DNA of 64,000 nt, taken from contig NBIV01000101.1 in assembly GCA_003194525.1 (NCBI GenBank), forward strand, positions 1 to 64,000, in the 5' to 3' direction. Positions 1 through 64,000 of this stretch are shown piece by piece; position 1 is the stretch's first letter; the number at the start of each line of letters is the position of its first letter. Position numbers and translations under genes: made by a program. Under the pieces are notes generated by a model. That model searched no databases, was not told where the DNA came from, and saw nothing but the letters and a program-made list of their open reading frames with translations. This stretch comes from Gracilariopsis chorda (taxonomy: Eukaryota > Rhodophyta > Florideophyceae > Gracilariales > Gracilariaceae).

Positions 1-98
1 ACCCCTTCCCAAGTTTTCCCTTGGCCGACCGGACCAAGCCCAATTACACCCGGACGGGATGAGGAAACCCACCCAGAAGGGGGCCATCAGAGTGCCCC

Positions 99-1662
99 AT
101 GGTCCCAGTCCTCCCGGTGGAACCCCACCGAGATGATCCGAACGGAAATTCAGACAGCTCCTCTTCTAACGAGGGAAGAGGGGGCCGCCGTGACAGGGGC
201 GGCAGAGCTGACAAGTCCGACACGGATCGCCCTCGCCGCGCACGGAAGAATCGTCGCCGCAGGAAAAAGCGACATTCCTCCGGTTCGGATACTGATTCTG
301 ACCGCTCGGATAGTTCCGATGCCGTTTCCGGAACTGATAGCGACTCAGACTCCGACCGTTCTGGCCGCAGAGGCCGCTCCGACCGTATCGTTCCCGTTCG
401 GAAAGATCCGCGCCTCGGCGCATCAAACCACTGAACGAATTGTTCACCAGGGTGGTGAATTATCGTACGTACCGGCTAACCAATCGTAGCCAATCGTACA
501 ACTCGCGAGTCGCGCGTAAGATTACGCGCTACCAGAAGAAACTGAATGTCCAGATGAAGGGACATTCGTTTTCCGGAGCGGATCCGATATCCGTTCTAAA
601 ACTTTTTACAGCGGTTCAAGACCGCCTGTAACCATAACGGACTGTCCGAGGGAGCAGCGGTATGGTGCTTCCAATTCTACCTGACCGGACCGGCTCACTC
701 ACTGATCCAGTCACGGCTCATGGGAGAGTCGGGCGCCGTGGATGTACGACGTGGCGAGATGCTCCGCTCATACTCCGAAGTCGTCAACTTTTTATTGACA
801 ACGTACGCAACGGATGAAAAATTGCCGACGCGTACTCCACAGGTCACCTGTCAGTCGTCGGGTATGTCCGAAACGGAGTATTCACAGAAGCTGTGGAACA
901 AGGCCCTCCGTTGCGGCAATGTATTCTCCGACCGGCGTTTAAAGTCCCTATTCGTGGAAGGATTACTTCCTTCCATTCGGGCGAAGGTGAGAAATCACCT
1001 TACGACGCATCCGTCCATCGGCTATGATGCGTTGGCGAGGTATGCCGAATCGTATGGCGACACCAGCCGTTCGGTACGACGACAATCCGTTCGGCTTGAC
1101 TCCCTTCCCCATCCCACGGGGAAAAGGGTGGCCGCTCGTACAGACCGTCGGAGTGTCCTAAGCATGGGGAGCCGTACGGATTCGGTAGCCTCCGACACCG
1201 ATGACGGTGAGGCCGTCCTGGCATTTACCCCGGTCGGCTCCGCCCCATCACCCCCACGACGCCGTCAACCGCGCGACGACCTCGTACCGTTCGGGACCCT
1301 CCCGATCGGATTTTTTATAAGCCTGCTGACGCTCGGGCACCAACAAACCGACAGCCGGACGGGAAGCAGTTGATGGACAAACCGTGTCGGATTTGTCTGT
1401 CCGGGAACCGGACCACTGTCAAATGATCCCTCCGAACGTTCGGGATGCTCTGCTAGCCGCTCGGGAACAAAACTACCAACTTCGCAAAGAAGAGGGTTAC
1501 TACAACCGTAACACTCCCGGTCGGTCCAGCATTGGGGTCCGGACCCCTGGGTCAGCAGACTCCGAACGGAAACCTCCTGCATACGATCACGTCAACCGCT
1601 CAATAATGGCCGTTGAAGATCACGGCATGTCCGAGTCGGAAAACGATGTGGAGGGAGCGTAG
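99..1662 (+). pseudogene. gag region of Ty3 element 1
   Basis: Part of a fossil LTR element. The start of the region encodes a Ser/Asp/Arg-rich, SR-like low-complexity stretch. This is followed by a capsid-like stretch whose central motif (ETEYS...RCGNV, around 870-930) aligns by eye with ETDYS...RCGNV in the gag of the element at 32999-42866. It would form the particle core in this family. The region is broken. I cannot see a clear CCHC zinc knuckle here. Confidence 0.7.
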
Positions 1663-1736
1663 AGGCAACGCCCCCTCCGAGGTCGGAACGCCTCACCCGA
1701 ACGAACGGTTTAGATTCTTCGCCCAAGCCGGACGAA

Positions 1737-4700
1737 GTGTACGTTGTGGATGAGTATGAGCCGACAGCCCCAGTGGCCCTTTTAAAGAATACCCACTATA
1801 AGATAAACTTTTCTGTGGATTCTCCCGCTCGGTCTTGTACCCCCTCACCGGTGTACTTGACACCGGCGCTGGCCCTAACCTCATCCACGAACGGAACCTC
1901 CCCTAATTGGGAGGAGCATCTCCAATCCCGTTCGTTCACCAACATCACGGATGCCTCTCGGAATCGTATGAACATCCGTGGTGTTGTTCCCCTACTCGTA
2001 CACATCGGAGCTCTAACCGTTCGGATCCCCTTTCTCGTTGCCACCAACCTCGCGGCCAGTTGTATTCTCGGTACTTCTTTTATCGATAAGTACGTCATGG
2101 CAATACTACCCCCGAAACGGACAATAATCTTACGTCACTCCACCCCGTGGCGATTCAATCTTCTGCCGGTCGGTCCTCTCGCTCGCCGGGAGAGCACGTA
2201 CCGGCTACCACTCGGAAGACCCCTTCTAATAAGATACGGGTCGCCCGACCGGTCGTCATACCCCCCATGTCGGAATCATCCGTCCGGGTAACCACCAAGG
2301 CGGCCGGCCTTGCATTCTTGCAAGGATATCACCGTTCGGCTAGCCGGCAGGAGTTAACCCTCCTGGCCAATGGCATCATGGAACTCCGTCCGGACGTACC
2401 ATTTTACGTCCAAGTGGCGAACTTTTCCGACCGTCCGGTACGCTTACACAAGCGTACAATCATCGGATTAGCTCTACCCTCCCCCATCGCGTTAATCACA
2501 CCGGAATTTCCGTCACGGAGTGACGAAACTAAGGAGGGGGGACCCTTGCCTAATTCATTTTCCGATACGGACAACGCAGCTAACCCGCGCGTTCAGGCGC
2601 CACCAAAGGATCCGGACGATTGGATATCCAATATCCAATTGGCGCCCGAACACGAATCCGAACGGACGAAGATTGTCGAGCTACTGCGCCCATTCCGGGA
2701 TATGTGGGACGGCCATCTCGGACGTGTGGCAGCGGCAAAACACCGCATTGAGCTGGAACCCGGCACGCGGCCAATTTACCAAATGCCGTACCGTGCGGGC
2801 CCCGCTCGTAGAGAACTTGAACGAGCGGAAGTCGAAAAGCAGCTCAGACAGGGCGTTATTGAGCCCTCTACATCTGAGTGGGCCAGCCCGGTCGTGTTTT
2901 GCTCAGAAGAAGGACGGTAGCCTGCGCTTCTGCGTAGACTACCGCCGCCTAAACAAAGCAACCGTACGGGATACCTATCACTACCGAGGATGGATGAATG
3001 CATCGACTCCCTTGGGGAGGCGAAGATATTCACCACCCTCGATGCCAATAGCGGATATTGGCAAGTGGAAGTGGATGAGACCGATCGGGACAAGACTACC
3101 TTCACCTCACACATGGGGCTGTTCAGGTATTTACGAATGCCGTTCGGATTGAAGAATGCTCCGGCAACGTTTCCAACGTGCACTGGATTATCATCTTATC
3201 GCCGTGTGAAGTCGCAGTACGCATTGGTCTACCTTGATGACGTCATCATCTACTCCAGTTCGGTAACCGAGCACTACGAGCCAGCGTACGGACAATTCTG
3301 ACCCTACTCCGATCGGCAGGCGTGACGCTACGTCTGGACAAGTGCCACTTTTTCAGTAGCACGGTCGACTACCTTGGCCACATTCATCCGTCCGGGCAAG
3401 CTTCAAGTGTCAACAAAGACACAAGAAGCAATCCGAGCGGCTAAAGCCACCGACCAACCAGACAGAGCTCCGATCGTTCTTAGGCCTGTGTAACGTCTTC
3501 CGCCGGTTCGTCAAGAATTTCGCTCGAGTTGCGGCACCGCTTAACCGCAAGCTCGAGAAAGGCCAACCGGTTCTGCTTCGATACTCTGTCCGATGAGGAA
3601 TACCAGGCGTACGATGAGTTACGGCAACGGCTCATTCGACCGCCTATCTTGGCAATTCCGCGCCAAGATATGCCGTACGTTCTGGACACTGATGCCTGTG
3701 ATAAACAGGTAGGTTGCGTTCTCCTACAGAAGCAACCGGACGGCGACCTACTCCCGATCGGCTACTGGAGCCGTTCTTTGTCGAAACCCGAACGGGACTA
3801 CACACGACCGAACGGGAATGTCTCGCCGTTGTATGGCGATATTGCACCTCCGACCGTACCTGGAAGGCCAGAGGTTCACACTCCGCACGGACCACCACGC
3901 ATTACGGTGGATACTCAAATCTGGCCGATGCCACCGGTCGGCTAGCACGATGGCGCCTGCGCCTCATGGAGTACGAATTTGACATCGTACACCGACCAGG
4001 AGTTAAGCATCAGGCAGCCGATGCTCTTTCCCGAATCCGAACGGACCGCGAAGACACCAAACCCCCTTGACGAAGAGGTGCCGTGCCTCCTGATATCCGA
4101 CCGAGCGGAAGAAGACAACGATTTGGTCGCCGATGTCACCATCGACGGACAGGAGCACCGAGGCGTCACGCTGGACACCCCGTGCGGACATGACCCGGTC
4201 GGAATTCCAGAGGTCCTCGCAATAGTCGAGGAAGAGACGGACGTCCGGCCAATCACGGTCGAAGAATTCGTCCGAGGCCCAGGCCGAAGACGGATATTGC
4301 AAGACCGTGCGGAAGGACATTGGTAACGGTGTCACGCTATTCGACGTGGAACTGGTACGGAATTATCGTCCGACGCTCCCCCTTGGATGGTGCTCTCCAG
4401 CGAGTGGTGCCCCGTGCACTGGTACCCGCGCGTGCTGTATCTCGCGCACTATCCGCGCTTGGAAGGGCACCCGGGCGGGACCCGCATGTACAATACCCTG
4501 AGGAGGGATTTCTACTGGCCGCAAATGGCGAACGATGTGTTCCAGACCGCACGGGACTGTCGATCGTGCGCTGCCGTGCGGGGAACTCAGTACCGGTCGC
4601 AGAAGCGACTCAAGCTGTTTCCCGCTGCCGGACCATTGGAATTTGTCGCAATGGACATTGTCGGTCCATTCCCGAAGTCCGTCAACGGCTACGAGTATAT

Positions 4701-6013
4701 CCTCGTCATTACCGACCGGTTCTCTAAATTATGCCGCGCTATCCCGCTACGGTCAACCACAGCTCCCGTGGTTGCCAGGGCTTTCCTGGAAAACTGGGCG
4801 TATCCGTACGGCATTCCTAACCACCTACTTACCGATAACGGCCCGCAGTTCGTCTCCAAGTTTTTCGAAGACGTCTGCGCCGCACTGGGGACAAAGCACG
4901 TGCGGACCACGGCATATCATCCCCAGACGAACGGTCAAGCCGAACGGTTTAACAAGACACTGGTGCAACGACTGCGACATTATGTCGCAGACCACCAGTC
5001 TAACTGGCACGCTTACGTGCAACCAATTACGTACGGATATAATCTACAGGTCCACCGCAGCACCTGGACCACGCATTTCGATTTGGCGTTAAACCGATGT
5101 CCCGCCGAACGTTATACTGGATGAGCCCAGTTCCGCAACGGAACCGCGAACGCCGGTGCAACCGACGCCCGCAACAGATGAAGCGTACACTCTACGTCTT
5201 TTAAAGACGACGCTTCAGTCCGCTCGGAATCGCCTCACCGCTGCGCAACGGCGTTACAAAGAGGACTTCGATAAATCCGTACGGCTAACTCCAACCTTCC
5301 GACTGGGACAGGAAGTCTTTCTAGACCGCCCGGCTACTACTTCGACCGATGCGGCCCTGGAGGAGCACGAACGTACGTCACGGAAGTTTTCATTGAGAAC
5401 GACCGGTCCGTACGTCATCATATCCGCGACGGACACCACCGTGACCATCGACGTTGACGGCGTTCATGACACCGTCAGCATCGATCGCGTCACGTTGGCC
5501 CCCGCTCGGCAGTCAAAATCGCACGGCAGGAGCCCCCCGGACGGAAATGCCCAAGACACGCTGACCGGAAGCACTCCCGCTCAATTGCGAGATACCCCGA
5601 GCGGTACAAATAGTTCCAAGCGGACGTCCCGGCCACTAACACCTAACACACCCCCAGCCACCGAATTGGCAGAACCGGACGGCAGAGTGGATCTCCCTAA
5701 GGCGGGAACCTCACCGAACGGAGACACAACACCTGCCCGGGACCACGAGTCTTCCCCGAACGGAAACCGACCGCCAACGACGTTGGCCGTTGTCGACCGC
5801 ATTGTCGACCACGGCCGATCGGCCAACCACCCGTACGGAAGATTATACCGCGTCCGCTGGCACGGATACTCCGCTCGGCATGACACATGGGAACCGCCCG
5901 AACACATACCGCAATATTTCGTTGCACGGTATTGGAACCGACGGGCCGCACGGAGGCGCCCCACTTTAGGAGGGGGGGAATCAAACCCGAAACCCCTGAA
6001 CCGAACGAAATGA
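1737..6013 (+). pseudogene. pol region of Ty3 element 1 (PR-RT-RH-IN-chromodomain)
   Basis: Part of a fossil LTR element, broken. Visible domains are an aspartic protease with DTGAG near 1858; reverse transcriptase from about 2640 to 3300, with a YLDD catalytic box near 3230; RNase H at about 3640-4030; and integrase at about 4430-5080, with the H...H...C...C zinc module, DNGPQF and an HPQTNGQAERFN-type segment. A chromodomain at about 5780-5940 (RVRWHGY...DTWEP) ends the polyprotein. Chromodomains at this position define chromoviruses and are known to steer integration to marked chromatin. The order PR-RT-RH-IN is diagnostic of Ty3/gypsy rather than copia. Confidence 0.85.
5967..5978 (+). 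other. internal polypurine tract just after pol
   Basis: TAGGAGGGGGG lies just inside the end of the chromodomain ORF and is repeated exactly at 9209-9219 before the 3' LTR. In LTR elements such tracts prime plus-strand DNA synthesis. A second, internal copy is known in some retroviruses and long plant gypsy elements. No TG-type LTR start follows directly, so I read it as an internal tract or a duplicated one. Confidence 0.5.
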
Positions 6014-6820
6014 CGCCCCAAAACAGGCAGTTCCAAGCTTCCAAGCGGAGACGGTCAATGGGGACACTCAACAATTGCGCCCAAAACCGAACGAAAACGG
6101 CCTCGTCGAGATCGACACACTGTGAAACGGCGAACGAAAGAACCGCAAACACTGAGCACCACGACCTACGAAGGGCTGCGCGTTCGCGGAAAGCCGTACG
6201 TACGTCACGGAAAGCGCCACCCGCATCGAGCTCAACCGGTCACGCGTGCACCAAGCATGTGCACGCGTCAACCAGCATTGCTGGTGCCCGAACGGGGGCG
6301 AGTGCATGCACTCCTTGCCCGCATACTGCCGGCGCCGCCGCGGTTACTTGCAAGGATAATCAAAAAAATTACGCGCGGAAATTGCCTGCCCACACGGGGT
6401 CGAAAACGACGATTTACCCTTTCGCCGATATCTCCGGAACGGTGGCGTTTCAGACGCTCAAAATGGCCGATTTGGCTTCCCCGCACGGTCAAATAACTTA
6501 GAATTTTTTTGAGACGCACCACACGCTCGCTACGTGCATTACTATATACCGAATCGGATACCGAACGGCGACGCATTGCACCGCACCCTGAAATCGCACA
6601 ATTCCCGATTTTTTTTGGTTTCCGATCGGCGCTGACCACCGAGCAGGACGCGGGCGCGCTAACGCTGACGTGGCAAGCAACGTCCGCGTGACACCCCCCT
6701 ACGCGCGGCGACGATGACCTCACCCGGCTACAAGACCGCATGGCGGGAGTGCTCAAACGCTACCACGGGGAGCGAGACCACACACAACAATAACAAGGTT
6801 TACTCCGTACGTACGGGAGG
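6014..6820. other. non-coding spacer of Ty3 element 1
   Basis: About 0.8 kb between the pol end and the 3' end of the antisense ORF. No convincing gene. Scattered CCG..CGG-type palindromes continue and there are short A/T runs around 6360 and 6500-6620. It may hold a 3' UTR for both the sense pol and the antisense ORF, which would converge here. Confidence 0.4.
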
Positions 6821-8644
6821 CTATGCTAGCAACCCACTAACGGCCCCTACGAGCGGAGGACGGCTGCGTCTTTGAGATGCCGCCACGAACGCCAGGCGTA
6901 CTCCCCCTGCGACAGCCACGGCTAGCAGAAGCTGCACCGCGAGTACGGCCACGCGTACTGACGCCCGGAACCGGAAGGCTAGCCGAACCAGGGCTGACCC
7001 GCTGTGGGGTGGGAGGCCTCTGACCGGACGGAGTTGCAACCCCAGCCATCGGGGTAGGTGTGCTACAGCCCGTTCGGCAGGATTCACGTCGTCCGTCTGG
7101 GTACCCACTTCCTTGCTACCCGCCCCTGGCAGCCTCCGCTCCGGCTCCGGAGGAGCAACCTCCATGGCCTGAGCAGCGACACCTCCGAGCGGATCGAATT
7201 CGGCCACGTTGGGGAAATCCCACGGCGGCCGTACGGGGCCCAACTGGAGACAATGGGTGAGCGGGAACGGATCGGTGGGAATCCGCGGCATCTCGGGAAA
7301 AGTTTCCGTCCGGGGATCAAACCACAGATAGCCTGGGGTCACGACCCAATCGGTCATCACCGACAGGTATAGCCACCTCCGCGCGGTCTCGGTTGCATAG
7401 ATGGTGCCACGAAGAACGTTCTCCAGCCCCATCTGGATTACCAATGAGACCAAGCCGTACGGCAACGGGAACAATCTCCCAAGCCCGGGCGGTTCACGAG
7501 TGTTCGGTTGCCCCGGGAACCCTCGGAAAAAGTTAACTCGAGGATCCTCCGTACGGGTGAACACCCGAACTCCTTCCGAAACGGATTGGAGAAAGGCCAT
7601 CAGAGCGCACACGGCCCATTCCGCAATGGCGATGCGCATGACGCGCTCACTCAGGGCACTGTCGCGGAGCACCTCACCGGAGTAATAGGCCAGGACGGGC
7701 GGGGTGATGACCGACAAATCACGGGTAACGTCAAACTCCCCCCAGTTCTGGGGAGCCCGAACGTACAACTTCTCCCGATCGGCTGGGCTCACATCGAAGA
7801 ACTCGATGTTGTGCCAACAGAACATGTATCCGTCACGGTTGCTACGCAGACGCGCCTCCGTTGCGATATTGTCGCCCCAACGGCAACGATTTAACCAATA
7901 CATCCGGTCGTACGGTCGGGAAAACATTACGAGCTGCAGCGGGTTACTGTCCGCACTGGGGAAGTCCACATCGGTCGCCATACGTCCGATCAGGTCCTGC
8001 ATGCGGGCCTGACATTGATACTCCTCCGGGCACCGGAGGAAGGGCATGTCACAGCGGCCGACCGTCGTGTCGCTCTGGAGGCCGGCGATCCCCTGGAGAT
8101 GTCGCCAGCGCTGTGCCCAGGCCTCGCCCCGAGTACGTTTCGGGTTCCGGCCGGTTAGCTCAAAGAACGAGCGCCGTACGGGAATCGCGGCAAACCGCTT
8201 CGCGTCCAGGAAGTCGCGCAAGTCCGGAGCGTTGATCAGCTCCTCCACACCGTACGGCGGCTGCTCGTTCTGGCCACTGGACCCCGAACGACGAAGGCGG
8301 TGATCGTACTGCTGCCCCGGCAACGGCCTTGCGAAAGTCCCGGGGAGATTCGCGCTTCCGGTCGGCTGGCTCGTACTTCCGGTTGGCGGCAGCGGGAGCG
8401 TCTGAGACGCGACCCTCGGTATGGATACCCCGCTCGGATCAACGGAGTGACCCGGAGGGGCATTCTCTTGGTTGTTTCCGCTCGGAGCGTTTGGCATCGC
8501 GGCAATCGCACTCCCGCTCGCGTGATTCGCGTCCGCGGCGGGGTTGGCCGAAACGGTCGAGTCTCCTCCCTGATTCGGAGCGATGACAGACCGGGCTCCA
8601 AGCGTGGGGTCCGGCGTGACGAATTGGTGCCGATCGGTGGACAT
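6821..8644 (-). CDS. antisense ORF inside Ty3 element 1, unknown protein (607 aa)
   Basis: An uninterrupted 607-codon ATG-initiated ORF opposite to gag-pol, lying between pol and the 3' LTR. I do not recognise the family. The N-terminal ~110 residues are Pro/Ser/Asn-rich and look disordered. The middle (about 130-460) is Trp/Arg/Tyr-rich and looks globular, for example with FSRPYDRMYWLNRCRW and AIAEWAVCALMAFLQ. The tail carries one hydrophobic stretch (VAVLAVQLLLAVAVAGG) that could span a membrane. Antisense ORFs at this position are known in some plant Tat-type gypsy elements, but I see no evident homology. It keeps the CCGNNCGG palindromes of the rest of the element (for example 7229-7236, 7455-7462, 8250-8257), which ties it to the element rather than to the host. 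It looks whole although the neighbouring pol is broken. Function unknown. Confidence 0.55.
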   Translation of the reverse strand: MSTDRHQFVTPDPTLGARSVIAPNQGGDSTVSANPAADANHASGSAIAAMPNAPSGNNQENAPPGHSVDPSGVSIPRVASQTLPLPPTGSTSQPTGSANLPGTFARPLPGQQYDHRLRRSGSSGQNEQPPYGVEELINAPDLRDFLDAKRFAAIPVRRSFFELTGRNPKRTRGEAWAQRWRHLQGIAGLQSDTTVGRCDMPFLRCPEEYQCQARMQDLIGRMATDVDFPSADSNPLQLVMFSRPYDRMYWLNRCRWGDNIATEARLRSNRDGYMFCWHNIEFFDVSPADREKLYVRAPQNWGEFDVTRDLSVITPPVLAYYSGEVLRDSALSERVMRIAIAEWAVCALMAFLQSVSEGVRVFTRTEDPRVNFFRGFPGQPNTREPPGLGRLFPLPYGLVSLVIQMGLENVLRGTIYATETARRWLYLSVMTDWVVTPGYLWFDPRTETFPEMPRIPTDPFPLTHCLQLGPVRPPWDFPNVAEFDPLGGVAAQAMEVAPPEPERRLPGAGSKEVGTQTDDVNPAERAVAHLPRWLGLQLRPVRGLPPHSGSALVRLAFRFRASVRVAVLAVQLLLAVAVAGGVRLAFVAASQRRSRPPLVGAVSGLLA

Positions 8645-9208
8645 CTCGACGAGTTCGGAGCACCCCTTTTTATACTGTTCCGATCGGGAAACGGGGTGAG
8701 CCTCTCGGGAGGTTCACGGCCGCTCGGGTAACGAATGCAACGCGAGAGCACTATCGCGGGAGCGTTGTCAGTGCGTGTCCGGTCGGTTGATTCGATGGAT
8801 CCCTCTCGTACAGCGGCTGTGGGAGGACGCGGAATTTCGCTCGGCGCGCAAGAGCTCGGCCGTTCGGAGGCAGGCGATCGCTTGCGTGGAACCGTCGCTG
8901 GCTGCGTACGTCAGGAGTCCTAAGGACACGACGCGCCGTTGCACCGCGTTGTAACTTCAGCCGAGCGTCCAATGCGCTGACACGTACGATCCCTGCATCC
9001 GCACCCAGGGCCGTGACCGTACGGTCGGCGTTCGAACTTGAATACGCCTTCGAAAGCGCTCCGTGGGCGGCAGAAGTCGGAAGTCCGTTCGGGAAAATTC
9101 GACATAACCCCCCCCCCGGCCCGGGCGGGCCAATTTCTAAACCGGTCGGATTAGCGCTCGTATGAGACCGAGCACCGTGTGGGAGCACTTCGCGGACGAA
9201 GCGAGCTC
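8645..9208. other. spacer / putative antisense-ORF promoter region
   Basis: Non-coding stretch between the antisense ORF start and the terminal purine tract. It holds more CCGNNCGG-type palindromes and a C-run followed by GGCCCGGGCGGGCC near 9107-9131. If the antisense ORF is expressed, its promoter must lie here or in the 3' LTR. Confidence 0.35.
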
Positions 9209-9219
9209 TAGGAGGGGGG
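9209..9219 (+). other. 3' polypurine tract of Ty3 element 1
   Basis: TAGGAGGGGGG, followed two bases later by TGTAGTATAG, a typical LTR start. It is identical to the tract at 5967-5977. Confidence 0.6.
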
Positions 9220-9221
9220 TC

Positions 9222-9845
9222 TGTAGTATAGCGGGCCCGCCCGGGAGTGCACTTCAGAGTGTGCTTGAGTGCCTTCAAGCACCGTATCCGAGCGGATTGT
9301 TTGGCACGTTATGATTGGCCGAACGGAATCGTTGAGTGGTGCACGGGAGCGGGCAATGCCATTGGTTGTGCACTCATTGCCCACAGGTGTACACGTGCCG
9401 GACGGCTGAGGTGCAGGGTTGCTGCGCCAGACGGACAGGTAGCCACGTGGCTGGTGGCATTTGTACGATAGGCTTAGATATTTTAATAATTTTATCCGTA
9501 CGTAGTAGAAGGGTAGCGATTGCGGTGCAGGTTGAGCTCGAGGTGCAGTACTTAGTGCACCTCGCTCCCCGCTACCCACACTCAGTAAACGGTAAGCACC
9601 ACCGTCCCGAACTACTTTTGTCTCTAAAGCAGACCTGAGACATTACTCCGTACGGGACTCAACTAGGTTTACAAGCCGTTCGGACTCTTCGCGCGTATCT
9701 CGACCGCGCCTCACGTACCTAACCGCCCAGTCTTTCCTACGACCGCCCGGTGCTGGCGCTCGTCCCCACGCATCACTTCCCCCCTACCGGATCTCGTGAC
9801 CCATCACGCCCCGCTACGCACGCCGAGCGGATACTGCTTCTAGGA
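9222..9845 (+). repeat. 3' LTR of Ty3 element 1 (approximate end)
   Basis: Begins TGTAGTATAG immediately after a polypurine tract. An AT-rich TATA-like patch (TATTTTAATAATTTTAT) near 9479-9495 could be its core promoter. The right edge is set at about 9845 because CCGNNCGG palindromes (9648-9655, 9676-9683, 9823-9830) stop there and host-like sequence begins. The partner LTR is outside the window, so neither terminus is confirmed. Confidence 0.5.
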
Positions 9846-9879
9846 GACACTTTCAATTGTGTGAATTAGAATCACTATC

Positions 9880-10443
9880 TCACAATGTTGTGCCATGTTT
9901 TCCGTCTTCAGTACAATACTGCGCAGGTTGATCATACCGAGCTTTTACATTCTCCAATTCGTGCATCTTTTCGAAATATTCGGGTTTATCATAAACGTCT
10001 GCGTCATCTCCTTCTCTTCCGGATGCTCTTAGCTTGGTAATGAAAACTGCATATTCTTGCTTGATGCGCGTAAATTTTTTCTGCCAACCCTTTGCAGTGC
10101 GCTTTATCTGGTTTTGTTTCTCCGCTCGCTTAACAGCTTCTGTGAAGACGTTTTTGAGACTCTTTTTCTGAGGACTCCTGTCACCATAACCAGCTTGCTT
10201 CATTATTTGGAACAATATGAGCACTTTGTCATTGCCGTAGTGCTGGCTGTCAGATGTAGGTCGTGTTGAGCTGGGGGACGCGCTTTTTGGTCCGATGTTT
10301 TCGTCCAAAGATGGAACGGAGGGTGTGGACGTTGGTGCTGGTTGTGGTGTGGCCAAGAAAGATTGGGAACAACTGCTACCATTTTTTGCGGTTTCAGGTG
10401 ACAGAGGCAGCTGGGTATTGTGTTGGGATGTGCTCTGAGCCAT
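9880..10443 (-). CDS. Myb/SANT-like DNA-binding protein, possibly transposon-derived
   Basis: 187-codon ORF starting at an ATG. Residues 1-65 are Ser/Pro/Thr-rich. From about residue 70 a helical, Lys/Arg-rich segment (KVLILFQIMKQAGYGD...KGWQKKFTRIKQEYAVFITKLRASG...YFEKMHELE) resembles the Myb/SANT-like domain of PIF/Harbinger companion proteins and plant trihelix-type factors. The pattern is a Trp plus an IKQEY.F..KL..SG stretch followed by a P..F core. The stop lies only ~35 bases from the edge of Ty3 element 1, so the C-terminus may have been cut by that insertion. No transposase or TIR is visible beside it. It is probably nuclear; target unknown. It could equally be a domesticated or orphan Harbinger ORF. 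Confidence 0.5.
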   Translation of the reverse strand: MAQSTSQHNTQLPLSPETAKNGSSCSQSFLATPQPAPTSTPSVPSLDENIGPKSASPSSTRPTSDSQHYGNDKVLILFQIMKQAGYGDRSPQKKSLKNVFTEAVKRAEKQNQIKRTAKGWQKKFTRIKQEYAVFITKLRASGREGDDADVYDKPEYFEKMHELENVKARYDQPAQYCTEDGKHGTTL

Positions 10444-12570
10444 GATTTCTAGTGGTTGTATGGCCGTTTTGACGCATTATGGAAATGGACAAAAGGGAGC
10501 AATGGTGGGAATGTTGTTATATAGTCGGCTGCGTCTTGTCATTTGGCGCGAAAGGGTTCCGGGCAGTTGTTATTTGTTGTCTACTGGGTGTTTCTACATT
10601 GTGGCGGGAGTTGGGTCTTTACATGAAAAATGTCCAATGGACAATTCGCTCGAAAATAGTGTCCCGGCCCCGGTTGTCTCAATTCATATGTAGAAAGGGC
10701 CTAAGAGACGAATGGTATAGCTTATTCTAAAATATTGCGTTCTTAATTTTGTTAAATTGAGCCCTTGAGGTTTTATGCATGTCACGAGTGTCGCCATATC
10801 TGTCGAAAGACACACTTATTTTTGACTAAAAGACATGGGGTAGTGCCTGGCGGCTAGACCGACACACGAAGCCAGCCAGAGCCGCCGGCGGTGCGTCCTG
10901 GATAATCTGACTGTCAGGTTCAGTGAAATGTGAACGTCTACACGTTTCACTGAGCCGCTGGCACAGCCATTCGCATTGAATGCTTTCTTCTCCGCCATGT
11001 TAAGATTTTGTGATAGTTACCAAGGGTACTACGCTTATCGATAGCAATACTGTTTACTGTTTTTCAACGTGTGCTGAACCGGTTAGAAGAGTGGCAAGCC
11101 GGGGTTCGAATCCCGAACTTCACAAAATGCACACGAAGGTGGTTACCGACTGAGCCATGACCGCTCACGGTGTGGTGACTCCAGGCCACCCCGCCGGAGA
11201 TGTTATTGTGACTCTGTGTGAGTGCCATCTGCAGCTAACATCATCACACAACGCTCGAACTTCCACGCTCGTTCAACCGCCCTGAAAGCGATGGATATAA
11301 CTGGTTATTCTTCATGACTCTTACCCGTGAGTACCGTGATACAGATTTAGCATACTCCGTTTCCTGTTGTCCTTGGTTAAAGCTTGCCGCCGTATAAAGG
11401 GCGTGTGCTGCTCCATTCTTATTAGTAACTCCAGCGCTGTCAATCCGTACCTTCACTTCAGACTCCCTCCCGAATCATCTTTATTTCGCTTTTCATATAT
11501 CTCAGGACTCCCAAACTATCTGAGATACCCCTTTCTTTTAAATCGCACCACCATCAGTGTTGGCCCCCAGGCACAAAATCCACTCACTTCTCCTTCAATC
11601 TAATTCTCATCACGACTGTAAGCAAGCGAAGACGCTGCAGCGCCAAGAATACTCTAGTGCCATTTTTGCCCTCACGAGACTCGTGCTCCCACTTCCACCA
11701 CCATTGTTCCAAGGAAAAACACTATCTGCCTCTCGAGAAAAGCAGCAGAAACAACTACCTCATACGTCACTCCAAACTCTCATCCCATCCAGGTATGAAC
11801 GTACCAACGGTACCCTTGTACCCTTGTAACTTGGGATAAGGTTACCCTTAGTACGTGCAATACACTTCGGACCTGAAGGTTTCTATTCTACGAATAAGGT
11901 GGACAGAAACCAAACTTCCAAACCAACCCTACCCTCAGCACCACACAAATGGTGTGGCCAACAATCTGCTTTTACGTCGCTTGCTCCATTTCACGTGCTG
12001 GAATTTGCCTCCACAACCGCTACTCGTCTTCCCAACGCTCATAAATGACAGGAAAAGACTGGTGTGGATTTCTTTACAAGAATGATCTAGACGAGAGATG
12101 TCCCTTGAGACACGAAACCGCTCGTTCTTTTGCTTTAGCCATTTACAAACCAACCAAGCGTACTAGATGTTTTGCCGTTTGGGCACGCCCGCAGAAAAGA
12201 ACCTCGGGAGATGGAACAGAGGCTCCACCGCACTATCAAATTTCTGATATGAGTACTCATACTGTTTGTGACGACAACTCAAGTAGGAAAGGTTCATAAC
12301 TCGTGTATGTTTCTGTGCAATCTTGGTGTTCCAGTATGTTCTTCCAGGCTGACTTGTAGCCCCATATCTGCACACCGATCACTGAACTCGGACATTCATC
12401 ACCGTAAGAAAATAGTGTACAGTACACCCTCTGAGGCATGTCCACCATCCGCACTCTGGGAGGAAGCATGAAGAACTTGTGTGTCTGATCTTAAAACGTT
12501 TTATCCGCAAGTACTACATTGTGCAACACGCACAATCAAACCTCAACTAGTACGCAGTCTATACAAGCCG
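10444..12570. other. intergenic region, no convincing gene
   Basis: About 2.1 kb of mixed-composition DNA with only short, unsupported ORFs. The one structured item is the tRNA-like/SINE-like patch at 11085-11165. The rest shows nothing I can name. Its right end is presumably the 3' flank of the reductase gene, whose stop is at 12571. Confidence 0.5.
11085..11165 (-). repeat. tRNA-like / SINE-like fragment
   Basis: On the minus strand TGGCTCAGTCGG matches the pol III A-box (TRGCNNAGYNGG). About 35 bases downstream is GGGATTCGAACCCC, a palindromic T-arm-like B-box (GGTTCGAATCC on the other strand). I cannot fold a complete cloverleaf with an anticodon arm, so it is more likely a tRNA-derived SINE head or a decayed tRNA than a working tRNA. 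Confidence 0.3.
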
Positions 12571-13821
12571 TTAAAACTCCCTGACCGGAGTTGGAAGTGG
12601 TTTTCCCTTGTAGGCCGCAACCAGGTTTTCCGACGCCAAAACTGCCATAGCGGTGCGAGTGCCCATAGAAGCGCTACCAATGTGGGGCAGAATGAAGCAA
12701 TTGGGAGTCTTCACCAACGGATGGTCCTTAGGCAACGGTTCGGGAGTAGTTACATCCAGCCCAGCCGAAAAGATTTCTCCCTGCTGCAAGGCCGCGAGAA
12801 GATCATCTTGATTGACCAGCTCACCCCTGGCTGGGTTGACGAAGACGGCAGATTTCTTCATCGCCTTGAACTTGCTCATATCAAACATATGATAAGTTTC
12901 CTTGTTGAGGGGACAAAGTGGAATGACAATGTCAGCCTCTTTGAGTAGGTAGTCTATCTCGACAAACTTGGCATCGAGCTTTTCTTCCAACTGCGGAACG
13001 CGCTCAATACCCCAGTAGATAATGTTACAATTGAAGGCGTGCAAACGACGGGCAACGGCGGATCCGATGCGACCCATGCCGATAATACCGACAGTGGCGT
13101 CGTGCACATCTTGGCCGCACATGCCCATGGGGGTCCAGGTGCCCCACGTTCCCTCAATGACGGAGGCAGTGGCTTCCTTGAAGCGGCGGCAAGCAGCCAA
13201 GACAAGCGCGACGGCTGTATCGGCGGTGGTCTCTGTGAGGACGTTGGGGGTATGAGAAACGGGGATTCCGCGCTTCTTGCACTCGGGGTAGTCGATGTGG
13301 TTGTATCCCACACTCATGGTGGAGATCATCTTGAGCCGTTCGCCGGCAGCATCGAGCACGTCTTTGCCAATCTTGTCGGTGAGGACACAGTACAGGGCAT
13401 CGCAACCAGAGGAAACCTTTTCGACGAGGGCTTCGTGGGGCATGGGATTGTCGGAGTCCCAGATGTCGAGGTCAAGATTGGCGTCACGCAGCATGTCCAT
13501 AGCCTTGGTCGGGACACGACGGGTGACGACCACGCGCCAGGGACTGGAGGTGGTGGGGTTTACCATGGTTACTGAGTATCGGAATGTGGGGGTTGGAGGA
13601 GGGTGATGGGTAGGACCGAGGGACGGAAGCAGAGGGGTGCGGGAGTGCGAGCGGGAAGGAGGAGCAGAACGGGGAAGGAGGAAACGAAGGCTAAGAAGGG
13701 GTGAAGAAAGGGCGAAGGCGGCGATCCTGCGGTGGAATGAGATCATGGAAGGCGGATGAGTGAGCGAGGGATGCGCACGCGGTGGGTGGCTGTGGACGCG
13801 CCATAAACAGTGACGTTTCAA
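12571..13821 (-). CDS. GRHPR: glyoxylate/hydroxypyruvate reductase (D-2-hydroxyacid dehydrogenase)
   Basis: Reduces glyoxylate to glycolate and hydroxypyruvate to D-glycerate with NAD(P)H. The 416-codon ORF has the D-isomer 2-hydroxyacid dehydrogenase layout: a split substrate domain around a Rossmann domain with GMGRIG at 248-253, catalytic Arg332 (NPARGELVN), Glu361 (DVTTPEPLP) and His380 (LPHIGSA). The end LDVTTPEPLP...LPHIGSA closely recalls animal GRHPR. Three in-frame ATGs are possible: residue 1, residue 26 (13746) and residue 86 (13566, good context). The conserved enzyme starts just after residue 86 and from there is 331 residues, the family's usual length (~330). Residues 26-85 are Arg/Ser/Pro-rich with few acids, like an organelle-targeting presequence. 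Dual targeting by alternative starts is therefore plausible but inferred. It is divergent from the aminotransferase at 14535, with no introns seen. Confidence 0.9.
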   Translation of the reverse strand: MKRHCLWRVHSHPPRAHPSLTHPPSMISFHRRIAAFALSSPLLSLRFLLPRSAPPSRSHSRTPLLPSLGPTHHPPPTPTFRYSVTMVNPTTSSPWRVVVTRRVPTKAMDMLRDANLDLDIWDSDNPMPHEALVEKVSSGCDALYCVLTDKIGKDVLDAAGERLKMISTMSVGYNHIDYPECKKRGIPVSHTPNVLTETTADTAVALVLAACRRFKEATASVIEGTWGTWTPMGMCGQDVHDATVGIIGMGRIGSAVARRLHAFNCNIIYWGIERVPQLEEKLDAKFVEIDYLLKEADIVIPLCPLNKETYHMFDMSKFKAMKKSAVFVNPARGELVNQDDLLAALQQGEIFSAGLDVTTPEPLPKDHPLVKTPNCFILPHIGSASMGTRTAMAVLASENLVAAYKGKPLPTPVREF

Positions 13822-14534
13822 TCTGGGGCGGTGTCATTGCATCGTGTGCACGTGGCGCGGCGCTGAACTGTCACGCAGCAGCCGTGCGTGAAATATCCGG
13901 CGGACTGGTGGACGAACGGGAAGCGCCTCCTCGTCCAACCGTTGCCGCCCGTCGCGCCGCGGTAACGCGCGCGGCCGCCCGCGGTATGAAGCGGCGTGCA
14001 TTGGGCCAATCGCCGCGCAGGTCCGCCTCCGCGCCTCTCGCGCGCTGCCACTTGGCACTCGACTCGCCTCCGGAGCGTAAATGGCGCGCCTATTCGCGGT
14101 CACGCGGCGTGACCGTACCCTCAGGCGCAACACACACGCGTCCCACCTGTGCCGTTTCCACTGGCCGGTGTAGTCATGCGCACCGTTGATTGGCCGTTGA
14201 AATCAGCGCCAGGGCACAACCCCGTCACGCCGCCGCTCGTTCGCGCCCAACCGTCGCATACGCTGCAAAATGCACCAGTCGTCTTCCGTCGCGCCGTTAT
14301 CTCCCCACCTCATCCCCCCACGCCGGCCGCCCCATTCACCACCCACTACGGCGTCCGTACATCCCCTACCTAACCTAACCACCATTCATCTCCCCTCACC
14401 TCCTATTTAAGGCTTCCACTTATCCGCCCTTCGCTCACCCCCCCGCGCTGAAGCGTTCACCCCTCCTCCAAAGCTCAACTGCCGCTTTAACCCTTCCATC
14501 TCCCTTAGCTTCTCGCGTCATCTTACCTTACGAA
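13822..14534. promoter_or_regulatory. divergent promoter region between reductase and aminotransferase
   Basis: 713 bases separate the two divergent start codons. The reductase side (about 13830-14340) is strongly GC- and CpG-rich, and CCAAT-type motifs (GGCCAATC near 14004, GATTGGCC near 14188) are present. The aminotransferase side becomes pyrimidine-rich, with CTATTTAAGG at about 14402-14411 as a TATA-like element some 125 bases before its ATG, and a C/T-rich leader follows. This suggests a shared bidirectional promoter. Transcription starts are not visible. Confidence 0.5.
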
Positions 14535-15776
14535 ATGGGATCAGTTGCAAACTTCCACGAGCCCCTTGCCGAGCGTCTTGGTCGCCTCGGTACCGAGACC
14601 GCTTACGCAGTCGCTCTTGAAGCTGGAAAGATAAAGGACACCGGTAAGACTGTCTACCCTTTCCACATTGGCGACCTTAACTTCCGCACCCCCAAGGTTG
14701 TCGTAGACGCCTGCAAGCAGGCCCTTGATGATGGCTTCACTGGCTACTGCCCGGCAGCTGGCATCCCCTCCCTCCGCGCCGCCCTAGCCGACCACTACAA
14801 CCAGGTCTTCGGCTTGGAGTACTCGGCTTCAAACGTCTCCATCCAAAGTGGTGGCAAACCTGGAATTGGCAAGTTCCTAATGTGTGTTTGCAATGAGGGC
14901 GACGAGGTCCTCTTCCCTAGCCCTGGTTACCCCATCTACGAAAGCATGGCTCGCTTCCTCAACACCAAGCCCGTCCCGTACTGCTACAAGGAGACTGAAG
15001 ACGGATTTGTTCTCGACATTGAAGACCTTTCTTCAAAGGTTACCAACCGTACCAAGGCCATTTTCCTCAACAACTTCCAAAACCCCATGGGTGTCGCCCA
15101 CACTCGACATGAATTCGAAGACATTGCCGCCCTCTGCATTGAGAAAGACCTTCTCGTCTTTTCAGATGACCCCTACTACCAGATTGTTTTCTCTGACTTC
15201 CCCCGCAATGACTTCTTGCACATCGCCAAATTGCCCGGCATGTTGTCTCGTACCATTTGTGACTACACTTTCTCAAAGAGCTTTGCCATGACCGGATGGC
15301 GTCTCGGAGGTGTGCTCGGTCCCAAGTGGCTCATCGACCAGGTTACCAAGATTAACACCAACGACGAGGCCTGCACTACACACTTTGTGCAAGTGGCAGG
15401 TGTCACAGCACTCACTGACCCGGCGGCAGCTAAGTTTACTAAAGATATGGTCTCTGACCTGGAAGAACGTCGGGATGTGTTGTACGACGTTCTCAACGAA
15501 GTTCCCGGCTTCAAGGCTATTAAGCCGAAGGCCACCTTCTACATGGTGTGCAACGTCACGGAAGCCATGTCCAAGATGGAGATTACTGACATTGAGAAGT
15601 TCCGGTCAAAGGTATTGTCTAATACCGGAGTTTCATTCTGCACCAGGGCGCACTTTGGAACTCCAATTGCAGGGGAGACGGAAATGTATGTACGATTTGC
15701 TTTCTCTGGTGTGACTGTGGATCAGATTAAGGCTGCTGGCAAGTCCTTGAAACCATACATCTCTCAGTTCTTCTGA
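14535..15776 (+). CDS. class I/II aminotransferase (aspartate aminotransferase-like, PLP fold type I)
   Basis: A 413-residue PLP-dependent transaminase that moves an amino group from an amino acid to a 2-oxo acid. Diagnostic features are the GYCPAAGIPSLRAALADHY substrate/cofactor segment (70-88), NPMG (183-186), SDDPYY (210-215) supplying the Asp and Tyr that hold PLP, SKSFAMTGWRLGG with Schiff-base Lys248, and Arg387 (MYVRFAF), which binds the substrate carboxylate. Length and motif spacing match the bacterial/archaeal-type I-gamma aspartate/aromatic family rather than the animal cytosolic AST. Exact substrate cannot be read from sequence. There is no clear targeting peptide, so it is probably cytosolic. 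The ATG at 14535 is the first after the pyrimidine-rich leader. The divergent reductase neighbour consumes hydroxypyruvate or glyoxylate, both partners of transaminases, so co-regulation in serine/glycine metabolism is plausible. Confidence 0.9.
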   Translation: MGSVANFHEPLAERLGRLGTETAYAVALEAGKIKDTGKTVYPFHIGDLNFRTPKVVVDACKQALDDGFTGYCPAAGIPSLRAALADHYNQVFGLEYSASNVSIQSGGKPGIGKFLMCVCNEGDEVLFPSPGYPIYESMARFLNTKPVPYCYKETEDGFVLDIEDLSSKVTNRTKAIFLNNFQNPMGVAHTRHEFEDIAALCIEKDLLVFSDDPYYQIVFSDFPRNDFLHIAKLPGMLSRTICDYTFSKSFAMTGWRLGGVLGPKWLIDQVTKINTNDEACTTHFVQVAGVTALTDPAAAKFTKDMVSDLEERRDVLYDVLNEVPGFKAIKPKATFYMVCNVTEAMSKMEITDIEKFRSKVLSNTGVSFCTRAHFGTPIAGETEMYVRFAFSGVTVDQIKAAGKSLKPYISQFF

Positions 15777-17582
15777 GCAGCTTGTAATTGGAGTACGGAA
15801 GTGGTTTCCTCGTTTATTCTATGGGAAGGTATATTAGCATTTTCTTTCGGTAGTGTCTACCTTATCTGTTAAACAGCGTTTTTTTTTTGCAATGTATAGT
15901 CTCCTTTGGTGTCTGTTGTGGACCTCGGATGCTGTCACTCTTGTCTCGTGACATGTAAAGCACATGAAAACATGTTGCGTGGGCCGTTTGTTCTGCGGGC
16001 TGTTGAGAGTGGAATTGTGGTTCCATACTTGATGTTGGCTAGCAGAGAGGGAGCAGGTTGTACGACTTCGAGGTCAACAGGAGTTGTGTTGCAAAATGCG
16101 TGTGCTGCAGGAGGAGCTACGCGTGAAGTGGGAAGATGACGAGGACGGCAAACATGTGTTCGGTGGGTCGCTTGTTTAAAGATTCAGGCAGTTTGTTGGT
16201 ATACTGTACAAGTACAGACCTGGGGGGTGCTCCGTTTGACTGCTTTCGAAGCGTAACGTTCTTACAAGCCGTCACCATGGTGGCCCGTTTCGTAGTTTGG
16301 TGTGTTCGTGTACATGTAGAATGATAAATCGAGGGGATAAAAAAAAACGATCTACCGACAAGGACTGCGCAGAAGTGGTTGTGAGCGTACACGGGCGACA
16401 ATCTGGTTGAGGGTACGGGGTTGATGTACTTGCCTGCTTACCGAGACGTGAAAAATCTCACTCTTCTTTTGGCTTTTGGCGTGTAACAAAGAAGTTATAA
16501 GACGACTATAGAACAGCGAGCGAGCATTATAGGTTTCAGGACTGACACTTGAAGATTACCAACGGATTTTTTCCCACGTAGCGAAGCATGTCAGTTCGAC
16601 GGCAGACTTTTTTTTGTCGAAACGGAAAACGCGAGGGGAGATATTGAAGGGTCTCGAGTTCAGCGAGGTTTCCGTGCACTTTTGATGCGAGTAAGAGTAA
16701 CTCTACTGTGCGGCTGGTGACTACGCGGGTATTCTTGTGTAAAGGCGGTGCGCAGCATCGCTCATGAGATACTTCTCCCTACATGAGATTTGTGCGCGGA
16801 GTGCTTCTTTAATTTCTCGCAGTGCGCGAGGTGTTGGTGAGAAAGCTAAGAAATTGGTGGCAGGGGTGTCGCAAGTGCAAGTGAGGTTGAGACCTTGGGG
16901 TCGGTTGGCTGTAGGATGGTGCCAGTCGATGGGGGTGGACTGAGTGAATAAAGGCTAAGTCGTTTGTCGTTTGAGGTGGCTTTAAATGCGGAAGGAGACG
17001 CGGCTTTGCGTGTGAGACCATAACCACTTATTATACAAGTACACGCACTGATCGTCGGTTGAGCTCCGGCTGTACCGTTGTACCTTCGTAATAGATGGCG
17101 GTGAAGTTCGCAGCTGAGCGCCAAGCTGGCGATAAGGAGAAGAAGAAAAGGCGCTCCTTTGATTACATGTATTACACGTGTCACGTCTGCACAGCAATAT
17201 GCACAGCGTGGACACGTTGCAGTGTTGGAGTGTGTTGTAAGGCAACGTGTCCAGCGCAGCGGCGAGAAGCGCTGGTGCGCGCCGTCACACGCACAGCGCA
17301 GCGTCGACACCGCATTTTTCGCTTTGCGTGTAAGGTTTGTTTGCGCGCGCAGCGCACACGCACACCCACCAGTCCCGCACACACACCGTCCGTCGCTTGC
17401 AGCCACCGCCCGACTCACTCTTCCTCGGCCCCTCTCCTCATCCCGCCCACAGCCCGCCCTCCCCCAACCCCCACCTTCCGCTCCCCTTCTCCGCCATCGC
17501 TTTCCCCCTCTCTCCTTCACCCCCTCAACCCCTTCCTCACCGTCTCCCCGTTTCCCCCTCTTCCCCCACCCCACCCGCGCAA
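15777..17582. other. intergenic region and pyrimidine-rich leader of the RRM gene
   Basis: About 1.8 kb with the 3' flank of the aminotransferase gene (T-run near 15883) and no convincing gene. From about 17395 to 17582 the plus strand is very C/T-rich, a likely 5' leader of the RRM gene. Long open frames overlapping it (17337 onward plus, 16846-17865 minus) are low-complexity by-products of this composition. Confidence 0.5.
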
Positions 17583-18467
17583 ATGAACCACGAAGCCATG
17601 CTCGACCACCACGATTCCGCTCCCCCACCAACCCACCCTTCCTCCTTTCGTCGCCGTCCCATCGTCGTCCGAGACCCCAAGACAGGCGAGACCCGTCTCG
17701 TGGGCGGTGGTCCCCCCGGTCCTGCCGCCAGACGCCCCAATTTCTCCACCGCCTCGGCTCCCTCGCAACCGCCTCCGTCCGGCTATCGCTACCGCTCCGG
17801 TTTCGACGCGGACTACGACCGTCAGCAGAACCCGTACCCCCCCTTCGACGACCAGGGCCGCGCACCCATCATGAAAATCGTCTCCGGCTACCGTGGCCGT
17901 CAAATCGTCGTCCGTGACCCTTCACGCAGACCTCAGCCGCCGGCACAACCCCAGGGCGCCAATCTCGGTGTGCGAGGCGGCGTCCGCAAGAACTATTACG
18001 ACCGCAAAGGCACTAGATCCTCCCCCTACTCGGAGGAGTACGAAGATGACCGACGCCCCGACTATTACGAAGACGAGGACGAGGACAGGCTCTACCAGCA
18101 CGAACGAGACAGCGACTATGACAGGGACCATCGTATGAACGACTACGATCGTCCTTATGAAGGCCAGCACGGTTACTATCGACGAAACCGCTCGGACGTG
18201 CAGAATGACGATGAGGATCTTACCGGAAAGGTTGTTTTTGTTGATAATCTGAGTGATGATGTTACCACTACTGGTCTGGCTGATCTGTTTGGAATGGTCG
18301 GTGCTGTCAAGGAGCTTCGTCTTTTGTATGACAGAGACGGCAACCCCAACGGCTCTGCAGACATTGTCTTCCAGAGACGTGCCGATGCTGAGGCTGCTAT
18401 CAAGACTTTGGACAACGTCCCGCTCAACAATCGCCCTATGCGTCTCAGTATGGGCAACGGGCTCTAG
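17583..18467 (+). CDS. ALYREF-like RRM RNA-binding protein
   Basis: A 294-residue protein from the ATG at 17583. The open frame runs further upstream, but that part is low-complexity Pro/Ser leader. One RRM sits at the C-terminus (about 216-291): RNP2 VVFVDNL 217-223 and RNP1-like NGSADIVFQ 256-264, the GSADI(V)F form typical of the ALY/REF mRNA-export adaptor family. The rest is Arg/Tyr/Asp/Pro-rich and disordered, with acidic-Arg mixed runs at 150-205 and a repeated IVVRDP motif (27-32 and 108-113). Likely nuclear, coupling splicing/transcription to export through the TREX complex. It differs from ALYREF in having the RRM at the very end with no C-terminal UAP56-binding tail visible. A generic hnRNP/SR-like role is the alternative. 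Confidence 0.7.
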   Translation: MNHEAMLDHHDSAPPPTHPSSFRRRPIVVRDPKTGETRLVGGGPPGPAARRPNFSTASAPSQPPPSGYRYRSGFDADYDRQQNPYPPFDDQGRAPIMKIVSGYRGRQIVVRDPSRRPQPPAQPQGANLGVRGGVRKNYYDRKGTRSSPYSEEYEDDRRPDYYEDEDEDRLYQHERDSDYDRDHRMNDYDRPYEGQHGYYRRNRSDVQNDDEDLTGKVVFVDNLSDDVTTTGLADLFGMVGAVKELRLLYDRDGNPNGSADIVFQRRADAEAAIKTLDNVPLNNRPMRLSMGNGL

Positions 18468-18724
18468 TTTATCTCTCGTTTGTCTGTCTATACCGCTCTC
18501 GTCGTCACCGGTTTTCCACGAGAAGGGAAAGAACAGTCTCTCTGGGATTGCGCGCCGGGCTTCCTGCACCGTGTGTCGCGCTAATGAGTGTTGTTGCGTC
18601 GTGCATGAGATGGCACGCAGCCCCCTTGTGTGCAACACTGAAGGTTTGGGTACAGAGTGCCTCACGGCCAACTTGTGATGTTTTTGGATGCAAATTGTTC
18701 TTGAGGTTTCCATGGTAAAGGTAT

Positions 18725-18767
<43 letters not shown>

Positions 18768-20640
18768 TTGAGAATGCGAACAGAGTGAGTGCAAGGGTAG
18801 GGATGCGACTGCCAGACAGTCGTATCACACGTTTTCCACTGAATCGTGGAGCATGTTCTTTTTTGTGTGTGTGAGTGATCAACCGTATACTACGGGACTG
18901 TGTGTAGGTCTGCTGTTTAGGTGTGTGTCTTGTTTGTTTTGTTGTGTGTCTTGTGTCTGCGTACGTGCGTTTGTTGTTTTAATAATGGGGTTTGTGTAGG
19001 CATCTGGTTGGTGCAGTAGCGATGTAATGGAGGATGCTACCCTATCTGTTGGACAGAGGGATGGCGGGTGTGTGACAGAAACCGAAAGCACCCCTATCTC
19101 CAGAGACGCATTCTGAGCGCTACGCGTGTGAATAGGTCGATTATCTGTGACAATCTCCTCGGCGTACCTAAGAAATGCGGTTGCTGAAGAGATATTTTTG
19201 CAAAGTGGGAACGCAACGTTACCCGCTTGAACGCTGAAGATGCACTTCACTGTTCGAGCAGCTGTTGTGGAAGATCCCTGCGGGTCACAGGCCGCTCCAG
19301 TCTACACTATGGCCGTTGTCGAAGGCATATCTAATTTGACTTAGTCCATTACCCCCTGCCAGTATCTCCATTGCTGTTATGAGGGCGCACGTCGCTCAAA
19401 TAAGGCTTCGTGGTACAATTTAATCCTGTTGAGGACCTTTTCATCGTCAGGATCGCCGAGATGATCTTCCAGGGAAAGCCCATCATCCCATTTCGTTTCT
19501 AACGCAAGTCGTCTTATTCCGGCTTTTCTCCGTTACTCTTTCTCCATTCCCTGGAGGACATGGGGCAAGGCGGAATTCTATGTATCGCTTTGTGCTACCC
19601 AGAAGCAGTGGCGGCGTCCTAATCAACCTTGCCTCTTCGCTCTTGGCGATTTCAGCAATAGAACTAACTCGCACCACGCAATTTCTTCAGATCCCGCGTA
19701 ATGTGCGTAGAAAAATCCCTCCCAAATCGCGAAAATTCAGATCAGATGCCGCACCCTGTTGTCTTGCAAGGGGCCATTTTGTGATAGCGCGCAATCTCAG
19801 AGGGTTATGCACCTTCGATCCCCAGAGTAATAATGAACCGTTGTGAAAAAGTCAGAGAAAAGTTGGAAGGACCTGTGAAGAGCCTTGTGCCGTTTGCCCA
19901 CTGTTTCGCACAGCGTAGCGTAACGGCATCCCCGGACTTTTTTGGAGGTTCGACAGAGGCTCAAGGTCGATCTCGTCACTCAGCCGCCGGTTGGTCAGAG
20001 GCCCCAGAGTCGTTGGAAGACTAAGTTACTTCAAAAATAACGCAAACTACCACTTCTCAGGTTTACGTGGGTCGTTCTACTAGCTTACATCTAGTGTCGA
20101 CCTACATGCAGAATTGAAGAGCTTTCTGTCAGTGGTCAGGCATAGACTTGAGACACCGCTGATCACCAAGTCATGAAGTGTAGCAACCGTTTTTTGAGCC
20201 CCGGTGATACGTCGTTCCGCCTGCAAAGGAATAGCAAGGGCCTGGGGGTGTAAATAGATAGGAGAGAAGAAATGGCCGGCTTGGGTGTCGGAATGCTTGG
20301 GGGGAGAGAAACGCTTTGATAAGGACTCCCAACACGCTTTCGGAAATAGTAGTGTGCACCCATAGGCAACAGCGTTTTCGCGATTCGACTCGTTCACAGT
20401 TGAAAGCAACAATTGCAGAGGTCGTGTCCTGTCCAGTGTGACACATGTTCAGTGCCAACTTCAGGGGACCGATTGCAAAGAAACACCTACATAGAGGAAG
20501 ATACTATACAGCATATGGTTGACAAGGCCCCACAGTTTCACAGCCTTCTAAGCGCTAAAGCATAGCTTAAATTTTGTAAGGGGCTTAAGGCTTATCGTGT
20601 TCAAGTCGAGTTGTATACCTGATAACCCTTAACGTTACAG
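18468..20640. other. intergenic region with GT microsatellite
   Basis: About 2.2 kb between the RRM gene and the convergent eIF3g gene. It holds the 3' flank of the RRM gene and a (GT)n tract (18728-18766), followed by more GT-rich sequence to about 18990. Only short unsupported ORFs are present, and no RNA gene was recognised. Confidence 0.5.
18728..18766. repeat. (GT)n microsatellite
   Basis: An uninterrupted GT dinucleotide run of about 39 bases roughly 260 bases after the RRM gene stop. Confidence 0.95.
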
Positions 20641-21552
20641 CTAGCGCCCGAAACCGGATCGGGATTCGCCATCTCTTGGTTCTCTAGGCTTTGACCATTC
20701 CACTGAAAGAATCAAGTGGTCGTATCCAAAGCCATCCAGTTTCTCAATGCATCGAGCAGCGTCTTGCACATTAACAAAGGCAACAAAGGCGAAGCCTTTG
20801 CTCTCACCAGTTTCGCGATCTCTGCTGAGAAAGATTCGTCGAATTGGGCCAAATCGTTTGCAAAGTTCCTCAAGATCGGCCTCTTGCGTGCTCCTACTTA
20901 CATTACTGATTCGAACGGTCGCAGAGTCATCTCTTGAGTACATGCTCTCGCCGGCAGTGCCAGAGGCGCCACCCCGCTTCGAGGGCGGAACGTACTTTCC
21001 TGGCGCACCTGATGAGGATTCTGCTTGGCGTAAGCCGGGTGCAGGAGGTGCATTTGGGGTGTTGGCAGAGGCTTGCATTGACATCATTTGCGCCCAGTTG
21101 TCCACGCCTAGCTTCTTCTCTTCCAGACGTTTCTTGAAACGCAACATCTTCAGATGTGATTGAATATCCTGTCGCGCCTTTTTTGCGTAGTTGATTTCCT
21201 CCTCCTCTTCGTCCTCATCCTCGTCGTTTGTGATCCACTCCACGCTTATTTCATCCATTGATATGCTAGTGATACCTCTTTCCAGCCCTGGCTGCTTTCC
21301 ATGACAGTCTCCAAACTTGTTCCAGTTCTTTCGAGCGGCCACTGCTCTCGACACTGTCTTCGTAACTTTCTCCACTTTGATTACTGACGTGGTCTTTGAC
21401 AGATATCCGTCCTCGCTCATGCCGTAATCGATGACGGTTTTGGTTCCGTCTGGATTCTGTGTGACTTCCTGAGGAGGAATACCGCCGGTGGAAGGAAAAT
21501 CGGTGTCATCTCCCCAATCGACGTTCGCACCTTCAGCAACATCTGTAGCCAT
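20641..21552 (-). CDS. EIF3G: eukaryotic translation initiation factor 3 subunit G
   Basis: 303-residue subunit of eIF3, which holds mRNA and initiation factors on the 40S ribosome during scanning. Seen are the eIF3g N-terminal domain (about 10-140, with PPQEVTQNPDGTKTVIDYG and AVAARKNWNKFGD), the conserved linker GKYVPPS (185-191), and a C-terminal RRM (211-287) with RNP2 VRISNV and RNP1 KGFAFVAF. Length fits the family (~290-320). One oddity is the conserved CxxC...H...C zinc knuckle expected after the KFGD segment. It is absent: in its place are GDCHGKQPGL, a short linker and an acidic run (EDEDEEEEE, 111-119). The gene is intronless as read and starts at the only good ATG. Confidence 0.93.
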   Translation of the reverse strand: MATDVAEGANVDWGDDTDFPSTGGIPPQEVTQNPDGTKTVIDYGMSEDGYLSKTTSVIKVEKVTKTVSRAVAARKNWNKFGDCHGKQPGLERGITSISMDEISVEWITNDEDEDEEEEEINYAKKARQDIQSHLKMLRFKKRLEEKKLGVDNWAQMMSMQASANTPNAPPAPGLRQAESSSGAPGKYVPPSKRGGASGTAGESMYSRDDSATVRISNVSRSTQEADLEELCKRFGPIRRIFLSRDRETGESKGFAFVAFVNVQDAARCIEKLDGFGYDHLILSVEWSKPREPRDGESRSGFGR

Positions 21553-21947
21553 AACGCACTTGTTTCGTATTAGACTGCAAAAGAAGCAAAAAAAGGAACA
21601 GGTTGGTTTCGCGATCGGAACGAGCTAAACTGTGCACGACGAAGCTGGTAAGATAGGGAATGGAGGAAGCGTATGGTTTGTAAGTTTCTGAGTTGTGCGG
21701 TTTAGTGCAGAAAATTCGCAGGCGGCAGAAGAGCAGAGCAGCAGAGCAGCAGAGCAGAGTAGATCGAAAGGAACTAGACTACCGTATGTGACGGAGGACG
21801 CGCCGTACGCCCAAGAGCCACCGGCGGCTTGCGGTGGGATTTTATTATGCTGGTTACAGTGCGAACTTTTGGGGCAAAGTTCGCACTGTAAATTATCCTC
21901 GATTGAAACGAATGAAAGTTCGACTGCAGTCAAAGTCTTTTGACTGG
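21553..21947. other. eIF3g upstream region with a 16-bp perfect hairpin
   Basis: Probable eIF3g promoter and flank, up to the Harbinger TIR. It contains a CAG/AGAG-rich low-complexity patch (about 21723-21765) and a perfect inverted repeat at 21854-21891 (see next entry). No gene seen. Confidence 0.5.
21854..21891. repeat. perfect 16-bp inverted repeat with 6-nt loop
   Basis: The arm TTACAGTGCGAACTTT and its exact complement flank the loop TGGGGC. A similar but unpaired string (TTACAGTGTGAGCTCC...TTGGGGCA) occurs at about 26625-26647 inside the Harbinger element. The hairpin may therefore be a small element or a terminal fragment rather than a promoter signal. Confidence 0.7.
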
Positions 21948-22399
21948 GGGCCGTTCTTAACAAGCGTTGACGAAGCGTGAACGTGAACGAGCGTGAACGC
22001 AAATTTTGAATCTTTTAAGGATTCCAACAGTAAATTAACGTCTGTAAGACCCATTCCTGGAAACCTTACAGACTTCGGGGCAATCGTCGTCTCTCGTGAT
22101 CTCCTGTTAATGTGCATACTCTCGCCGTCCCAATTTTGTGTGCGACATGTCGCACACGCAATAAGCCTCCACTATGAGCCTCTCCACGCGCCACGCTCTC
22201 CCTAGACTTCCAAGGTAAACAGCAAAAGAGGATCTTCTATCTCGTTTTTGCAATAGATGCCAATCATCATTGATCCTGTCATACATTTGACTCATGCTGA
22301 CCTTCTTTTTCCATCAATTGGCTTGTCTCTTCTTCTGTAACGCTTTACCTTTTTGGATCAAGTTGTAACTAATCAAACTAACACTACCGAGGGAGCAAT

Positions 22400-23656
22400 A
22401 TGGCTGGCTCTGTGACATCAAGCTCGTCCGTATTTATGCAGGCTTCATTAGCCTTAGATCTCTACAAATGTTCCATTTCAATTTTAAAAGAATCAGGGAA
22501 ACCCAAATCGGTAAGTATTCGATCACAATCGTTAGTCCAACGAACTATTACGTTTGAAAGCATCGAACAAAGACTCAACGCGCGTGACTTTAAGCGTGCA
22601 TTTCGATTGTCGAAAGACGAATTTGACGACCTTCACGATAAATTAAAACCGTTCTTGCAAAAGAATTTCGAGATAGGAGAACGAGCTAGGCGTCGTGTAA
22701 TAACTTCCAAAATGCGACTCGGGATCACACTAAGAATGCTTGCAGGTTCAGGATATTTGGATATTATGATGGCTTTCGAGGTTGGAGCCTCTACGCCATA
22801 TGCAGTTTTTCATGAAACATGTGAGGTTCTGTCAAAGGTTCTAAAACTTCCTGGTATTCCTAAAACTGTTGCAGACCTCGAGCGCGTGGCTTTGGGCTTC
22901 AAGCATTCAAGACGGAGCTTGAATCCTCTTTTTGGGTGTGTTGGCGCCATTGACGGAATCGCTGTCAAGATCAGGAGACCGTCATCTCACTATGCCGCAG
23001 CATACTTTTGCCGAAAAGGATATTATTCTCTTCCCGTGCAGGCTGTCGTCGATTCCTCGTATTGATTTCTGGATGTATCGGTACGTTGCGTTGGATCAAC
23101 ACATGATGCTCTGGCACACGCAGTTTCCAAATTGGGAGCATATCTGGAGAAAAAAGTTCTACGTGCTGAATTCTGGATCGTAGGAGATGAGGCATATCTC
23201 TGCACTGAAAGCCTGATAACTCCAATTCCGCTCTCTCAGCTAAAGTATTGGTGGCAAGGTGGCTTTAATTATTATCTATCTTCCCTCCGTGTTCATGTCG
23301 AACAGGCGTTCGGGATGCTTGTGGCGCGATGGAGAATTCTGAATGCTCTGCAATACGACGTTGCAGTGAGCTCCAGGATAATCTGCGTTTGCATGAAGCT
23401 CCACAATTTCTGTGTGGATAGTCGGAGATCAGGGTCGAATGATATTTCGTACGACGAGGTCTGTCGGCGAAATGAAGATGTGAAGGCCTGGTATACATCT
23501 TGCAAAGCCCAGCAGTGGGAAGATAACCTTTCTGGTTCTCCCTCTCTGCCTCAGGCGTCTACTTCCCTTAAACGGGAGTCACTGGTGGAGATCATTAAGG
23601 AAAAAGGCTTGAGGCGTCCTTCTGTGCTTGGGGCTCCAATGTATAGCTTGGAATAG
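22400..23656 (+). pseudogene. PIF/Harbinger DDE_4 transposase A (one internal stop)
   Basis: Cuts and pastes the element. The 418-codon frame is interrupted by a single in-frame TGA (codon 222, at 23063-23065) and otherwise stays open. Catalytic residues are Asp185 (GAIDG), Asp263 (IVGDEAY) and Glu301 (HVEQAFG). The family string YFCRKGYYSLPVQAVVD precedes the stop. An N-terminal helical region (50-160) matches the family helix-turn-helix area. At the stop, the Harbinger B copy (57445 region) has FDYKFLSVSIKCVGSTHDS, so a Lys-type codon has changed. Whether the stop is read through or recoded is unknown. Without that evidence it is best called a pseudogene. Confidence 0.85.
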
Positions 23657-24760
23657 CTAACCTCCTCCTCTGCAAATGGCAGGCTCTGTGCGATAGATAC
23701 TACCATGGCCGTCTTTCGATTTCACACCTCTTCAAACGCGTTCTGGTTCCCGGCCTCAACGGAGTTCTTATATCCCATCCTTCCTTATCCCTTTCGTCTC
23801 TAAGAAACCCGCATCATGGCCACTGGAATACACCCAACCACACCTGTCGGCAATTGGCATGCCGAGCTCATGCGTCGCTTCGCAGATTCTCTTGATGCAA
23901 ATAAACGGCATGGAATCCTGGCTGACCGTCTCAAGGAAATGGTTCAACCACCAGATCGAAAAACTCTTAGAGCGGACAAAATGCCAAAACGTCCCGGTAT
24001 AGTGCACAGTTTGTGCGGCAAAGGCAAAACTTCCTGGGAGCGCCCGGATTATACTATGTACCTTATACGCATCTATCCATCGAGAGCATTTGAGCAGCAT
24101 GCCAGGGTTCAGCGCACAAGGAGTCTTTCAGAATCAGCAGCGAGGAATAAGCTTGAACAAGGCCAACACAGGATAAAGAGGGATCGTATTCCCTCTATTC
24201 ATAACTTACTCGTGGTAAACGTTCGTGATGTGAATACGGTATGTTTCCGTCGTACACATACACTGTTACTTAGGAATGTGATGGTGTTTCCGTTCGGTAA
24301 ACAGGAATGAACGAAATTATAGCTGCGCAAGTAGGAGATTGGATATAGATAGAGCACGAAAGAGGCACATCAGCAAGACTCATATGGCCATGAGAGACAC
24401 TGGATTCTACTTGAAACCCAATGAAGCAACTGTTTCGCATTTCGCATCCCTGAAATGAAAGGAAGACTGGGGCACCACGTGAAAGCCAATAGTATGTGCC
24501 TAACTTCAATGAACAATTGCGTTGAGAGGATTTAAATCAGTCTCAGGATTGTGAACTCCGTTCACAGACGGCAATGGAATTGTAACATCAAACAACAAGA
24601 AAGATTGTTTGTCGTTTACGAATTGGAGGGTGTGACCGTTCCCACCACCACCCGGTGCCCTATAGGAGCAGAGTCACCACGATCACATTAATCTAGTAGT
24701 ACTATACCTAGTTAAAAATGCACAAGACACATAGACATACAAAGCAAGCAAAGAAAACTG
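23657..24760. other. Harbinger A central spacer with a weak 164-codon ORF
   Basis: Between the convergent genes. An ATG ORF at 23816-24310 (plus) encodes 164 residues, basic and without recognisable domains, and has no counterpart in the same place in Harbinger B. It may be a chance ORF or a fragment. Nothing else seen. Confidence 0.35.
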
Positions 24761-26422
24761 TTAGATACTGTTATGAGAAGGATCATGATGATCGCTACGG
24801 TCACCACGTTGTTCAAGAAACTTTCGAAAGCGCTGCTTCTTTCGCTCCAGAAGCATTCTCGCCATATCTTTGACTTCTTCATCGTTTCCTTCCCTCGCTC
24901 GTTTGCATCTATCTAAACTATCCAGCACATCTTCAAGCAACTTGCTCTCTTCTTCAGACTGGGAAAGCTTCTTATCGGTAGTTGCACTCTGCCCTTTTTG
25001 CAGTTCCACTTGTGCTTGCATGATATCCTGAAACCTGTCTACTCTCTTTGAAATGTCGTCAAAGCTTTGCTGCAGACTACTACTTTTCCGCTTCTTGCTG
25101 CCTTGCTTTCGAACTTCAACTCTATCTTCACCGTCATCGTCTTCAGCTTGAAGGTTTCCTCCTTCTTCGACTTCAATTAGTTTGGAGGCCACTTGAACCA
25201 GCTCCATATCGGGATTTTCAGTGAATATCCTGCATACCACAAACAAAACAAGAACACGCTTAGAATCCATATTATAGTCACCAGCTAAAGTATATCCCAG
25301 AAACGCAGATATGCGGGATGGGTCGTTTTGTCCGGAAGCGGACCATTTGTTAAAGACTTTCGTGAATAACTTCTTAGTCTGATAAAAATGGTTCTTCAAC
25401 GATGTCGCGCTCCGATGCGCTAATGGCCGCATATTAGAGTCAATATCATCCAGATGTCCCCTAAAGTTCTCGCTCGAGTCCACCATACTGTCATTGAAAC
25501 GATTCTCAATTATACTCCAAAACGATTCTCGAGCTACACGTGCATCCAATTCCTCCCGCTTCAATTCAGCTCCTGTGGCCTTATATAGTGCGCTCCGACA
25601 GCGTTGGTCGTCACGAAGCAACACCACCAGCCTCGCAAACTCATTCAGAGTAAAGTTATTCGGCGGCTGCGCAACCTCCTCTTCTCCCTCCTCATTCTTC
25701 CTATGACTCTTCGGCCGTATCACACGTGCGATCGAACGTGTGAGCACATTTTGTTCAGCCGGAGACAACTGCATGATGATGACGGAAAAGTCGGGGAGAA
25801 TTTCCCAAGTAAACAAATTCTTCATGGACTTTTCTTCCCAGTCCCCAAAGTCAGCCAACCCACTATTCATAGAAATTAAGTTCGATAAAGAAGTTCCCTT
25901 GCGATTGGAAATGTAAACGTGAATCAAAATCCTTGCGACTAGTTGCTCCTTAGTTCGATTACGTACCTTAAGTTTCCACGGTCGATTGATGTGATGTATC
26001 TCTTTGACTGTTTTCAAAGATAAATAAGAGTAGGGACGCGTGACTCGATCTCGATTTTCAAATTCTAGCCCCTGAAATTGATCAAGTTCCGACGTAAATT
26101 GTTGAGAGTCAAAGTCTAAGAACTTTGCAATGCTTTCAGTGGAGGGTCTTGTACGCGCGGCGATATGAAGTTGTTGGGAGCGTTCTTGTGTGCTAGTGTG
26201 TTTTCGCGGACTGCGGCGAACGAGAGGCTGTGATGAAGTGTTGGTTCCGGCTGATATTTTTGAGATGGGAGTAACCGCTTTCGAAGCTGTTGTGGGTCTA
26301 TCAGGAAGATTCGGTTTCAATGGGTCTTTCAGACAATGGGGTAGTTCGGTAAGAGCTGGTTTAAGTGGCGGTCTTTCCACCTGAGGCAGTTCTGAGACAC
26401 CGCTAGGATTGCGCTGATCCAT
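24761..26422 (-). CDS. Harbinger accessory protein with Myb/SANT-like domain (553 aa)
   Basis: A full 553-codon ATG ORF opposite to the transposase. Residues 1-95 are Pro/Ser-rich with a basic patch (RRSPRK). Residues 95-240 form a first conserved region. Residues 257-375 are a Myb/SANT-like domain (FARLVVLLRDD...FWSIIENRFND...LAHRSATSLKNHF...KKLFTKVFNKWSASGQND). An acidic/KKRK stretch and a long charged coiled-coil tail (440-545) end the protein. The 257-375 region and the SASGQND string recur in Harbinger B (58389-59408). In known Harbingers the Myb-like partner binds the transposase, brings it into the nucleus and contacts the TIRs; the same role is inferred here. The combination of long N-region and coiled-coil tail is not one I recognise. 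It is intact although its transposase carries a stop. Confidence 0.7.
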   Translation of the reverse strand: MDQRNPSGVSELPQVERPPLKPALTELPHCLKDPLKPNLPDRPTTASKAVTPISKISAGTNTSSQPLVRRSPRKHTSTQERSQQLHIAARTRPSTESIAKFLDFDSQQFTSELDQFQGLEFENRDRVTRPYSYLSLKTVKEIHHINRPWKLKVRNRTKEQLVARILIHVYISNRKGTSLSNLISMNSGLADFGDWEEKSMKNLFTWEILPDFSVIIMQLSPAEQNVLTRSIARVIRPKSHRKNEEGEEEVAQPPNNFTLNEFARLVVLLRDDQRCRSALYKATGAELKREELDARVARESFWSIIENRFNDSMVDSSENFRGHLDDIDSNMRPLAHRSATSLKNHFYQTKKLFTKVFNKWSASGQNDPSRISAFLGYTLAGDYNMDSKRVLVLFVVCRIFTENPDMELVQVASKLIEVEEGGNLQAEDDDGEDRVEVRKQGSKKRKSSSLQQSFDDISKRVDRFQDIMQAQVELQKGQSATTDKKLSQSEEESKLLEDVLDSLDRCKRAREGNDEEVKDMARMLLERKKQRFRKFLEQRGDRSDHHDPSHNSI

Positions 26423-26766
26423 GTTGACCTAGCAAAGACAAGGCCGACAGACGAGCGCAGGGGAACGCAAAATGCAGTTTCGCCACCTGGTTATAGGTGC
26501 AGTAAGCTTACTTCGCTTGTGGTGCGGCAACGAGCTCCGCTCTCCATAATATGCTCCTCCGGTGATGTGGTCCGGGGAAAATGCTGTGGGTCTTGCAATC
26601 ATCCAGAACCGCGCATTTTTATTACAGTGTGAGCTCCATTGGGGCATTAAAGAAAAGAAATGGCCAAAAGCCAAAAACTTTTGTTGACCAATAATGTACT
26701 GCCACATGCCGTTCACGGTAGATCTACCGTGAATTCACGCTTGTTAAGAACGGCCCTGGGGATGGG

Positions 26767-27011
26767 AGAGGGATATAAACTACACAACGTAGATAGTGTA
26801 GGCGAGTCAGCGCGCATTTGCACCAATAAAAAGAGAGAGTCAGCGGGCACGTGCCACGGCGGGCCGCAAATGTGCTCACGCCAGTTGAGATCGTACTGAA
26901 GCCAATCATATGCCCCTATTTTGGATTTCAACCAGTAGAACCGCAGAGTCAAGACATTCCCTCCATCCCTGCTCTCTCCAGCCGCTAAGTCAGCACGACC
27001 TAAACGCGATG
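26767..27011 (+). repeat. left TIR of MULE
   Basis: About 245 bases, inverted match to ~46075-46301 with scattered mismatches and one ~20-base indel. It contains a CACGTG E-box and a CCAATAAAAAG stretch that could be a promoter element. MULE TIRs usually carry the promoters for the internal genes. Confidence 0.8.
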
Positions 27012-28283
27012 TAAACAGAGACAAAATTACTGCGCGACGCCGTCACAATATGTGACAATGGCAGATACGTCTGGTACTACCTCCTCCTTCACATGTTTGA
27101 CGATCTTTTTAAGCGCTGTTGAATCTCTCTCAACTTCGTAATGGGGTTCCTTGTCTGCTTTTGTTGCCTGTCCTATTGCTTTGAGCAACGAAATACCAAA
27201 AAAATCTGATTATGTCGACATACTCCCAGAATATGAACTATATGATACCTTCACCTCGTTCTGGGAGAGACATACAAAAGGGACCCAAATGCGCATCATC
27301 AATGGCCTTGCGATTTCCAACCTTCTTCCTGTCGTTGCAAAAGACCATCTATCTACAATCTTGATTGCAGAAGCCTAAAACCATCACCGGTTTCCTTGGT
27401 ACATAGTTCAAGACGTCATTCTTCAATTTGTAGCAAAATAATATCAACAGCTTTATTGAACATAGTACCTTCTGTGGTTGTGGCATTTACCTCTGGATCT
27501 TTTGGAATGATGATCACAGAACTATTGGCTTAATACAAGAAAAATAAAAAAAAAACATACCGGACGAGAATTTAGACGTGTTCAAGACGTAATTTATATT
27601 TAAGGAAAATGTTAATGTACGCATAAACACTGTTGTAGTCCCTTTCACCTTGTTCAACGATCATTGGGGTTTTGTAGTAGAGAAGAATGTAGTTATTGCG
27701 ACGCAGGAAATCCGGCGATAGAGGGTATGGTTTGGAGACAGTCTTGGAATGTCGGTTGGTCAAAAGATTTTTAATTTGTTCTCTTTTCTAATTCCATGCT
27801 GCCTCACAAGGAATGAAGCGCTACGTGCATTGATATCCGAGCGGAACTACATGCTAAAGGTTAAAGGTGATAAGTGTAGTGCAAAACCCGAAGGTTGGGT
27901 ATCACACTCAAGGTGTCCGTGGCCTAGCTCCCTGTGGAGGCAAAATAAGTGAGAGAGCTCTCTGTTTACCTATAATACGGTCGTAACTTAGTAGATATCT
28001 CGGATTGACCACAGAGGTGGATAAGAAAAGGTGAACCAGAGCAAGAAAGAAGTTAAAATCAGAGACCGGTGTGTCACGCGATGCGGTGGTTTGGAATATC
28101 AAGAGTAAGGGTTGCCTTCCGAGGTGGGAAAAAAAACCACCTGGCGGTTCGTGCGGAAAGCGAAAATATACCGGACGGATGTGCACATGCACGGTATGTA
28201 GCGGACAAATTACCCAATACAGGTTCGATACCAGTACCACACGGTAGATAATTGTCACACGACAACTATTAAACAGAGTATCT
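27012..28283. other. MULE left internal region, fragmentary ORFs
   Basis: 1.3 kb between the left TIR and a solo LTR. A short plus ORF at 27151-27378 (75 codons) is unrecognised. The remainder has only small frames. Probably the decayed start of a MULE gene or its leader. Confidence 0.35.
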
Positions 28284-29087
28284 TGTAGTGCAACGCCCTC
28301 ATGGAGGGATTCTTGGTACTTGAACGCTTTCCCGATATTATCGGTTGTGTAATGTGTATATGAACTACGCCCCACTATGGTGGATATGGACACGTGGGAC
28401 AAGGTTTTGGGTCAATTGGCGGTTGGCCACAGTAGTGGATGTTGCCACGAAATGTGGAGTATTTTAGTTAATATTATTTATTATTTTCACACCCATTTCT
28501 GGGAAGCTAGTACTTAGTGCGACGGCGCACTGCCGTCACACCAGTAAACCTTCCCCAACAAGGGACCCCAACCTGGGGAATTGGCTCTAGTTGTTGCCGC
28601 TTGCGCGCATACTCTACTCCTCCTTGGAGGGAAACGCCGTAAACCACGGGACATTTAACCCCCTTGCACATCTAAAGGGACCCATCACTGGGAGTATAAT
28701 TGTTCCAATTGCATTGGTGTTTCGCGCTGTATAGGGATATTGTTACCGGCATCGCCGTTCGTCCCCGTCGCTCTCGCGACTCACTTCGCCCTTCTTTTTC
28801 TCCTTTTTAGGGTAGCACCTCCCGCTATCCGCGGCCCTCGTGTGCGCATCCGCTCACACACCCCCACTTACGTGGAAACATACCTCTACTGAGGATCACA
28901 CCCCGCTCACGCGGATACCAATTCTTCGCCTTCACCTCCCTGCGCGAGTCGCGACAGGTGTCCCTGGTCTTACAAACCGGCTTCGCCGTGACACCTCTGG
29001 GAGGGCTCTACCCAACTGGGTTCACCTCGTGAGAGGAAGATCCCGAACTTCTTTCGGTGTTTTTCCCCTTTGGGGCATTGCACCACA
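28284..29087 (+). repeat. solo LTR A (Ty3 element 2 family)
   Basis: 804 bases, TGTAGTGCAA...TTGCACCACA, flanked by a perfect 5-bp duplication TATCT (28279-28283 and 29088-29092). Nearly identical to the LTRs at 32999 and 42063 but in the opposite orientation. A TATA-like AT-rich stretch lies at about 28469-28490. A lone LTR with clean duplications means the internal part was lost by LTR-LTR recombination. Confidence 0.93.
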
Positions 29088-29737
29088 TATCTGTGTGCTT
29101 ACCGAGCGGTTGAATTGAGCGAACCCAATGCGGTGACCCTGTGCAAGAAGTAGTACACGGCGCAAAGACGTCACAATTCAGAGCTGCGTACCTCAGGTCA
29201 AACTGAACAGTTATGAATGACCAAAGTCTCGGGTTAACTTTACTTAGTGCTTGCGACGTCGAGGTCGCGCTCACCTAGGTAGGTACACTAGCAAATAAAT
29301 TATAATAATTAACTCCAAAATTGCAAACCTCTTCAGGTCCACATACGTGGCCAGGCCAGTATCAAGCACCCTTAGGGGTCAACCCAAGTAAAACATAACA
29401 CTACAGCATGGTGCTGTCGCACACGAGCACACGCGTTCACTCATCGTGCAATCGATTCTACATTCCTACCTTCCTAGGTGAAACTTCCACAGTAAACCAT
29501 CCCATTTGGATCACCTCGTATGGGTCCAAATCATAAACGGTAGAGCCGTCACGGTAACCACGTCACATTCCTATGAGTAGCATCGTCGCGATTTCCACGC
29601 CTTTCGCGTTGCCCCACATTAAGCGACAAAGAGACTCGCACAGCTGTGGTTGCTATGCGGTTTCCCTTCTCACCATGTTCAGTACGGATCACGGCTGTAT
29701 CCCGAAGCGAACCTATGCCTCTGGATAGATTCGGGCG
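29088..29737. other. MULE internal spacer
   Basis: 650 bases of MULE sequence resuming after the solo LTR. No coding signal or named motif seen. Confidence 0.4.
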
Positions 29738-31192
29738 TTGAATGAGAGGATTCTATGGATGTCCGTTAGAATCCGGATTCTACACATACTGATGGCGAAG
29801 GAGTTCTTTCAAACCAACATCGTTATTGAAACAAGGGTCGTACAGTTCCAGTCGGAGAATTTGAGAGAACTCCTTTGCATGAGAAAGGGAGGTAAACAAC
29901 GGCAGCGGAGGAAACGAAGGGTGGAGCGGAACATTGGGAAGCATACAGGAAATGAAGAAGGAGAGTATGTGAATACAGTTCTGCGAGAACGGGAAGAAGG
30001 AGAATGAAGGTCCAGGATGGTTTGAAAAATCACTGTAGAGAGACGACTTTTAAGCCCGTGCCCTTCGGTAGCCGCGACTCTGAGGCGCGTGCTATACGGA
30101 AAGGCCAGCGAACAAAGCTTGTTCATGATCTGAACCAAAGCACTGTTCAGAACAGTGCGATGTGTCTACCCCTCAAGATTCGCATGAAGCGACGAGTGCA
30201 GTTTTCTGATTCTGCTCTGGTTTTAGGGGAAATTCTCAACACATTGATTCAGAGATGTGTATCACAGCGCTTCGAGGTGGTGCACAAAGCGCTAGATGAG
30301 AAAACTGGAAGAGCTTCTGAAGTAGCTGGAGTATCAGATGTAGAAGAGCAGCTGAAAAATATTCAGAATGGAGACGTTTGTGAAGTAGAGATGGAAATTG
30401 GCGGATAATCACCAGCCCAGACGATGAATCGGACACAAACACAGGTAGATAGAGAAGTTGAAGAAAGTGCGAAGGAGACCGCTGCGCCTTCCGAGCTGAA
30501 AGCACAACCTGAAAAACATATTGAAGAGAAGAAGGATGCTTCTGAGAATGGTGGTCAATCTCACGACCTGAATGAAGAGCTGGCAGCATGTTCTGATGCT
30601 CAGCTACACGAGACACCGCACATGGAGCTACCATCAATAAATATCTCTGAAGGACGAACTATGAAGACCGGGTCATGTACTGAGGGTCAGGTAGACTTGG
30701 TAGAGAGATTTGAAAACAATAGAACGCTTTCAGGGGTTCAAGTAAAACTTCAGGACGGTAGAAAATGTAAGACAGAACTTTCGATGTCGAACGAGAGCAT
30801 TTTCTCAGCTTCGAAAGGTTTAAATGAGGTCTTTGACCTCCCGGCACTGGTTTCCTACATCGCTAAGACCTTTGGATACCTCTATGGTGTACAGCACTTC
30901 TCAGTTTTGCAGACGAGGAATTCGAGGTCGTCTGCGCTACTCATCGGAAAATTGCGGTGTCTGCGGGAAAAATCGCAATGTCGCTCCAATACTCAGGCAA
31001 GTTTCCTTTCCGATGGTGAGATGTTGGGTAGTTGAACAAGACTTGATACACACGCACACCTCCCAACAGTTTCCATGCCCGGATGATGTTGTGAGAGGGA
31101 CGTTTGAGGGCATTCGCCCCTCTTTAGCCTCCCTTCTACAAGATTGGGCAGAGCAAATACAGAGAAGTGGAGAATATGTACGTCTATGATGC
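29738..31192 (+). pseudogene. MULE coding remnant, N-terminal part (unrecognised)
   Basis: Three successive plus-strand frames (29738-30007, 30004-30408, 30424-31035) of Lys/Glu/Arg-rich sequence overlap or abut, as expected for one decayed gene split by frameshifts and a stop. No conserved domain is recognised. Position suggests the N-terminal or linker part of the transposase gene, or a separate first ORF. The charged, low-complexity makeup limits confidence. Confidence 0.4.
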
Positions 31193-32039
31193 AGATCTTG
31201 AACCATAGCCCCCTTCCAGGGAGCCCAGTTCTACAACAGCTCATCATGCTAACTCCTTAAGCATTCACATAGAACTTTATCTCAAAGCGATGCAGACATA
31301 GGTAGCGAAGACGATATGGCTTATGGCGACTCCAGTGGTGCTTAGGACTTCTATCCATTCTCTTGCGTGTTAAGTAGCAAGAAATGCCCTAAGAGGGGAG
31401 GCGTCCTTGATTGCCGTTCTTCTCGAGGAGGAGTGCATGAACCCAAACGCGAGCATTGGAAGCAACAACCTTCGGTTCCACAGGAAGAACTTAGACTGGG
31501 TTCAATGCTACCGAACACGCCACGGCAAGCACCAATCTCAAGAGACGGTATCGAGAAAGGTAGCGTAACCGATGTAAAATGCTCGCATGGACTGCTGGAT
31601 AACGTTTTAAACGTTGACAGTGGCGATTTTAGCATTAGTTCTTTTGAAGCTGCCCCCCTGCTGCTTCTACAGACTACTCAACACAATCAGTGGTTGCCAG
31701 ACGCAAGCGTGCACCCCACAATAACCTGAGTGGTGAACAAGGGTCAAAAATGAGGTCCGAGAGTGAAACACTTACCTCGAACATAGCCTATGCGAAGCGG
31801 GTTTCAGATGAGCAATCCGTTGAAGAATATGATGCTTTCCTTACTGATCGATTCTCAGATGACGAAAAAGAGGTCCGTCATGCTTCCTAGAAGATTCTGA
31901 TTGGGACATCCTGAATAAATAAGAATCAGAAACAAGAGAGAAGGATGGCCTTTGAGAGAAGGATGAACAGTACTGGACAGAAGACGCTGATGAAGAACTG
32001 GGAACGTAATCCTTCGATAACACGATACCGAACGAGAGA

Positions 32040-32998
32040 ATTGAGGAGTATTTTAAAGCAGCTGTCTTACCCTATCTGGAAACCCTTCCTATCGATGCTC
32101 CTGGTGTTACGGTTCTGAAGGACGTTCAATTCATCCCGGACTGCTTCGGGGGCAGCTTATTCGTGACGACTTCTACATACGTTGGAGAACGAAAAAGACC
32201 TCCGGATAAGACAAAGTCATCGAAGAGTCATGATGCTGAACGTGGGAATAAGAGGGTGTTGAAGAGGGGAATCTTGAAGTGCAATCAATACAATAACAAG
32301 ATGAGGCGATGCCTCTACTCGATAACGATTAAGACGGAGGATTCTGGGCAGGAGGAAGATGGTGGACTGATCTAAGTGGCTATTTTAAATGGGCGTAGAC
32401 ATGGACATGGCCCCTGTGGGAGTTTTGTTATTATACATCTCCAGCCGCAAATGCGTTCTGAAGTGATTTATATGACGAGCGATTTTCATATGGGCTTTAA
32501 AGATACAATTCGATACCTGGAAGACAAGTACAATCAAAAAGAAATCCGGTATCGGCTAGGAAGAAGTTGAGGTATGTTTCCTTCACAAGCAGTCCCCGCG
32601 ATATGGAATATGTAAGTTTGTGTGACCTGTCATTTTCGTTGAGCAAGAAAGATGCAGGGAATAAAGAACTCTTTGCTGTGGATGATTCATGTATGATGAA
32701 GTACGCTTGTTGGTCGTTTCGAGAGTGGATGGAAGACTACCAGAGGTTTGGCATTGTCCCGGGGGTATCTATTGATTACAAAGCCATAGCCAATAGATAG
32801 GCTTCCCTCTAGTCCCATTTTATGGAAAAGCCATTGATGGTCATTTGTTGACTTTTTTCATGGGATGTATGTGCTCCGAGACAGAGGAAGACATCGTACG
32901 AATTCTTTCCTACTTCAAGTCTATAGTCGCCGTTTCACCGGCGATGGTAGTGATGGACCAGAACACTGCGTGTATAAATGCAGCTGAGAAGGTTTTCA
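32040..32998 (+). pseudogene. MULE transposase remnant, zinc-finger and DDE part
   Basis: Encodes a C...C...H.H arrangement (CNQYNNKMRRC...HGHG, about 32280-32415) like the WRKY/GCM1-type finger of FAR1/MULE proteins. A MULE core follows, in which LTFFMGCMCSETEEDIVRIL and MVVMDQNTACINAAEKVF (ending at 32997) match the region around the second catalytic Asp of the family. There is an in-frame stop between 32375 and 32376 and further frame changes downstream to 32845. The frame is then cut by the Ty3 element inserted at 32999 and continues from 42867. Confidence 0.65.
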
Positions 32999-33802
32999 TG
33001 TGGTGCAATGCCCCAAAGGGGAAAAACACCGAAAGAAGTTCGGGATCTTCGTCTCACGAGGTGAACCCAGTTGGGTAGAGCCCTCCCAGAGGTGTCACGG
33101 CGAAGCCGGTTTGTAAGACCAGGGACACCTGTCGCGACTCGCGCAGGGAGGTGAAGGCGAAGAATCGGTATCCGCGTGAGCGTGGTGTGATCCTCAGTAG
33201 AGGTATGTTTCCACGTAAGTGGGGGTGTGTGAGCAGATGCGCACACGAGGGCCGCGGATAGCGGGAGGTGCTACCCTAAAAAGGAGAAAAAGAAGGGCGA
33301 AGTGAGTCGCGAGAGCGACGGGGACGAACGGCGATGCCGGTAACAATATCCCTATACAGCGCGAAACACCAATGCAATTGGAACAATTATACTCCCAGTG
33401 ATGGGTCCCTTTAGATGTGCAAGGGGGTTAGATGTCCCGTGGTTTACGGCGTTTCCCTCCAAGGAGGAGTAGAGTACGCGCGCAAGCGGTAACAACTAGA
33501 GCCAATTCCCCAGGTTGGGGTCCCTTGTTGGGGAAGGTTTACTGGTGTGACGGCAGTGCGCCGTCGCACTAAGTACTAGCTTCCCAGAAATGGGTGTGAA
33601 AATAATAAATAATATTAACTAAAATACTCCACATTTCGTGGCAACATCCACTACTGTGGCCAACCGCCAATTGACCCAAAACCGTGTCCCACGTGTCCAT
33701 ATCCACCATAGTGGGGCGTAGTTCATATACACACTACACAACCGATAATATCGGGAAAGCGTTCAAGTACCAAGAATCCCTCCCTGAGGGCGTTGCACTA
33801 CA
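32999..33802 (-). repeat. 3' LTR of Ty3 element 2
   Basis: 804 bases, read on plus as TGTGGTGCAA...TTGCACTACA. About 98% identical to the copy at 42063-42866. Termini form a 10-bp near-perfect inverted repeat. Confidence 0.95.
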
Positions 33803-33816
33803 TATCCCCCCCCTAA
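33803..33816 (-). other. polypurine tract of Ty3 element 2
   Basis: On the minus strand TTAGGGGGGGGATA directly abuts the 3' LTR start TGTAGTGCAA. This is the usual place for the plus-strand primer. Confidence 0.75.
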
Positions 33817-34059
33817 GACGGGAAAACGACCGCGGACGCGGAGGGTTCCCAGACGTAAATGGGTGATAAAAGCGCGTACGCTGTCTCCGGTTCTTCTTTC
33901 CTGGCATAGCCGGCTATTGTAGTATAGTGTTGTGGGGAGCTAGCTGCTCCCTTGAATAAACTTTCCCGTTTTGAACGGTGATTCTCGTTTGAGTTCCCCG
34001 TCTTCGACGGACCCAGCCTTGTTATCATTTCCTATCGCCCTCCGTTCGCGCGGCAACGT

Positions 34060-34290
34060 TAACCAACTTGGGCATTTACCAGCGTGGCTGGAGCTGCAGT
34101 TCCCGTTTGACGGTGGTATCGCACGACCTGCGACCGTGGGAGGTGTTCGATTGGCTCCCACGTATCCCCACTGGGGTCCTACCCGTACCAGCGGACGCGG
34201 TATTGTAGAATACCATCCTGGTCCCAGGTGTGTCCGACAAGTCGGTCTACTACAAACTCTCGTTCGTAGACCTGCCGGCCGTGCCGGGTG
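34060..34290 (-). other. chromodomain-like region at the pol 3' end of Ty3 element 2
   Basis: Minus-strand peptide motifs YEREFVVDRLVGH...LQYRVRWYG and DTWEPIEHLP are those of a chromodomain, which in chromoviruses lies after integrase and directs integration. It sits about 1.4 kb past the integrase core, separated by a long disordered Pro/Ser/Thr-rich tail. Confidence 0.7.
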
Positions 34291-35025
34291 GTGGTTGTAC
34301 TTCCTTGCGGGGGCTGCCCGCTGTGCGGTATAATGTCCCTTAGCAGGGTGTGCGGCGATAACTCCGGCGTTGCCGTGCGCTGTGATAGCGGCCGCTGCTC
34401 ATGCTGGAAGGTATCCCTCAAGAGGGTGTGTGGTGCCACGGTTTTCACCGGCAAGTCATTCCCCATTGGGGCAGAATCATTTCCGCTTTCGCGGTATTGC
34501 GGGCGAACCGCCAGTCGGCGGAGGACTTGGGCTCCGCCTTCGCGGTTGAGCTCACAAACCGCGAGTTGGCGGGAAGATGACCGCTCCTGCGGAATCGGCG
34601 TTTCCACAATCCCCTGGGGGGTCCCGTGCGACACGGTGATTGGGTTGCAAACCGCCTCCCTGCCAGGCGCACGAGTGCTCTGCACCATACGTTCCGGCGA
34701 TGCCGTGGTGTCCCCGGCTACTGACGGGTTGCCTGGGGCTAACTCCGGTACACCAGTATTTTGGTCAAAATTCCCCTTGGGGGGTGCCGGGCAGGTGCCG
34801 ATGATACCCTTTTCAGGGGAATTGCCGCTAAGCGCGGTGCACCATCTCCATGAGGAGGAGCAGCGTCCGGTACGACCGGTTTCGAGCGTGCGATGGCGCG
34901 CGTTTTTCCCGAGTTCCTCGGTTCTTCGCCGCAGCGATGCGGGGGTTGGCGCAAATTATTCCCCGTAGCGGGGTCTTCGATTCCGTCAACGACGGGAGGC
35001 GTTTCCGGTGCTTGCGAGCCAGGGC

Positions 35026-38000
35026 TTAAAGCTTCAACTGCGGCTTGGCTGCCTTTTTCCCCAAGAGGGGTATGGGTATTCCCTGTGAGGCCGGCGTATC
35101 TGGGCGCCCCTTCTCCGCAAGGCGCGGGTCTGATCGACCTGATTGAACCGCTTCCGTGGGGACTTCCGCCAACGGCGGCTTCAAGGCATCGCCCTGCTCA
35201 GGGGATTGGGGGCAATCGTCACCATACTCCCTTATCGGGGATCCTTCCCTGACAGGGGTGTGCGGTAGTTGCGCTTCAACTTCCCGTGTAACACGGTATG
35301 TTTTCCGCGTTTGTGGCGATTCCTCCGGGGATGGATTGGGCGATTGCCTTTCCGCTGCTGCGGTATTGGAGTGAGGCTTCTCGTTTTCCCGTGACAAACG
35401 GTGTATTTGCCGCTTTAGCGGGGCCTGCGCGTCTGGTTCCTGTTGCACAGCACTGCCCGGGAACGGGGGATTAGTGTCGCGTGACATACTCCGTGCTCCA
35501 CGGTCAGTGTTCCTTATGTTAAGGTGTGTTTCCCGTTGCGACGGCGATATTGTTCCTCGAAGACGAGTGTTCTCCTCCCCCTCCTTAGACGGAGCGGCGG
35601 GATAAGGGATACCATTCCCCGCCTGGCGGGTATAGATGCGCGCCAGTGGGGCAGACGTGGTAGGGGCGGGCGCTGAGGGGCCTGAATTACCCGGCTGAGC
35701 CGGTGAGTCCGACAGAGTCGGTAGGTCTGAGAGTCCCCGGCTGGGGTTTGGTAGTACCGTAGGTCTACTACTCCCGGATGGTTCCGGTATTGCAGAGTCC
35801 GTTGAAACGGGGTTGCCTGGATCCAGGACTACCTCTGACGAGGGAGGAGGGGCAAGGACAACACGATCACGGGAAATCTGTTCGTGCGTGTCGCCCATCT
35901 CTACCACGACAGTGTCGGTGTTAACAGAGATGACCTTGAAGGGTCCATCCGCCACAGGCGAGAGTTTGTGACGCTTCTCCCGTTCTGGGTTGTAGTACTC
36001 CTTCCTGATGAAGACGTAGTTATTTGCCCGAATCGGGGGGGTCTTTCCTCGCAAGCGAGCGTCAAAATTCCGCTTGTAAGCGGCTTGGGCCCGTGCCATA
36101 GACTTCCGCGCAGCAAGGACCAGCTTGGAAAGCCATTGCTTCCATTGCTGCTGGTAGATACCCACAGATGAGAAATTGTCCAAGGTAGCTTGGGGTTCCA
36201 GCGCCACAGGCGGGGGTGTTCTAGATAGAACCAACTCGAATGGCGAAACTCCGGTAGTCCGGTGTACCTGCGTATTGTACGCGTAGGTTACCGCATCAGC
36301 GTAGAGATCCCAATTCGTTGGGTGGTCAGCGACGTAGGAACGTAACGCCGCGAGTAACGTCCGGTTAAACCGTTCAACTTGCCCATTACACTGGGGGTGG
36401 TAGGTAGTCGTGAACAAGTTCTTGACATCCAGGATGCGACAAACATCCTGGAAGAACTTGCTCACGAACTGCCTCCCGTTGTCGGAGAGCCCCTCCACAG
36501 GGGGACCGTAGACAAAAATCCAGTGCGTCACCAGAGCCTGGGCCACCGTGAGAGCGGTTATCCTCCGAAGAGGGACAGTCCGTACCAGCTTAGAAAAGCG
36601 GTCGGTGATGACAATTAGAAACTTGTTTCCACGTTTTGTGGTGAGTAGTGGTCCGAGAAGATCAATTGCGATAAACTCGAGTGGCGCCCTTGCGGGGAAT
36701 AGTTTCATCTTCTTCGCATTTTTGCGAAGTGTGACGCGATTCTTCGCGCATTCGCTACAAAACCGCACAGTTGCGTAGCAATCCACCGCCATTGCGGGCC
36801 AATAGAAATCCCTTCGCAGGGTTAGGTAGAGTTTCCTCCCACCTGGGTGACCTCCAATGGGGGCGTAGTGTGATAGATGTAACACCCGCGATTGCAGGGA
36901 ATGTGGTACCACAATCTGTGGGCGGGCTTCGAACTTTCTTACGAGGTAGCCTTTGTCGTTTACCCCGAAAGGGAGATCTTCACCACCGTTGATACGGGCA
37001 CGAATTCTCGTACAGAATGGGTTGCCAAATTGTTCTCGGATCATTTCTTCCGGTGATACCGGTACAAAGTTTCCCGGTAACGGGTTCTCAGATTTATCTC
37101 GCGATGCGAGTAGTTCGTCAAAATCAGCATCCTCGTCCCAGGTTTCTGGCCTAGCCTCGACGGCATGTTCCGGATCATCCGGGTCTATAGCCATGAAGCA
37201 TGGGACTTCATCATCCTCCGTTGGGAGTTCTTCCCCACTTGTGGGTAACGGCGACAAAGCGTCGGCCTGGGTGTTCTGCGCACCCTTTTTATAAATGACT
37301 TGAAAGTCATATTCCGCGAGGCGGAGTCTCCAGCGCATGAGGCGTCCCGACGGGTCGGAGATATTCATCAACCACCTCAATGAGGATTGATCCGTGTACA
37401 CGGTGAAGTGAATTCCCATAAGGTAGGGGCGCAGAGTGGTCATCGCCCATACGACGGCGAGGCACTCTTTCTCCGATACGGAGTAGTTCCGCTCATGAAC
37501 ATTGAGCGAGCGCGACCAATAACCAATTGGATGTCGTTCCCCCTCGGGGTTGGTTTGAAAAAGAGCACACCCGAGTTGGTAGTCGCTCGAGTCCGTATCT
37601 ACGGAGTATGGCAACCCAAGTTTTGGGAGATGTAGGATTGGTGCTGATGTGACAGCCTCCTTTAAGGAGTTAAAAGCTTCCGATTGCTCGGGCGTAAATG
37701 TTCCCAGTTTTGGGGGGTTCCCCTTTCGCAACAACGCGTTCAGGGGCGCCGCGGTATCCGAAGAGTTCGGGATAAACCGTCGATAGACGTTGACCAGCCT
37801 CAAAAAGGAGCGCAGTTCCGTTTGAGTACGGGGTTCTTTCGCCTCAACGAGGGATTTGACTCGAGCTTTCTCGATCGCTAACCGTCCAGGACGGATAATG
37901 TGACCCAGATACTTCACATTATCTGTGAAAAACTCGCATTTACTCAACTTGAGGGTAATTCCCGCATCGCGGAGTACGGTCAGCACGTCTCGGACGTGAG

Positions 38001-39765
38001 TGAGATGGTCGTCCAACGAGTTGGAGAAGATGATAATATCATCAAGGTAGACCAGACAGCTCCGCCACTTAAAGCGGTCGAGTAGAATATCTACTGCATG
38101 CTGAAAGGTGGCGGGGGCGTTGGTTAACCCAAATGGCATCCGCTTGAAGCGGTACGTTCCTGCATGGCAGGTGAATGCGGTTTTGTCACGATCCTCCTGT
38201 CTGACAGGTACTTGCCAATATCCCCAATTGGCATCAAGGGCCGTGAACACGGTGGCGTCTCCAAGGGAGTCAATGCACTCGTCCATACGAGGGATGGGGT
38301 ACGTGTCCCTAACAGTCACGGCATTGAGCCGGCGGTAGTCGACACAGAACCTCCAGGTTCCGTCGGCCTTTAAAGCCAGTACAACTGGGTATGCCCAGGG
38401 TGATTGAGCGGGCTCAATCACACCTGCGCGGAGCATCTTGTCCACTTGGGACTGCTCCTCTTCCCGAGCTTTCGGACCTGCCCTGTAAGGGGGTTGTGCA
38501 ACCGGTCGCGCACCGGGGATTAAATCGATCCGGTGTTCCGTTGCATTAATCTCGCCAAGCGAGCCATCCCACATTGTGGTGAATTCCCGTAACATAGTAC
38601 GGAGTTTGTCGCGGTGTGACTGTTGCACGTGGCTGACGTCCAGCGCTTCAAGTGCTTTTTCCGGATCAATCCGGTCGTTGCTCGATAGAGCATTGTCCTG
38701 TGGAACAGGTGCGGTTCGCAAATCCGAGTTACTCGGTATGTTCGACGCTGAAGTAGCGGTTTCCTCCCCCTCCTTAGACTTGACGTCTTCGGACGGCGGG
38801 GCGAACTCCTCAGAAGAGGTGGTAACTCCGAGTACATCGGCGGCTGTCATCTTTGTTGGCAGCATTCCCATAGGATGGGGGGTTACACTCCCAATTACTT
38901 GGTGTTTGACCAGATACTGGGGGTGTTTGCCAAGGTTGGCAACCAATATCCGGAAAGGGACATCCGGGGAAATGGAGACAATTCCATTAGCCAGCGCCAG
39001 CTGGGATTTCTCGTACAACGAGGCGAGGGGTTGTATAACCCGAAGACCGTGTTGACGGGAATTTACCTGCACCCAGACTTGGGACTCAGCCGGTATAGAA
39101 ACCGAGGCAGCGACGCGGAGCTTGGTGGACTCGCGAGACGCGGGCAGTGGTTCCTGTGCAGCAGGGAGCGGAACTTGTTTCCGAGAGGACCGCTTTAGCG
39201 CGCGGCGAACAATCGGAACCGACGATCCGTCGTCAAGTTCTACACGCCTGAGGCAGGGCCTGATTGCTTCGACAAATCTGTCGCAGTAATCACATCCCAG
39301 TATCACTGGTGCTGCCAATGAACGGCAAATGATGAAGTCCAACTTCACCACAGAGGTACCAAGTCTCACGACGAGGTCCACTGTCCCCACCGTTTGTAAC
39401 GGATTGTTGTTCGCATCCGAAATGTCGGGGACCGCGTCAGAGCGGATACGCGACCACACAAGCGGGGGTAACAATGATTCCACAACAAAGTTGGGGCCTG
39501 CACCTGTATCCAGGACGGTGAGAAACTTCACCATAAACTGAAGATCAAGTCTAAGGTCGGCATAGACCTTATAATTGCGTTTGGCCAAGACCAAGACTCT
39601 ACCGGGAGTCCGGGGATTTTTACTCCGTATCCACGGGCGACGCAACACACCGAGGTGCGCAGAGTCCGCGTCAGCGATGTCTTTCCTCGAGAGGACTTTC
39701 ACCGGGGTGCGAGGCGAGGACGCCTCGGGCGCCAACAGCCTCGTTCTTGAGGACGCCTCTCCCAA
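35026..39765 (-). CDS. pol of Ty3 element 2 (PR-RT-RH-IN, long open frame)
   Basis: Part of a nearly whole LTR retroelement. Seen in order in a 1579-codon open stretch are an aspartic protease (VLDTGAGPNF); RT (FCVDYRRLNAVTVRDTYPIPRMDE, then YLDDIIIFS); RNase H (VDTDSSDYQLGCALFQ, YTDQSSL); and integrase with the HHCC zinc module (LSHYAPIGGHPGG...CSECAK) and DDE core (IAIDLLGP, SDNGRQF, HPQCNGQVERFN). A GPY/F-like C-terminal stretch and a ~300-residue disordered tail follow. Protein order and motifs are standard for Metaviridae. Gag and pol lie in different frames; frameshift expression is common in this family. The open stretch is not preceded by an ATG of its own, which fits expression as a gag-pol fusion. 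Confidence 0.88.
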   Translation of the reverse strand: MGEASSRTRLLAPEASSPRTPVKVLSRKDIADADSAHLGVLRRPWIRSKNPRTPGRVLVLAKRNYKVYADLRLDLQFMVKFLTVLDTGAGPNFVVESLLPPLVWSRIRSDAVPDISDANNNPLQTVGTVDLVVRLGTSVVKLDFIICRSLAAPVILGCDYCDRFVEAIRPCLRRVELDDGSSVPIVRRALKRSSRKQVPLPAAQEPLPASRESTKLRVAASVSIPAESQVWVQVNSRQHGLRVIQPLASLYEKSQLALANGIVSISPDVPFRILVANLGKHPQYLVKHQVIGSVTPHPMGMLPTKMTAADVLGVTTSSEEFAPPSEDVKSKEGEETATSASNIPSNSDLRTAPVPQDNALSSNDRIDPEKALEALDVSHVQQSHRDKLRTMLREFTTMWDGSLGEINATEHRIDLIPGARPVAQPPYRAGPKAREEEQSQVDKMLRAGVIEPAQSPWAYPVVLALKADGTWRFCVDYRRLNAVTVRDTYPIPRMDECIDSLGDATVFTALDANWGYWQVPVRQEDRDKTAFTCHAGTYRFKRMPFGLTNAPATFQHAVDILLDRFKWRSCLVYLDDIIIFSNSLDDHLTHVRDVLTVLRDAGITLKLSKCEFFTDNVKYLGHIIRPGRLAIEKARVKSLVEAKEPRTQTELRSFLRLVNVYRRFIPNSSDTAAPLNALLRKGNPPKLGTFTPEQSEAFNSLKEAVTSAPILHLPKLGLPYSVDTDSSDYQLGCALFQTNPEGERHPIGYWSRSLNVHERNYSVSEKECLAVVWAMTTLRPYLMGIHFTVYTDQSSLRWLMNISDPSGRLMRWRLRLAEYDFQVIYKKGAQNTQADALSPLPTSGEELPTEDDEVPCFMAIDPDDPEHAVEARPETWDEDADFDELLASRDKSENPLPGNFVPVSPEEMIREQFGNPFCTRIRARINGGEDLPFGVNDKGYLVRKFEARPQIVVPHSLQSRVLHLSHYAPIGGHPGGRKLYLTLRRDFYWPAMAVDCYATVRFCSECAKNRVTLRKNAKKMKLFPARAPLEFIAIDLLGPLLTTKRGNKFLIVITDRFSKLVRTVPLRRITALTVAQALVTHWIFVYGPPVEGLSDNGRQFVSKFFQDVCRILDVKNLFTTTYHPQCNGQVERFNRTLLAALRSYVADHPTNWDLYADAVTYAYNTQVHRTTGVSPFELVLSRTPPPVALEPQATLDNFSSVGIYQQQWKQWLSKLVLAARKSMARAQAAYKRNFDARLRGKTPPIRANNYVFIRKEYYNPEREKRHKLSPVADGPFKVISVNTDTVVVEMGDTHEQISRDRVVLAPPPSSEVVLDPGNPVSTDSAIPEPSGSSRPTVLPNPSRGLSDLPTLSDSPAQPGNSGPSAPAPTTSAPLARIYTRQAGNGIPYPAAPSKEGEENTRLRGTISPSQRETHLNIRNTDRGARSMSRDTNPPFPGSAVQQEPDAQAPLKRQIHRLSRENEKPHSNTAAAERQSPNPSPEESPQTRKTYRVTREVEAQLPHTPVREGSPIREYGDDCPQSPEQGDALKPPLAEVPTEAVQSGRSDPRLAEKGRPDTPASQGIPIPLLGKKAAKPQLKL

Positions 39766-39782
39766 AGGGGAGACTTCCTCAG

Positions 39783-41957
39783 TTAGTTTCCCGCCTTCGG
39801 CGGTGGGTTGGTTTCCTCGACAACGAGTGCTTCATCCCGTTGACGGGGGTTTCTATCCGCATAAGCGGGGGTTGCAACGGATGGTTGCGTGATCTCCCGA
39901 ATCGGGGTGTATGAAGCTTGCAGCGCACGCGGGGTCTGTGGTAGGGCGTGGGAGAAGTCCGTTTTAGCACGGAGGTAGGAAGCCGTCGGGACGGACCATT
40001 TCTCCTCTGGAGTGAGTGCCTCATAATTTGCCACTACCTTGGCCATATCCTTCAGTGAACAAATACACTGAGGTGAGGTATGGCCATGGGTATAGCACAG
40101 GTGACATATGAGAGCCAACACGGCGACACGCGGATTATTATTCCGAGTATCGGAGAAGCGAACCACAGGGCGGGTTTCAGTCCATCCAGGCCGTTGATAA
40201 CGGGATTGACCGTTTGAAAACGGGAGTCGTTGGGGTTGAACCCGACTGTTACCACCGTATAGAACGGGGTCGTCCGTTCCCGTATCACGGGTCATCTCCG
40301 TCGTTGACGGTAAATCACTGGTGGGTATCGACACACCATCCCCCTGCACTAAATGCACGGTATCAAATCCCTGTCCAGGGTTCCCATCCGCGGTGAGCGG
40401 GAGAGAGGAAGCTTCGCTTTCCAGCAACAACGCCTTGGCGGATTTACACCGATTGTTCGGAGTTCTTGCACGAAGTGCATCCCCTTCCGCTCGAGCGTGT
40501 TGGACCAGCTCGAGGTAGGTGATCCTCCGCTTGTCCTCCCGATAACGGGTAACTAAACTCCGGATTGCCTTGTCAAGACCATCGATGAACATGGTACTGC
40601 GCTCCCCAGCGGGGTATACGTTACCACATCTGTGGAAAGCCTTGTTAAGGCGCACCGAGTAATCGGTCTCGGTCTCTCCAGCACGCTGGCGTGTATCTCG
40701 CAAAGCGAGGATAGCCTGCTGAATAGCGGTGTCGGTGGCGTAGGAGCACAGAAGATACTGCACAGCCTCCGGCCAGCAAGTAACTCCTCCCTCGGAGGCG
40801 CGAGAAGATCCTCTGACAAAGGTGTATTGGTCCTCCGCCACTCCCCGTAAGAAATACGGTAAAGCCAAATAGGCTTGTCTTTCATTCATACCGAGGATAT
40901 CGGCCTCCGCTACAAAGCGGGATAGGAAATCCAGTACTAGGACTGGGTCCTCTCCAGTAAAATACTGGTTGCGGAGCGAGAGCTGCATTCGCTTAATGCA
41001 TTCTCGCACCTTTCCAGTACCACGGGGCGTACGTCCAAGTGACGAATCTTCGAGCCGGTAGTACCGGTATGATAAAAGCTTCCGGTAATCCAGGTTTGTC
41101 GGTTTCAATTCCCGGAGACCGGGGTGTCTTCTCCCCTTCTGGCGGGTTCGGACCACACCTTCAGTGGCCGATGTCCGCTTCGAGCGGGAGGAGTAGCCTC
41201 GCTTCTCGTCCTCCGAGTCGGAGTCCGAGGAGCTCGAGCTAACCGAATGGTTTCGGGATGAGTCCGACGATTTCGAAGAATCGGAGTCCGAATATTTTCG
41301 GTGGTGTTTCCGTCGATGACGGCGTTTCTTCTTCCCAGCAAGCTGGTCTTTGTGCGATGCCTCGTTTACCGGATCACCCGGGGATGGTGTGTCCATGAGG
41401 ACGAACTGCTCCAGCGTCTCCAGGCGGGCACCAATCCGATCAAAACGGGCTTCAACTCCTTAGATGAAGGTGGCGGGTTGTCCCAAACTCTCCAACACGG
41501 AGTTGACGTCAGACCATAAAATACGGAGTTCCTCGGCGACCTCCTTTACGGGGGTTGCCGAGACCACCTCTTGGAGGGATTTTAGTTCCCCTACAAGGGC
41601 GTCATGGGCGGTCCACAGAGCACGGACCTGGGATTCCAGGGAAGTTCCCTGGGGGGTGTTATCGCCCGTTCCACGGGGGCTTAAAGCCGAGACAGCGGGA
41701 GCAGGCCGGGGTGCCTGGGGCACTGCAGCAACAGCCGGAGTCGATGCTGCATTCCCCTGCGGGGGTGATAACGAGGGCAAAAGGAGGTTCCGGGGTTCCC
41801 GGTCGGGGGTATCATTCCGCGATGAAGCGGCGCCAGCATGGCTGGAACTTGTCCGTATAGGGATACGGGGTACGAACCGATCTTCGGAAGTGTCTGCGTT
41901 GTCGCGGGAGCGACTACGCGTAACCACTGGCTCCGCGTCGGAGGGATTTCTCGACAT
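39783..41957 (-). CDS. gag region of Ty3 element 2
   Basis: Part of a nearly whole LTR retroelement. The upstream portion encodes a disordered, Ser/Arg/Pro-rich segment with a short predicted helix. The main open part (39783-41396) starts with an SR/Asp-rich stretch (KKRRHRRKHHRK, SSSSSDSDSED), then a capsid-like helical region (ETETDYSVRLNKAFHRCGNVYP). A CCHC zinc knuckle (CHLCYTHGHTSPQC) lies near the end, typical of nucleocapsid. The SR-like head is shared in style with the gag of element 1. Confidence 0.8.
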
Positions 41958-42041
41958 GATAAAATACCGTTACGACGGGAAACGATCACGGGACTACAGG
42001 TGAATGAAAACAAACCTCGTAAGAGGGAAAACAAAAACCGA

Positions 42042-42059
42042 TTCTAAGTCAGGAGACCA
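42042..42059 (-). other. primer binding site of Ty3 element 2
   Basis: On the minus strand TGGTCTCCTGACTTAGAA begins two bases after the 5' LTR. TGG is the complement of a tRNA CCA end, the usual start of a primer site. Which tRNA is used cannot be decided here. Confidence 0.6.
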
Positions 42060-42062
42060 CTT

Positions 42063-42866
42063 TGTGGTGCAATGCCCCAAAGGGGAAAAACACCGAAAGA
42101 CGTTCGGGATCTTCCTCTCACGAGGTGAACCCAGTTGGGTAGAGCCCTCCCAGAGGTGTCACGGCGAAGCCAGTTTGTAAGACCAGGGACACCTGTCGCG
42201 ACTCGCGCAGGGAGGTGAAGGCGAAGAATCGGTATCCGCGTGAGCGGGGTGTGATCCTCAGTAGAGGTATGTTTCCACGTAAGTGGGGGTGTGTGAGCGG
42301 ATGCGCACACGAGGGCCGCGGATAGCGGGAGGTGCTACCCTAAAAAGGAGAAAAAGAAGGGCGAAGTGAGTCGCGAGAGCGACGGGGACGAACGGCGATG
42401 CCGGTAACAATATCCGTGTAAAGGGCGAAACACCAATGCAATTGGAACAATTATACTCCCAGTGATGGGTCCCTTTAGATGTGCAAGGGGGTTAGATGTC
42501 CCGTGGTTTACGGCGTTTCCCTCCAAGGAGGAGTAGAGTACGCGCGCAAGCGGGAACAACTAGAGCCAATTCCCCAGGTTGGGGTCCCTTGTTAGGGAAG
42601 GTTTACTGATGTGACGGCAGTGCGCCGTCGCACTAAGTACTAGCTTCCCAGAAATAGGTGTGAAAATAATAAATAATATTAACTGAAATACTCCACATTT
42701 CGTGGCAACATCCACTACTGTGGCCAACCGCCAATTGACCCAAAACCGTGTCCCACGTGTCCATATCCACCATAGTGGGGCGTAGTTCATATACACACTA
42801 CACAACCGATAATATCGGGAAAGCGTTCAAGTACCAAGAATCCCTCCCTGAGGGCGTTGCACTACA
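42063..42866 (-). repeat. 5' LTR of Ty3 element 2
   Basis: 804 bases with the same termini as the copy at 32999-33802. Followed at 42867 by GTTCA, the target duplication with one mismatch to TTTCA before 32999. Confidence 0.95.
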
Positions 42867-44545
42867 GTTCAATTCGTCCAATATAAGCCTTGACGAATAG
42901 CACCTGAACTAGAATCAGAAGAGGAATGTGGCCAATTGGTATAGAAAGATTGGTCGGAAGGATTGGATGCATGATATGAAGAAAGACCTGTTCAACGTCA
43001 GGAAGTTATATACGTCTGAAACGATTTTCGAAAAGAGGAGAATGGTAGGATCGAAGTACTCTTATGCTTTTGACGATCGTCTCTTCGTGTGGTATAAGTA
43101 CTTGTACCGCTATAAGCAGCGTAGGCTGGTGTATTCCTTCCGAAATGCGGCTATACCTGCCCGATCCATGTTCCAAAGGACTGGCTACACTGAGTATTCT
43201 AATTCTATATACAACAAAATCATCATATCGAAGAAGATTCCCTTGTGCAAGGTTCCTTTGGAGGTTCGGCGTATATCTCAAGAACGAGCTGATACCGGAA
43301 CTTGGAGCTGGTACTAACCTTATCTTCTCAAAATGGGAGGTATTGGAAGACAAGGGAGCTTGAGGACTTTCCACCTGTAGAAGTTTTAGACAACTTGGTG
43401 GCTGAGTACACGAACTACGCTTTGGCTCGTTTCGTAGATTTTAGCTTTAAGCCATCGAAGAACTACATTATTTCCAGTACAGATGGTGCGGAATATTCAC
43501 AGTAAGAGTGGCCAGAAGCAATCAGAAAACCGGAAAGTAGGTCAACCACAGCAGTTGGACCTATAGCTCACTTTAGGTTCAAATAGAGAAGCCACCTGAG
43601 TCAGAGTCGGAATGTGTCGGTGGATGAAAAACGCTCATCACAGGAGACTGTTGTAAAATTCTCAAAACAGTATACGGGGTCGGGGGATGACGTAAAGGCA
43701 GAGTTGATTGGTGTCTGTTCCTGTGGGCAACCTTGGTCTGTTGGCTTTGCTTGTCATCACATGGTTCGATGCGCCGTGGTGTATCAGAAAGAACGTCTGC
43801 GGTTCCCTGAACTACGGAACATACTAGCATTCTTCATACCTCTGGAAGCGCTCTTCTCGACATACTGGAGGAAATATAAATCTGCTTTGACAGTCCCTTA
43901 CATGGCGAAACTCAGGTCAGAGACCCGGTACTTCAACAACGAGGAGATCAACTACCGACTACCCCATTTTGATGAGTCGAAGGAGAAATATTCTATCCCC
44001 ATTGACTCAGATATACTTAGAACCAGTAGAGAAGACTCGGAAGTAGATGGGTACAATACATACATGGAAGGAAAGAACCTCTACGATGCTTTACATCGAA
44101 AAGCTACTGGAATTGGACGTGTTGCGTTGAGTGGAGTTCTACGTCTTTTAAAGGATGCCATAGCATCCAGCCAGGAAAAGCGACAAACTTCGAAGCTACA
44201 GGTACCGTTCAAACCAGGTTGGCTTCATTAACAGCGGAACAAACAGAAAACACTATCACTTTACTGCATCCATCTTCTTCTACAAATACTTTCAGTTCCT
44301 CAGGGATGCTTGCGCCAAACTGTGGACGCCAGAGGGCACAACGTAGAAAGAAAAGCTTCTTGGAGCGCACGAGAAAGCCGGCGAGGACAAGCCCGCATTC
44401 ATCCCAGGAAGCATCTCAGAAAGACTGTCACCCACCTTCATCATCCCCAGAACCAGCTGTGGCACCCTCAACTTCCATAGCCCAAGACGTGCAAGAGAAA
44501 GCACTTCGAATTACGTCAAATTCTCTCGGACACCTCCACTAGCTG
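42867..44545 (+). pseudogene. MULE transposase remnant, C-terminal part with SWIM zinc finger
   Basis: Continues the MULE transposase after the Ty3 insertion. The frame at 43614-44231 holds a SWIM-type zinc finger (CSCGQPWSVGFACHHMVRCAVVY: C.C...C.H) as in FAR1/MuDR transposases. A frame at 44219-44542 ends in a Ser/Pro-rich tail with a basic GRQRAQRRKK motif like the GR.K.KR tail of MULE proteins. Frame changes at about 43320-43610 and 44220 show decay. Without the insertion the gene would run from about 32.0 to 44.5 kb. Confidence 0.65.
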
Positions 44546-44754
44546 TAGCATTGACCACAGCCTTTTGATCCATTTCCTCCTTTCATAATCTCTTTGAGCT
44601 TTTTATGTTCTTCATAAAGGCCCAGGTATCTTGCTCCCATCGCCTTCTCCTTTACCATAATCCTTTATTCAACTTCTATATATTGTAGGGTATCATAGAG
44701 AAATTTCCTTCGCATACTCTACATTTCCGTCCATGAACGCGTGAACAGTCTTCC

Positions 44755-46073
44755 TTACATCTGAACACCCCTGCAGTGAAGCGTACGTAGGAGTGGGCCA
44801 TACACCTTCATCACCGTAGAGCAAACGTATCTCCTAAAAGACTCAACAATAGAATCAGCTAAACTAATGAGCAAACAATCCCATCCCACCAAAACTATAA
44901 GCTGCATCAAACTCGTATCCGCAGTCTTAGGCTTGGACCTACGAAGTTTCTCAATCTTTTCACCAGGTGCTTTGCTTTCAATAAGCTCTTTCAGTTGAGC
45001 TTCTAATGCAAGGTAGGGCACAAGGAGAGAAATATGGTTCTCAGTTAACGTATCTGAAAGCTTTCTCAACTCTCGCATAGGATTCCAAAGATACATGTCA
45101 GCAGCTAAGTCGATGTGTAGCCGCTTGGCCACTTGTCATACCATGTTTTCTCTCTCCTTTTCATCTGTTACCAAAGAAGTTAGTCTTCCGGAAAGCTTGG
45201 CAAAGATATGTACAGCCAAGTTTGCCCGTAGCTTCGGGTCTTCAACTTCTTGTATATCACGCCCCAAGAACTTCAACCCAAATTCTTTCCTATTACTCGG
45301 ATCTAGCTTGCAAGTAGTGGCTGTAGCGCCGATAAACCTCCCCAGAATCTCACCACAGCGTGGGTTGTCAATGTCCATATCAAAAAGGTTACGAACAAGT
45401 TTGGCAAACCCCTCGAGGAAAATAGTCCCCTCGATTGGGGAGTCCATTACACCTGCAAATAACTCGATACTCTTTTCCTGGTGTATGATCTTCGCGCTGA
45501 ACGTCTTCATTAGTGTCTCATGCACAAACCCTTTGTAGTTCGGAGCTTTGAATTCGTCTGTAAGAATTTCCTGGACTTCACTAAATGACTGATTAGTCCA
45601 CTACTCCTCCATTTCTCCCCTTGCCTCCCTCTTCAAACCCTGTGGGTCTATCAACGCTGACTTAAACGAGGGCGCCTTCGGAGCTAGTTAATGTTGTATT
45701 TTACGAGATACAGGTTACCAGGAGGTACATTATTCAGTGTCAGATCAACAGCCTATGTAGATTCATTTGCGTCCTTGTTTGAGAGCACTCCAAACGAACC
45801 AAATGAAGAACCTCCTGGCCTCAGAGATCCTACAGGACAAGCGGATGTCCCAAGCCGAAGGCGCACATAGAAGCCGTCAATAATACCCGAGAGAGTCTGG
45901 CTAGGTTGTCTCTCTATATTTGTGTCCAGCTGAGTTGGACCAGACGTAGATCGAGGTTCTGGTGGCGTGATCATAATGGGAACGAATGTTTGTGGAGCAC
46001 GATTACGATTCCCTATCCTTGTTCTTGCTCGGCTATGCTCACCAGTTTGGACAACGATGGCGCCAAATGGCAA
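44755..46073 (-). pseudogene. second MULE gene, convergent to the transposase (unrecognised)
   Basis: Minus-strand coding remnant starting just inside the right TIR. The main part, 45597-44755, is one frame with a single TGA at 45136-45138. It encodes an all-helical, soluble-looking protein (IHQEKSIELFAGVM, LEGFAKLVRNLFDMDID, LRANLAVHIFAKLSGRL) that vaguely recalls HEAT/MIF4G-type helical repeats, with no firm match. A 106-codon Pro/Arg-rich frame (46073-45753) may be its N-terminus. Placement and direction match mudrB of maize MuDR, which also runs inward from the opposite TIR. The sequence itself is not recognisably MURB. Confidence 0.45.
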
Positions 46074-46074
46074 T

Positions 46075-46301
46075 TATGTCATTTACGTTGTGCTGACTTG
46101 GCGGCCTGAGAGAGCAGGGATAGAGAGAATGAATAATCTGCGGATCTACTGGTTGAAATACAAAATATGAACAATCTCAACTGTCTTGGGCACATGTGCG
46201 GCCCGCCGGGGCACGTGCCCGCTGACTCTCTCTTTTTATTGGTGCAAATCCGCGCTGACTAGCCTACACTACCTACGTCGTGTAATTTAGCCCTTTCCCA
46301 A
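46075..46301 (-). repeat. right TIR of MULE
   Basis: Inverted match to the left TIR at 26767-27011. Outside it CTGGGAATGGG (46302-46312) repeats the left flank with one mismatch. Confidence 0.8.
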
Positions 46302-46384
46302 CTGGGAATGGGCAACATGCAATCGTATTCAAACCCTTTCTGAGTGGTGCTGTTGCACCACTAGTTGAATGCAGTCCGAATAAA

Positions 46385-47945
46385 AGGTTGGTCGTGCAGT
46401 CACAAGAATAAAAACGGACTCAATTTGAATCATACTCCTACTAATACATTTGAATTCATTCGCTAATTGAATGCAAAAGCATTCAAATAGTCAACTACTT
46501 TCGAATGGTACCCTAACGAAGTAGCGGAAAATGAGTGCACGTCACTGCCAGTGCAGGTGTTTCAGGCGCCGCCACATCGCATAAGCAGAGCTGTTCCTAA
46601 AATCTGCCGCACGCGCATGTAGACTCTCTCTCTTACGCTGGCTGGTGTGGGGACGCGCTGCGACGAGTGGTGGTGCGCGCAGTTTGACAACGCGCCGGTT
46701 GACGACGCCCTTGTGTCCGACCGCCGCACTATGTGTGTCCAGTAAATGCTATTAGTGGATAATGCATTGAAGAAGACGTACTTGGTGCTCTTTGCGTTGC
46801 AATAGCGGGAATTGCAGCGCAATCTTCTCTCTTTGCCACCCCGAGACACAATAAAGGGACCGGCATTGCAGATGGTGGCACAGGCGCGCTGGATTTGCCG
46901 TATCATGCCTGCGCGCAATGAGAACGGAAACAACCCAAGTATTAAACAACTCTAACTTCAAGCGAGATCAAAAGTAGGCGGTCGCATGGAGGTTCAGTGC
47001 AGTTAGACAAGGTCTTTTTCAGGAAGTAAAGGCTCACTAATAAAGACGTGCGCAAGAGTGCGTTTTGGAACCTAATCAACGACGTTGCAGGTAACCCATG
47101 AAAAGGAAATGATCACTCAATTATCAAGGGTGTTTTTGGCTAGAGCTCTTGCACCTCGAAGCAAGGATGGCAAATGAAAGGAAATGAACAATGGAGCAAC
47201 ATAAAAAGGAAATAGTTGCACATATGGTTCTTGCCACTTGAGCAATGCCTCTGCGATGCATCTATCGTGATGGAATTATGAAGAGAGAGTTCCAAATATG
47301 GAAGGCTTATATTTGAGATTTGCGGGAACTTGTCTAATATGTGAACGTTCTACCAGGTGAAGTTCATTCTCATCGCTATTCGTTCTGCTTCGTAGACCAT
47401 CATCGCAAAATCCTGTGTTCTTCTCATAGACTGGATGACGTACTGCCCTGTTTGACTCCCTCCCGCATGTGTTAGAGCATATAGACCATGTTCTTCACAG
47501 TAAATGCGCAGATAAGTATCAATGGCGTTCTAGCACGTATGATATACATCCACACATCATTTTTGTTCATTAAAAAAGATAATGAAAGAGGCCCAAATCA
47601 AAAGAACTGTTTTCTTCCATTACGGAATCCAGCATCGCATCTGTTTCAGTATCAAGATGGTTATTGAGGAAGATCTATTCTCCTTCCAACCCTTCACGTG
47701 TTGTTCAGGGACATCAATTGGAACATTTCCAAGTTACAGTGCAAGAAAAAGACATATTTACCAGAGCGGCATTAATTTTGTTACACTTTGAAGATAGAAA
47801 CCATCCGGCGTTTCCGAAATCATGGTCAATCTGAGCGGTAGAAACTGGATGAATGAGGACTCATTTGGCGAAAACGCTCAGACTGGGATACTTCCCTTGC
47901 TTGAATTTCTACCACTGAAAAAGCCCACTTTAACTAAGCTCTCCA
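46385..47945. other. hAT 3'-side region without a gene
   Basis: About 1.5 kb. It contains subterminal TTTGAATG/CATTCAAA repeats (46435-46505) and short unsupported ORFs, with no recognisable gene or RNA. Confidence 0.4.
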
Positions 47946-47949
47946 CCCC

Positions 47950-50041
47950 TTAGGCGTTCATTGTCTAGGTACACATCCACTTCACTTTCTACAATATCTT
48001 CTAAACTTGCGGGTGCATATGTTCATTCATTTCAACAATGGCCAACTCCTCAGAGTCCCACATCTGTTCTGTTTTCCTTTCCTTTTGTACATCAATACAA
48101 TTCGAACCTTGCGGAATATTTGATAGAATGTCTCCCTCTGCAACACGGTTTGGTTCCCTTGCCTCTGCAACCTTTTCAAAGAGAACTAGGATGTTATCTT
48201 TGACATTTGTATGGTGCTGCTCTACTTCGAAGTCATCCAGAATCTAGTCCAAACAATTTAGTTTGCGATAGACGGAATGCATAAAAAACTGCACCTCCAA
48301 AATGGGGGACCTTGGCGTCCCATTACAGCCATTGAAGAAACGTTTAAATGAAGATTCTCGGAGATGTTTTCGCGTAAAATATGTGAGTTTTGAAAGATCA
48401 TCGCTCTCTTGCAGGAAAGGTCTTCTTCAATGTGTATTATAAGACTCTGCTGTAGGATTGTAAACAACCAAAGGCCTTATGCAGTCCAGTAGATATTTGA
48501 ACAGTCGACAAAGCTCAAGGAATACCTCAATACCAGCAGGAAACGTTTTGCATTGCGATTGTTTCATATTTTCAGCAACCAAAAACATGAGTGATTAAAG
48601 TTCAATCAGCTGCTGCTTTTCTTCTAACAACAGAAACTCCTTCATCTCGTGTCACTCGTAGTACTTCACCAACACATCTCACAGTTTTAGAAATTGCTGC
48701 AAAAGCGGAACCGTAGAAAACCATCTATGCGAAACGTCTGAGAATAGTTTGAGATTCTTCTTTGTCGCTTCGTACTGTCCCTCCTCAAATCGCTTGCGCA
48801 TACTACTACTCTTGATAATGTGTTCCACGATTTTCTTCAAATCTTTAAGAAAATTGCGTGTGGACTGACTCTGCACATTCCATGAAGGTATACTAGTTCC
48901 AAACGCTTCCACCAAAGCACAGTTCAGCAGATGTGACATGCACCAATTCCAGTAGCCGGGCAAAAGTTTTGAGCCAAGCCGTTTTACAGTGGATCCGCTA
49001 TCCGAAACGGAGCTCATTACATTGTTCGGTTCCACCTCAAAATCCATTAGTTCCTTATTATAACAGAGGTGTAAGACACCAGAAAGTCTTCCACTTTCTA
49101 GAAGAGTAGTGCATGTATCGAAATGTCTTACTGTGAGCGATTTGGACTGAAGACACCATTGTTCGTCAGTAACTACGATTCGAACGCCAAAAACCTTTGC
49201 ACGAGACAAAGACAAGGTCCAGGGGTCAATGTTCAAATGAAATTCGGGTAAGAATGTTTTTTGAAAGACACATAAGAACTGTTTCTTGTACAGCGATGCA
49301 GTTGCAAGGTACATGTCAAGCACGTCACGTTTGATAATGCCAGCATGTAAACTTGAATTGAATTCAGACTTCTGATCTAGACAACTCACAAAATAATCTG
49401 AGCTTCTGGCATGTAACTATAGAAAAATGAAGAAACTTCTTAACTATAAACCGAATGTGATTCAATGTGTGATATCTGGTCGGATTCGTCTGTATAAGGA
49501 ACTGGTTGTTCTTTGAAAACCTGGGCTTAAGCATACCGTTTGAATGTACCAGTTTCCTAGAGCGATGGGAGACCATATTGTGAAGAGCTTTTAAATGACC
49601 TGTTATATTGCTATGAATATTTCCCACCTTAATCTTATCAGAACATCTAGGGAATGGACAATGCCACATCTTTTCTTCACAAGTTGTAGATTTCGCGATA
49701 ACGGCTGTGTCAAATATAATTGATTTCGTAGTTCGTTTTTGTGGGAAGGGAACAATCGTATATTTGAGCGGAATCTGAAACTCTTCAAGAGCTTTCGGGT
49801 ACAGATGTGTTTGTGTATTGGTAGACAAAACTTTTGCTATATTGTCGGGACAGCTTGATGCTCCGGTGCTTTGTGCTTCGGAAGTAGCTGGTGCAGTAAG
49901 TTCTTGGCATTCTTCAATTAACAATGCATGTTGTTGACTATCGTATGATGGATCATCTATTGGCGACAGATCCATTGGAAATGTCAAAGTGTTATGGACA
50001 AATCTAGTTTCCCAATGTTGTGGCTCTTCGTACTGTAACAT
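47950..50041 (-). pseudogene. hAT transposase remnant with BED zinc finger
   Basis: The N-terminal frame (50041-49364) has a BED-type finger, WHCPFPRCSDKIKVGNIHSNITGHLKALH (C..C...H...H, about 49570-49670). A frameshift near 49380-49420 leads into the frame 49389-48679. That frame carries the RNase H-like hAT core (SVSDSGSTVKRLG, WNWCMSHLLNCALVEAFG) and DVSHRWFSTVPLLQQFL, the equivalent of the family's DV.TRW.S motif. Further minus-strand fragments with stops continue to about 47950 (for example DDFEVEQHHT near 48225), where the C-terminal dimerisation region would be. This copy is inactive. Confidence 0.7.
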
Positions 50042-50397
50042 GTAGGTTCAATCACAACAATTATGATTGGGCTTTTTCTGCCGTAAAACGCAGACAAATA
50101 TTTTAAGTTAAGATTTTGAGTATGAATGAGCGTTATTTGTTTAAAACGCACTCTGATTTGAATATTTGAATGGTGATTGGTTGCAAACTTGAACCATTTA
50201 AATGCCTTCCAAATTTTGAATGTAAATTTTAGAGATCTTTTGAATGCATTTGATTTTTTGACTGCTCTAAGCAGTCAAAATATGAATGCATTCAAAGCTA
50301 CTGTAATGCTGGTTGTGAATGACCGTTCAGTCGAATGGAGTTAAAAGTGGCACAATTCATTTTATTTCGGAAATTATAGCGCCGAAGCAGTGAGAAT

Positions 50398-50487
50398 TGT
50401 GAGTGAGAGGCACTGAATATGTCTTTACTTCGTGGTCCGTCGTTCCCTAGCTTATGCGTGGATATTCTACTATAATGCTGTTTGAAA
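50398..50487 (-). repeat. 3' LTR of the minus-strand copia (90 bp)
   Basis: On plus begins TGTGAGTGAG. Aligns along its length with 53835-53924. Confidence 0.75.
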
Positions 50488-50639
50488 TTGCAAAAATGTG
50501 TCCCGGTAAGATGTATCTTTTTTTTGACAGTCCCCGGTTGGTGCTTCTCATGTTTGTATGGGACGGGGGACAATGCTTATTGCCCCGCGAAGGAAAGTGA
50601 AACGGTCGCGGTATAAAGAATTGGTAAATATATCCGCTC

Positions 50640-51023
50640 TCATTTCGGTCGTTCGAATGCAAAAGTACTAACGGTGTTCTTCGGGATGTGATGTCGTACA
50701 AAGTGGTGCTGCAGATCGATGTAGTTACGCTGCCTTACTGGCTCCTGATTTTGAGCTATAATCATTGCAGAACAGTTATTCATATGATGCGATGTCGGTT
50801 GAATGAGGCAAATATAGGCGTCATTTAGAAATTTGGTAAGCCAAACTGTGTGGCAGACTGCGTCAGCTGCCTCGGCGTACTTTGCTTCGGTTGTGGAAAG
50901 CACAACAAATCTTTGCCTTTGAGATGCCCAGGATACCGGTATGGAGTTGATGCAGTGATTTGTGCCTGTTATGGACTCATGTGGTTGTGGCCACGTGTCG
51001 AATTCGTTGTCACAGCGCAACAA
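50640..51023 (-). pseudogene. copia RNase H remnant
   Basis: Part of the fossil minus-strand copia. Peptide motifs SWASQRQRFVVLSTTEAKYAE and HHFVRHHI are the classic end of copia RNase H. Confidence 0.75.
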
Positions 51024-51065
51024 GTGTCTGATCTGACGTAAGCGCTTAGAGGGTTATCATGTGGC

Positions 51066-53820
51066 CTCCGTTTGTCAGGCTATGGGTAGAGCCTAGCGTG
51101 GTTGCACGCACTGCAGGTTAGTTCAATATTACTTGGTAGTGCCGATGGCATGGTGGAGATTGGTGGCAGTAGGGCGTAATTTGCCCGGATGCGCAGGGTT
51201 GAGTTTAAGGTGTCATTGATGGGCTTGGAGTTGTACGCTGTTGTTTTGGCATGCCCTAACGTGGTTCGATAGACTGTGAGGTTAAAGTTGGGGACCCTGC
51301 GAGTGTTCTTTTTTGGATATAGGTAGAGCTTTCTACTCAGGCGGGGTTGGTGGTGGACGTCGTGTCGTGGGAGGCTAGTGGGTGGGGCGAGTGGTGGGTA
51401 TGAAAGGTGGAGGTCGTTCAAAGTGCGGTCAGGGAAACGTGCGTGCTTTTTGTGCTTAGATGTTGGGCAGCAGTTGGCCGTTGAATTGATAGTGATTTCC
51501 GTTCCAAATTGCGGTGCCTGTGGTGCAATGCCCCAAAGGGGAAAAACACCGAAAGACGTCCGGGATCTTCCTCTCACGAGGTGAACCCAGTTGGGTAGAG
51601 CCCTCCCAGAGGTGTCACGGCGAAGCCGGTTTGTAAGACCAGGGACACCTGTCGCGACTCGCGCAGGGAGGTGAAGGCGAAGAATCGGTATCAGCGTGAG
51701 CGGGGTGTGATCCTCAGTAGAGGTATGTTTCCACGTAAGTGGGGGTGTGTGAGCGGATGCGCACACGAGAGCCGCGGATAGCGGGAGGTGCTACCCTAAA
51801 AAGGGGAAAGAGGAAGGACGAAGTGGGTCGCGAGAGCGACGAGCAGATACGGCAATGCCGGTGGACAGGACTCCCTATACAGGGCGAAACACCAATATGA
51901 TTGGAACAATTAGTACTCCCAATGATGGGTCTCCTTTAGATGTCCAAGGGGGGTGAACTTCCGTACACTACGGTGCTTCCCTCCAAGGAGGAGTTGAGAA
52001 CACGCGGAGGCGGTAAAGCTCAGAGCCAATTCCCCAGGTTGGGGTCCCTTGTTGGGGAAGGTTTACTGGTGCGACGGCAGTGCGCCGTCGCACTAAGTAC
52101 TAGCTTCCCAGAAATGGGTGTGAAAATAATAAATAAAATTAACTACAATACTCCACATTCCGTGGCAACATCCACTACTGTGGCCAACCGCCAATGGACC
52201 CAAAACCGTGTCCCACGTTTCCATACCCACCATTGTGGGGCGTAGTTCATATACACACTACACAACCGATAATATCGGGAAAGCGTTCAAGTACCCAGAA
52301 CCCCTCCCTGAGGGCGTTGCACTTCAGTGTCAAGCAGGATTTGCGGTGATTGGGTGGTGTCTTAGATGGTGCCTTTGGCTCAAATGAAGGGTACTCTGCC
52401 GTATCTACATGCCAATTCATCTAATGAGAGCAGATGGTGTCGGAGGTGAGGGTTGGTTACGGAGTAGGTTAGAAGCTTCTTATTTCTGGTCTTTTGCAGG
52501 TGGATAGTTCCATGATTGGTGCATCGTGTCGGCTGATGCGTGGCAGATTGGGTTAGAATTTTTGTGGCTGTAGTGTTCATGGTGGTCATGGGTCGCGTGA
52601 GATTAGTGGGATGTGCGCCGCTGTCTAGGATGAATTTATCATTAGGTTCGCTGCCAAATGCTGAGGTGAAGTCAATTTGGTTTTGTGACGTTCCTGCTGG
52701 CTAAAGTGGTGGGTATTTTATTGGCTGGGCATTGGGGTGGTAAGCATACGGGTGTTGTGGGGGTTACGCCGGGCTGGCGTGTGCAAGGTGGGCTTGTGGT
52801 TTGCCAATGTGGTTCTTAGAGTGATTCTGGTCCCTAAATTGTGCATCAGTGTGGTTGCATTTTCTGCTGGGATCGTTGCGATAAGAACATAATTGATAGT
52901 AGGGGATCTTTCTTCCTGTGGGTGGCGCGCGGATGAGATGTTGACGTGAGGTGCAGTGTGTTGCCATTAGTCCGTAGTCCCGAGTGATTCTTGGTGGTCA
53001 TATGAGTAAGTGGGTCCGCTCTGGGCTGGGTGGTAAAGTGTTGCGAGCGATTTAAATACTCAGGTAAAGCTCTTGCGTGTGGTAGGTTTGTTGGCCAGTA
53101 TTGGTGCTATAATGGGGACGAGAGCCGGACACGATTTGAGTCGATATAATTTGAAGTCCACAGTGGTTTCCTAGTACTCTATTTCAGGATAATTCGCGGC
53201 AATCATGCGTTGCCTGACTTTAGTGTGTTCTGACAGGTAGGTCTCGATCGGATATTCTCGGTTGTATGTGATGCTTCTTGCTTTTGCTTTCAAAAAACTG
53301 TTGATCATCATTCGTGAACTGATGAATGTGTTAAATGATTCTCTCTACCAGATCGGGCGGTGTTGGTTCATCTTCAGGGACTAAGAGCAGGCCGAGGATT
53401 TCTATAGGAACTCTGCTTAGCACCGCAGCTAACAAGCGGTTTTGTTCGTTTTAGAACTGTTTCTGGGTATTTGCGTTGGCGGGGAAAAATTGATTTCCCT
53501 GGATGTGTGGGAGCACCTCGATGATTTCCGCGTACTTTTTGAGAGCTAAGTACTATAAGGCATATTTGAAGGTGTTGAGGTCTGGTAGGTTGTAAGTTTG
53601 GTCTGATTCCATGACTATGATGGTATTTGTGGGTTGTTGGGTGGTGTGGAGGGATATGTAGCTGTCGTTGCGACTGAGTATGGCTTTGGTGTAAAGCTGT
53701 TGTAGGTAAGGGTCTTTGCAGAGGCTCAGCCGTGTTGACGAGCTGCTCTTGTGTATGAGGGAGCCGTTGTTAACTTATGTGATGGGTCGGAGGAGTTAAA
53801 ACATTTTTCTCGCAGGTAGC
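51066..53820 (-). pseudogene. copia gag, protease and pre-integrase remnants (minus strand)
   Basis: Part of the fossil minus-strand copia, carrying solo LTR D. A pre-integrase zinc motif (LTCSACNHARLY) lies near 51090. A protease-linked stretch (52380-52589; HLLSLDELACRYG) matches the plus-strand copia at 56157-56402 (YLLSVKDLTTRYG). Gag-like fragments continue to about 53820. Confidence 0.6.
51519..52326 (-). repeat. solo LTR D (Ty3 element 2 family)
   Basis: 808 bases, TGTGGTGCAA...TTGCACTTCA, flanked by GTGCC/GTGTC (51514-51518 and 52327-52331), a 5-bp duplication with one mismatch. More diverged than the other family copies, so it is an older insertion. It lies within the minus-strand copia. 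Confidence 0.9.
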
Positions 53821-53823
53821 GTT

Positions 53824-53834
53824 TGCCCATAACC
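53824..53834 (-). other. half-tRNA(iMet)-type primer site, minus copia
   Basis: On the minus strand GGTTATGGGCA starts exactly after the 5' LTR end. It complements the anticodon-stem region of initiator Met tRNA (a ...CCCAUAACC type sequence), the internal site used by Drosophila copia. Confidence 0.6.
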
Positions 53835-53924
53835 TGTGAGTGAGAGACACTAACTATCTCTTTACTTCGTCGTTCGTCGTCGCCTAGCTTGTGCATGGTT
53901 ATTATACTATAATTCTGTTTCACA
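53835..53924 (-). repeat. 5' LTR of the minus-strand copia (90 bp)
   Basis: TGTGAGTGAG...CTGTTTCACA on plus, adjoining the AGAAT duplication at 53925-53929 and the primer site at 53824-53834. Confidence 0.8.
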
Positions 53925-53929
53925 AGAAT

Positions 53930-54832
53930 AACTCAATGATCAATAAATTTAGTTATCTCAATCAATCGGGGGTGTTATCAGTTTGTAGCAGCTTTCGTTT
54001 TATTCATTTCTATCGCATTATTGCGATTGGTTGGCTACACGGGTGACAGTACGATAAGCACGTTACACCAAAGAACTCGTGCAATTCTGGGTCACCAGAA
54101 AGGACAGTTGCTGATGAAATTCTCATTGGGCATCTGGGAGACTCTAATAGTCCTCTACCAAGAGAACTGCGTTTTTGTAAATTTCATTCCCTTCTTGAAA
54201 AAATACTGTGCATCCTCAAGTCGTGGCCTCGCTATGCATACATACAGTGCAGGGACACTTGTTAAAGCGTTAAACGGTTAGCGATTGCTAGTACCTATTT
54301 GATATTGTCCTCATATGAGGTTATATTTAAACTTTTATATAAAATAAAAATTTAAACGTTTTATGAAACTATTCGTTACCACATTAATCGGAAAAACAAA
54401 GGTTTTTAATGCATTCAACAGCCATTTGATTTCTAACAGAGATTTTTACCTTATCGACGAAAAAAAATGTCTTTAAAAGCTCAAAGAGTAGGCAAATAGC
54501 TACCTTTTTGCGTTGCAATAAAAGAATATTTAGAGAAAGGAAAGTCAAGTAGCTACACTAATAATTTTTGTTAACAGTGTTTAGAAAGCTTTTAAAAATC
54601 AGTACCAAAGATATTCCTTCGAGTATCATATGTCTGTTCTCCTCTACAATCTTTCAAGAAAGCTTCTATTTCTTTCGAAATTTAAACATAAAAAACTCTG
54701 TTTTTCTACTCAGCGTTAAAAATTTCTGCGCTTAACGAAACTTTCGGATAGCATAGCTTGTAGCAGTCACATTACATATACTAAAAAGCATCTGGGATTG
54801 TTTCAGAGTAACAATGAAATTTGTTTGAAGAT
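53930..54832. other. AT-rich spacer between two copia elements
   Basis: About 0.9 kb with no gene. 54290-54830 is strongly AT-rich, with palindromic stretches (TTTAAACTTTTATATAAAATAAAAATTTAAA in pieces around 54325-54357). Possibly old host spacer. An 86-codon ORF at 54021-54281 has no support. Confidence 0.4.
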
Positions 54833-54919
54833 TGTAAAACATTACAGTAGAAAACAGTACTTAAGCTAGACGACGACGACAAGCACGTAAAGAAAGGAAG
54901 TCAGTGCACTTCAATCACA
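54833..54919 (+). repeat. 5' LTR of the plus-strand copia (87 bp)
   Basis: TGTAAAACAT...TTCAATCACA. Shares AAGCTAG.CGACGACGA and the ...CACA end with the 90-bp LTRs of the minus copia, so the two elements are close relatives. Confidence 0.65.
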
Positions 54920-54932
54920 GGTTATGAGCCCA
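54920..54932 (+). other. half-tRNA(iMet)-type primer site, plus copia
   Basis: GGTTATGAGCCCA immediately follows the LTR and complements UGGGCUCAUAACC of the initiator tRNA anticodon arm, a site known from Drosophila copia. Confidence 0.7.
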
Positions 54933-54967
54933 ACAGTGACTTCACGCACCCCACTCCTCACCTCACA

Positions 54968-56402
54968 ATGGCTACCAACGATCAACGACTGGCCCGACGT
55001 CTAGGACGCAAACTACGTGAGGACACTGCCGTACAAGAACTCTATACCGACGCCATCCTGACATTCAATGACACTCCCCAACCACGATGCACAACACAAA
55101 ACATCAATCTCTCACTACCACATATCATGGACTCAGACAAAACCCCATGTATCCCATATTTAGGCACCAGCAAATATGCACTTTGGTATCTAGCTCATAA
55201 AACGTACACAGCAACCATCACAGCTCTACCCCACCTTAACGGTAGTCCTATTCCACGTACAGACGAAACTGTACTTGAAAACTTCCAAACCTGCCAAAAC
55301 AGACCACTTTGAGCCGTTCTTAGTAGTGTATCTATTGACATCCTATGTCTCTTTCGTGTTCCAGGAGAGGAACTGACTCCATACGACCTCGCTCAGGAGA
55401 TAATCTACTACAACAACCAATCCACCAAAGAGGATCATAAATGTCTCAAAACAGAAGCCGAAAACATCATCCTCCGAGACCCGTCCAACGTACACCCCTA
55501 CCTCAAGTAGCGCATGGTGGTACGCCAGAAAATGGTCCCAGCGCGATACCACAACATTGCCAAAGAAGACACTACCATCGATTTCATCATACAAGGACTC
55601 AAGAAACAGGCCACACTTACTCCAATACTTGGCCATATCCTCTCCGACAATCCAGACACGATCCCCCAGTTCACTCGAGTGTTCAAGTGGTTTCTCAGCC
55701 TTTACGAACCAACACGCACTACTTCAACTTCAATTCCAAGCACACCACGCTTCATTGGGGACTACGGACCACAGCGAACAAGCCTTCACTCTCCGTCACA
55801 ATACAGACGACCACCGTATCCCTACCGCCGAATACCACAATAGCAATTATGCTCCTATCAACGCTGTATAGGAGTCCACTGCAATCACACGGACGCCCAA
55901 TGCAGGGACTCCAACCACCCCAAGCACCGCAGCAACCAACCACAAGCCCACTACACACAATGGACCAGCTCAGCTCCCTCACCCATTCCAATACGCACCC
56001 CTCCAGGCGTCACAACCATACCACACCCTGGCACCTCAACTCCCGCATCAGGAGCCTCCAGTCGATGTCATCTCACAAGCCAACACGGACCAAACAGGTT
56101 CGTTCGTACTGGATAGTGGGGCACACACCATACACATCACAAAACGCTATCCCCACATGCAACCCCTGAAATATCGCATTCTAATACAAACGGCTACTGA
56201 ACACCAGACCCCGTGCACACACAGTGGAACCATACAACTCCGAACCAACCTCAATAAGACCATTACCACACATGTAATGGCGAACGCGTCACTACGACAT
56301 TATCTCCTATCCGTCAAGGACTTAACAACACGATATGGACTAGTTGCCTTCACCGCTCAGGGCCGTTCAAAACTGGTGTTCTGGGACGTACCAGCGTACT
56401 GA
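54968..56402 (+). pseudogene. gag and protease remnants of the plus-strand copia
   Basis: Part of the fossil plus-strand copia. The first stretch (54968-55312) starts with an ATG 36 bases after the primer site and encodes a gag head. Later fragments carry a protease active-site LDSGAH and the RYG-containing end shared with the minus-strand copia. Broken. Confidence 0.6.
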
Positions 56403-56403
56403 C

Positions 56404-56840
56404 TTGCAGTTTTTTGAGCCAATGTTTTCACCGATGTGAAAATGCACATCCGCTCAAAACTGTCAGGCCTCTGCATTTCTGAACTTCAGAGTATGAATAC
56501 TACTCAGACTCCAAAGAGAATTCATCCTCTTCTCCATGGGTATGCCAGCAGATACTGTACATTTTATACCGTGGTCGCCGCCACATCACTTTGAATTTTA
56601 TAAGACTTCCTACACTTTCGTAAAGGCCATTTGACCGAGCGAGATCCCATCCCCTAAGAACACATTCCAGTTGCGTTCATAATGTTCTCCGTCATCAGGA
56701 AGGTGCTTCCGCTGATCTTATTTGATCCTCTTCAAATATTTGGCACCAAAGCGCACGTGGTATATCGTACTCGCCATGACCAAAACGAACACCAAGCGTC
56801 GTCGATCACTGCAAATAGCCGCCCTCTTGAATCTTAATGA
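56404..56840. other. Harbinger B left subterminal region
   Basis: Non-coding. It contains an inverted repeat TTTTTTGAGC...GCTCAAAA around 56411-56460, possibly a transposase-binding structure. Nothing else seen. Confidence 0.4.
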
Positions 56841-56850
56841 GGCACTCTAG

Positions 56851-58072
56851 CTTGGATGTTTTGCTCTAGCAAAAGCAATCCAAAAACCGAAGTTGGGAAG
56901 AAAGACTCCATCATTGCTTCCCAGATTGCGTGAAACAAATCCTCGAAACGACGAACAACTAGGATTTGGCTACACCGCACGATGTTTTGAAAGACTGTTC
57001 CGAATGACACGAGCAAGCTTTGTCAGTCTTTTAGAAATTGTACAGTTCGAACTCACAAAGGGCTTTGAATCTGCACGAGGACTGGGTAGTGTAGTCATTG
57101 CCCCAGATGTACGGCTTGGAATAACTCTTCGTGTGCTATCGGGAGGAAAATATAAAGACATTGCCCACTCACACAGAATTGGATTCTCATCTGTGTATCA
57201 CATTTTTCATGAGACGTCCGGAGTTATTGGAAAAAGGTTGAAGATTGACGGACTGCCTGAATCGGAAGAAGAAATAAGAAGGATTGCGGATGGACTTAAG
57301 ACATTTCGATGCATACCAAGTCCTTTGACCGGTTGCATAGGTGCGCTCGATGGCATTCTAATTCCCATCAAGAAGCCCGAAAAGTGTCACAATCCTGCGT
57401 CGTTCTATTGCAGAAAAGGTTATTATGCACTGCCTGTACAGGCCTTGGTATCTTTCGACTATAAGTTCCTCTCTGTATCCATCAAGTGTGTTGGATCCAC
57501 CCATGACTCTCTCTGTCACAACGTATCCGAGCTTGGGAGGTTTCTGAAAGAGAAAGGACTTTCTACAGGTCATTGGATTGTAGGCGATGAATCATTCATC
57601 TGTTCAGAGGTGTTGATCACACCGGTTCCAAGCTCCAAAGCTGGAGACGACGAGGTTCATTTCAACTATTTTCTGTCATCATTGAGAATTATCGTGGAAA
57701 AGGCATTTGGAGTTTTGGTATCGAAGTGGAGAATACTGAAAAGTGATTTGCTATTCGACCTAGAGAAAAGCACTCCGATTGTCCTTTTTGTGCATGAAGC
57801 TCCATAACTTCTTGATTTCAAAGGATACAGCGTATAGGAAGTTTGAATACTCAGATGCTGATCTACGTTTAGTGAAGCAACAGTCTGATGAATGGTACGC
57901 GTTCTGTGCCGAGAACAACGGAAACAATCACAGAGCGCATGCTCTACCGCCGGAGTCAAGGAAGAGAGCCGAAATGATTCGGGTCGTTAAGCAACTTGGA
58001 CTAAAACGTCCTCCGGTATATAGAGCTACTGAAACACAACCTTGTGATTATCTTCTTTGTAACTCTAACTAA
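56851..58072 (+). pseudogene. PIF/Harbinger DDE_4 transposase B (one frameshift)
   Basis: The main frame runs to 57807 and shows GALDG, IVGDES and VEKAFG, the three catalytic acids, plus FYCRKGYYALPVQALV and VGSTHDS, all family marks. Near 57785 the frame slips: the expected CMKLHNF (VCMKLHNF in Harbinger A) continues in the frame 57779-58072, which carries the C-terminal ~90 residues. The N-terminus is uncertain because the open stretch after the stop at 56848-56850 has no ATG for about 150 bases, so the true start may be lost. Apart from these two faults it is well preserved, so decay is recent relative to the host copia. Confidence 0.8.
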
Positions 58073-58388
58073 CCTTTCGGAAGCAGTAGAAACTATCTTT
58101 CTTCTGCCCCTCGGTTTCTAAGCAATATCGTGCTCAGGTTTCTATGAAATATTTCAGAGGTGCAGCTGACGATACAGACAAGCTAGCAATTTCTATCCGA
58201 AGATGCCGCGGTATCGTACTTCCGTACCACAATTGTATCCCGCCCGTACATGTATCTCGCCACCTATCCACACAAGCCTTCGTAGTAAATGTACCGTCCT
58301 GTAAACTAAGAAACCGAAGTGGGAATGAATATGTCTTAAAGCCACACGAAGTTTACAACCATTTCCTGACGTGTACGCTTCCAATCAA
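58073..58388. other. Harbinger B central spacer
   Basis: About 0.3 kb between the convergent genes with a small unsupported plus ORF (58144-58434). No other signal. Confidence 0.4.
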
Positions 58389-60002
58389 TCAAAGTTTTCG
58401 AATCGTTTCCAATAAACTGTTGAGGTGGCGCTGAGAAGCCTCCTTCAAAACCTTTTGTGCCTCATGACCATCCTCGCCCCCAACCAGCTGCTCGTCTAGT
58501 TGGCGACTCCTAAGCTCTGCACGAAGAAGTTCAAGCTCGCGGTGCATTCTCGAGTCCTTTTCATCCACCTCATCATGAACTGCATGGCTTCTTGAAAGTG
58601 CTTGTGACAAATGTAGAGAAGATCCTGAGACCTGTGCCAAGTAGCCCTCCATGTTCTTGAGGCTAACCGAATCCACAGACCGTCGCTTCTTCCTCTGCGG
58701 TTCTACATCATTCTCGCTGTTCTCACAGCCATTGACACCAGTATCATATCCAAAACCTTTCGCCATCATCTTTGTGACCAATCGTAAAAGATTTGTATCT
58801 TCATCCGGAGTTCCACATCTGCACACTCGAAACAAGATAACACAGGGTGCAGATGAAGTCATAAAAGCCCCATTCAGTAGTCGTGGTAGAAAGTCACAGA
58901 CACGGTCCATATCGTTCTGCCCAGAGGCAGACCAATTCTGGTAATACACAGTGAAGTCCTTCTTCGAGTCCCGATAGTGCGTTTTCAACAATGCAGCTGA
59001 CCTGTGCGCCAAAGTACAACGAGAACAATCAACGCCACCCAAGTCACCACGAAAGTCCTCTCTCGTTAGAATGGCTGGATTGTTGAATCGATTTTCAACT
59101 GCAACCCAAAAAGAGTCCCGGACTACTCCACTGTCTAGTTGTGCGCGAGTTAATTTAAGTCCCACGGCGTTTGTCAACGCTGCTCTTGCCTGATTGTCAT
59201 CACACAGTATGACACAAAGTCGGGCAAACTCAGATAGAGAAAACGATGGTATACTTCTTCCAGGGGTATCGAGAAGAGGGTCTAAGTTCTGGTTTTCAGA
59301 TTCTTCTATCGGAACCGGTGTGCCGACATCATTGTCATTGAATTTGGCGGCCATGCTTACATCTCTTCTCCATCGAGCGCCTTCTCTCACAGGTAACTGT
59401 AAAATCAAATCACGAGTATCGGGACATGTATCCCAGGATTGATTGGTGTTTCAGAAGGAATTGAATTCTTCCATGATTGAAAGTTCACGCCAACATTCCG
59501 CAAGTACCGCATCATTGAGCTTCTTGATGTGGAAATGAAGAATCATTCTGGCTATTAGTTCCTTCGTTGTGTCTCGTTTTACCAATCCCAGTTTTCCAGC
59601 AAACTTCTGAAGCTGATCCTTCGTTTTCGTCTTTAGCAAAAACGTGAACAATGCATCCATTTCGTTCGTTTCTCTGCTGGGTTCTGGACATTGCGTGGAA
59701 GGTGCAGATACATCCATATCAGAATTTGCTGATGTATTGGCACTTTGTTCCTTTTCCTTCGCATTCGAAGACTTGGAACGTCTCCCTTTTTCCAATTCAA
59801 GAACTGATTTAACTGATGGTTCTGGCAAAGATTCACTAACCGTGGAAAGTCTTGAATTTGGGGACACTGTCTTCGATAACTGTTTGACGTCGGTGTGGCG
59901 GCAGTGTGGATTTGTAGGGGCAGAAGAGTTTGTGCCCCCCGACAAGCGCCTTGAAGGAGCGGCTGTGCGCTCCGGTGTTGGTCGAAGGTTCATGGGCGTC
60001 AT
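58389..60002 (-). pseudogene. Harbinger B accessory protein with Myb/SANT-like domain (one frameshift)
   Basis: Counterpart of the 553-residue protein of Harbinger A. The first part (60002-59451, ATG start) is Ser/Pro/Lys-rich with a KDQLQKFAGKLG helix and KELIARMILHFHI matching KEQLVARILIHVY of A. A frameshift near 59450 leads into 59408-58389, with the Myb/SANT-like region (SEFARLCVILCDD, SFWVAVENRFNN, LAHRSAALLKTHY, WSASGQND) and a charged coiled-coil tail. The FARL..., LAHRSA and WSASGQND strings are identical or nearly so between two otherwise diverged families, marking the functional core. Probably the nuclear DNA-binding partner of the transposase. Confidence 0.7.
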
Positions 60003-60289
60003 CGCTGGGTGCGGTGGATTGTTAGCAACAACAAAAGCGTTGAGAAAGGATATTAGGCAGGGTTCGTGTAGTTGGGCGTGATGTGTGGGGCATGCAGATG
60101 GAGAGTATAGAATGTGCGTCTAGCATACTTCCTGACTTATTTGTTTTTGGTGAGCAGAAGCACGAATCTTGTCAGTTCAAATTTGAACGCTCGGCTTGCG
60201 GGATACAAAGCTGTGAAGCAGTTCTTGGGATCCCTCAGATGTTTTTATTGTCGGAGAGCGAACTACTGCCGTACAATTTTCAAAACTCT
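60003..60289. other. Harbinger B right subterminal region
   Basis: Non-coding. Contains AGTTCAAATTTGAACGCTCGG (about 60173-60193), a palindromic TTCAAATTTGAA near the right end. No gene seen. Confidence 0.35.
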
Positions 60290-60309
60290 GGTACGCTGGT
60301 ACGCCAGAA

Positions 60310-60814
60310 CGCTTGTTTGGAACAGTCCTCAGCAGGGTTACACCATAACACCTTCTCAAACACTCCAGCACTTATCGCCGCAGCACCTTGGCGCAGCCAT
60401 CACAATAGCATGCGTACAACTCCCCATCCGGCCCCAGTGCACCAACAGCATGCGCACTTCCAATAGGTAAAAGAAGGTCCACACCCCTCCGCACCAACAT
60501 CATATCACAACCCACGACGAAAGCAACAGTACACAAATCAAAGGAAAACAAGCACGCAACATACCCACTGCCAGTGACGTCCGCAGAAACCGACAACCCC
60601 ACCGTCACCACACTTCGCAAATATCCAACCCACAGCTGCAGCAAAGACAATCTAATGTTCCTCTCACCACACACAACTGGCATATACGCCTTAACCATGC
60701 TCACCCACACAAACTGGCACTAACAACAAACAAGAGGCTAATACCCATCATGCCCCGCACACTATCAAAAGCGTTGCGTCTCACATGCAGCACCTGTGAC
60801 CATTCCAAAATACA
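60310..60814 (+). pseudogene. copia pre-integrase remnant between Harbinger B and LTR E
   Basis: Part of the fossil plus-strand copia. Translation around 60670-60812 gives WHIRLNHAHPHK...LTCSTCDHSKI, the pre-integrase zinc region. Broken. Confidence 0.6.
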
Positions 60815-61592
60815 TGTGGTGCAAAACCTCAAAAGGGAGAAGAATCACGAGGGTGTTCGAAGTCCTCCTCTCTTTATGGTGTAGCACGGCGACAGAACCA
60901 CCTGTGGTGAGCACACAAGCTGGACTTAAACTGGGGCTCACTTCACGACTGGCATATAGAGACAAGAGTGGCCTAGAAAACGATCGAGGACACGCAGAGC
61001 AGTGATAGTGCGGAACGGGTGGTCACTCGTACAAGGAGTACGCGACGGTTCACCGGTAAGCAGAACGACTGCCACTTGTACAACCGGGTAACGAAAAGAA
61101 ACAAAACACACACAAAAGACAAACACAAGTCTATAAATGTGTTTGAAAGCGCCACGAGGTGGACGACTAGTCCTACACAAGGTGACGACTCTCCGAGGGA
61201 GGATATCATGCACCGGGGGTTTCTGAGTCAGAGCCGAACACTCGCTTGTGCGAGGTTTATTGACCAGGATGGCCCGAGCTCACCTAACTAAGTAGGGTGG
61301 CGGCCGTCAACTGTACATTGTAATAACTAATTATGTAGATAGATAAGTAAATAGATAACTAAATAAAAAAATAAATAAATACTGGTAACAGTATCTCAAA
61401 AAAGGTGCCTGCACACATACACGTGTGTTATCCGTAGTCCTGTCATCAGTGCCCAATAACCACGATTTCAAGTGTGCCATGGCCAACCCATTGGGGAATT
61501 ACTTCTCACAAACGTGGCTAAATCCAACTCTTGTCACGAGGCATGTATGAGCGTGCTTCACGATTAATCACCGCGAAGGGCGTTGCTCTACA
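60815..61592 (-). repeat. solo LTR E (sister Ty3 family)
   Basis: 778 bases, TGTGGTGCAA...GTTGCTCTACA, flanked by a perfect 5-bp duplication ATACA (60810-60814 and 61593-61597). Its ends and the AAAAGGG/CGAAGGGCGTTGC zones match the element 2 LTR, but the interior is diverged, so it is a related but separate family. An AT-rich run (61318-61382) sits where the element 2 LTR has its TATA-like stretch. Confidence 0.88.
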
Positions 61593-61597
61593 ATACA

Positions 61598-63841
61598 TCC
61601 TGGACCACACAAACGCACTAAACATCAGTGTGAACCAGGAGCATATGTCAGTTCCGACACGTGCGGCCTCATCAAGCCAACATCACGCCATGGCAACAAT
61701 CATATGCTACTCTTCATCTTTGCAACCAGCAATTTTGCACAAGCACACTTCATGAAAGATCGGAAGGATATCCCGCAACAAGTCGACACTACCCTGCATT
61801 ACATCAAGCATCATATGCAACGTCCCCTACAAGAACTTCGTAGTGATAACGCCAAAGAATCCCTATCGGGTACCATGAAACAAATCTACAAAAAACATCA
61901 CGTGAATCATCACCTCAGAACACCACACCAACCCCAGGAAAATGGCATCGCAGAAAGACTCAATCTAACCATCATGAATGCAGTCCGACCTCTCCTCAAG
62001 ATGGCTCAACTAGACGGCACCTATTGGTAAGATGCAGCACGCGACACAATGTTTAAGTACAACCTCATGCATCACGCCACCACGAATACATCTCCGTATC
62101 AACTCTGATAAAACACCACACCACGCCTTCAACGAGTATTTACATTCGGGCAATTAGACACCGTACCCGTGTACGCCCCTAAAAAGAAACTGAAAACCCA
62201 AGCGAGCCCAGCAAGATACATATACGCAACCCCATTGACACATGTTACAATCCTCAATCTACGCAGTGAATTATACTAACTCATAATGTCAACCGACTTT
62301 CACCCCTACCACAAATCCAATGATCCCTCATACACAACCAGCACGGCAATCAAAGCAAGAACCAAGACCAAGCAACCAGCTCCATCCGAGTTCTACATAA
62401 ACAAACCACCCTCCTCCAATCTGCAACAAGCCTGCAAGTACTCCGACGCAATACTATAGAGACAGCCACACAATGAGGAACTAAGTAACATCGACGGACA
62501 TAACAGTATCCAATGGCTCCCGCCTGATTTTCAACCCAAACCAGAACTCATTATACCGCTTATGATGTTGTACAGATACAAACGACCAACCAAAGGGCAC
62601 ATTACGCAACGCAAAGCTCGATGCAACCCGCAAGTATATTTGATGAAACCAGGGTTACACTTCGAACCCAAGCACACCACCACGTATACCGCCGATAGAA
62701 CAACGCAAAGAATGCTTATTGCATTCCACACACTTACAAATCACCCCCTTGAACGTTTTGATATTACGTCCGCTTACCTCCACGAACGTTACGATTCCGA
62801 CAAACCCTTTTATTTCAAACAGATGCCAACTTCCAATGGAACCTTCAGACGCAAAGGAAAGTATGGAAAATTCATTGGCAATCTCTATGGTCCCCACCTG
62901 CCGCGTAGTACTACAATCATGCACTCAAAAAGTATCTCACATCACTTGGAATCAAAACCTGCGAGAACGACCCTGCCTCGACACTAAATCAACGTAAAAC
63001 AGCGGCCTCATAATAGTTAGTACAACCATTGACGACTTTTTAGTCCCTGCGTCCACCCAACCCCTCTTCGACACCTTATACCAGCAGTAATTGTGCAAAT
63101 AAAGACTCAAAAGACTGGGCACCCCAACACGTTTTCTCAACTGGACAATCCTACGCACCCCCACAGGGACTCATCTGTCACAAGCCGACGCAATTAATGC
63201 AGTACTGCAACAAACTGGCATGTAATCATGCAACCTCACACTCACACCTTACAACTCAATCCCCACACTCGACCACCAGAAGACAATCCCGCTACTCGAA
63301 CCTGCCGACGCAACAGATACATCACAGATAGTAGTGGCTGGGACATTTTTTGTGCCACCAATACGCTGGCACAGCACATGGCTCATCCACAACGCCATCA
63401 CCAACAGGTCTTGGATAGTCTCTCCAGATACCTCAAGGGAACGAAAACCCACGGCTTGCAATTTGAACGCAACGACACACTGCCCATCTCCCCACTCAAA
63501 TTATTCAGCAACGCCAATTCTGCGAGCGAAAATAATCGCAAATCGATATCGAGAACGCTCCACTGTGTAAACCACAGACCAATATCCTGAAAATCTTGCA
63601 AACAGAACATCATTGCACTATCCATAACCGAGGCCAAGTACATAGCGGCAACAAAAGCTACCAAACACACAGCTTGGATCTTTAAACTTATGAAGAACAT
63701 TCTCATACCAACAGAAAAGTCGACGCCTCACTACATAGACAATTAAACCGCTATTCTAATTGCAGGCAACCGAGCGCCAACCAAACTACGAAAGTACATC
63801 GACATCCGACACCATTTCCTTCAACACCATGCGGTGAACAA
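61598..63841 (+). pseudogene. integrase, RT and RNase H remnants of the plus-strand copia
   Basis: Part of the fossil plus-strand copia. Integrase motifs lie at 61704-62030, RT at about 62560-62990 and RNase H at 63228-63841. The motif order is copia-type. Broken many times. The RNase H is interrupted at 63842 by an LTR. Confidence 0.7.
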
Positions 63842-64000
63842 TGAAGTGCAACGCCCTCAGGGAGGGATTCTTGGTACTTGAACGCTTTCCCGATATTATC
63901 GGTTGTGTAGTGTGTATATGAACTACGCCCCACTATGGTGGATATGGACACGTGGGACACGGTTTTGGGTCAATTGGCGGTTGGCCACAGTAGTGGATGT
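63842..64000 (+). repeat. LTR F (Ty3 element 2 family), cut by the window edge
   Basis: Begins TGAAGTGCAACGCCCTCAGG and follows the family LTR to the end of the window. The first 159 bases are visible. It could be a solo LTR or the 5' LTR of a further element. Same orientation as solo LTR A. Confidence 0.9.

What the first reader, a model, noticed from the sequence alone, without database searches (positions are those of the whole stretch)
33803..42062. Ty3 element 2 is saturated with short perfect hairpins, through coding and LTR DNA
Seen directly: varied 4-5-bp perfect inverted repeats with 3-5-nt loops recur every ~10-30 bp. In one coding stretch six occur within 98 bases: 38661-38674, 38680-38691, 38697-38709, 38710-38720, 38724-38736, 38746-38758. 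Others include 34807-34818, 34825-34837, 34867-34879, 34909-34921, 34961-34973 and 34983-34995. The LTR shows the same (CCACTATGGTGG, CCGATATTATCGG, CCACAGTAGTGG). Stem sequences differ from one hairpin to the next, so this is not one spread motif; what recurs is the structure. Neighbouring host genes and the copia lack it. Inference: selection or a mutational process acts on nucleic-acid folding, for example RNA packaging, protection, silencing evasion, or a structure-reading protein. I know of no described Ty3 group with this property.
Basis: partly seen in the sequence, partly recalled or inferred. Interest (0 to 1): 0.88.

Follow-up and report, generated by a model that had tools for sequence, protein, structure and literature searches.

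The report
Hairpin-studded retrotransposon of a red alga
A jumping gene in a red alga is packed from end to end with hundreds of tiny, near-uniform hairpins that selection appears to maintain, perhaps as handholds for the protein that packages its RNA.

Summary
The Ty3 element at 32999-42866 (sense strand minus) holds 36.6 perfect short hairpins per kb in its internal part against 11.7 in dinucleotide shuffles (302 vs 96.5, z 20.5), and about 40 per kb in both LTRs. Synonymous codon shuffles do not explain it (pol z 15, gag z 9). Density is even across the element and stops at its edges. All 26 other loci examined, some partial, have it. At silent and non-coding sites stems vary less than loops and spacers. 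Three copies with an 18%-divergent 2.2 kb pol segment keep 68-70 hairpins there, about 40 expected: maintenance with positional turnover, although compensation of single pairs is rare. Related Ty3 elements range from milder or longer-stem versions to none. Best mechanism, unproven: an array of Gag-binding units in the packaged RNA; Gag has a predicted capsid domain and a zinc knuckle. Ten searches of an open-licence library showed no description.

The parts
32999..42866 (-). Whole Ty3-type LTR element (element 2), saturated with short hairpins from end to end
   Evidence: LTR pair; 14-23 hairpins per 500 nt inside, 3-8 per 500 nt just outside
42063..42866 (-). 5' LTR (sense), 32 hairpins (39.8 per kb)
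32999..33803 (-). 3' LTR (sense), 32 hairpins (39.8 per kb)
41460..41957 (-). N-terminal part of gag (165 codons), in frame with the main gag ORF but cut off by a stop codon found only in this copy
39783..41396 (-). Main gag ORF (537 aa), basic and Ser-rich N-terminus; residues 121-310 have a predicted capsid fold; 59 hairpins vs 22.7 in synonymous shuffles
40065..40106 (-). Gag zinc knuckle CX2CX4HX4C (aa 431-444 of the main gag ORF)
   Evidence: its Cys and His columns are invariant or nearly so in the 11 aligned Gags
35026..39765 (-). pol ORF (RT, RNase H, integrase; no chromodomain hit); 173 hairpins vs 63.6 in synonymous shuffles
35116..37366 (-). pol segment that is about 18% divergent in subfamily B copies yet keeps hairpin density
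38661..38758 (.). Cluster of six perfect hairpins named in the finding
34807..34995 (.). Second cluster named in the finding; six of six perfect
28284..29102 (+). LTR of the same family in opposite orientation; 33 hairpins vs 9.0
51519..52330 (-). LTR of the same family; no adjoining internal match was reported; local hairpin peak
63842..64000 (+). Partial LTR of the family at the window edge
300..5600 (+). Divergent Ty3 element 1 (approximate bounds) with its own excess of longer hairpins (stem 6-9)

Best explanation
The element's nucleic acid is written as a semi-regular array of structural units: perfect hairpins mostly 11-14 nt long (best single class 5 bp + 3 nt), often with a CC/GG base and A-rich flanks on the sense strand, about 20 nt apart centre to centre where dense. 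SHOWN by sequence: the excess, its limits, its geometry, its presence in all 26 other loci examined, reduced stem variation at silent and non-coding sites, and retention of density through divergence. Many Gag molecules would each take hold of one hairpin, so that the RNA is selected, coated and compacted during particle assembly. Because any hairpin in about the right place will do, single sites turn over while density is kept.
Against: G.U pairs are essentially absent (7 excess G.T vs 1266 excess Watson-Crick); plain selection on RNA stability would tolerate them, so a strict reader, both strands, or DNA is needed. Free-energy folding keeps only 41% of hairpins intact in 300-nt windows. Most changed stem pairs are not compensated: 598 of 1378 pairs vary and 19 show two Watson-Crick types; of fixed A/B differences 5 of 47 changed pairs (called on A) and 1 of 33 (called on B) are compensated. 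At second codon positions stems are no more conserved than spacers (0.0252 vs 0.0253). The size class is not sharp: stems of 6 bp or more, though few (19), are 2.9x expected. L030, 5.5% divergent, shows no retention for stems of 5 bp or more (140 of 400). Five fragments of other Ty3 elements do not approach this saturation, so Ty3 packaging as such does not need it. A-flank bias is weak in the LTR. The Gag model is of middling quality (mean pLDDT 58.7, 11 sequences; no Foldseek match reaches E 0.001). No binding or probing data exist. The spacing match depends on the counting threshold and on an assumed yeast-like particle.
Confidence: 0.4

Rival explanations
1. Silencing evasion or RNA protection without a specific reader: dense local folding on both strands hides target sites and hinders sense-antisense annealing, while short stems stay below what double-strand nucleases accept.
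For: Only 20% of 21-nt windows are free of hairpin bases vs 69% in shuffles. Strict Watson-Crick pairing folds both strands alike and explains the missing G.U pairs. Stems longer than 5 bp are few: 21 of 367. Genome-scale structure in RNA viruses goes with reduced host sensing (PMC3950689, abstract).
Against: Does not predict the CC..GG polarity, the triloop-5 bp preference or the A flanks on the sense strand. Other Ty3 elements in the genome do without it.
Confidence: 0.22
2. The structural level is single-stranded DNA: the hairpins form in cDNA during reverse transcription and are bound by nucleocapsid or integrase, or keep the strand compact.
For: No G.T tolerance, as expected for DNA. Loops of 3-5 nt with a fall at 6 and no excess at 7-8 for 4-5 bp stems, which matches the loop preference of DNA hairpins better than that of RNA (recalled).
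Against: A flanks and G-poor loops on the sense strand suit unpaired RNA. I know of no Ty3 step that needs genome-long ssDNA hairpins (recalled).
Confidence: 0.15
3. A host RNA-binding protein reads the units, for example for nuclear export, stability or translation of unspliced element RNA.
For: The motif-like CC/GG base and A flanks fit any hairpin reader.
Against: The host genes near by show no excess, and a host reader would not be expected to need one site every 20-30 nt over the whole RNA, coding and LTR alike (inference).
Confidence: 0.1
4. Mutational by-product: fold-back template switching by the element's reverse transcriptase, or repair, turns imperfect palindromes into perfect ones.
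For: Arms are perfectly complementary with no wobble; confined to an element copied by its own polymerase. Of 16 printed hairpins present only in subfamily B, 8 differ from A on one arm only, which this model also allows.
Against: The other 8 of 16 differ on both arms. Long stems are few (19 of 6 bp or more). Strong CC..GG polarity. Same density in conserved RT and integrase domains as in non-coding DNA. Silent stem sites vary less than others.
Confidence: 0.08
5. Chance, base composition or codon usage.
For: None beyond the 11-12 per kb that shuffles give.
Against: z 20.5 against dinucleotide shuffles, z 15 and 9 against synonymous shuffles, and no excess of mirror repeats.
Confidence: 0.01

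Closest known systems
Multiple dispersed packaging signals of single-stranded RNA viruses (MS2 and others; PMC6281560, abstract and one section read)
   Same: Many stem-loops through the genome, sharing recognition features and differing in the rest.
   Different: There the shared feature of MS2 is in loop and bulge; here it is a CC/GG base, a small size and A flanks. Here there is one per about 32 nt over the whole element. Protein binding is unknown.
[quoted passage not shown]
   Same: Folding energy below shuffles along the genome.
   Different: GORS, as I recall it, is defined by overall folding energy; here the excess lies in one stereotyped minimal hairpin class with no wobble pairs.
Yeast Ty3 genomic RNA (PMC11381356, outline and one section) and Ty3 particle (PMC6525542, passages)
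   Same: Ty3-type element with LTRs, gag and pol; about 20 bases of RNA per Gag in the yeast particle.
   Different: Yeast Ty3 RNA is described as a mosaic of stable and dynamic regions, A-rich; no hairpin array is reported in the section read.
Element 1 and other Ty3 elements of the same genome
   Same: Element 1, L036 and L037 also fold better than shuffles and have excess perfect hairpins; L037 and L039 have a modest short-hairpin excess (z 2.5 each).
   Different: The clear excess in element 1, L036 and L037 is in longer, sparser stems, in loops up to 12-14; L040 shows no clear hairpin excess.

Membership tests
Ty3/Gypsy LTR retrotransposon | pol order RT - RNase H - integrase | tested here: met
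   Pfam hits in that order in 35026-39765
Ty3/Gypsy LTR retrotransposon | Two near-identical LTRs with TG..CA ends and a polypurine tract before the 3' LTR | tested here: met
Ty3/Gypsy LTR retrotransposon | Gag with capsid domain and zinc knuckle | tested here: met
Chromovirus (Ty3 with C-terminal chromodomain) | Chromodomain at the end of pol | tested here: not met
   No chromodomain hit in the pol ORF at E 0.001, though many of the 120 listed relatives have PF00385
Dispersed RNA packaging signals | Many stem-loops with a shared recognition motif through the genome | tested here: met
Dispersed RNA packaging signals | Stem-loops bind the coat protein and promote assembly | not testable with these tools
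   needs binding and assembly assays
Genome-scale ordered RNA structure | Folding energy below that of shuffled sequence along the genome | tested here: met
   mean z -2.15 sense over 32 windows; host 0.16 over 20
Genome-scale ordered RNA structure | Link to persistence or reduced host sensing | not testable with these tools
   no data on host response
Templated (fold-back) palindrome formation | Stem lengths that tail off smoothly into long stems | tested here: not met
   excess ratio over loops 3-5 rises from 2.6x (4 bp) to 5.6x (5 bp) and falls to 2.9x (6 bp or more, 19 cases) (sums)
Templated (fold-back) palindrome formation | New hairpins arise by change of one arm to match the other | tested here: inconclusive
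   8 of 16 printed B-only hairpins differ from A on one arm, 8 on both; direction of change unknown

The most novel reading that the evidence does not exclude
A retrotransposon clade whose whole genome, coding and non-coding, is co-written with a repeating structural alphabet: about one small hairpin per capsid subunit, read by base, size and flank rather than by loop sequence, with different geometries in different families that co-evolve with their Gag. Protein code and packaging code would overlap along the full length.
Probability: 0.37. Interest if true: 0.93.

Novelty: new variant of a known kind. Interest (0 to 1): 0.85.

Why it matters
How retroelement Gag chooses its own RNA, and whether contacts along the whole RNA matter beyond a 5' signal, is a long-standing question. 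Here is a natural case where an apparent contact code is dense enough to read from sequence alone, with hundreds of near-replicates per element, many copies, and related elements that differ in hairpin style. That makes the dispersed-signal hypothesis directly testable in vitro with short RNAs. It is also a striking example of two overlapping codes in one sequence.

Tried and rejected
Chance, composition and codon usage: rejected by dinucleotide and synonymous shuffles and mirror-repeat controls. One spread motif or tiny inserted repeats: rejected, inner stem and loop sequences differ. A property of every repeat of the host: not supported, since 22000-28283 and 44000-64000 do not differ from shuffles and five fragments of other Ty3 elements do not approach the saturation (L037 and L039 have z 2.5 for stem >=4, loop 3-5). 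Codon phase: no strong preference (start phases 22/19/18 in gag, 71/52/50 in pol). Sense-strand wobble as proof of RNA: looked for, not found. A first stem-versus-spacer comparison against the window copy was biased because hairpins were called in the copy compared; it was replaced by comparisons among the other loci. Relatives outside the genome: none found in viral contigs or genome contigs; only protein relatives. One search failed on a script error and was rerun.

For these I lowered the best explanation from 0.42 to 0.40 and the novel case from 0.38 to 0.37, and raised the mutational rival from 0.06 to 0.08. The Gag structure job finished only then and its fold matches were added; yeast Ty3 capsid is not among the rows shown, which is no evidence of absence.

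Row choices: one search used 26 loci, some partial; overlapping duplicates (L005-L008, L015-L018) and L001, the window copy itself, were left out. Fixed differences left out L030 and L019 and sites without 85% agreement in group A. One search used five fragments, of 40 places listed, oriented by the strand of those hits; whether they are five separate families was not tested. One search pools overlapping stem-loop classes, so one hairpin can count more than once.
Full report

All 12 listed hairpins are perfect (letters). With stem >=4 and loop 3-5, the internal part has 302 against 96.5 in 60 dinucleotide shuffles, z 20.5. Each of the two LTRs has 32 against about 8. Host genes (115 vs 100.6), 22000-28283 (79 vs 70.4) and 44000-64000 (251 vs 233) do not differ from shuffles; 1-10000, with another Ty3 element, is mildly above (174 vs 124.7). 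Density is 14-22 per 500 nt from one end of the element to the other and drops at the edges. Shuffling synonymous codons gives 63.6 (pol) and 22.7 (gag) where 173 and 59 are seen; the highest of 300 shuffles were 89 and 35. The excess is similar in the N-terminal part, RT, RNase H, integrase and C-terminal part of pol. Same-geometry repeats that pair by three other rules are not in excess; at gap 8-10 complementary repeats (z 2.7) and one control pairing (z 3.1) are slightly high.

WHAT THE UNITS LOOK LIKE. The excess depends on geometry: loop 3 with 5 bp is 8.6 times expectation, loop 4 with 5 bp 4.6, loop 4 with 4 bp 3.3, loop 3 with 4 bp 2.3, loop 5 with 4 or 5 bp 2.1 and 2.4. Stems of 3 bp are at 0.9-1.3, and loops of 7 or 8 with 4-5 bp at 0.7-1.2. 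Over loops 3-5 the ratio is 2.6 for 4 bp, 5.6 for 5 bp and 2.9 for 6 bp or more, the last being 19 hairpins; in number the excess peaks at a total of 12-13 nt (sums). The base is often 5'-CC..GG-3' (168 of 305 non-overlapping hairpins, against 9 GG..CC), in LTR, leader, gag, pol and 3' region alike (14:0, 12:1, 29:1, 74:3, 25:4). The leader region of that count contains the N-terminal 165 codons of gag. Inner pairs can be any Watson-Crick pair, but not G.T: the excess over shuffles is 1266 Watson-Crick, 7 G.T (1.04 times), 36 A.C (1.17 times) and 120 other (1.15 times). On the sense strand the unit is preceded and followed by A more often than composition predicts, least so in the LTR, and loops are poor in G. 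Gaps of 0-4 nt are avoided and 5-9 nt favoured. Centre spacing has its modal bin at 20-21, median 25 and mean 32 nt.

IT IS MAINTAINED. All 26 other loci examined, some partial, have 34-40 hairpins per kb against 10-13 in shuffles. With hairpins called in the window copy and differences counted only among those 26 loci, pairwise diversity at fourfold sites is 0.0466 in stems, 0.0772 in loops and 0.0872 in spacers; in LTRs 0.0365, 0.0575 and 0.0552. Stems are also lowest within CpG, other G/C and A/T sites of the fourfold and non-coding classes. At first codon positions the contrast is small (0.0277 vs 0.0337 in spacers) and at second positions absent (0.0252 vs 0.0253). Copies L023, L024 and L028 form a subfamily whose 2.2 kb pol segment (window 35116-37366) is 18% divergent and which is otherwise much closer. 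In that segment they hold 68-70 hairpins of stem >=4 and 25-26 of stem >=5, where the window copy has 78 and 26. Placing the same substitutions at random within the same codon position and base class leaves about 40 and about 10.5 (0 of 400 as high, for each of the three). L030, 5.5% divergent there, gives a weaker result: 3 of 400 for stem >=4 but 140 of 400 for stem >=5. The subfamily's hairpins are partly at new places: 207 centres shared, 26 only in A, 15 only in B.

RESULTS THAT CUT THE OTHER WAY. Pair-by-pair compensation is not the rule. Of 1378 pairs, 598 vary among the loci and 19 show two Watson-Crick types. Of pairs changed between the subfamilies, 5 of 47 (hairpins called on A) and 1 of 33 (called on B) are compensated. 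Many differences among copies are probably decay after insertion (inference). Of 16 printed B-only hairpins, 8 differ from A on both arms and 8 on one, so a templated origin is not excluded by that test. The evidence is for density, not for fixed sites. The missing wobble pairs fit RNA stability poorly. Free-energy folding of 300-nt windows keeps 41% of the hairpins whole on the sense strand and 31% on the antisense; mean z is -2.15 and -1.78 (host 0.16).

RELATIVES. The nearest other family at hand, a gag stretch in L030 at 65% nucleotide identity, has the same geometry at lower strength: 37 vs 17.6 over 1568 nt for stem >=4, loop 3-5 (0 of 300 shuffles), 8 vs 4.4 for stem >=5 (21 of 300), nothing for longer loops; against synonymous shuffles of the aligned gag part, 25 vs 15.0 (z 2.8). 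Of 39 element-2 hairpins in the aligned stretch, 8 have a hairpin at the same centre. Element 1 in this window (about 300-5600, plus strand; 33-55% identical over pol blocks of 70 or more residues) has longer and sparser ones: stem >=6 with loop 3-8, 36 vs 8.0, and with loop 9-14, 21 vs 7.4. Five further fragments of 2.5 kb (five of the 40 places) vary. L036 and L037 have some excess of stems >=7 and fold better than shuffles (sense z -2.0 and -1.4); L038 has some long stems with loops 6-12; L037 and L039 have a modest short-hairpin excess (z 2.5 each); L040 has no clear excess; folding z of L038-L040 is -0.7 to -0.8. Structure is thus a property of part of this clade, in different forms, and this family is the extreme case seen here.

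HOW IT MOST LIKELY WORKS. A narrow size class, a base with polarity that stacking energy does not explain, strict pairing, one-sided composition and a minimum spacing all point to a reader (inference). In the yeast Ty3 particle 540 capsid proteins hold two genomes, about 20 bases per Gag (PMC6525542, passages); the modal hairpin spacing here is 20. With a 9.06 kb RNA and the same particle the figure would be about 34 (my arithmetic), against a mean spacing of 32. This is suggestive only: the particle is unknown here and part of the hairpins counted are chance ones. Rivals are silencing evasion by folding of both strands, a DNA-level reader, and a host reader; a mutational origin is unlikely but not excluded.

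NOVELTY. Ten searches of the open-licence library (listings only; two searches were on Ty3 capsids and red algal genomes) showed no paper on such an array in a retrotransposon. The nearest ideas are dispersed packaging signals (PMC6281560, abstract and one section) and genome-scale ordered RNA structure (PMC3950689, abstract). Probed yeast Ty3 RNA is described as a mosaic (PMC11381356, outline and one section). I file it as a new variant of a known kind: a Ty3 element by tested features, working perhaps like dispersed packaging signals, which is not shown.

Noticed in passing
window 300-5600: A divergent Ty3 element, with a chromodomain ORF at 5156-6013, has its own excess of longer perfect hairpins (stem 6-9 bp), a different style from element 2.
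   Followed up: partly
window 41460-41957: The N-terminal part of gag is cut off by an in-frame stop found only in this copy: none of the 20 other loci (of 26) that cover the site has a stop there.
   Followed up: yes
window 35116-37366 and L023, L024, L028: A subfamily differs from the rest almost only in this pol segment (about 18%), which suggests recombination between lineages; a 401-base probe from it has 40 near-identical matches, the limit of the search, which suggests recent activity.
   Followed up: partly
window 40065-40106 and the following 40 codons: A conserved stretch follows the Gag zinc knuckle in the aligned homologues, predicted as helices at 448-459, 463-466 and 472-484; possibly a further nucleic-acid-binding part.
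   Followed up: partly
window 22400-23065 and 56893-57807: Two ORFs with DDE_Tnp_4 transposase matches; the first is below Pfam's cutoff.
   Followed up: no
window 61635-62174: A fragment with weak similarity (24%) to the pol integrase region, perhaps another element.
   Followed up: no
window 54001-54500: A local rise in short hairpins (15 per 500 nt) without many of the CC..GG class; cause unknown.
   Followed up: no
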